The notes beneath the pieces were generated by a model that was not told where the DNA came from, made no database searches, and saw only the letters and a program-made list of their open reading frames with translations. The position numbers and the translations under genes are program-made. Below are positions 1 to 44,711 of a stretch of DNA of 44,711 nt, one piece after another. Source of the DNA: Acidobacteriota bacterium (GTDB lineage Bacteria > Acidobacteriota > Thermoanaerobaculia > Thermoanaerobaculales > Sulfomarinibacteraceae); assembly GCA_024641545.1 (NCBI GenBank), contig JAHECW010000024.1, positions 1 to 44,711 of the forward strand. The letters run 5' to 3'. Each line of letters begins with the position of its first letter. Positions within the stretch are counted from its first letter, which is position 1.

Positions 1-2
1 AG

Positions 3-1661
3 CTCGACATCGTCAAGACCAACGGCACCCAGATCTACGCCACGACCCAGAGCTCGCTGCGGGTGGTGCGCTCGTGGCCCGCCGAAACGACTTCCGAGAT
101 CGCATCGCTGCCGATCGGCCTCTGGTCGCAGGGCTTGTTTCTCTACCAGGACAGGGCGCTGACGGTGGCGCTCGACGAGCTCGCCGAGCCGCCCGATCCC
201 TTCCGCGGAGGGTGGTTCACCAAGCTTCAGGTGGTGGACGTCTCGGATCCGTACGCACCCTCCGTCGTGCGGACGCTCGAGGTGGAGGGCTGGCTGGTCG
301 ATGCGCGGCGGATCGAGGGCGATGTCTACCTGGTGGTGCAGAGCTGGGTCTCGGAGCCGGCGGAGGTCTGGACAGTGCTCGACGACCCCGACCTCGACCT
401 GCCGGAGCTGCCCGATGACCCGACGTGGGAGGACCGGCTGGCTGCCGCCGAGATCGCGCGCGGGATCCTGCGGCCCCCGCTGGCAGCGGTCATCGCCGAC
501 CTTCCCGATACCGCCCTGCTACCGCACGTTCGTGACCGGGTGGACGGCGCGCCGACGGGAGGCCTGGTGCCGCTGGTCGACTGCGACGACGTGCTGGTCG
601 ACCCGAACTCGCCGATGCTCGTATTCACCTCGGTCGTACACCTGGACCTGGGGGCGGACAGTCCTCCCGGCGGCCGGCTCTCGGCATCGAGTATCGCTGC
701 GTGGACCTCGACACTGTACGCCTCGGGCAGCACTTTGTACCTGGTTCAACCCGGCTGGACCAGGACCTGGCTCTGGAACGTCCAGCCCGAGCTGACCACC
801 GTCATCCACGCCTTCGACCTCGACCCGGGAGGAGAGCATCCGGTGAGCTACGCAGCCGTCGGGGAGGTCCCGGGCTTTACCTACGACCAGTTCGCCTTGA
901 GTGAGCACGAAGGCTACCTCAGGGTGGCGACCCAGGATGGCGGGTGGTGGCCGGGCAACGACGGTTCGAGGGTGACGGTTCTCGCACGCACCGGCGGCGA
1001 CCTCGCCGAAGTCGGTTCGCTGTCCGGAATCGCGCCGGGCGAGCAGCTCTACGCGGTCCGATTCGTCGGCGACGTCGGTTACGCGGTCACCTTCGAGCAG
1101 ATTGACCCGCTGTTCACCATCGACCTCTCGGTTCCGACCTCCCCGAGGATCGCGGGTGTTCTCGAGGTGACCGGGTTCTCGACCTACCTCCATCCCGTAG
1201 ACGGGGACCGGCTGCTCGCACTGGGTCTCGAGATCGACCCGGATGGGAACACGATCGAGGGGCTGGCAGTGTCGTGGTTCGACGTTTCCGACATTGCGGC
1301 CCCGAGCATACTCGACCGGCTGGTGTTCCGAGGCGACGACTGGAGCTGGTCGGAGGCGCTGCACGATCACCACGCGATCACCTATCACCGAGGCGTGCTC
1401 AGCTTTCCCCGCTACCGGTGGTCGGAACCGAATGACTATGGATCGTCGTTGGCCGTCGTCGATGCCGTTCCAGGACGGCCGCTGCTCCACCTCGGCGATG
1501 TTCGCCACGACGACCTCGGACCGCCCGGCGCCTGGAACCAGGTGCGCCGCAGCGTAGTGATCGAGGACTGGCTTTACTCGATCTCGGACGCAGGGATCAA
1601 GGTGACTCCGTTGCGCAACCCAGGCAACGTCGTGGCGACGGTCGAGTTCAGCCCGGAGTAG
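3..1661 (+). CDS. Secreted C-terminal beta-propeller protein, 5' end missing
   Basis: The reading frame is open from the first bases of the window, so the gene starts upstream; 552 codons are visible. The visible part matches, from memory, the family of secreted proteins with a C-terminal beta-propeller (Beta_propel, PF09826). Family-like stretches are an opening DIVKTNGTQIYATTQ strand, then LYAVRFVGDVGYAVTFEQ, DPLFTIDLSVPTSPRIAG, and FSTYLHPVDGDRLLALG followed by a SWFDVSD blade. The function of this family is not firmly known; the members are extracytoplasmic. The signal peptide cannot be judged because the N-terminus lies outside the window. Family assignment is fairly sure; a role is not proposed. 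Confidence 0.8.
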   Translation, partial: LDIVKTNGTQIYATTQSSLRVVRSWPAETTSEIASLPIGLWSQGLFLYQDRALTVALDELAEPPDPFRGGWFTKLQVVDVSDPYAPSVVRTLEVEGWLVDARRIEGDVYLVVQSWVSEPAEVWTVLDDPDLDLPELPDDPTWEDRLAAAEIARGILRPPLAAVIADLPDTALLPHVRDRVDGAPTGGLVPLVDCDDVLVDPNSPMLVFTSVVHLDLGADSPPGGRLSASSIAAWTSTLYASGSTLYLVQPGWTRTWLWNVQPELTTVIHAFDLDPGGEHPVSYAAVGEVPGFTYDQFALSEHEGYLRVATQDGGWWPGNDGSRVTVLARTGGDLAEVGSLSGIAPGEQLYAVRFVGDVGYAVTFEQIDPLFTIDLSVPTSPRIAGVLEVTGFSTYLHPVDGDRLLALGLEIDPDGNTIEGLAVSWFDVSDIAAPSILDRLVFRGDDWSWSEALHDHHAITYHRGVLSFPRYRWSEPNDYGSSLAVVDAVPGRPLLHLGDVRHDDLGPPGAWNQVRRSVVIEDWLYSISDAGIKVTPLRNPGNVVATVEFSPE

Positions 1662-1977
1662 CACGCAATCGGGAAGAGAGTGACCGGAGCGGCTTTTTCG
1701 TTTCCCGTTTATCGTGGAGGAATCGCGGCGGCATCGCTGAGCCGACAAGAAAGCCGCCCGGGCACGGCGCCCGGACGGCGAGGTTATTGGATTGCCGTGG
1801 CCGCTACGGCCTAATCGGCGCAGCAGGTCGTGCAGCAGGTCCGTGTCGAAACACCCCGGCCCCTCTGCCGGAAACCATTCCTCGTTCTCACATGCGGATA
1901 AGTGCGATTGGTGCCGTTTCTTCCGAGAACCTTCTCGCAAGATCGACGTACAGCATGAGATTCGAGGGAGGTGCTCA
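1662..1977. other. Intergenic region, no gene seen
   Basis: Apart from the hairpin at 1753-1779, nothing recognisable was found. An open frame runs through the last part into the following gene, but its upstream residues are Arg/Ser-rich and unlike the AhpD-type fold, so the region is treated as untranslated. Confidence 0.5.
1753..1779 (+). terminator. Hairpin after the beta-propeller gene
   Basis: Arms gccg...cggc and ccgggc...gcccgg enclose the loop acggc, with one c/a mismatch in the stem. There is no T-run after the stem (gaggttatt follows), so it could be a weak intrinsic terminator or only an mRNA 3' stabiliser. Confidence 0.4.
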
Positions 1978-2340
1978 GTGGAGAGGATCAACCAGCTCAT
2001 CCGTCAGCGAAAGTGGGCCAACGGTCGGCTCATCAAATACGACTCAAAGGTCTTCAAGATCATTCAGCAGCTCGAAGAAGCGACGTTTGCGGACGGCGCC
2101 CTTCCGAAGAAGACCAAGGAGCTGATCGCGGTCGGAATCAGCGTCATCACCAACTGCGAGTCGTGCATGCAGTGGCACATCGACCAGGCCGCGAAGTCCG
2201 GCGCCAGCGAACGGGAGATACTCGAGGCCGTCGAGGTCGCGTTCGAGATGGGCATCGGGCCCGCCACCGTCAACGGTCGATTCGCCCTCGAGGTGATGGA
2301 CGCGGTCTTCACGGGCGCTGTCCGGCCCGACGACGACTGA
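1978..2340 (+). CDS. AhpD-like / carboxymuconolactone decarboxylase family protein
   Basis: A 120-residue protein of the CMD/AhpD-like fold. The signature is C60-E-S-C63-x3-H67 (NCESCMQWH), the redox CxxC and histidine of AhpD-type peroxidase-reducing proteins. It is preceded by KKTKELIAVGISVITN and followed by REILEAVEVAFEMGIGPA, both typical of the family. The GTG at 1978 is chosen because gagggagg lies just upstream; the open frame continues further upstream, but those residues are unlike the family. No signal peptide is present, so it should be cytoplasmic. Members act as alkylhydroperoxidase partners or as decarboxylases; the CxxC favours a thiol-redox role. It lies 198 bp before a radical SAM gene, with a repeat element between them, so an operon is uncertain. 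Confidence 0.85.
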   Translation: MERINQLIRQRKWANGRLIKYDSKVFKIIQQLEEATFADGALPKKTKELIAVGISVITNCESCMQWHIDQAAKSGASEREILEAVEVAFEMGIGPATVNGRFALEVMDAVFTGAVRPDDD

Positions 2341-2348
2341 AGATGGAT

Positions 2349-2422
2349 GGGTGCCGCGTATCACTTGATGACTTCAGGTCGCGAGGATCCGTCGCAATGT
2401 CACAATGTGATACGCAGCACCC
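2349..2422. repeat. Intergenic inverted-repeat element
   Basis: The arms gggtgccgcgtatcac (2349-2364) and gtgatacgcagcaccc (2407-2422) are complementary with one mismatch over 16 bases, around a 42-base centre. The interior (tcacttgatgacttcaggtcg, then gtcacaatgtga) closely resembles the element at 36976-37042, so it belongs to a dispersed family and is not a plain terminator. Confidence 0.75.
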
Positions 2423-2538
2423 ACGAGGCGGCGGGCGGACTCGGTATGTTCCTCATGGGTCCGGCGGTGCCGCGGTTCGTGGCGGAGCGCCGTAAAAAGA
2501 AGTAGGGCAACCGCAGCCACCGTTAGAAGGAGGACACC

Positions 2539-3444
2539 ATGCCCCTGACCGGAGTCCACTTCCTGCTCAGCTACCAGTGCACGTACGAGTGCGACCACTG
2601 CTTCGTGTGGGGAAGCCCGCGCGCGGGCGGCACGATCAGCCTCGGGCTGATGACGGAGGTCCTCGACCAGGCCCTCGACCTCGCCTCCGTCACCGACGTC
2701 TACTTCGAGGGCGGCGAGCCGTTTCTGTTCTACCCGCTGATGATCGAAGGGATCCGCCTCGCCCGGGAGCGGGGCTTCTCCACCGGGGTGGTCACCAACT
2801 GCTACTGGGCGACCGCCGTGCCCGACGCCGAGCTCTGGCTCAAGCCGTTCGGCGGGCTCGGGGTGGCCGACCTCAGCGTCTCGAGCGACGCCTTCCATGC
2901 CGGCGACGACGAGGACCCGCGTCCGGGCTACGCGGTAGAGGCTGCGCGGTCGCTCGGACTCGACGAGGCGGTGATCACCATCGATCCGCCCGTCGTCTGC
3001 ACCACCCCCGACGAGAAGGGCCTGCCCATCGTCGGCGGTTCGGTGCGCTTTCGCGGCCGGGCTGCGGTCAACCTGACCGAGGGTCTGCCGCGCCGGCCGT
3101 GGACCGACTTCGACGAGTGCCCCGACGAGGATTTCCTCGATCCGGGACGGGTGCACGTGGACGGCTGGGGCAACGTCCATCTGTGCCAGGGCGTGCTGCT
3201 GGGCAACCTGGAGGCGACGCCGCTCCGCGAGCTGATGGAGTCATACGACCCGCGCAGGGATCCGATCATCGGGCCACTGCTGGTTGGCGGCCCGGCAGAG
3301 CTGGTTCGGGTCTACGATCTGCCGCATGAGGGCGGCTATGTCGATGCCTGCCACCTCTGCTACGAGGCTCGGTGCGCGCTTCGCGAGCGCTTTCCCGGGC
3401 ACCTCGGTCCGCCACAGGTGTACGGCGCCGAGGAAACGAGATAA
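2539..3444 (+). CDS. Stand-alone radical SAM protein
   Basis: A 301-residue protein with the radical SAM cluster motif C14-x3-C18-x2-C21 (CTYECDHC), which binds a 4Fe-4S cluster and S-adenosylmethionine, and the GGEP motif at residues 58-61. A cysteine-bearing C-terminal part (DECPDED, VHLCQG, DACHLCYEARC) could hold an auxiliary cluster, as in SPASM/twitch-type maturases, but I cannot match it to a named subfamily. The start is supported by agaaggagg seven bases before ATG. The substrate is unknown. No short peptide precursor is visible next to it. The nearest neighbours are the AhpD-like gene upstream and the divergently placed sugar locus downstream. Confidence 0.85.
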   Translation: MPLTGVHFLLSYQCTYECDHCFVWGSPRAGGTISLGLMTEVLDQALDLASVTDVYFEGGEPFLFYPLMIEGIRLARERGFSTGVVTNCYWATAVPDAELWLKPFGGLGVADLSVSSDAFHAGDDEDPRPGYAVEAARSLGLDEAVITIDPPVVCTTPDEKGLPIVGGSVRFRGRAAVNLTEGLPRRPWTDFDECPDEDFLDPGRVHVDGWGNVHLCQGVLLGNLEATPLRELMESYDPRRDPIIGPLLVGGPAELVRVYDLPHEGGYVDACHLCYEARCALRERFPGHLGPPQVYGAEETR

Positions 3445-3464
3445 TCAGGCGCCGGGGCCGACAT

Positions 3465-3484
3465 GCTCGGCATTCTTGCCGAGC
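3465..3484 (+). terminator. Hairpin after the radical SAM gene
   Basis: A perfect 8-bp stem gctcggca/tgccgagc with a four-base loop lies 20 bp after the stop codon. No T-run follows, so it is a weak candidate terminator. Confidence 0.45.
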
Positions 3485-3738
3485 CCATCCCTGCAAAAAC
3501 GAATCGCCCGAAGGCCGGCGTCGTGATGCACCGCCGCTGGGTCACGGGCGAGGTTTACCAGGCGTCTCTAAAAACGAGACACCCAAGCAGCTTGATCGAA
3601 GGAGTAACGAAAGCAAGTGTTTGGTCTTGGAGGATCCCTACGACTTCGCCCCCGAGATGCGTGAGTTCCATCCTGCACACCTGCTCTGTGACGCCCGTTC
3701 AGGAGTGCATGGGTTTCGGGTCCCGTCCTCAAGGTCTG
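3485..3738. other. Intergenic region with a second small hairpin
   Basis: A hairpin ggcgtctc/gagacacc with loop taaaaac lies at 3561-3583, between two convergently transcribed genes. I could not match the region to any riboswitch class, and no supported open frame is present. Confidence 0.35.
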
Positions 3739-4818
3739 TTACTTGAGGTCGGGATACAACTCCTGCATCACCAGTTTTGGTTTTCGGTCCACCGTAAAGA
3801 GGCCAAAGTGCTTTTCCGCACCGTCGGGATTGTTCGGGTCACCCTTCCAGTCTTCATCGAACGCCTCGAACCAGAACGTGGTGACATTCAGTTTTGCGGC
3901 CCATTCGGTGACTTCCTTGAAGTACCTGCGCTGATTCTCCTCGCTCGCTCGATCACCGAACTCGCTCGCAGTCGTGGCCCACCCGACCTCACCGATGATG
4001 AGCTCGGCGCCGGGCAGGGCCTTCCGAACCGTCTCGATGTTCCCGGCGGTGAACGCCAGGGCCTCATCCACGCCCCTCTCGGCCCAGATCGGATACGAGT
4101 GAACCGTGACGAAATCGAGTTCCCTGGCCAGGGGTTTCCCGTTCTCGGCCCACCACGCGAAGTTCTCGGCTACGGTGACGCGCTGCGAGATGGACCTCTT
4201 CACCTTCCTGACATAGGAGATGACTTTGTCAACGTCGACCTTGTGATCAGTCCAGGACACGAGCGCCTCATTTCCCACACTGACCGCGATCACGACGTCC
4301 CGGAACTCGTTGGCCAGCTCGATGGCTCTCGCGACCTCCTGCTTGTTCTCCTTCTTGTTGTTCTCCAAGGTTGCGTCCGGAATCGGCTCGTCGAGCCATG
4401 GGCATGCTCGGTGGTTGCTGATCTCGGCACTCAACCAGACACCGAGCATGACCCTCAGCGGGAGTTGGTTTTCCCGGATCAACTTCAACACGGTTCTCGC
4501 GTTTTCCCTGGAATCATACAGACGGATGAGACCGAAGTTCAGGTCGCGGGTCAGGATCTTCAGGTCGTCGAGAATCTCCTCATCGGAAGGGTTGGCCGCG
4601 CCATCACCACGGTCGGGGTGCTGGCCGGCACGATAACCCGAGTATGCGACCGCGTACCTGGGCCTGATCTGGGCGTCGACGCCTTTCTCTTGAACCGCGT
4701 CGGGGACGGGATCGGCGGGCTGATCGGCCGCCAATGGTCCCGGAAAGGTCACCAGCAGGGCCACGGCCGCCATCGCTGCCAGCGCGGGTGTGATCGTGCT
4801 CTTGAACGTGTGAATCAT
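3739..4818 (-). CDS. GH17 family beta-1,3-glucanase-like secreted enzyme
   Basis: A 359-residue glycoside hydrolase of family 17 (clan GH-A TIM barrel), a family of endo-beta-1,3-glucanases and glucosyltransferases. The acid/base is probably E184 in SVGNEALV and the nucleophile E277 in IIGEVGWAT; both motifs are characteristic. Strand motifs GLIRLYDS, VMLGVWL and VTVHSYPIW fit the barrel. The N-terminus, with TFKSTITPALAAMAAVALL, is a signal peptide ending near AAD. The ATG at 4818 is preferred over the one at 4824 because gaggag is then six bases upstream instead of directly adjacent. It is divergent from the TonB-dependent receptor and shares an upstream region carrying LacI-type operators, which fits a role in the same beta-1,3-glucan system. 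Confidence 0.9.
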   Translation of the reverse strand: MIHTFKSTITPALAAMAAVALLVTFPGPLAADQPADPVPDAVQEKGVDAQIRPRYAVAYSGYRAGQHPDRGDGAANPSDEEILDDLKILTRDLNFGLIRLYDSRENARTVLKLIRENQLPLRVMLGVWLSAEISNHRACPWLDEPIPDATLENNKKENKQEVARAIELANEFRDVVIAVSVGNEALVSWTDHKVDVDKVISYVRKVKRSISQRVTVAENFAWWAENGKPLARELDFVTVHSYPIWAERGVDEALAFTAGNIETVRKALPGAELIIGEVGWATTASEFGDRASEENQRRYFKEVTEWAAKLNVTTFWFEAFDEDWKGDPNNPDGAEKHFGLFTVDRKPKLVMQELYPDLK

Positions 4819-5030
4819 GGTCATCTCCTCTTCGATACGGTCATCCATGAAGGCGGCTCGCCGAGCATGACGGGCCCCGGGCTCAGGCGCCCCCTCTTCG
4901 TGAACGACGTTACGAGCAACTCCTTGAAATTCCCACCCGCTGCGCATCCCCGGCCGGAACCGTGAAACTGCTTCCTGCATGGCGTCGGGAAAAGGGCTGA
5001 GCCGGAGCATGAAAAGATGATGACAGAGGG

Positions 5031-5046
5031 TTGACAGCGTTGTCAA
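5031..5046. promoter_or_regulatory. LacI-type operator between GH17 and the receptor
   Basis: TTGACAGCGTTGTCAA is a near-perfect palindrome around a central CG, the usual architecture of LacI-family operators. It lies in the divergent region between the GH17 gene and the TonB receptor. A related site occurs before the locus's own lacI gene (26754-26769), which suggests control by that regulator. Confidence 0.65.
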
Positions 5047-5058
5047 TCTTCGCATATT
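5031..5058 (+). promoter_or_regulatory. Candidate sigma70-type promoter for the receptor
   Basis: A consensus -35 TTGACA (5031-5036), a 16-base spacer and CATATT (5053-5058) as -10 form a reasonable promoter toward the receptor. The operator fully covers the -35, so bound repressor would block it. On the opposite strand another TTGACA (5046-5041), with catcat 18 bases further on, could serve GH17. The resulting leader to the receptor start would be about 400 bases, which is long. Confidence 0.4.
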
Positions 5059-5321
5059 GTCGCTCGAGAGGCGCCATCTCACCTTTCGAGACGGGAGCAT
5101 CGCTTGCCGGAAGTCATCAGGCATCGGAACGAAACCGGGCGGCGCCGAGAGGCCTGCGTTTCGAACTCCCGCCAGATACATATCGTGAACATTTTCAAAA
5201 ACTTATCCACCTTTCCAGACGAGACGGCCATCGCCGGTATCACCCCCGGAACGGGCGCGACACCGCGACCGGGCCGCTCTCCTACAGCAGCCTCGAACGG
5301 CCGCGATCGTGCAGCCGATCG

Positions 5322-5337
5322 ATGACGGCGCTGACAA
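5322..5337. promoter_or_regulatory. Second LacI-type operator candidate before the receptor
   Basis: ATGACGGCGCTGACAA matches the symmetric form TTGACAGCGCTGTCAA at 13 of 16 positions and keeps the central CG. It is 136 bp before the receptor start and about 290 bp from the first site. It is weaker than the first and could be chance. Confidence 0.4.
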
Positions 5338-5472
5338 AGATGTCCGTGCGGCCAGCCCGCCAGTCGATGCCGGTTGAGGGCGCAGCCCGAAGCCGTACAC
5401 GCTGGTATAGATCAACCGACCCTTGCCAAGCTTCGGGTAGCAGGCTTGGCGTTCGAGACGGAGGGCGAATCG

Positions 5473-8259
5473 ATGAAGTTCCATAATTTGCCGTGCCTGG
5501 CGCTCAGCCTCACGGGGATGTTTCTATTGAGCCTCGCGCCGGCGATCGCGCAGAGCCAAGAGGAGAGTCCAGGAGCCTCGGAGCACGAAACCGAGGCCCC
5601 CCAGACCGAGCCGGGGGAATCCGGAGCCGAGGAGGCCGACGCCGGTGACGGCGACCAAGAAAGGGACCTCGCCAGGTTCACCGACGAAATGACGGTCACG
5701 GCAACCCGGGTCGAGACCGAGCTCATGAAGACCCCCCTCTCGGTCAGTGCCTTCGACCAGGACGCCCTCGACCAGCAGGGCGTGCACAACGTGGGCGACC
5801 TGGCACAGCTCGTGCCCAACATGGACATTGCCACCATCAACGGCCAGTCCACTCCCGTGATCTCGATGCGCGGGGTGCGCTCGACAAACGAGACCGAGCT
5901 CGGTGACCCGGCGGTGGGCGTCCATTTGGACGGTGTTTACTCCCCCCGGATGCAGGGCGTCCTTGCGATGATGTTCGACAACGAGCGGGTCGAGGTTCTG
6001 CGTGGCCCCCAGGGCACCCTTTTCGGCCGGAACTCCACCGTCGGCAGCATCAACATCATCTCCGCCAAACCGGATCTCAACGCCAACTTCGGTCGCGCGG
6101 AAACGTTCCTCGGCAACTACAACCATCGCGAGTTCCAGGGTATGTACAATCTGCGGTTTTCCGACAAGTTTGCGATGCGGCTCGCCGGTCGGATCTTCAA
6201 GCGGGACTCGTACGTGGACGGCTACTGGGATCCCAATCAGTACGACCAACGGCACATCGCGCGTCTCGTGCAGGACGCCGAGATCATCGCTCCCGGTTCC
6301 TTCAGTGACTGCACCGATCCCCGGTGCGTTGCGCGCACCCAGCACTCGAACTGGTGGGCGGGCAATCCAACGATCGACATGCCGATCCGAGAGCTCGTCA
6401 AAGCCGACAACGACGACTTCTACCACAACGTCGACGAATGGGCCTACCGTCTGAACGCCCGCTGGCGGCCGAAAGACAACCTCACCCTCGACCTGGGCTT
6501 CCAGCACTATCGCAACGACAGTGCCGGCGGGGTTGATCTCGTCAACTGCGAGAAGCTCCGTGGCCGACCGACCTATGACTCGCAGGGTAACGTGACGGGG
6601 ACCAATGACTGCTCCGACCTGTTCCCGACCGACAGCACTTACAACGTCGTGGCCAACGTGCCGGGCAAGCTCTACCTCGACATCAAGTACCTGCGCGCCA
6701 ACCTGAACTGGGACATCAACAGGGACCTTCGATTCGTCTACATGGGAGGCTACGAGGATCAGGATCGACAGTCGGCCCAGGACATGGAACAGAGCCTGAA
6801 CGCCTGGGACGGCGCCATGTTCTTCCTGCCGGGCACAGGATCCACATCCTGGTCGCACGAGATCCAGCTCCAATCCTACGGCAACAAGAAGTTCAACTGG
6901 ATCGCAGGCGCCAATTACTTCCACGAGAAGACCACCACGGTGGGTTACTACGACAACTCGATCAACGACAAGGCATTCTGGGACCAGCCCAATCGCTCGA
7001 CCGACGCGTGGGCGCTCTTCGCGCAGGGGACCTACTCATTCACCAGCCAGTGGAACCTGACGCTTGGTTACCGTCACAGCGACGAAACCAAGCAGGACGT
7101 TGGCGGACGAACCTATACCTGCAACAACGACAATGGCTGCGCAACCGGTTGGTGGCAGCGGGACGTGCTCAACAGCCTGCCTGCAGATCACTGGGAGGAC
7201 CGAAGCCTCTACCCTGATTACACCGAGAATGACAACAAGGGCTCCTGGCGACACGACGACTGGCGGTTGGGCCTCGACTTCGACTTGAACGCCAAGACGC
7301 TGCTCTACGCCTATCTGGCGTCGGGCTTCAAATCCGGCGGCATCGGCGACGTGTTTTATGAGATCAACCCGCGCACCGGCGAGGAAATCAACGTTCGCAC
7401 AGAGTTCGGTCCCGAGGAGGTCATCACCCTGGAGCTCGGTTTCAAGAGCCGGCTGGCCAACGACAAACTCAGCCTGCGGGGGGCGTACTTCTACTCGGAC
7501 TATAACGACATGCAGTATGCCTCGGTCGGCGCCATCGCAATGACCGAGCGCTGGGATGTCGTGCGCGATGATAACGGCCTGCCGGTCCTCGACGAAAACG
7601 GCAATCCGATCTTGGATTGGGTGCCCGCCCCGATCATCGCGTACTACACACAGAACGTCCCCGGCGCCCAAATCCAGGGGTTTGAGCTCGAGTACGACTG
7701 GACCCCTTGGCTCGGTGGCCACATCTTCGGCTACGCCAGCTGGCTGGACACCCAGATCAACGAGGACTGGAACACCAAGTGGAACTACGATCCCGTCTAC
7801 TACTTCGCAATCGACTACGAGAACGCGGTCGATCCCGAGAACCCGCTGCTCCAAGTCAACCTCAAGGGCAACGAGCTCGCCGTATCGCCGCCGTTCAAGT
7901 TCCACGTCACCGGCGAGCACGTCTTCGACTTCGGCAAAGCCGGCGCGCTGATGCCCTGGGTCACCTTCCACTGGGAGGACGCCAGCTACCTGACCATCTG
8001 GAACGTGGACAAGCACACCGACGACATGGATTTCGTCATTCTTGACGAGGACATCAAGTACACCGACGACCGGCGCGCAGCCTGGTCGATGTTGCACGCC
8101 GGCCTGCGCTACTTCTACGGCAGGTGGAACTTCGAGGCCTACGGTTACAACCTGACCAATGAGGTGATCCAGTGGTGGGGCGGCGCCGCCGAGGGCGTGG
8201 CCAAGGGCAGCTTCAGCAGCCCCACCACCTACGGCGTCCGGGTTGGATACAAGTTTTGA
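5473..8259 (+). CDS. TonB-dependent outer-membrane receptor
   Basis: A 928-residue TonB-dependent receptor. A signal peptide (LALSLTGMFLLSLAPAIAQS) is followed by an acidic low-complexity segment. A TonB-box-like TDEMTVTATR precedes the plug domain (VPNMDIATINGQ, ISMRGVRSTNETELGD, VGVHLDGVYSPR, NERVEVLRGPQGTLFGRNS, GSINIISAKP), and a long 22-strand-type barrel ends in the expected terminal phenylalanine (GVRVGYKF). ATG at 5473 is chosen for the cggagggcg just upstream and because the signal peptide starts there. It has no SusD partner, so it resembles the sugar receptors of Proteobacteria more than a Bacteroidetes SusC. It probably imports beta-1,3-gluco-oligosaccharides; substrate is inferred from the neighbours only. 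Confidence 0.93.
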   Translation: MKFHNLPCLALSLTGMFLLSLAPAIAQSQEESPGASEHETEAPQTEPGESGAEEADAGDGDQERDLARFTDEMTVTATRVETELMKTPLSVSAFDQDALDQQGVHNVGDLAQLVPNMDIATINGQSTPVISMRGVRSTNETELGDPAVGVHLDGVYSPRMQGVLAMMFDNERVEVLRGPQGTLFGRNSTVGSINIISAKPDLNANFGRAETFLGNYNHREFQGMYNLRFSDKFAMRLAGRIFKRDSYVDGYWDPNQYDQRHIARLVQDAEIIAPGSFSDCTDPRCVARTQHSNWWAGNPTIDMPIRELVKADNDDFYHNVDEWAYRLNARWRPKDNLTLDLGFQHYRNDSAGGVDLVNCEKLRGRPTYDSQGNVTGTNDCSDLFPTDSTYNVVANVPGKLYLDIKYLRANLNWDINRDLRFVYMGGYEDQDRQSAQDMEQSLNAWDGAMFFLPGTGSTSWSHEIQLQSYGNKKFNWIAGANYFHEKTTTVGYYDNSINDKAFWDQPNRSTDAWALFAQGTYSFTSQWNLTLGYRHSDETKQDVGGRTYTCNNDNGCATGWWQRDVLNSLPADHWEDRSLYPDYTENDNKGSWRHDDWRLGLDFDLNAKTLLYAYLASGFKSGGIGDVFYEINPRTGEEINVRTEFGPEEVITLELGFKSRLANDKLSLRGAYFYSDYNDMQYASVGAIAMTERWDVVRDDNGLPVLDENGNPILDWVPAPIIAYYTQNVPGAQIQGFELEYDWTPWLGGHIFGYASWLDTQINEDWNTKWNYDPVYYFAIDYENAVDPENPLLQVNLKGNELAVSPPFKFHVTGEHVFDFGKAGALMPWVTFHWEDASYLTIWNVDKHTDDMDFVILDEDIKYTDDRRAAWSMLHAGLRYFYGRWNFEAYGYNLTNEVIQWWGGAAEGVAKGSFSSPTTYGVRVGYKF

Positions 8260-8347
8260 GCTCTCGTGATCCCCTCGGGCGTGGCCGCGTACGCGTACTC
8301 AGCCACGCCGCCTCTACTCCGAGGCCGAGAGCCCGGGTAGAAAATGA

Positions 8348-8377
8348 GAGCCGGGGGAGTTTCACCTCCCCCGGCTC
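8348..8377. terminator. Strong bidirectional hairpin between convergent genes
   Basis: A perfect 12-bp stem (gagccgggggag with ctcccccggctc) and a six-base loop lie between the receptor's stop and the stop of the convergent gene. On the minus strand it is followed by tcattttc, so it looks best as a terminator for the minus-strand gene but may serve both. Confidence 0.75.
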
Positions 8378-8399
8378 CTCGACAGTCCTCTCTGAGCGG

Positions 8400-9638
8400 C
8401 TACTCGGCCACGGTCAGCTTCACGTCGGTGATGTAGAACGTTCCGCCGTTTCCGTAACCGCCGAGAACACCGAATTGTGTCGAGCCCGCAACGGTCCCGA
8501 CAAACTCGCTCATCGGCGCCCTGATTTCGAACCAGCCGTTCCCCAGCGCGGTTCCGTCGGCAAAAGCATACGTCAACTCGACCTCCGGGATCTTCACGTT
8601 GATCGCCGTCAGATCATCGGACTTGATCTTGAACACGATCGCGTCGTACGCGGGCTGGAAATTGCCGATCTCGGAAAACGAGATGCACGACGAGGGAGCG
8701 CCCCACGACGTACCGGGCTCGACCATCATCACCCGTGCGAAATCGGGATCATCGGTCAGCTCAGTCAGCGTCGAACCGGAACTCCACTCTCCGATCACCG
8801 GAGTGAGATCGTCCTCGCCGGTCGACGAGTAGAGATAGACGTCACCGGTGGGCGGCGGCGGGGTGCTGCTGAGTTCCCCAGTCCACGCCTCGAGGGTGGT
8901 CGGGTCGCCGGTGGCCGAGTCGTTGTCGACCTTGGAGGCGGAGAAGACCACCGCGCCGCTCAGAACTTCGCAGTGCAGGGTCCCATAACCAAAATCAGCA
9001 AGCGTCGGACCGAAGAGATCCGCGTGGTCGATCTTCTTCAGGAACGGCTCAAACTCGTCGAGCTCCACATCCCTGGTCGCGACCTGCGCGCCCTGTTCGT
9101 CGTGCAGGCTGACCCGCACCTGCGAGGGATTCCCGGCCTCGCCCCTGGCTTCGAGCATGACCAGGTTCGTGCGGAAGTTGTCGTTCTTCGCCAGGCCGAC
9201 GATGTCGGTGCGTTCACCTTCCTGCACGGCCATGTCTCGCGGGATGCCTTCGTAACCCTGGCCGAAGGTCACACCGTCTTTGAGGTTGAAGATCCGGGAG
9301 TTGACGACAACCCCCTGGTCGGACGTCACCCGGATCGCGCCGGCGAACGAGGTCTTGCCGAAGGTCTCGCCGAGTACGTTTTCAAGGACCGCTGTCTCGC
9401 CTGGCGGGATGACGAAGGCCTGGCTCTCCGGCGTCGGATTCGCCTGGTCTCGGACGAGCAGCTCCACGGACACGTTCGCCGTGAATTCCCCGGGGTTGAG
9501 AATGTACAGATCGGTTCGCCAGTCGGCGACGATCGCGGCGCCGGGAACCAGAACATCGGTTCCCGGAGACAGCGCTGTCAATGGCGCGACAAAAACACTC
9601 AGAACAACAAGGGTCACAACACCGGTGCGTTGGAACAT
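8400..9638 (-). CDS. Secreted two-domain protein with a CBM-like C-terminal domain
   Basis: A 412-residue exported protein with a signal peptide (TGVVTLVVLSVFVAPLTAL). The N-terminal half (residues about 25-245), starting VPGAAIVADWRTDLYILNPG, resembles a beta-sandwich module common in acidobacterial secreted proteins. After a linker STPPPPTGD, the C-terminal part (about 265-410: VYLYSSTGEDDLTPVIGEW, YDAIVFKIKSD, NGWFEIRAPMSEF, GTFYITDVKLT) recalls the galactose-binding-like Exop_C module attached to GH3 glucosidases. The likely role is glycan binding at the cell surface; no catalytic motif is seen. ATG at 9638 has gggagg just upstream. It converges on the receptor gene. I could not assign a family with certainty. 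Confidence 0.75.
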   Translation of the reverse strand: MFQRTGVVTLVVLSVFVAPLTALSPGTDVLVPGAAIVADWRTDLYILNPGEFTANVSVELLVRDQANPTPESQAFVIPPGETAVLENVLGETFGKTSFAGAIRVTSDQGVVVNSRIFNLKDGVTFGQGYEGIPRDMAVQEGERTDIVGLAKNDNFRTNLVMLEARGEAGNPSQVRVSLHDEQGAQVATRDVELDEFEPFLKKIDHADLFGPTLADFGYGTLHCEVLSGAVVFSASKVDNDSATGDPTTLEAWTGELSSTPPPPTGDVYLYSSTGEDDLTPVIGEWSSGSTLTELTDDPDFARVMMVEPGTSWGAPSSCISFSEIGNFQPAYDAIVFKIKSDDLTAINVKIPEVELTYAFADGTALGNGWFEIRAPMSEFVGTVAGSTQFGVLGGYGNGGTFYITDVKLTVAE

Positions 9639-10028
9639 AGGGACCTCCCTTTCTTATCGATGTATACCATAAAACCGATATTGGATTCAGCGAACATCAC
9701 AAACGCCGGCTCCCCACCCCGGGTCTCTCCGTCGGAAAACCACCCAATGGGGACCGCCGAGGATCCATACCGCGAGCGCAATCAAACCTTCGGTGCGTTG
9801 AACACCGACAGCGGTCAAACGACCACGCGGACCTCTGTATTTCATGTTGAACGCTCGGCTGTGCGGTTCAGAGTCGTTCACCCTTTCGATCAAAAAGCGC
9901 GTGTGCACGCACACGCGATGTGCAACAGGCGAAACTTGGACCGGAAGCTCTCATCGAGTGCTTCCAAGAATGATCGGCGGCGGTTGGGTTGAAAAACCTC
10001 GACCCCGCCCCGAACAGAGGAGGTTCCC
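9639..10028. other. Divergent upstream region before the main operon
   Basis: This 390-base stretch must hold promoters for the minus-strand binding protein and for the plus-strand operon. A perfect hairpin cgcgtgtg/cacacgcg with loop cacg lies at 9898-9917. An AT-richer patch (9655-9685) contains tgtatacc, a possible -10 on the minus strand. No clear match to the TTGACAGCG-type operator was found here. No gene is supported. Confidence 0.45.
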
Positions 10029-10733
10029 ATGCGTAGAATCGATGGTTCGTATGTCTCGATAGCGTTGGTGCTGGTCGTTTCGGCGGCGGCGGTCTGTGCG
10101 GCACTCACGCCGTACAGCCAGGACTTCGAAGGACTGGCTCCACCGTCGTCCGGTGGGTTGTTGGGCGACGGATGGCTGGTCTTCGGCAACGTCTTTGACA
10201 ACCTCGGCGTCTACCAATACGGCTATGGGCCCAATCCCGCCCCGAACAACATTGACGCACCGGCGTTCTGCCTGATCGCCTCAGGACAGGGAGGCGCCGC
10301 ACAAGGCGCACAGCAGCTGGTCGTCTTCAGCGATTACAACAACGGCGCCCACGGCAACCTCGATTGGGTCATTGAGTCCCTTGTATTTCAGGAACAGACC
10401 ATCGACGCCGCCGACGTCGGGCAAACCGTGGTCTTCACCTTTGATGCGAAGATGGGCGATCTGGCGGGAGCGTCCGAGGCCGCGGCGTTCATCAAAACGC
10501 TCGATCCGGCCGCCGGGTACGCGACCACGAACTTCGTGACAACCGACACGACTGCGATCCCGACGACCTGGGGGACCTACTCGGTCCAGCTGGCGATCGA
10601 TGCCGGGCTCGCCGGCCAGATCCTCCAGTTCGGGTTCCTGACGCGCGTGTCGAACTATGAGCCGTCGGGGGTGTACTACGACAACATCAATCAGCCGGTC
10701 CCGGTCGAGCTGATGAGCCTCTCTGTCGAGTAG
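10029..10733 (+). CDS. Secreted jelly-roll-like protein, paralogue 1, PVEL-type tail
   Basis: A 234-residue exported protein. After a signal peptide (SIALVLVVSAAAVCAA) comes one domain of about 195 residues that is repeated in the genes at 12546 and 13471. Shared stretches include YSQDFEGLAPPS, GWLVFGNVFD, YGYGP.PAPN, VVFSDYNN, VFQEQTIDAADVGQTVVFTF, TTWGTYSVQLAIDAG and GVYYDNI. The pattern suggests a jelly-roll carbohydrate-binding module; I do not recognise a named family. It ends exactly in PVPVELMSLSVE, a tail shared with the unrelated protein at 30520-31413. cagaggagg precedes the ATG. As the first gene of the operon it may be a surface glycan-binding protein. Function is inferred. Confidence 0.75.
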   Translation: MRRIDGSYVSIALVLVVSAAAVCAALTPYSQDFEGLAPPSSGGLLGDGWLVFGNVFDNLGVYQYGYGPNPAPNNIDAPAFCLIASGQGGAAQGAQQLVVFSDYNNGAHGNLDWVIESLVFQEQTIDAADVGQTVVFTFDAKMGDLAGASEAAAFIKTLDPAAGYATTNFVTTDTTAIPTTWGTYSVQLAIDAGLAGQILQFGFLTRVSNYEPSGVYYDNINQPVPVELMSLSVE

Positions 10734-10782
10734 GCCGGCAGCCACAGCTGAAGAGAAGCTTCGCGGGCACCCGGGCATCGTC

Positions 10783-12549
10783 ATGAGCGGTTGGAATACG
10801 CAACCTCCGAAGAAGTCGCGGCTCGTCAACGGCTCCACCGATCGGGCAAGTGGAGGCCTGGGCCTCGTCGTGCTCGTTCTGTGGGCCGTTGGGTCGGCGG
10901 CGGCTTCGACGACGCCTGATTGTCCACTAGGCGAGTCCTGCGCTCGACACTCACGATCGGCGGACACGAGCGTCGTGTCGACTTCAGGATGGCACCTATT
11001 CGTGAACGACCAACGATTCATCATCAAGGGTGTCTGCTACAACCCGGTGCCCGTCGGAAGCACACTGCGAAGCTGGGACACTCTCGATGAGGACATCCTT
11101 CTGATGCAGGGAACGGGGATCAACACCATTCGCACGTACTCTCCCATCGAAGAAGCCTGGGTCTTGGACCGGCTCGCCTCGGCAGGCATCAAGGTCATCA
11201 TGGGGTTCACCGCGTACTCGGGCGCCTACAACATCAACAACGGCGGGTATCTCACCTATGTCGACTCCTTCAAAGACCACGATGCGATCCTGATGTGGGA
11301 GCTCGGCAACGAGTACAACTACCACCCGGAATGGTTCGGTGGTGACGTCAACAACTGGTACGCGATGCTCGAGAACGCGGCGCAGCAGATCCATCTGATC
11401 GACCCGGGCCATCCGGTTTCGACGGCGCACGGCGAGCTTCCATCGGTGACGACGCTGGCCATGGTGCCGAGCGTCGATGTCTGGGGAATGAACGTCTACC
11501 GTTGGGATTTCTCGCACCACGCAATCACCGATTTCGCGGCGATCAGCGACAAGCCCTGCTATCTCTCCGAGACCGGCGGCGACAGCTACAACAGTGCTCC
11601 GTCACATCCGACCTACAGCTTCGGCGCCAACGAACAGATGCAGGCAGATGCGACCCAGGCCCTGCTGAACGGCGTCTTCGCCAATCTCGATGTCGGCTCC
11701 GGGGTGGCCTTGTTCGAGTTCTCCGACGAGTGGTGGAAAGCGGGCAACCCCGCCACCCAGGATCCCGGCGGAGCGGCCCCCTACAGCAGCGGGGTGCCGT
11801 ACGACGGTGCCCCGAACGAAGAGTACTGGGGAATTGTCGACGTGTTTCGGACCGAGAAACTCGCCTCCGGCATCGTCAACGCGGTCTACACCGGACCCGC
11901 CTGCCTGGTTTCCGCCCACGCCGGCTCCGATCAGTTTCTCCCCGTGGGATCGACGGGGACGACTCTCGACGGTTCCTCGAGCAGTCACTCGGGCGCTCTG
12001 GCCTTTGAATGGAGTCAATCCGGCGGTCCGACGGCGGTGACCTTCGCCGACCCCACTTCCATGCATCCGAGCGTCAGCGACCTCAATGCCGGTGTCTACA
12101 CCTTCAGTCTGACCGTGACCGGCGACTGCGGCACCTCCATCGACACCGTTCAGGTGACCGTGAACCAAACCGCCAACACCCCCCCAGTGGCCGACGCGGG
12201 CTCTGACCGGTGCTTGCCGTCGGGAACGGGCGCAACAAGGCTGAACGGATCTGCGAGCCACGATCCCGACGGCGGACCGGCGGCGTTGACCTTTGTCTGG
12301 GGACAGACGGCCGGGCCGGTCTTGAACATCTCCAGCTCGACGGCGGAGTCCCCGATGGTTTCCGGAATTGCCGACGGCGAATCGTACACCTTCGAGCTCG
12401 TGGTCTTCGACGGATTGGACACCAGCGCCCCGTCGAGCGTGACGATCTTGGTCGACCCCCTGTTCGTCGACGACTTCGAATCCGGCGACCTTTCCGGCTG
12501 GTCCGGAATCGGGCTCGACGGTGGTCCCGTGAGGAGGAGGGACTCATGA
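10783..12549 (+). CDS. Clan GH-A glycosidase with PKD-like modules and DGFESG-type tail
   Basis: A 588-residue exported enzyme. The TIM-barrel part (about 70-365) starts WHLFVNDQRFIIKGVCYNP and has the acid/base motif MWELGNEYN and a probable nucleophile glutamate in CYLSETGGDS, the two-glutamate layout of clan GH-A (GH2/GH5/GH72/GH158-like). Two PKD/Ig-like modules follow (SAHAGSDQFLPVGSTGTTLDG; VADAGSDRCLPSGTG). It ends with FVDDFESGDLSGWSG, a variant of the tail seen in five other proteins here. The exact family is unresolved; neighbours point to beta-1,3-glucan. The upstream ribosome-binding site is weak and the N-terminal region before the hydrophobic stretch is long, so the start could be further in. 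Its stop overlaps the next start in ATGA. Confidence 0.8.
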   Translation: MSGWNTQPPKKSRLVNGSTDRASGGLGLVVLVLWAVGSAAASTTPDCPLGESCARHSRSADTSVVSTSGWHLFVNDQRFIIKGVCYNPVPVGSTLRSWDTLDEDILLMQGTGINTIRTYSPIEEAWVLDRLASAGIKVIMGFTAYSGAYNINNGGYLTYVDSFKDHDAILMWELGNEYNYHPEWFGGDVNNWYAMLENAAQQIHLIDPGHPVSTAHGELPSVTTLAMVPSVDVWGMNVYRWDFSHHAITDFAAISDKPCYLSETGGDSYNSAPSHPTYSFGANEQMQADATQALLNGVFANLDVGSGVALFEFSDEWWKAGNPATQDPGGAAPYSSGVPYDGAPNEEYWGIVDVFRTEKLASGIVNAVYTGPACLVSAHAGSDQFLPVGSTGTTLDGSSSSHSGALAFEWSQSGGPTAVTFADPTSMHPSVSDLNAGVYTFSLTVTGDCGTSIDTVQVTVNQTANTPPVADAGSDRCLPSGTGATRLNGSASHDPDGGPAALTFVWGQTAGPVLNISSSTAESPMVSGIADGESYTFELVVFDGLDTSAPSSVTILVDPLFVDDFESGDLSGWSGIGLDGGPVRRRDS

Positions 12550-13454
12550 GAAACATTTTTCGTGTGGTGCTCTCATTCGTTGTAGTGACGATAGTTGCGC
12601 CGGCGGGATGGTCGGCGGTGACCGCGTACAGCCAGGATTTCGAAGGCATGGCCCCGCCGTCCCCCGGAGCGCTGCTGGGCGACAATTGGCTGGTGTTCGC
12701 GAACGTCTACGATCCCGGCGGAACCTATCTCTACGGCTACGGCTCCTTTCCGGCCCCGAACGACGGTGCCGCGTTCTGCGCCATCGCCACGGGGCAGGGT
12801 GGCCCGCCCCAGGGCGACCAGCAGCTCTCGGTCTACAGCGACTACAACAATCCCGACCACGGCGCCGGTTATCTCATTGAAACCAACGTCTTCCAGGAGC
12901 AGACCATCGCGGCCGCCGATGCAGGGACGACCGTCGTCTTCACCTTCGACGCGAAGTACGGGAACCTCGAGGGCGCTTCCGAAGCCGAAGCCTTTATCAA
13001 GACCCTGAATCCGGGCGCCGGGTACGCGACAACCAACCACGTCACCATCGACATGACCACAGTTCCGCCCTCCTGGGGCACCTACTCGATCCAGCTCGCG
13101 ATCGATAGTGGCCTCGTGGGTCAGATCCTCCAGTTCGGGTTCACCACGCGGGCGTCCAACTACGAGGGATCGGGCATCTATTACGACAACGTGAATTCCG
13201 AAGCCGCCTTGTTCGCCGACGGTTTCGAGTCCGGCGACCTCTCCGCTTGGTCCGGCGTGGGCCCCGACGGTGGGTCGTTTGGAGGACGTAACGCAACCCG
13301 TTTCAGCGCTTCGCTTCCGGATCGGGGCCGTTCCTTTGGTCCCGATAGAGCGAGGTCACAAATAAACGTACAAGCCGGATTCTCCGTCGAGAGGGCTGGT
13401 GATGCCACGCCGAGCCGGCGCGCGGCTCGGCCGCCTTCGACGGTCGTCCGGTGA
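12546..13454 (+). CDS. Secreted jelly-roll-like protein, paralogue 2, with extended C-terminus
   Basis: A 302-residue exported protein starting four bases inside the previous gene (ATGA) with gaggaggga upstream. The signal peptide (VVLSFVVVTIVAPAGWSA) is followed by the domain shared with the genes at 10029 and 13471 (AYSQDFEGMAPPS through GIYYDNVN), then FADGFESGDLSAWSGVG. In the other tail-bearing proteins the chain ends within about 15 residues of this motif. Here about 60 further residues follow, rich in Arg, Ser and Pro, and the DNA encoding them contains a hairpin (13321-13346). This looks like a lost stop codon with read-through of former intergenic DNA. It is a probable glycan-binding surface protein; the role is inferred from context. 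Confidence 0.75.
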   Translation: MRNIFRVVLSFVVVTIVAPAGWSAVTAYSQDFEGMAPPSPGALLGDNWLVFANVYDPGGTYLYGYGSFPAPNDGAAFCAIATGQGGPPQGDQQLSVYSDYNNPDHGAGYLIETNVFQEQTIAAADAGTTVVFTFDAKYGNLEGASEAEAFIKTLNPGAGYATTNHVTIDMTTVPPSWGTYSIQLAIDSGLVGQILQFGFTTRASNYEGSGIYYDNVNSEAALFADGFESGDLSAWSGVGPDGGSFGGRNATRFSASLPDRGRSFGPDRARSQINVQAGFSVERAGDATPSRRAARPPSTVVR

Positions 13455-14121
13455 GGAGAAGGAGTTTCTCATGAGCGGTTTGTTTCGTGTGTTGCTCGCA
13501 ACCGTTGTGGTGACGGCCGTTGCGCTGGCAGGATGGGCGGCGGTGACCGCGTACAACCAGGATTTTGAAAGCCTGGCCCCGCCGTCCCCCGGGGCGCTGC
13601 TGGGCGACAATTGGCTGGTGTTCGCAAACGTCTACGATCCCGGCGGAGCCTATCTCTACGGCTACGGCCCCTTCCCGGCCCCGAACGACGGCGCCGCGTT
13701 CTGCGCGATCGCCACGGGACAGGGCGGCCCGTCCCAGGGGAACCAGCAGCTCTCGGTCTACAGCGACTACAACAATCCCGACCACGGCATCGGCAATCTC
13801 ATCGAAACCAACGTCTTCCAGGAGCAGACCATCGCGGCCGCCGATGCAGGGAAGACCGTGGTCTTCACCTTTGAAGCGAAGTACGGAAACCTCGAGGGAG
13901 CCTCCGAAGCCGAAGCGTTTATCAAGACCCTCGATCCCAGCGCCGGGTACGCCACCACCAACCACGTCATCATCGACATGACCACCGTTCCGTCCACCTG
14001 GGGCACCTACTCGATCCAGCTCGCCATCGATGGCGGGCTCGCGGGTCAGCTCCTCCAGTTCGGGTTCACCACGCGAGCTTCCAACTACGAGGGATCTGGG
14101 GTCTATTACGACAACGTGAAC
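12618..14121 (+). repeat. Tandem gene duplication (two 579-base copies)
   Basis: The stretch 12618-13196 aligns without gaps to 13543-14121, with only scattered, mostly silent differences. The ends of the two copies keep the same spacing (573 bases between the GTG near the start and the GTG of the YYDNVN codons). This marks a recent duplication of the secreted binding domain. The signal-peptide regions are also alike, but the sequences after the domain are unrelated. Confidence 0.85.
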
Positions 14122-14652
14122 TTCGAAACCCCCCCGCCGTCGGTCAATCTTCACAAGTCGAGCAGCTTCATCATCGACCAACACGATCATGACGGCAGCG
14201 GAGATCTGACTCCCGGCGATTCGCTGCTCTACATGATCGTGGCCGCGAACAACTCGCCGATCGACGCCCTCGATGTGATCATCGACGACACTCCCGACCC
14301 GAACACCACCCTGACGGTCGGCACGACGACCACCACCGCAGGGACCATCGTGTCGGGCAACAACGGCGGCGATTCCGCCGTTTCCATCGCCGTCGGAACG
14401 CTTCCCACGGGTGATTCCGTGACCGTGGAGTTCGAAGTGACGGTCAACGACCCTCTTCCCCCCGGCGTGGAATCCTTCTTTAACCAGGCGGCCCTGACCG
14501 GGTCCAATCTCGAACCGATCGTGTCCAATACCGCCGTCAACACGCTCGGGGAGGGCGCACCCGTTCGGCCGATCCCGACACTGTCTTTCTGGAGCCTGAT
14601 CGTCTTCACCGCGCTGCTCGGCGGCACCGCGTTGTGGAGGCTCAGGTTGTGA
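13471..14652 (+). CDS. Secreted jelly-roll-like protein, paralogue 3, with DUF11-like domain and IPTL-CTERM anchor
   Basis: A 393-residue exported protein, 16 bases after the previous gene, with gaggagaaggag before the ATG. The signal peptide (FRVLLATVVVTAVALAGWAA) is followed by the shared domain (AYNQDFESLAPPS to GVYYDNVNFE). A DUF11-like repeat domain follows (GSGDLTPGDSLLYMIVAANN; NTTLTVGTTTTT; VTVEFEVTVNDPLPPGV; NQAALTGSN). The C-terminus is IPTLSFWSLIVFTALLGG followed by TALWRLRL, which fits the IPTL-CTERM sorting signal: motif, membrane segment, basic end. It is therefore probably cell-surface anchored or processed by a dedicated sorting enzyme, unlike its two paralogues. A glycan-binding role is inferred. 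Confidence 0.8.
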   Translation: MSGLFRVLLATVVVTAVALAGWAAVTAYNQDFESLAPPSPGALLGDNWLVFANVYDPGGAYLYGYGPFPAPNDGAAFCAIATGQGGPSQGNQQLSVYSDYNNPDHGIGNLIETNVFQEQTIAAADAGKTVVFTFEAKYGNLEGASEAEAFIKTLDPSAGYATTNHVIIDMTTVPSTWGTYSIQLAIDGGLAGQLLQFGFTTRASNYEGSGVYYDNVNFETPPPSVNLHKSSSFIIDQHDHDGSGDLTPGDSLLYMIVAANNSPIDALDVIIDDTPDPNTTLTVGTTTTTAGTIVSGNNGGDSAVSIAVGTLPTGDSVTVEFEVTVNDPLPPGVESFFNQAALTGSNLEPIVSNTAVNTLGEGAPVRPIPTLSFWSLIVFTALLGGTALWRLRL

Positions 14653-14748
14653 GGCGCGAACACGACCGCTTCGTCCAACCGAAGGCGGCAGATCCCGATC
14701 GCCCCACGGCAGATCGTGTCGACATTGACTGAAGGAGAGGCGATCGCG

Positions 14749-16362
14749 ATGGGTGTCCGCTATGCGACAAGCTCGAGGCCGAAACGGCGACCGCGGTCGC
14801 CCGCCGTCGCCGTCTGCCTCGCAGCGGTCATCTTCTCAGCCGCAGGCTGGGCTCACGGTGAGCTGGTGAACCCCGGGTTCGAGGACGCCGGAGGGTCCCT
14901 TTACGGGTGGCAGACCTTCGGAAACACCGCGGGAAACGTCACGGCCGATTCGAAAACACCCCACTCCGGCACGCACGTCGCGAACCTCTCGGGGCCTTCG
15001 AACAGCGGCGGGAGCACCTCGTACTCCGGCATCCTCCAGGGGCTCGAAACCGCGGCGGGCCAGCTGTGGACCGCATCCGCATACTTCCGCCACAACTCTC
15101 CTTCGCGCCTCGAAGACGAGAATCAACTGGTGATGAAGGTGGAGTTCTACCGACGGTTCGGCGGATATTACGGCACCGGCGACTTCATCAGCGAGACCGA
15201 GATCACCGCACTTGACGTCGACTCCCCCACCAACGTGTGGCGACAAATCGCCTTCAGCGCACTGGCCCCAGCGGACGCGGTCGAAGCCCGCATCGCGTTC
15301 GTCTTCGTGCAGCACGGCTCCGAGGCCGGAAACGCACTCATCGACGATGTCTCATTCACAGCGAGCGGCGTCGATCTCGGCCCGCCCGAAGGTCTGGCGT
15401 GGAAGCTGATCTGGCAGGACGAGTTCGACGGCAACACGGTCGACCCGAACAACTGGATAGTACTGGACGCCCACCTGATCAAGAACGGAGAGCTCCAGTA
15501 CTACGATCCGGAAGATGTGTATCTGGAAAACGGCTGCCTTGTGCTGCGCAGCAGGCAGCACGATCCGCCGGTGATCCGTCCCCATCCCGACGGTCACTCC
15601 GCCGAGTTCGAATTCACGTCGGGACTGGTCGAGGGCCCTGGGCTGTTCTCGCACACCTACGGATGGATCGAGATTCGCGCCAAGCTGCCTTCGACTCAAG
15701 GTATCTGGCCGGCTCACTGGATGCTTGGTGAGAACTTTCCCGGGGTCGGCTGGCCCCGCTGCGGCGAGGTCGACATCATGGAGCACCTCGGACACGATGT
15801 CGACACCGTCTACTTCACCCGCCATTGGGGAGATCCCTACACTCACCAGGGCACCAGCTACTCCGGCCCGGACTTTTCCCGGGACTTCCACACCTTCGCC
15901 CTTCACTGGACCGCGGAGGAGATGTTCTGGTACGTCGACGGTTTTCTCCGCTACCAGACCGACATTTCGGACGCCGGTGAGATCTACCAGCGGCCGTTCT
16001 ACCTGATCCTCAACACGGCGGTCGGGGGTTATTGGCCCGGACCTCCCGATCACACCACGGTTTTCCCTCAGTATCACGAGATCGATTACGTCCGCTGGTG
16101 GGTCGAAGGCGACCCCGGCGACTTCGACGCGGACGGTGACGTCGATGTCGCCGACCAGGCCGCATTCGCCGACTGTTACGGCGGTGACGGCAGCCACTGG
16201 AGCAACCCTGCCTGTCGATTCTTCGATCTCGACGCGGATGATGACGTCGACTGCGACGACTGGGATCAGTTTACCGACACGTGGACCGGCTCTCCCCCGA
16301 GCTCTCCGTTTCTCTCGCAGTGCCGGTCGCTGGAAGTCCGGCAGATCGGAGGCCGCCATTAG
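14749..16362 (+). CDS. GH16 laminarinase with CBM4/9-like and dockerin-like modules
   Basis: A 537-residue exported endo-beta-1,3(4)-glucanase of family 16. Order: signal peptide (VAVCLAAVIFSAAGWAHG); CBM4/9-like module (about 38-205: ELVNPGFEDAGGSLYGWQT to NALIDDVSF); GH16 catalytic domain (about 215-455: WKLIWQDEFDGNTVDPNNW; ExDxxE site E340-V-D342-I-M-E345 in CGEVDIMEHLG; HWMLGENFP; LNTAVGGYWPG); then a dockerin-like region with two calcium-loop repeats (FDADGDVDVADQAAFADC and FDLDADDDVDCDDWDQF). ATG at 14749 is preferred because gaaggagagg precedes it. The enzyme should cut laminarin-type glucans outside the cell. A dockerin in a genome with no visible cohesin is notable. Confidence 0.93.
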   Translation: MGVRYATSSRPKRRPRSPAVAVCLAAVIFSAAGWAHGELVNPGFEDAGGSLYGWQTFGNTAGNVTADSKTPHSGTHVANLSGPSNSGGSTSYSGILQGLETAAGQLWTASAYFRHNSPSRLEDENQLVMKVEFYRRFGGYYGTGDFISETEITALDVDSPTNVWRQIAFSALAPADAVEARIAFVFVQHGSEAGNALIDDVSFTASGVDLGPPEGLAWKLIWQDEFDGNTVDPNNWIVLDAHLIKNGELQYYDPEDVYLENGCLVLRSRQHDPPVIRPHPDGHSAEFEFTSGLVEGPGLFSHTYGWIEIRAKLPSTQGIWPAHWMLGENFPGVGWPRCGEVDIMEHLGHDVDTVYFTRHWGDPYTHQGTSYSGPDFSRDFHTFALHWTAEEMFWYVDGFLRYQTDISDAGEIYQRPFYLILNTAVGGYWPGPPDHTTVFPQYHEIDYVRWWVEGDPGDFDADGDVDVADQAAFADCYGGDGSHWSNPACRFFDLDADDDVDCDDWDQFTDTWTGSPPSSPFLSQCRSLEVRQIGGRH

Positions 16363-16513
16363 GGACGCGAGCGAGCTCACGAGACCTCAGCGTCGATCTG
16401 CGGCACCCCCAAGGACGGCCGAAACGCCGCACCGCACATTCGCCGCGTTGTCCAACCGCAATAGTTCGATCGACGGACAGTGCGACGAGGGTTTCGCTGC
16501 CCCGGTGAGGTGA

Positions 16514-17836
16514 ATGATGGAACAGATTCGTCGATTCCTGTCAGTGACGGGGTGCATCTTCCTGTGTTCGGCCTCTTGGATGGCATGCTCGTCCGACCGG
16601 TCCGGAACCCGCGTCATCAACGACGGCGGCGCCTACCTCCTGGTCCGCAACGGCCAACCCTATTTCATCCGAGGGGTCGGCGGGCAGACCCAGCTCGACA
16701 GGCTGGCCGCAGCCGGCGGGAACTCCATCCGCACATGGGGTGCGGACCACCTGGACGAAATCCTCGATGAGGCCCATCGGCACGGGCTGACCGTGTGCGC
16801 GGGCCTCTGGTTGGGGCACGAGCGCCACGGCTTCGACTATCACGACCGGTCGGCGGTGCTGGAGCAGCTGAAGGGGTTGCTGGAGACGGTACGGCGCCAC
16901 AAGGACCATCCTGCGGTGCTGATGTGGGGCATCGGAAACGAGATGGAGGGCGACGGCGGCAACCCGGCAATCTGGCGGGCCGTTGAAGAGATCGCCCGGG
17001 AGATCAAGCGCATCGACCCCGACCACCCCACCATGACGGTGATCGCTGAACTGGGAGACGACAAGGTCCAGAGCATCGAGCGGCTCTGTCCCTCCATCGA
17101 CATCATCGGCGTGAACTCCTACGGCGGAATCACGACCATGGGTGCGAGATACCGCGCCGCCGGTGGGAGCAAACCTTATGTGGTCACCGAGCTGGGGCCG
17201 CTCGGGCCCTGGGAGGTCGGGAGGACGCCATGGGGGTCGCCGATCGAGATGACCAGCACGGAGAAAGGCCTGTGGTACGCGGACGGCTACCGGAAAGCGG
17301 TCACCGAACAGGACGATCTGTGCCTCGGGTCGTACGCGTTCTACTGGGGGCACAAGCAGGAGACGACCGCGACATGGTTCGGCATGCTGTTGCCGGACGG
17401 ATCGAGGCTCGCCGCCGCAGACGCGCTCTCCGAGGCATGGACCGGGACGCCGGGGGGGAACCTGTGTCCCCGCATTCTGTCGCTCGAAGCGGATTCGACC
17501 TCCCAGCTTCGGCCCGGTCAGACCGTGAAGGCGAGGCTTTCAGCGACCGACCCGGAGAACGACGAGCTGACATTCCGCTGGGTGTTGCGATCCGATGCGG
17601 GCACGATCGGTACCGGGGGTGAATTCCAGACGACCGAGGCGTCGCACGACGCCGCGGTGTCTGCGTCCGGCCCGTCCGCGACCGTCACCATGCCGGACAC
17701 CGCCGGCGGATACCGTCTGTTCGCCTATGTCGTCGACGACGCCGGCGGCGCGGCGGTGGCCAATCTGCCGTTGCACGTCGAAGGACCGGCGACAGCGCAC
17801 GAGCCACCGGATCGCGCCGTCCCCGAGTCGAGGTGA
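16514..17836 (+). CDS. Clan GH-A glycosidase, probable lipoprotein
   Basis: A 440-residue enzyme. The N-terminus has a hydrophobic segment ending WMACSS, a poor but possible lipobox with the acylated Cys near residue 25. The barrel (about 35-310) begins NGQPYFIRGVGGQTQLDRLAAAGGN and carries the acid/base in LMWGIGNEMEG and the nucleophile in YVVTELGPLGPW, the clan GH-A arrangement of GH2/GH158-like enzymes. An Ig/PKD-like module (about 330-425: RPGQTVKARLSATDPENDELTFRW) follows. gaggtga lies directly before two consecutive ATGs, so the start could be 16514 or 16517. The substrate is probably a beta-1,3-gluco-oligosaccharide, judged from neighbours. The 150-base gap upstream includes a weak LacI-like half-site near 16447. 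Confidence 0.78.
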   Translation: MMEQIRRFLSVTGCIFLCSASWMACSSDRSGTRVINDGGAYLLVRNGQPYFIRGVGGQTQLDRLAAAGGNSIRTWGADHLDEILDEAHRHGLTVCAGLWLGHERHGFDYHDRSAVLEQLKGLLETVRRHKDHPAVLMWGIGNEMEGDGGNPAIWRAVEEIAREIKRIDPDHPTMTVIAELGDDKVQSIERLCPSIDIIGVNSYGGITTMGARYRAAGGSKPYVVTELGPLGPWEVGRTPWGSPIEMTSTEKGLWYADGYRKAVTEQDDLCLGSYAFYWGHKQETTATWFGMLLPDGSRLAAADALSEAWTGTPGGNLCPRILSLEADSTSQLRPGQTVKARLSATDPENDELTFRWVLRSDAGTIGTGGEFQTTEASHDAAVSASGPSATVTMPDTAGGYRLFAYVVDDAGGAAVANLPLHVEGPATAHEPPDRAVPESR

Positions 17837-17843
17837 GAATCCG

Positions 17844-20800
17844 ATGAACAACCTGAACGAAGCTACAGTCTGCCGAGGAGCATCGCCGATCGCGACGTCG
17901 GACGCCGAGGTCCGGGGCCGGTGGGTGACGCTCGGGGCGGAGAAGTTCTACCGGATCGCCAACGCGGATCGCATGCCGCCCTTCCTGATGAGCCTTGTCA
18001 GCGATTCGGATCATTGGATGTTCGTATCGAGCAACGGTGGGCTGACCGCCGGCCGCGGGGACTCCGACAACGCGCTGTTCCCCTACTGCACCGAGGACAA
18101 GATCGAGGACAACGCGACGAACACCGGTTCACGGACGATCGTCTGGGCGGAACGGAGCGGAAAGCTGTACGTTTGGGAGCCGTTCAGCAAGGCCGGCCGG
18201 GGGCTCTATGACACCACGACGAACCTCTACAAGAACGTGGTGGGCAACAAGCTCGTCTTCGAGGAGGTCAATCACGATCTCGGCCTGAAGTTCCGATCGC
18301 TGTGGACGATGTCCGACAGGTTCGGGTTCGTCAAGCAGTCGGAGATCGCCAACACATCTGCCGTGCCGGTGTCGTTGAGCGTGCTCGACGGCATCGAGAA
18401 TATCCTGCCGTGGGGTGCGACCGAGGAGTTCCAGAGCCGCTTCTCCTGCCTTGGCGACGCGTACAAGCAGAACGAGCTCGACAAGGAGACCGGCCTCGGC
18501 ATCTACGCCTTCACCTCGATCCCCGGGGACAGCCCGGAACCGCACGAGGCGCTGCGGGCGACGGTCTGCTGGTCGACCTGCCCGGCCCGGGTCCCTCGCC
18601 TGGTCTCATCGGCCCAGTTGGACGTCTTTCGACACGGTGAAACGATCCGGCCCGAGACGCGAGTCTGCGGGCGCCGGGGTGCGTACTTCGTCCACAACAC
18701 GATCACCATCGCGGCCCGGGAGCATGCGCGGTGGCAGATCGTCGCGGATGTGTCGCGCGGTCATGTCGAGATCGCCGAGTTGAGGCGGCTGTTGAGGAGC
18801 AGGTCGGACCTCGGTCGGATGGTCGAGGCGGACGTTGCCGAGGGTTCCCGGAATCTCGAGGCGATCGTCGCCTCCGCCGACGGGCTCCAGCTCACGGGCG
18901 ACTCCCTCGGCTCCGCCCATCACTTCTCGAACGTGCTGTTCAACGTGATGCGGGGCGGCACCTTCGAGTCGTCGTACCGGATACCGGTCGACGACCTGAA
19001 CGACCTGATCCGGTCCTTCAACCGGAAGGTCCACGCTCGCCATTGCGAGTTCCTGGATTCGCTGGGCCACGAGATCGGCCTGCCCGAGCTCCTCGAACGG
19101 GTACGCGATCAGAACGACCCCCACCTGACTCGACTCGTCCACGAGTACCTGCCGTTGTCGTTCAGTCGGCGCCACGGGGATCCGAGCAGGCCCTGGAACA
19201 GGTTCTCCATCGAGGTCAAAGGTCGAAACGGCCGCAGGCTCCTCGGTTACGAGGGGAACTGGCGCGACATCTTCCAGAACTGGGAAGCGCTGTGCCACTC
19301 GTTTCCTGAGTTCGTCGAGAACGTCATCTGCAAGTTCGTGAACACCTCCACGGCCGACGGGTACAACCCGTATCGAATCACCAAGAAGGGATACGAGTGG
19401 GAGGTTCCGAGCCCGGACGAGCCGTGGTCCAACATCGGATACTGGGGAGACCACCAGCTGATCTATCTGCTGAAGCTCCTCGAGATGTCACGCGACTACC
19501 ACCCGAAGCGGCTTCACCGCCTGCTGACCGACGACATCTTCGTCTACGCGGACGTGCCCTACGACATCACGCCGTACGCGGACCTGCTGCGGGATCCCAA
19601 ACGGTCGATCGTCTACAACGTCGGCCGGGAGGCGGCGATCTCGGAGCGCGAGGCATCGATGGGGTTGGACGGTCGGTACGTCACCGACCGGTCGGGGGAC
19701 ATCTGTCGCGCCAATCTCGCGGAGAAGCTGCTGGTCCCCTTGCTGGCCAAGGTCTCGAACTTCATCCCGGGCGCCGGGTTCTGGATGAACACCCAGCGTC
19801 CGGAATGGAACGACGCCAACAACGCCCTGGCCGGTTACGGGGTGTCGATGGTCACCCTGTACTACGCCCGGCGGTATGTATCCTTCTGCCTCGACCTGTT
19901 CACCGGCGCCGAGCTCGACGAGGTTCGGCTGAACGAGGAGGTCGGGGATTGGTTCGACGCCGTCAGGACCGCTCTCGACGACACCCGCCCCATTCTCGCG
20001 GGGGACGACATCGACGACGCGGACAGGAGGCGCCTCCTCGACCGTCTCGGAGCGGCGGCCGAGGCACACCGGAAGAAGATCTACGAAAGGGGCTTCCGGG
20101 GGCGCCGCTCGGTCGTGGCCGTCCGCGACCTGGTGATCTTTTTCGAACTCCTCCAACGGTTCTTCGACCAAACCATCGGGCTCAACCGGCGCGCCGACGG
20201 TCTTTACCACGCCTACAACGTCATGACCGCGACGTCTGACGGCATCTCCGTCGGGCGCCTGCAGGAGATGCTCGAGGGCCAGGTGGCGGTGCTGAGCGCC
20301 GGCTGCCTCGAGGGCGAAGAGTGCGTGTCGGTGCTCGATGGGCTCCGCGGTAGCGGGATGTACCGGGCGGACCAGCACTCCTACACCCTCTACCCGGACA
20401 GGAGACTGCCGAGCTTCGCCGAGAAGAACACCGTGCCGCCGAAGCAGGCCGCACGATCCGAACTGATCGGCAGGCTGCTCGCGGACGGCAACACCGACCT
20501 GATCGAAGACGACGTCGACGGCGGGCTGCACTTCAACAGCAGGTTCCAGAACATCCGTGACGTCTCGGCGGCCATCGAGGGACTCGCCGAGGCGGGCTAT
20601 GCCGAGCTGGTTCGGAAGGACGGAGCGCTGATCGCCGAGATCTTCGAGTCCGTCTTCCACCACCGTGAGTTCACGGGTCGATCGGGAACCTTCTACGGCT
20701 ACGAGGGACTGGGTTGCATCTACTGGCACATGGTGAGCAAGCTCCTGCTGGCGGTGCACGAGTGCTGCCTGGCGGCGAGCACGGTCGACGACCTGGCGCG

Positions 20801-21377
20801 CGAGCGGCTCGTGACCTCTTACTACGACCTCCGCGCGGGGCTTGGATTCAACAAGTCGCCGGGCATCCACGGGGCATTCCCGACCGACCCCTACTCCCAC
20901 ACCCCGGGCGATGGCGGCGCCAGGCAGCCCGGCATGACCGGACAGGTCAAGGAAGAGATCATCACCCGGTGGGCCGAGCTCGGGCTGTTCGTGCGCGACG
21001 GGCAGATCTGCTTCGATTCGGTGCTTTTGCGCAGAGACGAGTTTCTGCCGCGCCCGGAGGCCTTCGAGTACGTCGATGTCGCGGGCGAACGCCGGACGAT
21101 GGGGCTCGAGCGGGGGACGCTCGCGTTCACCAAGTGCCAGACCGTGTTCTTGGTGCACCCGGCGGCCGACGAGCGGGTGGTGGTCCGATTCTCCGACGGC
21201 ACGGAGACGACCGTACTCGGCAACCGCCTCGGCCCGGAGCTCAGCAGCGAGATTTTCATGCGCACCGGAAAGGTCGCCCGCGTCGATGTCTTCGTGAACG
21301 CCGAACGGACGGTCGGTACGACGCCGGCGCCCCCGCCCGACTCAGGGCGTCCTGTCGCCGGAGGAGACGGCCCGTGA
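17844..21377 (+). CDS. Large cytoplasmic beta-1,3-glucan phosphorylase candidate (GH149/GH161/GH94-like)
   Basis: A 1177-residue protein without a signal peptide. Size and motifs fit the large inverting phosphorylases of GH149 (or related GH161), distant relatives of GH94: GRWVTLGAEKFYRI near the start, FSRRHGDPSRPWNRFSI, LGYEGNWRDIFQNWEAL, NIGYWGDHQLIYLLKLLE (Asp536 in WGDHQ) and QRPEWNDANNALAG (Asp657 in EWND, matching the GH94 DWND region that holds the acid). Such enzymes release glucose 1-phosphate from beta-1,3-oligoglucans with phosphate. The ATG at 17844 has gaggtgag upstream and starts seven bases after the previous stop. It overlaps the symporter gene by GTGA. The family is named from memory; which Asp is catalytic is inference. 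Confidence 0.78.
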   Translation: MNNLNEATVCRGASPIATSDAEVRGRWVTLGAEKFYRIANADRMPPFLMSLVSDSDHWMFVSSNGGLTAGRGDSDNALFPYCTEDKIEDNATNTGSRTIVWAERSGKLYVWEPFSKAGRGLYDTTTNLYKNVVGNKLVFEEVNHDLGLKFRSLWTMSDRFGFVKQSEIANTSAVPVSLSVLDGIENILPWGATEEFQSRFSCLGDAYKQNELDKETGLGIYAFTSIPGDSPEPHEALRATVCWSTCPARVPRLVSSAQLDVFRHGETIRPETRVCGRRGAYFVHNTITIAAREHARWQIVADVSRGHVEIAELRRLLRSRSDLGRMVEADVAEGSRNLEAIVASADGLQLTGDSLGSAHHFSNVLFNVMRGGTFESSYRIPVDDLNDLIRSFNRKVHARHCEFLDSLGHEIGLPELLERVRDQNDPHLTRLVHEYLPLSFSRRHGDPSRPWNRFSIEVKGRNGRRLLGYEGNWRDIFQNWEALCHSFPEFVENVICKFVNTSTADGYNPYRITKKGYEWEVPSPDEPWSNIGYWGDHQLIYLLKLLEMSRDYHPKRLHRLLTDDIFVYADVPYDITPYADLLRDPKRSIVYNVGREAAISEREASMGLDGRYVTDRSGDICRANLAEKLLVPLLAKVSNFIPGAGFWMNTQRPEWNDANNALAGYGVSMVTLYYARRYVSFCLDLFTGAELDEVRLNEEVGDWFDAVRTALDDTRPILAGDDIDDADRRRLLDRLGAAAEAHRKKIYERGFRGRRSVVAVRDLVIFFELLQRFFDQTIGLNRRADGLYHAYNVMTATSDGISVGRLQEMLEGQVAVLSAGCLEGEECVSVLDGLRGSGMYRADQHSYTLYPDRRLPSFAEKNTVPPKQAARSELIGRLLADGNTDLIEDDVDGGLHFNSRFQNIRDVSAAIEGLAEAGYAELVRKDGALIAEIFESVFHHREFTGRSGTFYGYEGLGCIYWHMVSKLLLAVHECCLAASTVDDLARERLVTSYYDLRAGLGFNKSPGIHGAFPTDPYSHTPGDGGARQPGMTGQVKEEIITRWAELGLFVRDGQICFDSVLLRRDEFLPRPEAFEYVDVAGERRTMGLERGTLAFTKCQTVFLVHPAADERVVVRFSDGTETTVLGNRLGPELSSEIFMRTGKVARVDVFVNAERTVGTTPAPPPDSGRPVAGGDGP

Positions 21378-22921
21378 ACGCAAAGGACCTCGCCCAGCAC
21401 TCGCCGCGAGCGTTCGTGCCCTTCGGCCAGAAAGTGGCCTACGGCATCGGGATGCTCGGTAATCAAATGTTCCCCGCCGCCCTCGGCGTGTTCATGGTGG
21501 TGCTCGTCAAGGGACTCGGGTTCAACCCCCTCCTGTGGGGGATCCTGTTCTTCGTGCCGCGACTCGTCGATGCGATCACCGATCCGGTCATGGGGTTCAT
21601 CTCGGACAACACCAGGAGTCGCTGGGGCCGACGACGCCCGTACATCTTCGTCGGCGCGATCATCACCGGCATCACCTTCGTCGTCATGTGGCAGCTGTAT
21701 CCCGAAAACGGAATCACTTACAACTTCTCCTACTTCCTCGGTTTGTCCCTGGTCTTCTACCTCGGTCTGACGATCTTCGCCACGCCGTACGTCGCCATGG
21801 GCTACGAGATGAGCAGCGATTTTCACGAGCGCACGCGGCTGATGGCGGTCGCGCAGTGGATCGGCCAGTGGGCCTGGGTCATCTGCCCCTGGTTCTGGGT
21901 CCTGATCTACGACCCGGACCTGTACGGCTCGGCGGCCGCCGGCGCTCGGAGCCTGGCCGTCTGGGTCGGGCTTTCCTGCATGGGCCTCGCCCTCGTTCCC
22001 GCGATCTTCTGCCGCAGCCGCCCCACCAACGACGCCGAGCATCTGCAGGAGCTGAGCCGACAGAATCTCCGCGCGGCCACCGGCCGGTTCGTCAACGGGA
22101 TTCGCGACACCATTCGGTGCGAGCCGTTTCGAAAGCTGTGTCTGGCGACGTTCCTCGTGTTCAACTCGTTCAACACGGTCGCGGCGTTTTCTTTCTTCAT
22201 CATCGTCTACTACCTGTTCGGCGGCGACGCGGGCGCCGCGGGCCACTGGCCGGCCTGGTTCGGCACGATCGGCGCGCTCTGCACCTGCTTCCTGGTGATC
22301 CCCGCGATCACCTTCATGTCGCAGCGACTCGGGAAGAAACCGACATTCGTTCTCTCCCAGCTGGTGTCGGTCGCCGGCTACGCCCTGTTCTGGTTCTGCT
22401 TCCAACCGGGCCGACCGATGCTGATCCTGGTCCCTCTTCCGCTTTTTGCATTCGGCATCGGCGGTTTGTTTACCATCATGACCTCGATGACCGCCGACGT
22501 GTGCGACCTTGACGAGCTCAACACCGGCGCAAGGCGTGAGGGCGCATTCGCCGCCATCTATTGGTGGATGGTGAAGTTCGGGACGGCCTTCGCCGGCGGC
22601 ATGAGCGGGCTGATCATGAGCGTCGTCGGTTTCGTACCGGACGCCCCGGTGCAGGTTGACGGCGCCGTGGCGGGCATCCGGGCCGCGTACAGCGTCGTGC
22701 CCATTGTCGGCACCCTGCTCGCCATCGCGGTCATGCGCGGTTACGACATCACCGAACAGCGGGCGCACGAGATTCGAGCGGAGCTGGAACGACGGCGAGC
22801 GGCCGCGTCGACAGAAACCTGCAACCCAGATCAGGGATCGCCCGGTGGTCCGGTCCCGGCAGCGGTCCCGGCCCACGAGGGAGATGCGGTCTCCGCGGCC
22901 CGGCCCGCAGGGACCGACTGA
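21374..22921 (+). CDS. GPH-family (MelB-like) sugar:cation symporter 1
   Basis: A 515-residue, 12-helix transporter of the glycoside-pentoside-hexuronide family within MFS. It starts with FGQKVAYGIGMLGNQMF, and the conserved loop PRLVDAITDPVMGFISDNT followed by RSRWGRRRPY is the family signature with cation-site aspartates. TADVCDLDELNTGARREGAF is the second signature region. The GTG start overlaps the phosphorylase stop (GTGA), and gaggag precedes it. The long hydrophilic tail (about 60 residues) is unusual. It should carry the oligosaccharide or glucose from periplasm to cytoplasm next to the phosphorylase. Helix 2-3 loop and tail differ strongly from the following symporter, so the two are not recent duplicates. 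Confidence 0.88.
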   Translation: MNAKDLAQHSPRAFVPFGQKVAYGIGMLGNQMFPAALGVFMVVLVKGLGFNPLLWGILFFVPRLVDAITDPVMGFISDNTRSRWGRRRPYIFVGAIITGITFVVMWQLYPENGITYNFSYFLGLSLVFYLGLTIFATPYVAMGYEMSSDFHERTRLMAVAQWIGQWAWVICPWFWVLIYDPDLYGSAAAGARSLAVWVGLSCMGLALVPAIFCRSRPTNDAEHLQELSRQNLRAATGRFVNGIRDTIRCEPFRKLCLATFLVFNSFNTVAAFSFFIIVYYLFGGDAGAAGHWPAWFGTIGALCTCFLVIPAITFMSQRLGKKPTFVLSQLVSVAGYALFWFCFQPGRPMLILVPLPLFAFGIGGLFTIMTSMTADVCDLDELNTGARREGAFAAIYWWMVKFGTAFAGGMSGLIMSVVGFVPDAPVQVDGAVAGIRAAYSVVPIVGTLLAIAVMRGYDITEQRAHEIRAELERRRAAASTETCNPDQGSPGGPVPAAVPAHEGDAVSAARPAGTD

Positions 22922-22945
22922 CCGCAAAGGACGGGACGGAACTCC

Positions 22946-24343
22946 ATGACGAAGGCAGTCATCACTCTTTCAGCCCGAGAGAAGCTGGGCTACGGACTCG
23001 GCGACACGGCGTCCCACTTCGTGTGGGACATGGTCGGGTTCTGGATCCTGATCTTCTACACCGACACCTTCGGCATCTCGGCCGCGGCCGCCGGAACGAT
23101 CATGCTCGTCGCCCGCCTGTGGGACATGGCCAGTGATCCGCTCATGGGCATCATCGCCGACCGCACCACGACCCGGTGGGGTAAGTTCCGACCGTACCTG
23201 CTGTGGGTCGCGTTGCCCTACGCCGTCCTCGCGGTGATGGCCTTCTCGACCCCGGCGTTCGGACCCACCGGCAAGGTCGTGTATGCCGGAGTCACCTACC
23301 TGCTGCTGATGACCGCCTACACGGCCATCAACCTGCCGTACTCGTCGCTCGGCGCGGTGATGACCGCCGACGGGTACGAGCGCGCGAGCCTGAACACCTA
23401 TCGCTTCATCTGCGCCTTCGCCGGGCAGCTCGTCGTGACCGGACTGGCGCTCACCCTGGCCCGGTACCTCGGTGGCGGGAATGACGCCAGGGGCTACCAG
23501 CTGACCCTGGTCGTTTTCGGGGCTGTCAGCTTCGTGCTCTTCATGATCGCCTTCGCCTCGACCACGGAGAGGATCCAGCCTCCCGCCACGCAACGGCCCT
23601 CCCTCAGGAAAGACCTCGAGATTCTGTTCGCCAACACCCCGTGGATCGTTCTCTCCGTGGTCGGGCTGATCTCGTTCATCATGTTCGCGATGCAGAACGC
23701 ATCCGTGGCCTACTACTTCAAGTACTACGTGGGAGATGCGGAGAACGTGCAGCTCTTCAACGTCATCGGCAGCGTCGCCCTGATCGCGGGGCTGCCCTTC
23801 TCCAAGCCGCTGTCAAAGCGTTTCGGCAAGCGAAACGTGTTCATCGGCAGCTCGTTGCTTTCCGGGATCGCCTTCGGCCTGATCGTCCTGCCAGGTGCAC
23901 GGGACCTCTCCACCATCTACCTCCTCAATATCCTCGGCAAGATCACCTACGCGCCTGCGGTCCCGCTGCTCTGGACCATGCTGGCCGACACCGCTGACTA
24001 CTCGGAGTGGACGACCGGCAGGCGGGCGACGGGCCTTTTCTTCTCGGCCTCGACCTTTGCCCAGAAAGCGGGCTGGGGAATCGGCGGCGCGCTCGCCGGA
24101 TGGACTCTGGCGGCGTTCGGCTATGCCGAGCAGAGCGCGGTGCAGAGCGCCGGAACCGTCACCGGCATCCGTCTGATGGTGTCGGTCTTCCCGGGGGTGC
24201 TGTCGATCCTGTGTGCGGCGCTGCTGGTGTTCTACCGGGTCGACGCCTCGACCTGCCTGCGGATGCAGGAGGAGCTGGAGGCGCGGCGGGCCGACGCGGC
24301 GGACCGGCCATCGACACCTGATTCCGCTGGAGGGACCCGATGA
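22946..24343 (+). CDS. GPH-family (MelB-like) sugar:cation symporter 2
   Basis: A 465-residue transporter of the same family as the gene before it: LSAREKLGYGLGDTASHF, then ARLWDMASDPLMGIIADRT with TTRWGKFRPY, and MLADTADYSEWTTGRRATG. Both family signatures are intact. It starts 24 bases after the first symporter and overlaps the GH3 gene by ATGA. The two symporters probably differ in substrate (for example laminaribiose or longer oligomers versus glucose). That division of labour is inference. Confidence 0.9.
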   Translation: MTKAVITLSAREKLGYGLGDTASHFVWDMVGFWILIFYTDTFGISAAAAGTIMLVARLWDMASDPLMGIIADRTTTRWGKFRPYLLWVALPYAVLAVMAFSTPAFGPTGKVVYAGVTYLLLMTAYTAINLPYSSLGAVMTADGYERASLNTYRFICAFAGQLVVTGLALTLARYLGGGNDARGYQLTLVVFGAVSFVLFMIAFASTTERIQPPATQRPSLRKDLEILFANTPWIVLSVVGLISFIMFAMQNASVAYYFKYYVGDAENVQLFNVIGSVALIAGLPFSKPLSKRFGKRNVFIGSSLLSGIAFGLIVLPGARDLSTIYLLNILGKITYAPAVPLLWTMLADTADYSEWTTGRRATGLFFSASTFAQKAGWGIGGALAGWTLAAFGYAEQSAVQSAGTVTGIRLMVSVFPGVLSILCAALLVFYRVDASTCLRMQEELEARRADAADRPSTPDSAGGTR

Positions 24344-26643
24344 AGACGACCGCGATCGCTGTTCTTGCGGCCGTCATGGTCGCCCTGATTTCCGCGTGCG
24401 GCGAGACCCAGCCGAACGACCCGGCGAGTCGGGTCGAGGCCTTGCTCGGGCAGATGACGCTCGAGGAGAAGATCGGGCAGCTCAACCAGTACAGCAACAC
24501 GTTCGACATCACAGGTCCTCCTCCCGAGGATCAAGTGGGCCGGGTTCGCCTCGAGAGAATCCGGAACGGGCTCGTCGGATCCATGCTCAACCTCGCCGGT
24601 GTCGAGGAGACCCGGCGGGCGCAGGAGCAGGCGGTCGAACACAGCCGGCTCGGCATCCCGATGATCTTCGGGCTCGACGTCGTCCACGGGTACCGGACGA
24701 TGTTCCCAATTCCGCTCGGCGAAGCCGCGAGCTGGGACCTCGAGGCGATCGAGAGATCGGCCCGGATCGCCGCTACCGAGGCGGCGGCCGCCGGTATTCA
24801 CTGGACCTTCGCGCCGGTCGTCGACATCGCCCACGACGCCCGCTGGGGACGCATCATGGAAGGCGCCGGCGAGGACCCGTTCCTCGCCTCGCGGGTGGCT
24901 GAGGCCCGCGTACGCGGTTTTCAGGGCCGGGATCTCGCGTCCATCGACACCGTCGCCGCCTGCGCCAAGCACTTCGCCGCCTACGGATTCGCCGAGGCCG
25001 GCCGCGAATACAACACCGTCGAGATCTCCGAAAACACCCTGCAGAACGCGGTCCTGCCGCCGTTCAAGGCAGCGGTGGACGCCGGCGTGGCCACGATCAT
25101 GAACGCCTTCAACGAGATCGGCGGCATCCCCGCGACCGCCAACTCCCACCTCCAGCGCGAGATTCTGAAAGGAGAGTGGGGCTTCAAGGGCTTCGTCGTG
25201 TCGGACTGGGATTCCATCGGCGAGCTGACCGTCCACGGCGTCGCCGCCGACCTGCGCGGGGCGGCCGCCATGGCGATCGCCGCGGGCAGCGACATGGACA
25301 TGCAGGGCGAGGCCTACATCAGCCACCTCGCCGACCTCGTCCGGTCGGGCGCGGTTTCGGAGGACCTGATCGACGATGCTGTGCGCAGAATCCTGAGAGT
25401 CAAGTTCCAGCTCGGCCTGTTCGACGATCCGTACCGCTACTGCGACGCCACCCGAGAGCAACGCGTCATCCTGAGTCGGGAGCACCTCGACGCCGCCCGT
25501 GATGTGGCGCGGAGGTCGATCGTGCTGCTCAAGAACGACAACGACCTGCTGCCCCTCGACGCGACCCGGGGCTCGATCGCCGTCATCGGCGCCCTCGCGG
25601 CGGACAAGGACACACCGCTCGGCAGCTGGCGCGCGCGGGCTCTCCCGGGCTCGGCGGTCTCACTCCACGAAGGAATCCGAGCCGCCGTCGGCGATGACGT
25701 CGAGATCACCTACGCCGAGGGGGCGCCTCTGACGGTCGGTGAGAGGAGCTTCCTCCATGAGCTGACGTTCAACACCGGGGACACGTCCGGCTTCGCGGCG
25801 GCGGTCGCCGCCGCCGAGGCTGCCGACACGGTGGTGATCGCGTTGGGTGAGGAGGCGTACCAGTCCGGTGAGGCCCGCTCGCAGGTCGACATCGGTCTCA
25901 GGGGCGTGCAGCAGCAGCTCCTCGAGCAGGTATACGCCGCCAACCCGAACACGGTCGTGGTGCTCATGAACGGCCGGCCGCTGGCGCTCGACCGGATGGC
26001 GGCGAACGCGCCGGCGATCCTCGAGACCTGGCACCTCGGATCCGAGGCCGGACACGCCATCGCCGACGTCCTGTTCGGCAATTACAACCCGTCGGGCCGG
26101 CTGCCGGTGTCGTTCCCCTATCACGTCGGTCAGGAGCCCCTGTACTACAACGCGAAGGGCACCGGCCGTCCCCGGTCCCGGGGAGATGTCTTCTGGTCGC
26201 ACTACACCGACGCCCCGAACCGGGCCCTGTTCCCGTTCGGCTTCGGCCTCTCCTACACCACCTTCGAGTACTCCGCCGTCGAGCTGAGCGCCGACGAACT
26301 CGCGATCGGCGAGGAGCTGACGGTCGAGGTGACGGTCGAAAACACGGGCGAGCGGTCCGGCACCGAGGTCGTGCAGCTGTACGTCCGCGATTTGGTCGGC
26401 AGCGTCACCCGTCCGGTGAAGGAGCTCAAAGGCTTCAGGTTGATCGAGTTGGAGCCGGGGTCCGAACAGAGGGTCCGCTTCATTCTCACGGCCGACGACC
26501 TCGCGTTCTTCACGGCCCGGGGACGGTGGGAGGCCGAACAAGGTGAGTTCGCGGTCTCCATCGGCCCCAGCTCGGAAGAACTGACCGAAAAGCGGTTCGT
26601 CCTCACCTCCGGCTGCGAGCCGTCCGCGCAGAACGTCCGATGA
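24340..26643 (+). CDS. GH3 beta-glucosidase lipoprotein
   Basis: A 767-residue family 3 glycoside hydrolase. A lipoprotein signal ends at I17-S-A-C20. The GH3 N-terminal barrel (about 30-350) has GLDVVHGYRTMFPIPLGEAASWD, CAKHF (K210-H211) and the nucleophile D289 in GFVVSDWDS. The C-terminal domain (about 385-625) includes SIVLLKNDNDLLPL, VVIALGEEAYQSGEARS, WHLGSEAGHAIADVLFGNYNPSG and FPFGFGLSYTTFEYS. A fibronectin III-like domain (about 640-755) closes the protein. Full length for the bglX-type subgroup. It probably sits in the periplasm and removes glucose from the non-reducing end of beta-glucan oligosaccharides. The start overlaps the second symporter's stop (ATGA), so it is in the operon. 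Confidence 0.94.
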   Translation: MKTTAIAVLAAVMVALISACGETQPNDPASRVEALLGQMTLEEKIGQLNQYSNTFDITGPPPEDQVGRVRLERIRNGLVGSMLNLAGVEETRRAQEQAVEHSRLGIPMIFGLDVVHGYRTMFPIPLGEAASWDLEAIERSARIAATEAAAAGIHWTFAPVVDIAHDARWGRIMEGAGEDPFLASRVAEARVRGFQGRDLASIDTVAACAKHFAAYGFAEAGREYNTVEISENTLQNAVLPPFKAAVDAGVATIMNAFNEIGGIPATANSHLQREILKGEWGFKGFVVSDWDSIGELTVHGVAADLRGAAAMAIAAGSDMDMQGEAYISHLADLVRSGAVSEDLIDDAVRRILRVKFQLGLFDDPYRYCDATREQRVILSREHLDAARDVARRSIVLLKNDNDLLPLDATRGSIAVIGALAADKDTPLGSWRARALPGSAVSLHEGIRAAVGDDVEITYAEGAPLTVGERSFLHELTFNTGDTSGFAAAVAAAEAADTVVIALGEEAYQSGEARSQVDIGLRGVQQQLLEQVYAANPNTVVVLMNGRPLALDRMAANAPAILETWHLGSEAGHAIADVLFGNYNPSGRLPVSFPYHVGQEPLYYNAKGTGRPRSRGDVFWSHYTDAPNRALFPFGFGLSYTTFEYSAVELSADELAIGEELTVEVTVENTGERSGTEVVQLYVRDLVGSVTRPVKELKGFRLIELEPGSEQRVRFILTADDLAFFTARGRWEAEQGEFAVSIGPSSEELTEKRFVLTSGCEPSAQNVR

Positions 26644-26753
26644 GAATGAAGAGGACCGGTGTGGGGCGTCCTTCCATGTGGTCCGCTGCTCGATCGAACA
26701 GAGCCCGCCCGGATGGCCCTGTCAGCGCTACCGAAGGCGACAGCCAAGTCTGG

Positions 26754-26769
26754 TTTGCAGCGTTGTCAG
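26754..26769. promoter_or_regulatory. LacI-type operator before the lacI gene
   Basis: TTTGCAGCGTTGTCAG matches the operator at 5031 (TTGACAGCGTTGTCAA) at 13 of 16 positions, including GCGTTGTCA. It lies 140 bp before the regulator's start codon, in a gap of 265 bases. A weaker match (ctgtcagcgctaccga) is at 26719-26734. Autoregulation is the simplest reading. Confidence 0.5.
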
Positions 26770-26908
26770 CCGTCTGCCAGAATGTCCGTCGCGAGCCTTG
26801 GTCGCAGACCCCTGGCCCGAGCGAGAAACCTGTGAGCATTCAAGAAAGTGGCACCGGCGGCACCACCCGTCGATACCCGGACACCGTCGGCTGGGGGAGC
26901 TGTTGAAC

Positions 26909-27946
26909 ATGGCGAGCGCGACCAAGAAACGACCGACCATCAATGACGTGGCCCACCTCGCCGGGGTTTCGATCAAGACCGTTTCGAGAGTCTTCAACGA
27001 CGAACCCAATGTGCGCCCGGCGACTCGGGATCGCGTCGTGGACGCCGCCGGCGAGTTGGGGTACCGCCCCAACCTCTCGGCGCGCCGCCTGGCGGCCAAT
27101 CGGACCTTTGTCATCGGCATGCTCTACGATAATCCGAAAGCCCCTGACTACGTGGCCGATGTTCAGTACGGCGCTCTCCGCGTCTGCCGAACACGGGGTT
27201 ACGACCTGCTCATTCACCCCTGCGACGCACAATCGCCGACCTTGGTTGACGAGATCCTCGATCTCCACCACCGTGCCACGGTCGACGGCCTCGTCGTTCT
27301 GCAGCCCGTTTCGGATCAGAGGAAACTCAACCAGGCGCTGCTCGATCAGGGAATCGTCAGCGTCAGGGTGTCACAAAGACCCTTTGCCGGGCTGCCGAGG
27401 ATTTCGGTTTGCGACCAGGAAGCCGCCGACGAGATGACCGAGCACCTCATCGAGCTCGGCCACCGCCGTATCGGCTTCATCATGGGGCATCCCGATCACG
27501 GATCGAGCCACGACCGCCTAGCGGGCTACACGAGCGCCCTCGAGCGGCACGGCATCGCCTACGATGGGGCGCTGGTCGAGCACGGCCTTTACGACTACGA
27601 GTCGGGCTACGCCTGCGCCGGCCGCCTGCTCGCCCTCAGCCCCAGACCGTCGGCGATCTTCGCGAGCAACGACCACATGGCGATGGCGACCCTGACGGCG
27701 GCTCACGAGCTGCGGCTCGAGATCCCGCGCGACCTTTCCGTGGCAGGTTTCGACGACACCTCTTTCGCCGGCTTCTCCTGGCCGCCGTTGACCACGGTGC
27801 GCCAACCCGTCGTCGAGGTCGCGCAGCTGGCGACAGAGCTCCTTCTCGACCGCCTCCAGGATCGGGCGGAGGACACCTCTGATCACCGGCTGCGGGCGGA
27901 GATCGTGTACCGCGCCTCCACGGGCAAGACGTCGGAAATCGCATAG
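26909..27946 (+). CDS. LacI-family transcriptional regulator
   Basis: A 345-residue regulator. The LacI helix-turn-helix and hinge lie at residues about 9-60 (PTINDVAHLAGVSIKTVSRV, then YRPNLSARRLAANRTFVIG). The ligand-binding domain of the periplasmic-binding-protein type follows, with TVDGLVVLQPVS, HRRIGFIMGHPDHGSS, RPSAIFASNDHMAMA, SVAGFDDTSFAGFSWPPLTT and VRQPVVEVAQLA. It starts nine bases after ggggag. It probably represses the glucan genes until an oligosaccharide or glucose derivative is bound; the operators at 5031, 5322 and 26754 are the candidate targets. The 265-base gap after the GH3 gene suggests its own promoter. Confidence 0.95.
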   Translation: MASATKKRPTINDVAHLAGVSIKTVSRVFNDEPNVRPATRDRVVDAAGELGYRPNLSARRLAANRTFVIGMLYDNPKAPDYVADVQYGALRVCRTRGYDLLIHPCDAQSPTLVDEILDLHHRATVDGLVVLQPVSDQRKLNQALLDQGIVSVRVSQRPFAGLPRISVCDQEAADEMTEHLIELGHRRIGFIMGHPDHGSSHDRLAGYTSALERHGIAYDGALVEHGLYDYESGYACAGRLLALSPRPSAIFASNDHMAMATLTAAHELRLEIPRDLSVAGFDDTSFAGFSWPPLTTVRQPVVEVAQLATELLLDRLQDRAEDTSDHRLRAEIVYRASTGKTSEIA

Positions 27947-27961
27947 ACAGGCGCCAGCCAT

Positions 27962-28425
27962 GAGAGACCGCGGCGCGTCGGGCTGATCGGCTTCTTCGTC
28001 TGGGCGATGGTGGAGCAACCGTTTCGGGGTCGCCCAGTCGGCAACCAGCCCATGTCCGACCTCATGCTCATGATCATCGGTCCCCTCTTCATCTTGCTCG
28101 CGCCTGGGCTGCTGTGGTTGATGTCGGCTGCCCGGCTCGTCACCGAGGTGCGGGACGACTGGATCTACATACGGTTCTACCCGTTCCACCGCGGATTCCG
28201 CGAGTTCCTCCGGGAGGAGATCGAGTCTTTCGAGACCTGCTCCTACAGGCCTGTGCTCGACTATGGTGGATGGGGCATCCGGTTCGGCTCCGGTGGGAAG
28301 GCCTACAACGTCAGCGGAAACCGGGGGCTGCAGCTCAGTCTCGGGGCTTCCGGCCGAGACGAATCCTCATCGGTTCGCAACGCCCCGAAGAGCTGGCCAA
28401 GGCAGCGGGGTCCGTGCGTCGATAG
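27962..28425 (+). pseudogene. Frameshifted DUF6141-like membrane protein
   Basis: One frame gives a membrane segment and LVTEVRDDWIYIRFYPFH, RPVLDYGGWGIRFGSGGKAYNVSGNRGLQLSLG, which I recognise as the DUF6141 family. The expected ending, RRILIGSQRPEELAKAAGS, continues in a different frame, with a -1 type shift near 28345. The N-terminal 25 or so family residues are also missing: upstream of the ATG at 28007 the frame is open to the lacI stop but has no start, and the ATG at 27960 runs into a stop after eight codons in another frame. The gene therefore seems broken in at least one place. A sequencing or assembly error is the alternative. Function of the family is unknown. Confidence 0.7.
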
Positions 28426-28444
28426 GTGCTTCTGATCACAACCT

Positions 28445-28489
28445 GATGGGCTCCATCCTTCGCATTTCGGATGGGTGGCACCCATCCGT
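28445..28489. repeat. Intergenic repeat copy (short-loop form)
   Basis: gggctccatccttcgcat is followed by ggatgggtggcaccca, forming an imperfect inverted repeat with the ATGCGAAGG / GGTGGCACC core seen in other copies. It lies between the DUF6141 remnant and the marR-type gene. Confidence 0.55.
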
Positions 28490-28558
28490 TTGAGCCACCG
28501 GACCGGCGCGAGGTGAGCACCGGCGTGGAATACGCTTCGACGCGACGCGGTTATTTAC

Positions 28559-28585
28559 TTCGATATCGATTGAATCGATATCGAA
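28559..28585. promoter_or_regulatory. Perfect 27-bp palindrome, probable MarR operator
   Basis: The arm TTCGATATCGATT, a single central g and the exact complement form a perfect palindrome 26 bases before the start of a MarR-family gene. MarR regulators bind such palindromes and usually repress their own transcription. The surrounding bases are AT-rich compared with the rest of the region, as in a promoter. Confidence 0.75.
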
Positions 28586-28611
28586 TGAATCGTTCGTATG
28601 AGGAGTTCGGG

Positions 28612-29061
28612 ATGGGGACAAAACACCGGGGTACGGCTGCGGAAACTCGGGCGCTCGACACCTACATCAAGCTGCGCCGGGCCGTGAACGCCGTCAACCA
28701 GCGCGAGAGCGAACCGATGCGCGATGCCGGCCTGACCGAGAGTCAGTTCGGCGTCCTCGAAGCCCTGCTCCATCTCGGGCCACTGTGCCAACGCGAGCTT
28801 GCCGCCAAAGTCCTCAAGAGCGCGGGCAACATGACGACGGTTGTCGACAACCTGCAGCGGCGCGGTCTCGTGAAGCGAAAGCGGGAAGCCGAGGATCGAC
28901 GAGTCGTGACAGTCCACCTGACCGACCGTGGGGAGGCGCTCATCCGCGACGCGTTCCCGGGGGTCGTCACAGCCCTTGTCGGCGTGTTCTCCGTGCTCAC
29001 GGCCGACGAACAGAAGCACCTGGCGGCGTTGTGCCGCCGTCTCGGCGTCGCCGAGTCTTGA
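28612..29061 (+). CDS. MarR-family transcriptional regulator
   Basis: A 149-residue winged-helix regulator. MarR features are DAGLTESQFGVLEALLHLGPL (helices 2-3), QRELAAKVLKSAGNMTTVVDNLQRRGL (recognition region) and KREAEDRRVVTVHLTDRGEAL (the wing). ATG at 28612 is chosen because gaggag lies just before it and the family's N-terminal helix begins shortly after. A perfect palindrome immediately upstream is the expected operator. It is followed 44 bases later by an NTF2-like gene with a strong ribosome-binding site, so the two are probably co-transcribed. The inducer is unknown. Confidence 0.92.
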   Translation: MGTKHRGTAAETRALDTYIKLRRAVNAVNQRESEPMRDAGLTESQFGVLEALLHLGPLCQRELAAKVLKSAGNMTTVVDNLQRRGLVKRKREAEDRRVVTVHLTDRGEALIRDAFPGVVTALVGVFSVLTADEQKHLAALCRRLGVAES

Positions 29062-29105
29062 TCAACCGACAACCCGCTCACCGAGCGGAGAACCAGGAGG
29101 AAAAA

Positions 29106-29480
29106 ATGTCAGCGAACATCCGTGAACGCGTGGATCAACTCAACGCGATGATTCAACAGGGAAAAATCATGGAGGCGATGAACGAGTTCTACGCCGATGA
29201 TCTCGTGATGGCCGAAAACGACAACGAGCCGACGGTGGGCCTGGCGGCCAATCTCGAGCGCGAGCAGGCCTTTGTCGACAACACCACCTGGTACGGTCTC
29301 GAACTCAAGGGCGTCGCCGTCGGCGACGACCTTTCGATGGTGGAGTGGTGGATGGACTTCCACAACACCCAGTACGGTGCCCGGCTCGCCTTCACCCAGG
29401 TTGCGGTCCAGCGCTGGCGCAACGGAAAAATCTACGACGAGCGTTTCTACTACTCGCCTCAGCCGGTGACCGAGGGCTGA
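29106..29480 (+). CDS. NTF2/SnoaL-like small protein
   Basis: A 124-residue cytoplasmic protein of the NTF2-like cone fold: IQQGKIMEAMNEFYADDLVMAENDNEPTVG at the start, then EWWMDFHNTQYG and VQRWRNGKIYDERFYY. These are the usual signature of SnoaL-like or nuclear-transport-factor-2-like domains, which can be small-molecule isomerases, hydrolases or binding proteins. No specific active-site assignment is possible. aggaggaaaaa precedes ATG. It lies behind a MarR regulator and ends at a strong hairpin. Confidence 0.85.
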   Translation: MSANIRERVDQLNAMIQQGKIMEAMNEFYADDLVMAENDNEPTVGLAANLEREQAFVDNTTWYGLELKGVAVGDDLSMVEWWMDFHNTQYGARLAFTQVAVQRWRNGKIYDERFYYSPQPVTEG

Positions 29481-29500
29481 TCGCCGCCTGCGGCAGACGA

Positions 29501-29534
29501 AACCAGAGGCGCGCCCGCGGGCGCGCCCCTGGTT
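29501..29534 (+). terminator. Intrinsic terminator after the marR/NTF2-like pair
   Basis: The arms aaccagaggcgcgc and gcgcgcccctggtt pair over 14 bases with one mismatch around a six-base loop, followed by ctttcc. It lies 20 bases after the stop codon. Confidence 0.7.
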
Positions 29535-29542
29535 CTTTCCGT

Positions 29543-29573
29543 GGGTGCCACGTACCGCATCGGTGCATTGTGA
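29543..29573. repeat. Possible partial copy of the intergenic repeat
   Basis: gggtgccacgtaccgcat followed by cattgtgac resembles one end of the repeat family (gggtgcc core plus a cacaatg/cattgtg segment). It is a single half without a clear partner arm. Confidence 0.35.
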
Positions 29574-29663
29574 CGCTCTGTGTCCTGACAATACCGAAAG
29601 TTGCTCAACTGCTCCATTGAGTGGTGTAAAATCTCGGGAAGATGGCCTGGGAGGAAAACTGCC

Positions 29664-30266
29664 ATGAAAAGAGTGGTCCTGGTGCTTGGATTTCTGAGTC
29701 TCCTGGCGTCAGCGCCCGTCACGGCGCAGAACGTGATCATGAACCCGGGTTTCGACATTGATCTGTCGAACTGGGAAAATCCCTTTTTCAATCCAGCGGT
29801 CTGGGACAGTCGTGACGCCGGCGCCTCAACAACATCAGGATCCGCCCTTTTGACCAACACTCTCGGCAACGGCGGTTCGACGGCCATCTTGAGCCAATGT
29901 CATGAGGTCAGCGAGGGGGCCACCGTCGATGTTTCGGCGTGGGTCTATCAGCCGAGCGGTCAGACCGGAGTCGGGGACGGCGATTTTCGGTTCGCCTTCC
30001 ATTCCGGCGCGCTTTGTCAGAACGAGATCTCGGGACCTCATTACAGCTCGGTTTACAGCGATCTCGACACCTGGTTCGAAATCACCTCGACCGCAACAGC
30101 GCCGCCCTCTGCGGGATCCGTCCTGCTGTACCTCGCAGTCAGGGGTTTTGTTCTCGGCGAAGATTTCTCGGTCCATTTCGACGATGTCGTCCTGACCGTA
30201 ACCGACGGACTGATCTTTTCAGACGGTTTCGAAAGCGGCAACACGAGCGCTTGGTCTTCGCCCTGA
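29664..30266 (+). CDS. Small secreted CBM4/9-like protein with DGFESG-type tail
   Basis: A 200-residue exported protein: signal peptide (VVLVLGFLSLLASAPVTAQ), one jelly-roll domain starting NVIMNPGFDIDLSNWENP and ending FSVHFDDVVLTV, the layout of CBM4/9 or related carbohydrate-binding modules, and then FSDGFESGNTSAWSSP at the very end. tgggaggaaaactgcc precedes the ATG. It stands alone, with repeats on both sides. A glycan-binding or adhesive role is plausible, but the ligand is unknown. Confidence 0.8.
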   Translation: MKRVVLVLGFLSLLASAPVTAQNVIMNPGFDIDLSNWENPFFNPAVWDSRDAGASTTSGSALLTNTLGNGGSTAILSQCHEVSEGATVDVSAWVYQPSGQTGVGDGDFRFAFHSGALCQNEISGPHYSSVYSDLDTWFEITSTATAPPSAGSVLLYLAVRGFVLGEDFSVHFDDVVLTVTDGLIFSDGFESGNTSAWSSP

Positions 30267-30332
30267 AGGCGGCAGATACGGAGTTACGTAGTTACGACCC
30301 TGCAGCCAATTGAGTCCGCACCAGATGTGGAC

Positions 30333-30413
30333 AGGTGCCATCCTTGGCAAACATCTCGTTGTTTGGCGACGGGAACACAACAATGCAACGGACGCAAAGG
30401 GCGGCACCCTTCC
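30333..30413. repeat. Intergenic repeat copy
   Basis: ggtgccatcctt (30334-30345) and aaagggcggcacc (30396-30408) are imperfectly complementary arms around about 50 bases, with atgcaacggacgc resembling the ATGCGAA part of the family core. Confidence 0.55.
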
Positions 30414-30519
30414 CGTTCCGTGGCACCGTTCAATATGTGCACGTGGCGCCGTTCAAGGATTATGAATTGCTGCATCGCTGTGCTAATTTCAGTCGGGGAT
30501 CTCTAAATCGGGAGGAAAG

Positions 30520-31413
30520 ATGAAAATCGCGCTGATTGTGTTGACTTCTTTATTGGTCTTGACTGCACCTGCCGCGGCCCAACGGCCGGCTGAGTGCGAA
30601 GGCCTGGCAACGTCTGCGGGACCGGTGCCGTTTGAGTTGGCTCAGGTTTGCAGCGATCCTCAGCCCGTGAGCCAGTCGGATGCGCCGACCGACCTCGCTT
30701 TTGGGCCCGAGGCCTCAACCCCGGCACTTCAATCGATGACTCTCAACACCCCAGGAACCTTGACCAGTGTCGGAAACCCTGGGACCGCTTTTTGGGCGTG
30801 CGATTTCGTCAACAACAACTTCACGTCGCTTCTTTGTTACCAGGATACGAACGCATTCGTCAGCATCGACACAACGACCGCGGCTGTTACGAATCTCGGG
30901 GCCGGCAGCCCGGCAGGCGCCGACACCTGGACAGGATTTGCCTGGGACGGGACCACAGGAGTCCTGTATGCAAGCTCGGCGTCATGTGGAGCCGCGTCGT
31001 ACCTCTACACCGTCAATCCGGCCAACGGAGCGGCAACCCTCGTCGGTCAGGTGACCAACGCAGCTTGTCTGATCGCCATCGGAGTCGACAGCAGCGGAAA
31101 CCTATTTGGCCACGACATCGTGGCTGACGCGATCGTGTCGATCGACAAGGCGACTGGTGCGGGGACAGTTCTCGGCAGCACAGGATTCGATGGCAATTAC
31201 GGTCAGGGGATGGACTTCGACCACGACGACGACACCTGCTATCTCTTCGCATTCAACAGCACGACATTTGTTGCAGAGTTGCGGACCTGTGACACCACGA
31301 CCGGCGCGACGACGCTCGTCGGCCAGATCGGCTCGGCTCTTTTGCAGTGGGGGGCGGGCAGCGTCGCAACTGCCGATGTGCCCGTCGAGTTGCAGCGGCT
31401 TTCTGTGGAGTGA
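30520..31413 (+). CDS. Secreted beta-propeller-like protein with PVEL-type tail
   Basis: A 297-residue exported protein with a signal peptide (IALIVLTSLLVLTAPAAAQ). The main body has repeated short units typical of a beta-propeller, such as ATTNLGA-type strands: DTTTAAVTNLGAGSPAG, YTVNPANGAATLVGQV, IDKATGAGTVLGSTG and CDTTTGATTLVGQIG. These follow the D-x-x-T-G-A-x-x-x-[IV]-G pattern. It ends exactly in DVPVELQRLSVE, the same tail type as the otherwise unrelated protein at 10029-10733. gggaggaaag lies just before the ATG. No enzyme motif is seen; function unknown. Confidence 0.8.
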   Translation: MKIALIVLTSLLVLTAPAAAQRPAECEGLATSAGPVPFELAQVCSDPQPVSQSDAPTDLAFGPEASTPALQSMTLNTPGTLTSVGNPGTAFWACDFVNNNFTSLLCYQDTNAFVSIDTTTAAVTNLGAGSPAGADTWTGFAWDGTTGVLYASSASCGAASYLYTVNPANGAATLVGQVTNAACLIAIGVDSSGNLFGHDIVADAIVSIDKATGAGTVLGSTGFDGNYGQGMDFDHDDDTCYLFAFNSTTFVAELRTCDTTTGATTLVGQIGSALLQWGAGSVATADVPVELQRLSVE

Positions 31414-31466
31414 GTTCGAGAATTGGGTCTTTCTGATGCGTGCAACGGACACATTTTCACAGTTGT

Positions 31467-31530
31467 GATGGGTGCCGCTGATTCCAGTCTCACAAACCGG
31501 TCCGTTTCGTAACCGGAATCGTGCCAGCTA
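31467..31530. repeat. Intergenic repeat copy in a 335-base gap
   Basis: gatgggtgccgctgattcc, then ctcacaaaccggtccgtttcg, matches the copy at 33451-33490 (gccgctgacgacaac, ctcacaacccggtccggttcg). The rest of the gap 31414-31748 shows no supported gene. Confidence 0.55.
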
Positions 31531-31748
31531 CCTATCCCGCTCCTCCGAATTGAGCGCGAGGCCCTGGAACGTCTCGGACGTTTTCCCGGCACCGCTACGC
31601 ACACGTCCGGACGCAACAATGACTGAATGCGGAGGCCGGAACCTATTCACCTATCGGCCCCACTCGCGATCGGCTCCTGGTAATAAATCGTCACACCCGG
31701 GTTGTCGGGTCATCTCCGTTCAGGTGGAGAACAGGTTGAGACCCGGGG

Positions 31749-32306
31749 TCATAGATACCCACGACGGCGAGCGAGCAGCAGGCTCGCCAGGGTCTTGCAG
31801 TCGCGGATCTCGCCCGATTCGATGGCGGCGAGGGCCTCGTCGGCCGCCAACGCAACGACTTCGAGCCGCTCGTCGCTGTCGCCGGTCAGGCGGCCGTCCG
31901 GTCGCAGTCCGCGGGCGACGTAGCAGTACAGCAGCTCGTCACAGAATCCCGGCGCCGAGAAGAACTCGCCGAGTGGAATGAGCTCATCGGCGATGTGACC
32001 GGTTTCTTCGTCGAGCTCGCGGTGGGCGCAGGCGACCGGATCTTCGCCGCGTTCGAGGGTCCCCGCCGGCACCTCGAGCAGCACCTCCCCCGTCGGATAC
32101 CGGTGCTGACGCACGAGCAGCACGCAGCCGTCTTCGGTCACCGGCACGAGCAGGACGGCGCCGCCGTGGCGCACCACCTCTCGCCGGCTCTCGCCACCGT
32201 CCGCGAGTCGCACCCGATCGACCTCGAGACGGAGAATCCGCCCCTCGAAGAGTGTTTCGCCGTCGATTTTCGTCTCACGCAAGTGTTCATCCGACATGCT
32301 GGGCAT
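31749..32306 (-). CDS. NUDIX hydrolase, ADP-ribose pyrophosphatase-like
   Basis: A 185-residue protein with a complete NUDIX box, GTLERGEDPVACAHRELDEE followed by TGH, where the REx2EE glutamates bind the metal. ETLFEGRILRLEVDRVRL and VLLVRQHRYPTGEVLLEVPAG are typical of ADP-ribose pyrophosphatases, which hydrolyse ADP-ribose to AMP and ribose 5-phosphate. A family-typical glutamate-rich C-terminal part follows (GEFFSAPGFCDE). The ATG at 32306 or the one at 32297 could start the protein; no strong ribosome-binding site decides between them. It is a single gene, divergent from an amidohydrolase remnant. Confidence 0.9.
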   Translation of the reverse strand: MPSMSDEHLRETKIDGETLFEGRILRLEVDRVRLADGGESRREVVRHGGAVLLVPVTEDGCVLLVRQHRYPTGEVLLEVPAGTLERGEDPVACAHRELDEETGHIADELIPLGEFFSAPGFCDELLYCYVARGLRPDGRLTGDSDERLEVVALAADEALAAIESGEIRDCKTLASLLLARRRGYL

Positions 32307-32317
32307 GGTACTTCAGC

Positions 32318-32375
32318 TCGACGGATGGTGGGCGCCACGCATCACATCGTGGCCTCGGCTTCTGGTTGCCGGTAG
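32318..32375. repeat. Half copy of the intergenic repeat
   Basis: cggatggtgggcgccacgcatcac carries the gatgggcgcc start of the family, followed by cacgcatcac, similar to the left arm at 2349. A convincing partner arm is not seen; the element abuts the amidohydrolase remnant. Confidence 0.4.
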
Positions 32376-32382
32376 TGACCTC

Positions 32383-32622
32383 ATGGCCGCTGCGGCGCTT
32401 CTCGGTGCCTGCGGCGCGAACCCTCCCCCGACGCAGCTTTGCATCGAGAACGTGACGGTCGTCTCGGCCGATCGCCCCGCGCCCTTTCAGGCCGATGTCT
32501 GCGCCGATCTGCTCCTGCTTCACAAGAACCCGCTCGAAGATCCCAGCGCCTACGACGCCTTCGAGAAGGTGATGCTCAACGGAAGAGTCCTGCAAAGGGC
32601 GGCTCTCAGCACTCGACGCTAG
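32383..32622 (+). pseudogene. Internally deleted amidohydrolase lipoprotein
   Basis: The 79-codon frame begins like a lipoprotein amidohydrolase (ALLGACG, then PTQLCIENVTVVSADRPAP, the first strand of the metal-dependent amidohydrolase fold). It jumps straight to the family's C-terminal strand, ADLLLLHKNPLEDPSAYDAF with VMLNGRVLQRAAL. The whole metal-binding barrel (several hundred residues) is missing between FQADV and CADLLL. The frame is kept across the junction, so a short fusion peptide could still be made, but it cannot be catalytic. An intergenic repeat lies immediately upstream. Confidence 0.7.
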
Positions 32623-32732
32623 GCCGGCGTCCGATTCCACCGGTGCATCAGCTTGGGCGCCGGATCGGATCTCGGCGCCGGCGCCGGGTTGGTTGGAATC
32701 TCGTGATCCCGGATGCTCCCGGCCCGGTCCGG

Positions 32733-33044
32733 TTATGCCAGCTTGACCTCGAACACGCAGCGCTTGGATCCACTGAGCTTGGACTCCTTGAGGGCGACCT
32801 GGACCGGCCGGCCGAAGATGGCCTCGAAGCTCTCTTTCTGGTACCCGACCGAGCAGTTGCACCAGACCGCCGGAGTCCGGGTGTTGTCAACAAGCGGGCA
32901 GCCGCACTCGCCTTCGGCCACCGCAACGGTGACGACGCCGTTGTCCTTGTCCCAGACGAAATCAGTGCCCCACGCCTGCTTGGCCGTGGCGAAGTAGCGC
33001 TCGGGATCACCCTTGATGATTGGCGCCTGATTCGCATCCGGTTG
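32733..33044 (-). pseudogene. C-terminal fragment of a Cys-rich DUF6144-like protein
   Basis: An open minus-strand frame of 103 residues without a proper start. It contains GDPERYFATAKQAWGTDF, ECGCPLVDNTRTPAVWCNCS and SFEAIFGRPVQVALKESKL with RCVFEVKL. The CxCPL...WCxCSxGY pattern and the final RC.F strand resemble the C-terminal half of DUF6144 / thiazoline-carboxylate-hydrolase-like proteins. The N-terminal half, and any upstream ATG, is missing: a stop lies at 33045. It is read as a gene remnant. A GTG inside (32921) could start a 62-residue peptide, which is less likely. Confidence 0.6.
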
Positions 33045-33175
33045 CTATTCGGCAGTGTATAGGTTTTATCTATAAATTCTCTTTCTATTTTTTGGAATTT
33101 TCGAGCTCTAATCTCGACTATTCCTCACAGAAGAGGGCCCCCCGGTCTCTGCTACGTGTAAAGGGAGCTCGAAAA

Positions 33176-33364
33176 ATGAAACAGCTGATTTCGAAGTTGA
33201 TTGAATTCGTCACAAAGGACGCACTGGCGTCCTCAGGTCCCGATCGCCACCTCGTCCCGATCAGACTCGCGCCGCGGTCTCTGCCCGAGTCCCCCGGTCG
33301 TCGCAAGGCGCCTTCACGAGCGAGCCGTCACGAAGGGCGGGAGACCTCCTTCTCGAGTTTCTGA
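33176..33364 (+). CDS. Possible small protein of 62 residues
   Basis: The frame starts MKQLISKLIEFVTKDALASS and then becomes Arg/Pro/Ser-rich. aaagggagctcgaaaa gives a good ribosome-binding site, and 33050-33120 is markedly AT-rich, as in a promoter (tatctataaattctc). The first 20 residues could form an amphipathic helix. No family is recognised. The arginine-rich remainder resembles chance translation of GC-rich DNA, so the true product could be shorter or absent. Confidence 0.4.
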   Translation: MKQLISKLIEFVTKDALASSGPDRHLVPIRLAPRSLPESPGRRKAPSRASRHEGRETSFSSF

Positions 33365-33370
33365 TCGCGA

Positions 33371-33500
33371 TGGGTGCCGCCCCTGATGGGTGGAATCCAT
33401 CGCATCCACGACTTGCAGCGTGGCGCCAGCTCAGGAGCCGCCGGATGGACGCCGCTGACGACAACCTCACAACCCGGTCCGGTTCGGGAGCCGATGTGAC
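33371..33500. repeat. Intergenic repeat copies in a 286-base gap
   Basis: atgggtgccgcccctgatggg, then cagcgtggcgccagc, then gccgctgacgacaacctcac and aacccggtccggttcgg. The last part matches the copy at 31474-31509. ggtgccaccc occurs again at 33540. No gene is supported in 33365-33650. Confidence 0.5.
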
Positions 33501-33650
33501 GAGCCGATCAATGGTCCCTGTCGAGGGTTCTGATGGGACGGTGCCACCCACACCGCTCCACACCTGTCGTTCCCTCACTCTCCCGGATTCGCCGGACCGG
33601 GGCGCACGTTCCGCCCCCTTTCGTGATGAGCTCACGCTACACTTCAAAGG

Positions 33651-34838
33651 ATGGTTCGACGCGAACTTCTCCGGCGCGGCAGACGGATGGCGGCATCGAC
33701 TTTGCTGGTCGCCGCCACGGTGGCGGCGAATGTGGCCGCCCGACCCGCCGCCGGCGAATCTCCTGCCGGCACCCGCATCACGCACGTCTCGGTCGAGCCC
33801 GGGGACGGCGACTCGACGGTGATCGCGGTTTCCTTCGACGGGCCGATCGCCGCCCACCGGTGGTCCCACATCGACGGTGAAGCGCCCCGCGCAGTGGTGA
33901 AGATCGCCGGCATCGTCGAGGCCTACCGGCCCTTCCAGGTGGCGGTCGAGGACGGGCGGGTGCGCCGGATCCGCATCGGTCACCACCCCGAGGCCGACCC
34001 ACCCGAGGAGCACCTGGTCTTCGACCTGATCGACGACCGGGTGGCCGTCACCCGGGTGACGAAACAGGATCAGCGTTTGATCGTGGTTCTTGGAAGAGCC
34101 GCGGCCTCCGGCGGGCCGCAGCCCCCGGCCCCGAGCGCACCGACGCCGACCGAGCTCGCGCCAACGGTCGTTCCGGCCGCGCCGACACCGACGGTGACTC
34201 CCACGGCGACCGCAACGCCAACCCCGACTCCGAGATTGACTCCGACGGCGACCGCAACGCCTGCCCCACCCACGCCTCCGACCCCAGCTCAGCCGACCGC
34301 CGCGCCGACGATACCGACAAAGCCGCCGCAGGTCGCTGAGCCCGATCGGCGGGCCGCGACGGTCCCTCACCCTCCCGAGGACTTCTCGGGGCCGCTTCTG
34401 ACCGAGCTGGTGATCTCCCACCGGGAGGACGGCTCGGCTCTGGTGCGCGTCACCGCCGACGGCCCGATCGAGGGGTCCGATGTGCGTTTCTTCGGCGTTC
34501 GGGTTGCCCCTCCCCGGAACCTCCTGGTTTTCTACGGGACGGGGCTGCCGGGAGAGGGCGCAACGCTGCCGGTCCGGGACGGGATACTGTGTGAGATCGG
34601 GGTGGAGTTCACCAAGGACGAAGGGACGGCTCGCACCGAGCTGACCTTCTATCTCGCATCTTCCGAGGTGACCTTCGAGCAGGCGGCGGTCAAAGGAAAC
34701 CACGCTGTCATCCACTTGCGCCCGCCGGCCGATCCTCAGGCGCCCCTGGGTTGCGAAGTCGAGAGCCGGATGCGAAGCAGAACCTGGCGTTTCACCGCCA
34801 CGGGTCCGCCTCAGGAGGCAGCTCATCGCGGCAGATAG
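33651..34838 (+). CDS. AMIN-domain protein with Pro/Thr-rich linker
   Basis: A 395-residue exported protein with a signal sequence (STLLVAATVAANVAARPAAG). It has two AMIN-like beta-domains: residues about 40-150 (ITHVSVEPGDGDSTVIAVSF, then VVKIAGIVE, VRRIRIGHHPEADPPEEHLV) and about 255-375 (LTELVISHREDGSALVRVTA, GILCEIGVEF). They are joined by a linker of about 80 residues made of Pro, Thr and Ala. AMIN domains usually bind periplasmic or envelope targets such as peptidoglycan, or accompany secretin systems. No amidase or secretin domain is attached here. The start has no strong ribosome-binding site. Confidence 0.75.
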   Translation: MVRRELLRRGRRMAASTLLVAATVAANVAARPAAGESPAGTRITHVSVEPGDGDSTVIAVSFDGPIAAHRWSHIDGEAPRAVVKIAGIVEAYRPFQVAVEDGRVRRIRIGHHPEADPPEEHLVFDLIDDRVAVTRVTKQDQRLIVVLGRAAASGGPQPPAPSAPTPTELAPTVVPAAPTPTVTPTATATPTPTPRLTPTATATPAPPTPPTPAQPTAAPTIPTKPPQVAEPDRRAATVPHPPEDFSGPLLTELVISHREDGSALVRVTADGPIEGSDVRFFGVRVAPPRNLLVFYGTGLPGEGATLPVRDGILCEIGVEFTKDEGTARTELTFYLASSEVTFEQAAVKGNHAVIHLRPPADPQAPLGCEVESRMRSRTWRFTATGPPQEAAHRGR

Positions 34839-34845
34839 CCCCGGA

Positions 34846-34946
34846 TGATGGGCGCCACCCTTCGCATTGGTGCACTGCCGATCTCTTGACCGCCGGTCGA
34901 TGCGCGAATGCAAAGGGTGGCAGCTATCAAGGGTGGCACCCTTCCA
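34846..34946. repeat. Best-formed copy of the GGTGGCACC intergenic repeat
   Basis: The arm gggcgccacccttcgcatt (34850-34868) pairs with aatgcaaagggtggcagc (34907-34924), with a few mismatches around about 40 bases. A third, self-complementary segment aagggtggcaccctt follows (34929-34943). It fills the gap between the AMIN gene and the next gene. Confidence 0.7.
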
Positions 34947-34969
34947 TCAGTCTGCCTTAAGATCACGGA

Positions 34970-35335
34970 GTGATCCGCCGCGTTTTCGCCCAGGTCCGAG
35001 AACGATCGCTGCTGGTGATCAAGATCGTCCACACGATTGTGTGGGTGTTCTTCGTGGCCTGCATCGCCGCGGTCCCGGTGCTCACCCAGCGCCGCGCCTT
35101 TGTCGCCGCCGCCTGCTGCGCAGCCATCGTGCTTGCCGAGGTGCTCGTGCTCGCGCTCAACCGCTGGAGCTGCCCCCTGACACCGCTGGCTGGTCGTCAC
35201 ACTGACGACCGCCGACCCAACTTCGACATCTTCCTGCCCGAGTGGCTCGCTCGACACAACAAGACGGTGTTCGGCTGGCTGTACGCGGCAGGGCTTGTCT
35301 ACCTGATCGTCTCGTGGGTGAGCCAGTCCGACTAG
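34970..35335 (+). CDS. Small membrane protein of unknown function
   Basis: A 121-residue protein with three probable membrane helices: IVHTIVWVFFVACIAAVPVL, FVAAACCAAIVLAEVLVLAL and FGWLYAAGLVYLIVSWV. Between helices 2 and 3 there is a conserved-looking segment NRWSCPLTPLAGRHTDDRRP and NFDIFLPEWLARHNK. I recall similar uncharacterised proteins with a helix-CP(L/V)T-NFDI-LP-WLA pattern in other phyla, but no function. The start is a GTG with only ggag directly adjacent, so the exact start is uncertain. It is convergent with the LRR gene. Confidence 0.75.
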   Translation: MIRRVFAQVRERSLLVIKIVHTIVWVFFVACIAAVPVLTQRRAFVAAACCAAIVLAEVLVLALNRWSCPLTPLAGRHTDDRRPNFDIFLPEWLARHNKTVFGWLYAAGLVYLIVSWVSQSD

Positions 35336-35357
35336 CCCGGACGATTCGACCTCCCGA

Positions 35358-36812
35358 CTATGGCGCCGACCCGACGGCGGACGACCACGGCGACAGGTTG
35401 CCGGTCTCGAATCCGTCGCCGAAGAGAAGGGTCGGGCTGACGACCGCGGCTTCGTCGCACGAGCCCGGGCCCAGCGCCCGGACCCAGTACCAGCCGTCCC
35501 CTGGAGGGTCGACGACGATGCTCGCCGCGGTTTCGCCCGTGCTCCACTCGTAGCTGTCGTGACCGCTGGTCACGCTCAGCGAAAACGGGGCCGAGTGACC
35601 GGTGATGGTGATCGTTGGTGTGGCGCACCCCGAGTCGGACGTGGTCGCCGCAACCGGTTCGCTCATCTCGCTGACGACGGTGTTCGAATTTTGGGCGTGC
35701 GGTCGGGTGAGTGTCGAAGCGGTCAGATCATAGGTCTGACCCGGTTGGAGGCCGGTCACCGGGAACGTGCTCTCGAGCTTGTTCCAGGTGGCGCCGGCGA
35801 AGGCCGTGTTCTGGCTCCCCATGACCTTGCTGAAGACCTCGTACGACCCGGAATCGCCGGTGTAGAGGATCGGCGTCCACTCGAGCCACACGGTCCGGTC
35901 GGTCGCGGATGCGACGGTCAGGGAGGGGGCGATCGTCTGGGTCGCCTCCCACCCGGGATCGGCGGTGTCGAGAAACGTCCGCAGCGCCGCATCATCGGTC
36001 CACAGCGCGTTGTAGCCGATCTGGAAGTCGTTTGCGCTGGTGAGGTTGCTCAACCCCGGAGGGATGGCGCCGGTCAGCCGGTTTCCCTGGAGGTGAAGCC
36101 AGACTACGTTCGTCAGGTTGCCGAAGTCGGATGGGATGCTACCGGTGAAACCGCTGTTTCCAAGGTACACGACGCCCATGTTCCGCGCGCCCAAGCCGGA
36201 GGGGATGCTCCCGGTCAACGGATTGAGATCGAGCAGGATCTGTTGCAGGGTCGGGATGCCGAAAATCTCCGGCGGAATGCTCCCCGTCAGCTGGTTGCCG
36301 ATCAGATTGAGGATCTCCAGGACCGGGAGGGTTCCCAGCTCCGGTGGAATGCTGCCGACGAGCTCGCTCTCCTCTTCGATGTCCAGGTACCGCAGGTTCG
36401 TCAATCCGGCCAACCCGGGAGGCAGGCTGCCGCTGAGATTGTTCCGATTATAGAAGATGGAATCGACGGCATTGCCGTCAACATTGCAGTACACGCCGAA
36501 CCACATGCACTCGGTCCCGGGCAGGGCGAATCCGTCCGTGTGGAGCGGCGGCAGCTTCCAGTTGGTCTTGTTGGTCCAACCGTCGCCGTTGGTGGCGGTG
36601 TAGAGCGCGATGAGCGCCTCCCGCTCGGTCGCCGGGATGGCGACCGGGGCCCCGGCGACAGAGCGGGTTTCTCCGGGTGTCCCTGCCGGAGCGTCTGCGG
36701 CGCTGGTCGACGCCCCGACGGTCGCGAGCACGAGGAATGCGACGAGTGCGGAGGACGGCCCCGTCATGCGGATCCGAAACGATGCAATTTGTGAAAACAA
36801 CTTCTTGGACAT
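35358..36812 (-). CDS. Secreted leucine-rich-repeat protein with DGFETG-type tail
   Basis: A 484-residue exported protein. Signal peptide (SALVAFLVLATVGASTSAA), a cap like plant LRRNT_2 (REALIALYTATNGDGWTNKT, ECMWFGVYC), and six plant-type LRRs of the x-L-x-G-S-I-P-x-x-[LF] class (GSLPPGLAGL, GSIPPELGTL, GSIPPEIFGI, GSIPSGLGA, GSIPSDFGNL, GAIPPGLSNL). A fibronectin-III-like region (WLEWTPILYTGDSGSYEVF) and an Ig-like region (ITITGHSAPFSLSV) follow, ending in FGDGFETGNLSPWSSAVG. Such proteins often serve adhesion or protein binding outside the cell. The ribosome-binding site is modest. Confidence 0.88.
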   Translation of the reverse strand: MSKKLFSQIASFRIRMTGPSSALVAFLVLATVGASTSAADAPAGTPGETRSVAGAPVAIPATEREALIALYTATNGDGWTNKTNWKLPPLHTDGFALPGTECMWFGVYCNVDGNAVDSIFYNRNNLSGSLPPGLAGLTNLRYLDIEEESELVGSIPPELGTLPVLEILNLIGNQLTGSIPPEIFGIPTLQQILLDLNPLTGSIPSGLGARNMGVVYLGNSGFTGSIPSDFGNLTNVVWLHLQGNRLTGAIPPGLSNLTSANDFQIGYNALWTDDAALRTFLDTADPGWEATQTIAPSLTVASATDRTVWLEWTPILYTGDSGSYEVFSKVMGSQNTAFAGATWNKLESTFPVTGLQPGQTYDLTASTLTRPHAQNSNTVVSEMSEPVAATTSDSGCATPTITITGHSAPFSLSVTSGHDSYEWSTGETAASIVVDPPGDGWYWVRALGPGSCDEAAVVSPTLLFGDGFETGNLSPWSSAVGSAP

Positions 36813-36975
36813 TTGGTGCTGCCTTACAGTCGCGCGAGATGCGCGCGGCGCCGGATTTGGATTCGAAAATCAGCTATGAGATTGGGTGCAGGGGGCACGA
36901 GAAACCGACAGCTGAGGTCTCGTAGAGGCGTATGCTCGGAAACCGGCGTCCGATGAAAGAAATTCCTGTCGGTTG

Positions 36976-37055
36976 CCAGGTACCACTCGATGACGTCAGG
37001 TCGAGGCGATTCTCACAAGGTCACAACGTGACTCGTGGCGCCTTGGCGTGGCACC
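36976..37055. repeat. Intergenic repeat copy related to the one at 2349
   Basis: accactcgatgacgtcagg, then tcacaaggtcacaacgtgac and tcgtggcgcc, aligns along most of its length with 2359-2422 (atcacttgatgacttcagg, gtcacaatgtga). It ends with ttggcgtggcacccg, another core match. Confidence 0.65.
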
Positions 37056-37066
37056 CGTGCGGTGAA

Positions 37067-38443
37067 TCACGGGGCGGTGGAGCTCCACATGTCGGTTCCA
37101 CCCGACTCGAAGCCGTCGTAGAACAACCCACAGTCGATCGCGACAAGTTGGCCGACCGCGGTTGTTCCGTTTCCTTCCCAGTCGGCAAAGCCGGAGACCG
37201 TCACGGCGGCAACCGGATCGGTCTCGACCACGTGCCGACCCGCCCCTACCGAAAGACTGGCGGAGAGAAACGGGCCCGCCCCGATCGGGGAGAAGAATGT
37301 CGGTGGCACGTGCTGACCGTCGAGAAGGACGCAACCTGTTCCGGTGGTGACGATCTCGGCCCAGTATTCTTCCGCGCCGCCCGAGCCGAAGTTGTCGATG
37401 TAGAAGGTATGTCTGCTGCCGAACTCGGTTGTCGGCCTGACCTCGATTTGGGACGCGTCGCCCGGCTCACCGGTGCCGGTGGCGACGCTGCTGATCGAGT
37501 ACCGGGCGACCTCGATGGGCAGGCTCGCCGCAATGTGGACGGCCTCGGTGATCGACACCTCGGCAACCTCGCCGGCGTTGAGCAGCGAGGGCGCACCGGC
37601 TTGCGGCGGATCCCACGTGATGACGGTGCCGTCCTCGATCGCGGCAACCCTGAGTTGGTCAAGAACCGCCGGTCGACCGGAGCTTGGCACCGCGACGACC
37701 TCGGTTCCGAACCTGGTGGTCGGTGAGAGCTGCTCCACCGTCTGGTCGCAGAATCCGGGATTGGGCAACGGAATGTAGGCGCAGGTGTTGGCGGCAAAGA
37801 CCGCGACGGGTGCGTCCGCGACCACGCTCGATCCCGTGAGATCGTCGCCGAAGCTCCCGCTCGCAAGTACAAAAATCGTGTCTCCTCTGTTCAGGTTGAC
37901 CTGCACCGGGACACCGGCCGGGATACCGACGGTGCTGACGGTGGTGGTGACGGTGGCGGTGGTCGCGTCTTGCGTGGCGACGACAGCGAAAGCGGAACCC
38001 CCGACTGCCCCGTCGCTCGGATAGGTCACCACCAGGTAGCTCATACCGAGCTGCGACTCAGGCTTGATCCGGAACGAACCGACGGATCCGGAACCGGCGC
38101 CGACCGCGGTCACCATGAAAGGGTCGGGCGCGCTCACGTGCACGGCATCCCCGATCGTGAGATTGGGTAATGGAACGGCGGCGGGCGGGATGGGGACACG
38201 GGTCGCCACCCCGGCGACCACGGGGATCGTCGCGAAGTATGGCGAGCCGATTGTCACGACGGTGTCGACCTCGCTCATGAGAACGAGATCGAGGGCCAGG
38301 TCGGGAAGGGTGCTTTCGAAGGGAAACGTCAGCCAGAACTCGGTTCCGACGTCCGCCGGGACCGGGTGGGCACCGGAGACGAGCAGAACCAGAATCAGCA
38401 GCGAGAAAACGGCGCGAGGCGTCGAAGAGTGCATACGCAACAT
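37067..38443 (-). CDS. Secreted IgGFc-binding-like protein with DGFESG-type tail
   Basis: A 458-residue exported protein: signal peptide (AVFSLLILVLLVSGAHPVPA), then a body resembling the IgGFc-binding N-terminal domain (PF17517-type). Family-like features are VGTEFWLTFPFE, VVATQDATTATVTTT, VNLNRGDTIFVLAS, DLTGSSVVADAPVAVFAANT with CAYIP, and CDQTVEQLSPTTRFGTEVV. It ends in FYDGFESGGTDMWSSTAP. Eukaryotic and bacterial members are extracellular; the bacterial role is unknown, possibly adhesion. It lies next to another tail-bearing secreted protein on the same strand, separated by a repeat, so they may be transcribed independently. Confidence 0.82.
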   Translation of the reverse strand: MLRMHSSTPRAVFSLLILVLLVSGAHPVPADVGTEFWLTFPFESTLPDLALDLVLMSEVDTVVTIGSPYFATIPVVAGVATRVPIPPAAVPLPNLTIGDAVHVSAPDPFMVTAVGAGSGSVGSFRIKPESQLGMSYLVVTYPSDGAVGGSAFAVVATQDATTATVTTTVSTVGIPAGVPVQVNLNRGDTIFVLASGSFGDDLTGSSVVADAPVAVFAANTCAYIPLPNPGFCDQTVEQLSPTTRFGTEVVAVPSSGRPAVLDQLRVAAIEDGTVITWDPPQAGAPSLLNAGEVAEVSITEAVHIAASLPIEVARYSISSVATGTGEPGDASQIEVRPTTEFGSRHTFYIDNFGSGGAEEYWAEIVTTGTGCVLLDGQHVPPTFFSPIGAGPFLSASLSVGAGRHVVETDPVAAVTVSGFADWEGNGTTAVGQLVAIDCGLFYDGFESGGTDMWSSTAP

Positions 38444-38529
38444 CCTTGCCCCCAGTGCTCACCGACCGGTCGGCATCGCTGTCGACGATCGGGAGCTCAG
38501 CTTGGTTGAAGCATCTGCCGGTAGGTTAG

Positions 38530-38682
38530 CATCACCCCTCGGCTGCCGCCAACGACCGCCTCGACCAGCTCTCCCATGAAGACGCTCTCACCGGCGTCGC
38601 CAACCGGCGCCGGTTCGACCAGGCCCTCGATCTCGCCAAGCACGAGGGCCGAATCTGCGTCCGCGAGGTTTCGGACCTCTGA
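38530..38682 (+). pseudogene. GGDEF-domain fragment
   Basis: The frame reads NDRLDQLSHEDALTGVANRR followed by RFDQALDLAKHEGR, the unmistakable start of a diguanylate cyclase GGDEF domain (LxxxDxLTGVxNRRxF). It then stops at 38680-38682, long before the GG(D/E)EF signature. A stop codon lies 18 codons before DALTG. About 50 residues of a roughly 170-residue domain remain, with no start, so it is a relic of a lost gene. Confidence 0.75.
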
Positions 38683-38737
38683 CCCTCCGGGCCGTCGTGA
38701 CTCGAGACGCGGCGCCCTCGCGAAACCGTTCGCTGAA

Positions 38738-39337
38738 TCAGCGCCTGGTGTAGACCATCTCCATCATCTTCACCTCGGTGCCGTCAGGGCCCGGGCCGAA
38801 CATCGCGAAGGTCTGCTCGTCGGGCGACGTCCATTTCGACACGATGCGGCTGGTCACCGGGCCGCCCGTGATGGGGTCGTTGTACGTACCGACGTAGCTG
38901 CAGTTCCGGTCGTCGTCGCACTCGCCATCGGAGACCATGATCCCGGTCGACATGTTGTCGGTCCACGTCGACCAGTACTTGCCGGAAACATTGTCGTAGC
39001 CGCTGCGGCCGAGACCGGTGAACGGGGTGCCCATCATGTCGCCCTGGAAATCTTCATGAATGACCCGGCCGTCCATGTGGAGGGACCGGACCGCCACGCC
39101 CGTCGACTCGATCGGCGGCGCCGCAGGGTCCATCCAGCTCTTGACCGCGACGTCGTAGGTGCCGACCTGCCTGGCCATTTCGTCGTGCTGCGGCCCGAGC
39201 GCTCCGGCCTTCATGTACGCTTCCATCTCCGCCTGCTGCTCCGGCGTCATCTGCGGCGACTCGCCCTCTTGGGCGAACGCCGGCGCCGCGAGCACAGCTG
39301 CGAAGAGACCGATCGAAACGAATGTTCTGATTCTCAT
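38738..39337 (-). CDS. Secreted DUF1579-like protein
   Basis: A 199-residue exported protein with a signal peptide (IRTFVSIGLFAAVLAAPAFA). The body, with EMARQVGTYDVAVKSWMDP, DGRVIHEDFQGDMMGTPFTG, GRSGYDNVSGKYWSTWTDNM and EVKMMEMVYTRR, is typical of the DUF1579 family (a lipocalin-like beta-barrel of unknown role). ATG at 39337 is chosen for aaggagg eight bases upstream. A GGDEF relic lies after its stop, in the opposite orientation. Confidence 0.85.
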   Translation of the reverse strand: MRIRTFVSIGLFAAVLAAPAFAQEGESPQMTPEQQAEMEAYMKAGALGPQHDEMARQVGTYDVAVKSWMDPAAPPIESTGVAVRSLHMDGRVIHEDFQGDMMGTPFTGLGRSGYDNVSGKYWSTWTDNMSTGIMVSDGECDDDRNCSYVGTYNDPITGGPVTSRIVSKWTSPDEQTFAMFGPGPDGTEVKMMEMVYTRR

Positions 39338-39439
39338 TACCCATCCTCCTTCCGGATGATCCGGCCCGCACCTCATTGGTTTTTCAGTAGCAGGGGTTTC
39401 ATACCCGAGACCACGAGGTTAGCACGATGAAGACTGCGC

Positions 39440-39520
39440 TGGGCGCCACCCTCGGCGTTCTCCGCATAGCGTGGTTGTCGTCGGCCGGCAATCCGATGAA
39501 GGCGAAGGGCGGCGCCCGCC
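39440..39520. repeat. Intergenic repeat copy in a 362-base gap
   Basis: gggcgccaccct (39441-39452) pairs with agggcggcgccc (39506-39517) with one mismatch, around about 53 bases that contain the aggcgaaggg part of the family core. gcggcaccc occurs again near 39595. No gene is supported in 39338-39699. Confidence 0.6.
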
Positions 39521-39699
39521 ATCACGCCCGCCTCCTTTTTCGAAGACGCCTCCTACCCTCTCCTTCTTTTTTGCCGATTGTGCCATTGTGAACGCGGCAC
39601 CCTTCGACGACCGAGGGGGAAGTCCGGAAGCTGCGGCTCCGGCAGGGTGTCCAACGACACCGCGTTGCAGTCATAATGGTCGAGGGAGGAAATCGAGAG

Positions 39700-41652
39700 A
39701 TGGCAGATCGAGCCGAATTTGACGCCGGCCCGTCGCTCGATCCCGATCTGCTCCGGAAGATATTCGAGATGAGCCCGTTGGCGATCACGGTGGTCAATAG
39801 GGAGGGGCGCATCATCGCAGCAAACTCGCGGGCTGAATCAACCCTTGGACTGAACCGGGACCGTCTCACCGACTGCGCGTACAACGATCCGTTGTGGGTC
39901 ATCACGGACTTCGACGGTCGAGATATTCCGATCGAGGACCTGCCGTTTCAGCGGGTCAAACAAACCCTCGCGCGTGTCACCGACATCCGTCATGCGATTG
40001 TCCGCGAGGGCGGCGCCCGGGTCTTCCTGAAGATCAACGCCACACCCCTGATCGCACCCGATGGAGCGTTCGACGGCATGGTCGCGTTGATCGAGGACGT
40101 GACATCCGCCGTCACGATCGACAAGGCCCTCGCCGAGAGCGAGGCCATGTTGCGGAGCATCTTCAGAGCCGCACCGGTGGGCATCGGCGTGGTCAGGAAC
40201 CGGGTTCTCCTGTGGACGAATCAGCGCATCCACGAGATGACGGGTTACTCCGAGGAGGATCTCCGAGGAAAAAGCGCGCGCATTCTCTACCCCTCGGACG
40301 AGGACTTCGAGTATGTCGGGCGCGAGAAGTACCGGCAGATCAGCCGGTTCGGGACCGGGACGGTGGAAACCAGGTGGCTCCGAAGCGACGGCCGCGAGAT
40401 CGACGTGATCCTGAGCTCGACACCGATCGACCTCGCCGATCTCCAAAAGGGGGTCACCTTCTCCGCACTGGACATCACCGAGAGAAAGCACCTGGAGGAG
40501 CAGCTCAGGCACTCCCAGAAGATGGAGGCGGTCGGCCAGCTGGCCGGGGGTGTCGCCCACGATTTCAACAACCAGTTGTCGGGAATCATGGGTTTCGCCG
40601 ATCTCCTGCGAGCACGGATGGGACACGATCAGACCCTGATCCGCTACGCGGACAACATCCTCGTCGGAGTTCAGCGCGCAACCGACCTCACCGCCAAGCT
40701 GCTCGCGTTCGCACGGAAGGGCAAGTACCTCGCCGTGCCGGTGGATGTCCACAGGCTCGTCGTCGAGGTCGCTTCGCTGCTGAGCCACAGCATCGGGAAG
40801 AACATCCGCATCCGGCAGGCATTGGAGGCGGATCCGTCGACCACCACCGGGGATCCGTCCCAGCTCCAGAGCGCGATTCTGAACCTCGCGATCAACGCTC
40901 GCGACGCCATGCCCGACGGAGGGGAGCTCGAGATGACGACCGATCTCGTCGCCGTCGACGAGACCTGGTCCGAGCGGCTGGTCTTCAGCATACCTCCGGG
41001 CCCCTACATCAAGATCGGCGTGCGCGATACCGGCGTCGGGATCCCTCCCGAAGTCATGCCGCGGATCTTCGAGCCGTTCTTCACGACAAAAGGTGAGTCC
41101 AAGGGAACCGGTCTCGGCCTCGCCGCGGTCTACGGCACAATGAAAAACCACGGCGGGGGCATCACCGTGGAGTCATCCACCGGCGGCGGGACGACGTTCA
41201 CCCTGCTGCTGCCGGTGCAGACCGAGAACGGCGGCCTGGTAAACCCCTCGCCGCCGATCGATGCGGCCGCGTCACACCGAATCGACAGAGCGACCCACGT
41301 GCTCGTGGTCGACGATGACGACAGCGTCGGTCTGATGGTGGCCGAGATGCTGGAGACGATCGGATGTCGGACGACGGTCTGCACCGACGGTGAGGAGGCC
41401 GTGAACCTGTATCGGCGCCGGGGGGACACGATCGACGCCGTCCTGCTCGACCTGGTCATGCCCAATATGGACGGCAAGGCGGTCTTTCACGCGCTCAAAA
41501 AGATCGACCCTCAGGTGCGGGTCCTGGTTTCGTCGGGATACTCCGTCGATGGCGGCGCCCAGGAACTGCTCGCCGAGGGAGCGAGCGGCTTCATCCAGAA
41601 GCCCTACACGATTGCGGATCTCAGGACGAACCTCGCCGCCGCGTTGTTCTAG
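39700..41652 (+). CDS. PAS-PAS hybrid histidine kinase with receiver domain
   Basis: A 650-residue cytoplasmic sensor: PAS 1 (about 15-135, [20 protein letters not shown]), PAS 2 (about 145-265, [20 protein letters not shown]), HisKA with the phospho-acceptor H287 in [17 protein letters not shown], HATPase (N box [15 protein letters not shown]1 [21 protein letters not shown]2 [11 protein letters not shown]), and a C-terminal receiver with D584 in [12 protein letters not shown] and the conserved K in FIQKPY. There are no membrane segments. ATG at 39700 follows gagggagg; an in-frame ATG at 39676 lacks a ribosome-binding site. The output partner is not in the window, so it may phosphorylate a distant response regulator. 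Confidence 0.94.
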
Positions 41653-41670
41653 ACCGGGTGACGGCAGCGA

Positions 41671-41706
41671 TCGGTGCCGGACGGATGCGAAAGGCGGCGC
41701 CTTTCA
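41671..41706. repeat. Short copy of the intergenic repeat core
   Basis: tcggtgccggacggatgcgaaaggcggcgcc, given here in two parts: tcggtgccggac and ggatgcgaaaggcggcgcc. The second part is the ATGCGAAGGGTGGCGCC core with one base change and one deletion. It follows the kinase stop codon. Confidence 0.5.
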
Positions 41707-41789
41707 AGCGGACGCGCCGCCTCCGGCCCGCGGGTTGACGGCGGATTTCAGCGCCGAGGCGCGACCGAAGCCGCGCTCCCGGGCCCGGC

Positions 41790-44414
41790 TCAAGGGGTCA
41801 CCCCCGACCAGGCCCCGGTGTCGCCCGACTCGAAGCCGTCGGCGAAGAGCACTCCGCTGGCCACCACGGCTGATCTGGAGACGCTCGGGACGCCGTTGGC
41901 GAAGATCGTCACCAGGACCGGCCCCTCGGGGAAGACGGGCAGCGGCGCGGCCCGGAACTCGGCCTGCCGGTAGGGCTGGTCGGGACCCGGTTGCAGCCAC
42001 GTGATCTGCTCGTTGTCGAGCCGCCGCAACTGGACCAGCGGGAAGCCGCTCGAGGAGCTCTGGGTGGTCCCGCTCGAGGCCTCGGTGCCGCCGAGCAGGC
42101 CGCTGCCGAAGAAGGTCGCGGGCTCGCCGGTTTTCAGCTCGTTGGCGATGACGAAGAGGTCGGGGCGCCAGGTCTCGGTGAAGCCGAGTCCGTCTGCGTA
42201 GACCTCGGGCGACCTGGCGGTGACGGACGATCCCGTGAACCCGAGGGCGACGAGGACCCGCCCGTCCCGGAGCAGGGTCGCGGCGTGCCCGGACCTCCAG
42301 ACGGCCAGCGAGGGCTGCGCACTCCACACGTCCTCGGCCGGGTCGAAGCGCAGGACCTGGTCGATGTGCCAGATGCCGTCATTGCCGCCAACCACCAGGA
42401 CCCGGCCGTCCCGCAGGAGCGTCGCGGTGTGACTTCTGAAGCCCACGCCGAGATCGTCGCCCAGGGACCACGTCCCCGACGACGGCAGGTAGAGCTCCGT
42501 CCGCGACCGGTAGTCGGTGTCCTGCGCTCCGCCGACCACCAGGACCCGGCCGTCGGGCAGCAGGGTCGCGGTATGGGCCGCTCGGGGGAAGACGAGGCTG
42601 CCGGCGGAGGACCACGACCCCGTCGGGGGGTCGAAGAGCTCGCACCCGACGGGAGCGGGGGCGCCGTTGCCGCCGACCACCAGGACCCGGCCGTCGGGCA
42701 ACAGCGTCGCGGTGTGTTTCTCGTGCTGGTAGGCCATGGTCCCGGCCGTGCTCCAGACCCCGGTTTCCGGTTCGTAGATTTCCGCGGTCGCCAGAGCTAC
42801 CAGCGAAGCGCCGTCGTAGTAGTAGCCGCCGGTGACCAGCACCCGGCCGTCGGACAGCAGCGTCGCCGTGTGATCCATGCGCCGGTCGGTCATGCTGCCG
42901 GTGGGCGTCCAGGTCCCGGTGTCGGGATCGTAGACCTCCGCGGTGATCATCTGGTAGGTCGGCGCCGGCCGGAAGCCCCCGACGACCAGGATCCGACCGT
43001 CGGCCAACCGCGTCGCCGTGTGCCCCATGCGGGCCTCGGTCAGGCTGCCGGTCGGGCTCCACAGGTCGGTCGCCGGGTTGTATCGCTCGCAGCTCGCGAG
43101 GACATCGCCGGTGCTGTCCCGCCACCCTCCCGACACGAGGACCGTGCCGTCCTCGACGAGGGTCATCCTTGCATCGATGCGTACGTCCGTCAGGCTGTCG
43201 GCCTGCGTCCAAGCACCCGCCGGCGGCTCGAAGCGCTCGGCGCTCGTGATGACGGACCCGGCCCCGCCCAGGCCGCCGACCGCGACCAGGTACCCGTCCG
43301 GCAGCACGGTCATCGTGTGGCGCGTACGGGCGGCGGTCAGGCCCGAGGCTGCGGTCCAACTGTTGGTCGCGGCCGAGTAGACGTCGCAGCTCGACCACAC
43401 TGTGTCGTCAGCGCCGCCGCAGGCCACGGTCCGGCCGTCGGGCAGCATGCTCGCGCCGTGGCCCGCCCTCGCCTGGCCGAGGGTTCCGGCCGCGGCCCAC
43501 GTCGACGTCGTGGGGTCGAAGGTGGAGGCCGTATCGCGGGAGTAGAAGCCGTTGATGAGGGAGTAGGCGCGCCCCCCGGCCACCAGCACCCGGCCGTTGC
43601 GCAGCAGGGTGGCGGTGTGCCGTCCGCGGCTGCCGGAGACGGCTGTGGTGGCGGTGAACGACCCGATGTCCGGGTCGTAAAGGGCCGTGGTGGAAAGGTA
43701 GGTCGGCTGCGACGGCGTACCGGTGCTGCCGGCGAAACCGCCGACCACCAGCACCCGGCCGTCGGGCAGCAGCGTCGCCGAGTGGTCGTTGCGGCCGGAC
43801 GGCAGGGCGCCGGTGGGCGCGAAGGCGTCCGTTGCCGGGTCGAAGAGGTCCGCCGACGCGGTGTAGGTGAGCGAGCCGCTCCGGCCTCCCGCGACCAGCA
43901 CCCGACCGTCGTGGAGCACAGTGGCGGTGTGGCCGCTACGCACCGAGCCCATGACGTCGGTGAGCAAATGCCAGTCGCCGGTGGCCGGGTCCCAGATCTC
44001 GGCCGAGCTCAGATAGGCGGGGGTGCCCGGAAGCCCGGCCAGCAACCCCGAGCCGCCGGCGACCAGGACGCGGCCGTCGGCGAGCAGGGAGGCGGTGTGG
44101 CCGCTGCGCCCGTAGGCCATGCTGTCGGTGGCGGCGAAGCCGCCGGTCAGCGGGTTCCACAGCACGGCGGTGGCGAAGCGCCCGTCGGCGCCGTCGTCGC
44201 CGCCCGCCACCAGCACCCGGCCGTCGGGCAGCAGCGTGGCGGTGTGGTTCTGTCGGGCCTGGTCAAGGTAGCCGACGGTGGTCCAGGTACTGGGCGTGGC
44301 GACCGCTGTGAGCGGTAAGAGGGCGACGAAGGTCCAGGCGAGAACCACCAGGATGGCGCCGTTGCCGGCAGGGATTGAGTGTTCCGAGATCGGGCGGGTG
44401 CATCGAGTATTCAT
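41790..44414 (-). CDS. Large secreted Kelch-repeat protein with DGFESG-type tail
   Basis: An 874-residue exported protein: signal peptide (AILVVLAWTFVALLPLTAVA), then fourteen Kelch-type repeats of about 50 residues, each with a core like ATLLPDGRVLVVGG and a pattern SAELYDPATGTWT. This suggests two stacked seven-bladed propellers. A beta-rich region with VLVTIFANGVPSVSRSAVVA follows and may be a galactose-oxidase-type or IPT domain. It ends in FADGFESGDTGAWSGVTP. ATG at 44414 follows cggaggag. No copper-binding residues of a galactose oxidase were identified, so binding rather than catalysis is more likely. Confidence 0.9.
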   Translation of the reverse strand: MNTRCTRPISEHSIPAGNGAILVVLAWTFVALLPLTAVATPSTWTTVGYLDQARQNHTATLLPDGRVLVAGGDDGADGRFATAVLWNPLTGGFAATDSMAYGRSGHTASLLADGRVLVAGGSGLLAGLPGTPAYLSSAEIWDPATGDWHLLTDVMGSVRSGHTATVLHDGRVLVAGGRSGSLTYTASADLFDPATDAFAPTGALPSGRNDHSATLLPDGRVLVVGGFAGSTGTPSQPTYLSTTALYDPDIGSFTATTAVSGSRGRHTATLLRNGRVLVAGGRAYSLINGFYSRDTASTFDPTTSTWAAAGTLGQARAGHGASMLPDGRTVACGGADDTVWSSCDVYSAATNSWTAASGLTAARTRHTMTVLPDGYLVAVGGLGGAGSVITSAERFEPPAGAWTQADSLTDVRIDARMTLVEDGTVLVSGGWRDSTGDVLASCERYNPATDLWSPTGSLTEARMGHTATRLADGRILVVGGFRPAPTYQMITAEVYDPDTGTWTPTGSMTDRRMDHTATLLSDGRVLVTGGYYYDGASLVALATAEIYEPETGVWSTAGTMAYQHEKHTATLLPDGRVLVVGGNGAPAPVGCELFDPPTGSWSSAGSLVFPRAAHTATLLPDGRVLVVGGAQDTDYRSRTELYLPSSGTWSLGDDLGVGFRSHTATLLRDGRVLVVGGNDGIWHIDQVLRFDPAEDVWSAQPSLAVWRSGHAATLLRDGRVLVALGFTGSSVTARSPEVYADGLGFTETWRPDLFVIANELKTGEPATFFGSGLLGGTEASSGTTQSSSSGFPLVQLRRLDNEQITWLQPGPDQPYRQAEFRAAPLPVFPEGPVLVTIFANGVPSVSRSAVVASGVLFADGFESGDTGAWSGVTP

Positions 44415-44711
44415 GGTCTCCTCCGAGCGACGGCGCATCCGGCCGTCGCGATGTTCCGATCGGCCGCACAACGTATGAACTGGCAGAGCGACGCGCCGCC
44501 GAACAGGAGCCGCCGTCCGGGCGCGGCGCGCCGGGAGACCGACACGCCGCAGCTCACTGCACGACGAATGAGCAGTCTCGTATCAGTACCCTTTGGTCGG
44601 AGGCGATCCGAAGGTTGCATGATCCGGGAGTCGGGGGAACGCGACGCCTGGGAGGTTGGTTTTCCTGGTGTTCGGAAGGATGCCACCTCTACCGTAGGCG
44701 GAAACGACGAG
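44415..44711. other. Upstream region of the Kelch gene, no gene seen
   Basis: The 297 bases to the window end hold no open frame that I can support and no clear promoter. The frames that are open here are arginine-rich and appear to be chance. Confidence 0.4.

Follow-up and report, generated by a model that had tools for sequence, protein, structure and literature searches.

A candidate carbohydrate-binding module carried by three predicted secreted proteins of a beta-1,3-glucan utilization locus in an Acidobacteriota bacterium

Three genes of an Acidobacteriota bacterium share a domain of about 195 residues, and the three copies and their context are best read as representing a candidate new family of carbohydrate-binding modules (CBMs) that captures glucan in laminarin utilization loci. 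Laminarin is a major algal polysaccharide; to our knowledge, little has been described of how bacteria outside Bacteroidota keep it at the cell prior to uptake. The unnamed module spans at least eight phyla and shows a recurrent link to GH149 and GH16; it is a concrete candidate for laminarin capture and would give many "hypothetical secreted" genes an annotation. We present here the analysis of this domain, its genes, and its relatives; the window is the whole stretch of 44,711 nucleotides, and all coordinates refer to it.

Locus and domain copies

The genes and features of the locus are as follows.

3739-5052, - strand: GH17 enzyme, start codon uncertain (35 bits, cut-off 28.2)
5473-8259, + strand: TonB-dependent receptor
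10029-10733, + strand: gene A, with signal peptide, domain, and tail 1 (PVPVELMSLSVE); no Pfam family
10101-10691, + strand: domain copy A (290 bits, 72% identity to copy C)
10695-10733, + strand: tail 1, recurrent C-terminal motif VELMSFSVE followed by the stop codon
10783-12549, + strand: GH158-like enzyme with a TIM barrel, two PKD-like domains, and an FESGD tag of its own at 12469-12501
12546-13454, + strand: gene B, with signal peptide, domain, and FESGD tail
12615-13202, + strand: domain copy B (391 bits, 89% identity to copy C)
13206-13286, + strand: tail 2 (FADGFESGDLSAWSGVGPDGG), whose DNA is homologous to the tag end of the preceding enzyme gene (12457-12537)
13471-14652, + strand: gene C, with signal peptide, domain, DUF11, and IPTL-CTERM
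13540-14127, + strand: domain copy C
14209-14529, + strand: DUF11 domain of gene C (31.9 bits, cut-off 24.6)
14566-14646, + strand: IPTL-CTERM sorting signal of gene C (29.8 bits; XrtH in genome)
14749-16362, + strand: GH16 enzyme (71.9 bits)
16514-17836, + strand: GH158 enzyme (9oro GH158, E 1e-107)
17844-21377, + strand: GH149 beta-1,3-glucan phosphorylase (NF058639, 1554 bits, cut-off 1150)
22946-24343, + strand: MFS_2 sugar transporter (352.6 bits)
24340-26643, + strand: GH3 enzyme (240 bits)
26678-27946, + strand: LacI-family regulator

GH16, GH17, and GH149 genes thus lie together with transporter and receptor genes, as in a beta-1,3-glucan (laminarin) utilization locus (compare PMC13188888). 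The assignment of the enzyme at 10783-12549 draws on matches to Glyco_hydro_2_C (29.1 bits), K319L-like_PKD, and 9oro GH158 (E 4e-8).

The preliminary description had reported one domain in three tandem genes. The shared domain stands, with copies 72 to 89% identical, but the tandem arrangement is interrupted, since the GH158-like gene sits between the first and the second. All three open reading frames have Sec-type N termini, as judged by eye. Copy C served as the query for searches and for the structure model. No fourth copy exists elsewhere in the genome; the next-best match scores 13.3 bits. In the tree, the copies form one clade (support, 100/99), which rules out independent acquisition; judging from the sequences, they arose by duplication within this lineage. 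A dN/dS of about 0.2 indicates purifying selection on the domain copies.

Sequence family and predicted fold

The domain falls outside all Pfam and NCBIfam families, in agreement with the earlier statement that it matched no nameable family, and no clear match to a known non-binding family appeared. It appears to form a family of its own. CBM_4_9 gave weak matches in 2 of 61 members (E 0.037), and the other Pfam families gave scattered weak matches alone (DUF6941, Tachylectin, and others). Neither phmmer nor profile searches found a solved homologue by sequence, and a search of viruses and plasmids found no relatives there, so that a viral or plasmid origin was rejected. A literature search on novel laminarin-binding CBMs returned nothing matching all terms combined.

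Structure prediction and structural search, proposed earlier as a check, gave a confident beta-sandwich model for the domain alone, which is thus predicted to fold independently (pLDDT 96.6, pTM 0.92). The solved structures matched are mostly CBM16, CBM22, CBM4, CBM27, CBM11, and CBM30 (E about 1e-5 to 1e-4); the top match is a phage tailspike domain, and MAM and cyclase domains, which are non-CBM proteins of the same fold, match too. The domain thus resembles beta-sandwich CBMs (CBM16, CBM22, and CBM4, e.g., 1gui) in predicted fold, with a Foldseek probability of 1.00, and in its occurrence inside glycoside hydrolases. It differs from them in having no sequence match to a Pfam or NCBIfam family, in its larger size (about 195 versus 145 to 160 residues), in its moderate TM-scores against single CBMs (about 0.4 to 0.6), and in often being a stand-alone protein. 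Tyr, Asp, Asn, and His are conserved in it.

A beta-sandwich region of unnamed family at the C terminus of a Vibrio vulnificus GH17 beta-1,3-glucanase binds laminarin; it has about 150 residues and a three-tryptophan site and is closest to CBM79 (PMC9026390). The conserved Tyr/Asp/Asn/His residues, in place of that Trp set, distinguish the present domain from it by description rather than by sequence comparison.

Gene context in relatives

In six loci, all from Alteromonadaceae/Endozoicomonas, two tandem copies of the domain lie C-terminal to GH16 and Exop_C. In these fusions, it forms a distinct part of a carbohydrate-active enzyme, as is expected of a CBM in the general sense. A profile search for members beside GH16 or GH17 genes had been suggested, and relatives of GH16, GH17, GH158, or GH149 were found in 30 of 44 related loci versus 0 of 44 control loci, the control loci being shorter than the domain loci (129 versus 576 kb). 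The 14 loci with no such relative nearby are mainly from marine Planctomycetota. Among evenly drawn Acidobacteriota genomes, the domain occurs in 6 of 396 and GH149 in 11 of 297. All six Acidobacteriota genomes with the domain carry GH149 on the same contig, about 3 to 12 kb away; because five of the six belong to one family, this linkage does not represent six independent events. Synteny is conserved with TBDT, GH17, GH16, and GH158-like genes.

Because the domain has no named family, a CBM-like predicted fold, fusions to GH16, and GH16, GH17, GH158, and GH149 neighbors, a possible new CBM, as first proposed, is the best reading. We consider it likely that the domain is a beta-sandwich CBM, its family as yet unnamed, with beta-1,3-glucan (laminarin-like) as its ligand. 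Family, fold model, gene context, GH16 fusions, and recurrent tails are what the analysis shows directly; glucan binding is the putative function inferred for the domain.

Another polysaccharide, such as cellulose, mixed-linkage glucan, xylan, or mannan, could be the ligand, with the locus serving glucans in general. The fold matches include CBMs for all four, and neither GH16 nor GH158 is a laminarin-specific family. The presence of GH149 and GH17 in these loci nevertheless points to beta-1,3-glucan, and the commonest neighbors of the domain include no cellulase or xylanase families; we regard a different ligand as quite improbable.

Nor do we favor a structural or adhesive surface domain of the "choice-of-anchor" type, binding matrix, protein, or ions and merely traveling with glucan loci, although it has a slight chance of being correct. 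NCBIfam already uses this name for domains paired with many different C-terminal anchors, and the present domain resembles choice-of-anchor J (NF038128) in being secreted with varied C-terminal anchors; the variation of its tails from host to host is just what such families show, and 14 of 44 loci have no glucanase genes. Copy A, however, matches choice_anch_J at 14.1 bits (E 0.042) against a curated cut-off of 30 bits, and just 1 of the 61 members is even weakly similar (E 0.059). The direct fusion to GH16 and the tight linkage to GH149 across phyla also speak against this reading.

Putative role

As a CBM, the domain would act outside the cytoplasm after Sec export, its conserved aromatic and polar residues would bind glucan chains, and substrate would be concentrated close to the GH16, GH17, and GH158 hydrolases. 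Oligomers would then be taken up by the TonB-dependent receptor and phosphorolyzed by GH149. By analogy, the domain proteins may work like the SusD-like and surface glycan-binding proteins of Bacteroidota polysaccharide utilization loci without being members: they are likewise stand-alone exported proteins whose genes neighbor those for a TonB-dependent receptor, glycoside hydrolases, and a transporter. They differ from SusD in lacking a SusD family match, in the absence of a lipobox from genes A, B, and C (by eye), and in the beta-sandwich model.

C-terminal tails

The three tails are as first described, gene A ending in ...QPVPVELMSLSVE before the stop, gene B carrying ...FADGFESGDLSAWS..., and gene C adding DUF11 (31.9 bits) and IPTL-CTERM (24.8 to 24.9 bits). 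Both IPTL-CTERM scores lie above their cut-offs (24.9 bits versus 20.5 and 24.8 bits versus 20.8), and gene C carries a true IPTL-CTERM; processing would be expected from the exosortase XrtH, which is encoded on contig C43 (TIGR04177, 125.9 bits versus a cut-off of 86). Tails 1 and 2 were counted by pattern searches of the genome. The tail 1 pattern has seven matches in its own genome, six with a real stop (reversed-pattern control, 0), and is present in relatives too; the FESGD motif has 63 sites (reversed pattern, none). This recurrence rules out tails private to the locus. A literature search for DGFESGD found nothing.

Each of the duplicated copies now has a C-terminal motif of its own: VELMSFSVE in gene A, FESGD in gene B, and IPTL-CTERM in gene C. 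Tail 2 was probably captured from the upstream enzyme gene through tandem duplication; that enzyme itself ends in FVDDFESGDLSGWS, and tail 2 is therefore not special to the binding domain. The three copies may thus differ in where they reside, on the envelope or outside it. One domain with three C-terminal tags in one genome is in this respect a natural experiment. The earlier proposal of different surface destinations is supported in part, in that the tails are recurrent motifs and XrtH, the sorting enzyme for IPTL-CTERM, is in the genome; tail 2 fits it less well, resembling a by-product of tandem duplication.

It is quite possible, though we lean the other way, that the domain binds sugar while its tails have no sorting meaning, tail B being a duplication accident and tail A a neutral remnant. 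The tail 2 DNA copies 12457-12537 of the upstream enzyme gene (local score, 43; shuffle maximum, 14), as expected of tandem duplication, and the motif is not terminal in gene B, where about 64 residues follow it versus a genome norm of a motif starting 16 residues before the stop. Against meaningless tails, tails 1 and 2 are found at the C termini of numerous secreted proteins that are otherwise unrelated, both in this genome and in its relatives, which argues for a function, and the exosortase for IPTL-CTERM is present.

A broader proposal, which we hold to be unlikely as a whole, is a new, multi-phylum beta-1,3-glucan CBM family that serves mainly as a free-standing capture protein next to TonB-dependent receptors in phyla other than Bacteroidota and that is distributed in one genome by three C-terminal sorting tags, with FESGD and VELMSFSVE as undescribed sorting signals.

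We describe here a domain family, its fold model, its fusion to GH16, its linkage to glucan-use loci, and the recurrence of the C-terminal tails that it carries. The window genome holds three copies of this unnamed secreted domain of about 195 residues with three tails. They lie in open reading frames starting at 10029 (gene A), 12546 (gene B), and 13471 (gene C), with Sec-type N-termini as judged by eye. Gene A ends in VELMSFSVE-stop (tail 1), gene B carries an FESGD motif (tail 2), and gene C adds DUF11 (31.9 bits; cut-off, 24.6) and IPTL-CTERM (24.8 to 24.9 bits; cut-offs, 20.8 and 20.5). Genes, shared domain, and tails are thus as in the preliminary description, which also called the genes tandem; only B and C are adjacent, because a GH158-like enzyme gene separates A from B. 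Copies B and A share 89% and 72% identity with copy C, respectively, and all other matches in the genome score at or below 14 bits. The genes lie among glucan-use genes spanning 3739 to 27946, and the features are as follows.

10704-10733, plus strand: tail 1 motif
10783-12549: GH158-like enzyme with PKD-like domains
12469-12501, plus strand: tail 2 motif
13218-13250, plus strand: tail 2 motif
41808-41840, minus strand: tail 2 motif
Within 3739-27946: GH17 enzyme
Within 3739-27946: TonB-dependent receptor
Within 3739-27946: GH16 enzyme
Within 3739-27946: GH158 enzyme (9oro match, E 1e-107)
Within 3739-27946: GH149 beta-1,3-glucan phosphorylase (1554 bits; cut-off, 1150)
Within 3739-27946: MFS sugar transporter
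Within 3739-27946: GH3 enzyme
Within 3739-27946: LacI regulator

Such gene content is what a locus for the utilisation of beta-1,3-glucan (laminarin) would be expected to contain. A marine locus for laminarin has been reported to combine GH16 with GH149 (PMC13188888).

The domain falls outside every Pfam and NCBIfam family, and sequence and profile searches of PDB chains gave no match. The best match of gene A is choice_anch_J (14.1 bits; cut-off, 30), which matches 1 of 61 family members (E 0.059); CBM_4_9 matches 2 of 61 (E 0.037). An AlphaFold2 model built from the 61-row alignment is chiefly beta strand (mean pLDDT, 96.6; pTM, 0.92). Foldseek matches in the PDB are mostly carbohydrate-binding modules (CBM16, CBM22, CBM4 [1gui], CBM27, CBM11, and CBM30; E about 1e-5 to 1e-4, probability mostly 1.00, TM about 0.4 to 0.6); the top match is a phage tailspike domain, and others include a MAM protease and a cyanobacterial cyclase. 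This CBM-dominated but mixed set suggests a CBM-like beta-sandwich, assignable to no single CBM family. Residues invariant or nearly so include W25, Y40, Y42, P48, N49, D76, Y77, N79, H82, W154, D191, and N192 (copy C numbering).

Judging from the model and from gene context, the domain most likely represents a carbohydrate-binding module family that is new and has a beta-sandwich fold; in laminarin-type loci across many phyla it would capture beta-1,3-glucan. Its novelty is relative to the Pfam and NCBIfam models, and a CBM family number may recently have been given to it. Scanning 84,980 species genomes recovered 44 loci of the family, with named records in Krumholzibacteriota, Eisenbacteria (Eiseniibacteriota), Effluviviacota, Planctomycetota, Armatimonadota, Acidobacteriota, Verrucomicrobiota, Bacteroidota, and Pseudomonadota (Alteromonas and Endozoicomonas), plus one Myxococcales record; viral contigs and plasmids yielded no relatives. 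The window genome itself is placed in Acidobacteriota, because the locus of Candidatus Polarisedimenticola svalbardensis (L020) is the same one as in genome G383, which carries the label of the window's own phylum. At six loci, which come from Alteromonas, Endozoicomonas, and one more strain of Alteromonadaceae, a single protein starts with GH16 and Exop_C and carries two copies of the domain at its C-terminal end; these fused copies form one clade. Relatives of the window GH16, GH17, GH158, or GH149 proteins occur at 30 of the 44 loci and at 0 of 44 control loci from the window genome, the controls being shorter (129 versus 576 kb in total). Evenly drawn genomes of the phylum give a cleaner comparison: the domain occurs in 6/396 and GH149 in 11/297. 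In all six domain genomes, GH149 shares a contig with the domain at a distance of about 3 to 12 kb, with TBDT, GH17, GH16, GH158-like, GH3, or LacI genes nearby in varying order. These are not six independent events, because five of the genomes belong to one family, but gene order differs among genomes, and other phyla show this link as well. The remaining 14 loci, chiefly of marine Planctomycetota, have no such relatives nearby, so the family may not be limited to one substrate. Planctomycetota loci including L029, L033, L040, and L041 encode tandem diverged copies in long proteins that lie away from glucanase genes and share a different C-terminal region (...FQYWxRDxxGGxPTSNFSxAxxITF).

Tail 1 (also found as PVELMSFSIE-stop) has 7 pattern matches in the genome (reversed-pattern control, 0), 6 of them true C-termini of secreted proteins that otherwise seem unrelated. 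The tail 2 pattern DxFExGDxxxW has 63 sites (reversed-pattern control, 0) and begins at most 20 residues, usually 16, before the stop in 28 of 34 sites read (some twice). A fuller form, FxDGFESGDTSxWSxxxP-stop, ends many otherwise different proteins here and in several relatives. Both tails recur in relatives, together in several, with tail 2 reaching 77 copies in one genome. A single domain has thus been coupled to three C-terminal motifs that the host uses generally. Neither tail 1 nor tail 2 contains a membrane helix; no name was found for tail 2, and none of the papers searched contains DGFESGD. Exosortase XrtH is encoded (contig C43, 41422-41868; 125.9 bits; cut-off, 86); since the genome has a single clear IPTL-CTERM protein, gene C (14566-14646), and one borderline case, the substrates of XrtH may be very few.

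Tails differ between hosts across the family: PEP-CTERM-like in Planctomycetota and Armatimonadota, FlgD/T9SS-like (NYPNPFNP) or short (...VKSLYR) in Krumholzibacteria and Eisenbacteria, IPTL-like in a Saprospiraceae member (20.5 bits, slightly below cut-off), and another region of about 130 residues in Polarisedimenticola relatives. The short end (W/F)GxVKSLYR is conserved about 20 residues past the domain in Krumholzibacteria- and Eisenbacteria-type members at L009, L010, L013, L015, L018, L019, L022, and L025. In genome G179 (L008/L113), the domain protein and its opposite-strand neighbour have another module in common at the C-terminus, about 80 residues long (PTVxI..C..N...GCT..D.I...HGxFVS...CAAR).

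Copies A, B, and C form one clade (support, 100/99), with dN/dS of about 0.2. The gene B tag DNA (13206-13286) is homologous to the tag end of the upstream GH158-like gene (12457-12537; score, 43; shuffle maximum, 14), and genes B and C are alike immediately 5′ of their start codons. Tandem duplication from the enzyme tag end through the domain end would yield this arrangement, leaving gene B as domain plus captured tag and gene C with its DUF11 and IPTL-CTERM. About 64 residues follow the gene B tag, which may therefore be non-functional there.

Elsewhere in the window, 37067-38443 (minus strand) encodes an IgGFc_binding domain protein (173.6 bits) in this environmental bacterium.

Follow-up and report, generated by a model that had tools for sequence, protein, structure and literature searches.

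The gene at positions 17844 to 21377 of the 44,711-nucleotide stretch of DNA analysed here (the window) very probably encodes a cytoplasmic GH149 beta-1,3-glucan phosphorylase that works within an acidobacterial locus for the use of laminarin-type glucan. The features of this locus are as follows.

3739..5181, minus strand: GH17 family protein (PF00332, 34.8 bits, cut-off 28.2, residues 392-469 only)
5374..8259, plus strand: TonB-dependent outer-membrane receptor (PF00593, PF07715)
10783..12549, plus strand: TIM-barrel (clan GH-A-like) protein with PKD domains and a hydrophobic N-terminus (PF02836, PF22352)
14716..16362, plus strand: GH16 laminarinase-like endoglucanase (PF00722, 6.2e-20; PDB 3azx laminarinase, 3.5e-61)
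16514..17836, plus strand: GH158 endo-beta-1,3-glucanase with a hydrophobic N-terminus (PDB 9oro, E 1e-107)
17844..21377, plus strand: GH149 beta-1,3-glucan phosphorylase, 1177 aa (NF058639, PDB 6hq6, predicted fold)
19449..19451, plus strand: codon of Asp536, WGDHQ motif, equivalent to Pro_7066 Asp532; invariant, not the predicted acid
19812..19814, plus strand: codon of Asp657, WND motif, predicted catalytic acid, equivalent to Pro_7066 Asp653
21374..22921, plus strand: GPH-type cation symporter 1 (PF13347, 2e-66)
22946..24343, plus strand: GPH-type cation symporter 2 (PF13347, 3.2e-105; TIGR00792, 395.6 bits, cut-off 231.35)
24340..26643, plus strand: GH3 beta-glucosidase, BglX type (PF00933, PF01915, PF14310; NF011678, 772.9 bits, cut-off 666)
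26678..27946, plus strand: LacI-family regulator (PF00356, PF13377)

Judged by sequence and modelled fold, the product of 17844-21377 is a member of the GH149 family. It matches NF058639, the NCBI equivalog model for GH149, with 1554.4 bits (cut-off 1150) over model positions 3-1133 of 1134, and it matches the solved GH149 enzyme Pro_7066 (PDB 6hq6; about 45% identity) with 1189 bits over its residues 20-1151. An AlphaFold2 model (pLDDT 85.7, pTM 0.88) superimposes on GH149 6hq8 with Z 49.5 and rmsd 2.9 across 1122 of 1138 residues, and on 6hq6 with TM scores of 0.92/0.95. These full-length sequence and fold alignments also take in the two extra domains on either side of the catalytic domain. 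Model confidence is below 50 at residues 945-958, 1023-1026 and 1028-1030, the first of these segments being close in sequence to the phosphate-site residue H962.

A reading made earlier from the sequence alone had placed the protein in the GH94/GH149/GH161 clan, with which both sequence and predicted fold agree, and had left the choice between GH149 and GH161 open; comparison of the three families by sequence and by structure put GH149 first in both. A GH161 phosphorylase would belong to the same clan with an overlapping function, and GH161 enzymes indeed come next in structural similarity (Z 33.8) and can be aligned with the protein around WGDH and WND, but GH161 9qqk scores only 62 bits against 1189 for 6hq6 and identity in the structural alignments is 20% against 44%. 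We therefore rejected this assignment as exceedingly improbable. The same verdict holds for a GH94 disaccharide phosphorylase acting on cellobiose, chitobiose or laminaribiose. The fold is in common, with Z at most 28.1 (laminaribiose phosphorylase 6gh3), but structural identity is 12%, and the protein has no Pfam family match at E up to 1 even though Pfam holds Glyco_hydro_94 (PF17167); a best match to GH94, the outcome named beforehand as refuting, was looked for and not seen. When the GH149 alignment was compared by hhalign with a GH94 protein from the window's genome, the probability was 0.2%, a null that speaks of low sequence similarity only, because the GH149 and GH94 folds match.

The GH149 frame runs from an ATG at 17844 to a TGA at 21375-21377 and has no internal stops. 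Another in-frame ATG lies upstream at 17595, but 17844 is the likelier start, since the family match, counted from 17844, begins at residue 21 and since the longer version would overlap the GH158 gene, which ends 7 bases before 17844. All 40 of the 40 aligned proteins, the window's among them, match NF058639, which argues that the gene is not a chance frame. No signal peptide is evident from hydropathy in the N-terminal 60 residues, as had been claimed: the 11-residue peak is 0.92, compared with 2.27, 3.07 and 3.04 in the exported neighbours GH158, GH3 and GH16. In line with the suggested coupling to a symporter, the two genes meet in a 4-base GTGA junction, in which the GTG of symporter 1 (21374-21376) overlaps the GH149 TGA, with GGAGGAG upstream. 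Comparison of three related loci, L003, L088 and L089 (L093, which falls short of full length, was omitted), revealed the same type of junction as ATGA, ATGA and TTGA, respectively, with frames checked against the ORF table.

Both motifs singled out by the sequence-only reading as carrying candidate acids are present, WGDHQ at residues 534-538 and EWNDANN at residues 654-660, and one of the two candidates survives. Mapping by alignment places R474, D475, D657 and H962 on the Pro_7066 active-site residues R470, D471, D653 and H959 described in the available text of PMC6771811, and W655, N656 and D657 on W651-D653. Asp657 is thus the one predicted catalytic acid. Asp536 was rejected as general acid by this mapping, which puts the acid of Pro_7066 (Asp653) in the other motif; Asp536 aligns with the GYWSDH of GH161. 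Across the 92-row alignment (L093-L096, fragments or split frames, were left out) Asp536, Asp657 and each of R474, D475 and H962 (the RD motif and the phosphate-site histidine) occur in 92 of 92 rows. Of the surface glucan site only a part is retained, T991, Y994 and D995 standing where Pro_7066 has E990, Y993 and E994; among the 92 rows, E occupies the first position in 38, Y the second in 66 and E the third in 66, and this site is described as not conserved across the whole GH149 family (PMC6771811, as available).

This altered surface site, together with a branch that the window enzyme shares with L009 and L003 and that lies apart from Bacteroidota, where Pro_7066 has its closest relatives (PMC5827456, in part), leaves some room for a GH149 enzyme with shifted specificity in acceptor or chain-length range. 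We regard this as rather unlikely, given that the checked residues of the donor site and of catalysis do not vary and that the locus resembles those for laminarin. That the gene is a decaying or non-functional copy is highly improbable: it is single copy in its own genome, and none of the 38 other close relatives searched has a match, but the 1177-residue frame is intact, the active-site residues are invariant, and the neighbours are intact and joined by overlapping junctions.

The surrounding genes, GH16 and GH17 proteins, a GH3 glucosidase and oligosaccharide transport beside the phosphorylase, form what would be a typical laminarin-type utilisation locus by analogy with described ones. The GH3 protein has a lipoprotein-like N-terminus, and the first 4 bases of its gene are shared with the end of symporter 2. 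The 10783..12549 protein is a distant match to GH158 9oro (4.2e-8). The GH17 frame as listed has a peak hydropathy of 1.32, so that an export signal is not clear; GH17-like frames (E up to 1e-8) occur in 67 of 90 GH149 loci. The listed starts of two genes are probably too early, namely the TTG of the TonB receptor and that of LacI, which is doubted because its HTH sits at residues 87-132. For the forward frames 8172-9992 and 3463-4965 Pfam gave no match, and they probably do not represent genes; the window has no Rfam matches at gathering scores. GC content in 2-kb steps lies between 59.5 and 72.0% and shows no visible change where the locus begins and ends, and hence gives no compositional sign of recent foreign DNA.

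Characterised relatives suggest how these proteins might act together, including the linkage, chain-length range and direction of the reaction. Exported GH16 and GH158, and probably GH17, would cut beta-1,3-glucan; the TonB receptor would pass oligosaccharides across the outer membrane; GH3 would shorten small chains outside the cytoplasm; and a GPH symporter would bring laminari-oligosaccharides into the cytoplasm. Phosphorylases of this clan split glucose off from the non-reducing end. With inorganic phosphate in place of water, GH149 would then release glucose as glucose 1-phosphate and leave a shortened chain, Asp657 acting as general acid and Arg474/Asp475 and His962 serving the sugar-phosphate and phosphate site. 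LacI may regulate the locus. As a point against this scheme, the phosphoglucomutase model TIGR01132 has no match in the genome above its cut-off of 778.05, the weaker matches scoring 165.6 and 30.4 bits.

The host phylum is most likely Acidobacteriota, as the earlier reading held; this was inferred from RpoB because the genome yielded no 16S rRNA. In a tree of 16 RpoB rows (17 of 21 genomes searched gave a match; L064 was not included) an Acidobacteria gp1 row, only 44% filled, pairs with an own-phylum row (support 98/97) inside a group of eight that holds the window's genome (88/89), and two own-phylum rows lie outside this group in an openly drawn fork with Teredinibacter. GH149 matches occur in 14 of 396 sampled genomes of the inferred phylum, the window's included. 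The expectation that an acidobacterial member would widen the family therefore holds only against the 2018 family paper, which names Proteobacteria, Bacteroidetes and Euglenophyceae in its available text (PMC5827456); we rejected novelty for the phylum, since acidobacterial genomes in public collections already carry the family. A literature search for GH149 and Acidobacteriota found no report of an acidobacterial GH149 in the text available, and one Acidobacteriota (Thermoanaerobaculia) genome figures in a published set that carries loci for laminarin, alginate or alpha-glucan (PMC12175321, in part).

In the tree of 92 rows the window GH149 groups with Gemmatimonadota and Fibrobacterota sequences, apart from other acidobacterial ones. 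The named loci comprise the best 80 among at least 589 confirmed relatives, which means that a more closely related acidobacterial sequence could have gone unseen. Monophyly of the acidobacterial rows including the window was rejected with p-AU 3.59e-65 when L006, a Brockarchaeota MAG row nested among them and possibly mis-binned, counted as an outsider, and with 2.05e-8 without it; a clade of the window with only the f35, f77, gp1 and Bryobacterales rows gave p 1.44e-8, and one clade of the other 11 acidobacterial rows was not rejected (p 0.449). These tests used 33-34 chosen rows of the 92, covered 9 of the 11 own-phylum loci of full length (all but L086 and L092) and took a group named after a first tree had been inspected. 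The L009 gene is incomplete (query residues 118-1149), and both it and the window row were flagged for unusual amino-acid make-up in the 92-row tree. Unusual make-up can pull rows together, and LG+G4 assumes one make-up.

This placement and the lack of a match in the 38 other close relatives searched are mildly unusual, and lateral acquisition of the GH149 gene is likely, though on partial sampling. Among the loci compared, symporter 1 has its top score with Fibrobacterota L003 (740.6 bits, pairing support 87), but Saprospiraceae L081 comes close (724.4 bits) and shows the highest identity, 64%, which makes the symporter weak evidence for transfer. Symporter 2 finds its nearest counterpart in Bacteroidota L031 (726.5 bits) and GH3 in Saprospiraceae L016 (861.3 bits; own-phylum L124 reaches 644.3), and for GH158 the eight best loci give similar scores of 278-311. 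We offer only tentatively, as an unlikely though not negligible case, a mosaic in which an acidobacterial module of LacI and TonB receptor for sensing and taking up beta-1,3-glucan was joined by GH149, perhaps in a cassette with symporter 1, from a lineage related to Fibrobacterota and Gemmatimonadota. If so, Acidobacteriota gained GH149 more than once.

The enzyme is an ordinary member of a known family and leaves the understanding of GH149 unchanged; it contributes an acidobacterial example, together with its whole locus, to a family for which the published text available describes characterised members from Euglena and from one metagenome sequence, and it hints that a gene for laminarin phosphorolysis moves between phyla. 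The enzyme resembles Pro_7066 (6hq6, 6hq8) in full-length match, fold, WND and RD motifs and phosphate-site histidine, and differs in T991 and D995 (Pro_7066 E990 and E994) and in being acidobacterial, whereas Pro_7066 is metagenomic and closest to Bacteroidetes (PMC5827456). GH161 enzymes (9gy9, 9qqk) share clan fold and motifs at about 20% identity; they act on the same linkage, require DP 3 or longer and do not phosphorolyse laminaribiose (PMC6484121, as available). Type II GH149 clusters of Gammaproteobacteria hold a TonB receptor, GHs, regulators and a PF13347 transporter (PMC5827456), and variant-1 beta-glucan loci hold GH149, GH17, GH16, GH158 and GH30 (PMC10877868). As far as these sources describe them, the window is alike in its TonB receptor, GH16, GH17, GH158 or GH3, PF13347 transporter and regulator; it differs in having a LacI regulator and two tandem symporters, and no SusD-like protein or GH30 was found among its 35 frames searched with Pfam. 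A GPH-type protein occurs in 73 of 90 GH149 loci (80 named and 10 longer own-phylum stretches, whose differing flank lengths make absences soft), but in only 9 of 90 is its gene located on the GH149 strand and no more than 300 bases away. The own-phylum f37 loci L125 and L126 share LacI (470 and 475 bits), TonB receptor (1305 and 1270 bits), GH149, symporter and a DUF11 protein with the window, but the GH149 they carry comes from a different branch of the family.

The gene at 17844-21377 on the forward strand encodes a predicted GH149 phosphorylase of 1177 residues with no internal stops, and the gene call is sound. The sequence-only reading had left the choice between GH149 and GH161 open and had proposed profile comparison and structural superposition as ways of deciding it. 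Both point to GH149. The protein matches the NCBIfam GH149 equivalog model at 1554.4 bits (cut-off 1150 bits) over model positions 3-1133 of 1134; it has no Pfam match at E up to 1. When its sequence was compared with those of solved structures, the GH149 enzyme 6hq6 scored 1189 bits across residues 20-1151, whereas 9qqk (GH161) and 9h8v reached only 61-62 bits with patchy alignment. An AlphaFold2 model built from 40 sequences (pLDDT 85.7, pTM 0.88) superposes best on the GH149 structure 6hq8 (Z 49.5 across 1122 aligned residues), followed by the GH161 structures (Z 33.8 and 29.5) and the GH94 laminaribiose phosphorylase (Z 28.1), with the remaining GH94-type phosphorylases lower still, and the Foldseek ranking agrees in placing GH149 ahead of GH161 and GH161 ahead of GH94. 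On sequence and predicted fold we regard membership of GH149 as secure and the choice as settled, and the enzyme would be expected to act as a phosphorylase.

Both motifs named in that reading as holding candidate acids, WGDHQ (Asp536) and EWNDANN (Asp657), are present where it placed them. For the characterised GH149 beta-1,3-glucan phosphorylase Pro_7066, PMC6771811 describes W651-N652-D653, in which D653 is predicted to be catalytic; it assigns R470-D471 to the sugar phosphate and, as a prediction, H959 to phosphate. The window equivalents by alignment are W655-N656-D657, R474-D475 and H962, and all of them are invariant across the 92 rows (the window, 80 named loci that are the best 80 of at least 589 relatives, and 11 loci from the same phylum). 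Asp657 is thus the counterpart of the predicted catalytic D653. Asp536 is likewise invariant in all 92 rows, and its GH161 counterpart in the alignment is the Asp of GYWSDH; we rejected it as the predicted acid since it maps to Pro_7066 Asp532, whereas the predicted catalytic residue is D653. The surface glucan site of Pro_7066, observed with laminarihexaose and variable across the family according to PMC6771811, is partially retained, with T991, Y994 and D995 in the window versus E990, Y993 and E994 in Pro_7066. This site varies among the 92 rows too.

As that reading had held, the phosphorylase N-terminus carries no hydrophobic signal; such signals are present in the neighbouring GH158, GH3 and GH16 proteins. 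Upstream, the GH158 gene ends 7 bases ahead of the GH149 ATG. Downstream, the GTG start of a symporter gene falls within the phosphorylase stop, and a like 4-base junction is present in the three related loci that we inspected (L003, L088 and L089). From these junctions we infer, in line with the sequence-only reading, that the two genes are translationally coupled. Genes of the GH149 neighbourhood occupy both strands, and the locus includes the following.

3739-5181, minus strand: GH17 protein, by family match
Near GH149: TonB receptor, by Pfam match
10783-12549, plus strand: TIM-barrel/PKD protein with only a distant likeness to GH158 and GH2
13399-14652, plus strand: DUF11 protein, encoded between GH16 and the TIM-barrel/PKD gene, whose C-terminus bears an IPTL-CTERM sorting motif (PF18203, TIGR04174)
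Near GH149: GH16 protein, closest to laminarinases
Upstream of GH149: GH158 protein, matching 9oro at 1e-107
Near GH149: two PF13347 symporters, by Pfam match
Near GH149: GH3 protein of BglX type, by model match
Near GH149: LacI regulator, by Pfam match

Proteins resembling the DUF11 protein also adjoin GH149 in two loci from the same phylum (L125 and L126). Elsewhere, the minus strand of the window encodes an IgGFc_binding domain protein (37067-38443; PF17517, 7.5e-51) and a long Kelch-repeat protein (41790-44471) in which Kelch_4 matches ten stretches.

The likely pathway for this locus is one in which beta-glucan would be cleaved outside the cell, the products would be taken up through the TonB receptor and imported into the cytoplasm by a symporter, and GH149 would there release glucose 1-phosphate by phosphorolysis. 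The source genome holds one GH149 and one GH94. Because its phosphoglucomutase-type matches all fall under the pgm cut-off, we only infer the onward conversion of glucose 1-phosphate into glucose 6-phosphate.

In the RpoB tree, a named row of Acidobacteria gp1 falls among the same-phylum rows, and the window is therefore probably acidobacterial. The tree has weak points: the gp1 row is only 44% filled, and two rows of the phylum lie outside the group that holds it and the source genome. GH149 matches occur in 14 of the 396 sampled genomes of the phylum, the source genome counted, and 13 of the 396 have one over the cut-off; GH149 is also present in L014 and L017, two named acidobacterial MAGs from the set of 80 best-scoring loci (of at least 589 relatives). 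Among 39 close relatives searched, again counting the source genome, GH149 was found in the source genome alone. Within the same 39, the GH158 neighbour has a near-full-length match in the source genome only and weak partial matches (at most 22.2 bits) in 4 of the 38 others. In another genome of the phylum (G343, contig 18, 5403-8713; L093/L095), GH149 lies in two frames covering model positions 7-852 and 869-1133, split by a frameshift, by decay or by an assembly error.

Both the 92-row and the 34-row tree pair the window GH149 with a Gemmatimonadota locus, L009 (support 97 and 100/98, respectively), add the Fibrobacterota locus L003 to this pair (100 and 100/100) and keep the window sequence apart from the acidobacterial rows. 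Forcing 12 acidobacterial rows together, with the suspect archaeal row L006 left out, was rejected (p-AU 2.05e-8); the 11 that remain without the window were not rejected as one group (p 0.449). L006 itself, a GH149 on a Brockarchaeota MAG contig, is nested among acidobacterial sequences, possibly through mis-binning or transfer out of Acidobacteriota. Among the fetched loci, L125/L126 give the best and sole strong matches to the TonB receptor (1305 bits) and LacI (475 bits), symporter 1 scores highest with L003 (740.6), narrowly over the Saprospiraceae locus L081 (724.4), and symporter 2 and GH3 score highest with Bacteroidota loci. Together, these results suggest that GH149 was acquired laterally and that the locus is of mixed origin, a reading limited by the sample (the 80 best-scoring of at least 589 relatives), the partial L009 sequence, uneven amino-acid make-up among rows and the comparison of receptor and LacI within fetched loci.

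The family guess of the sequence-only reading was a good start, narrowed here to one known family, GH149, in a locus of known kind. The gene content of this locus is like that of the beta-glucan loci with GH149 in PMC10877868 and of the GH149 gene clusters in PMC5827456.
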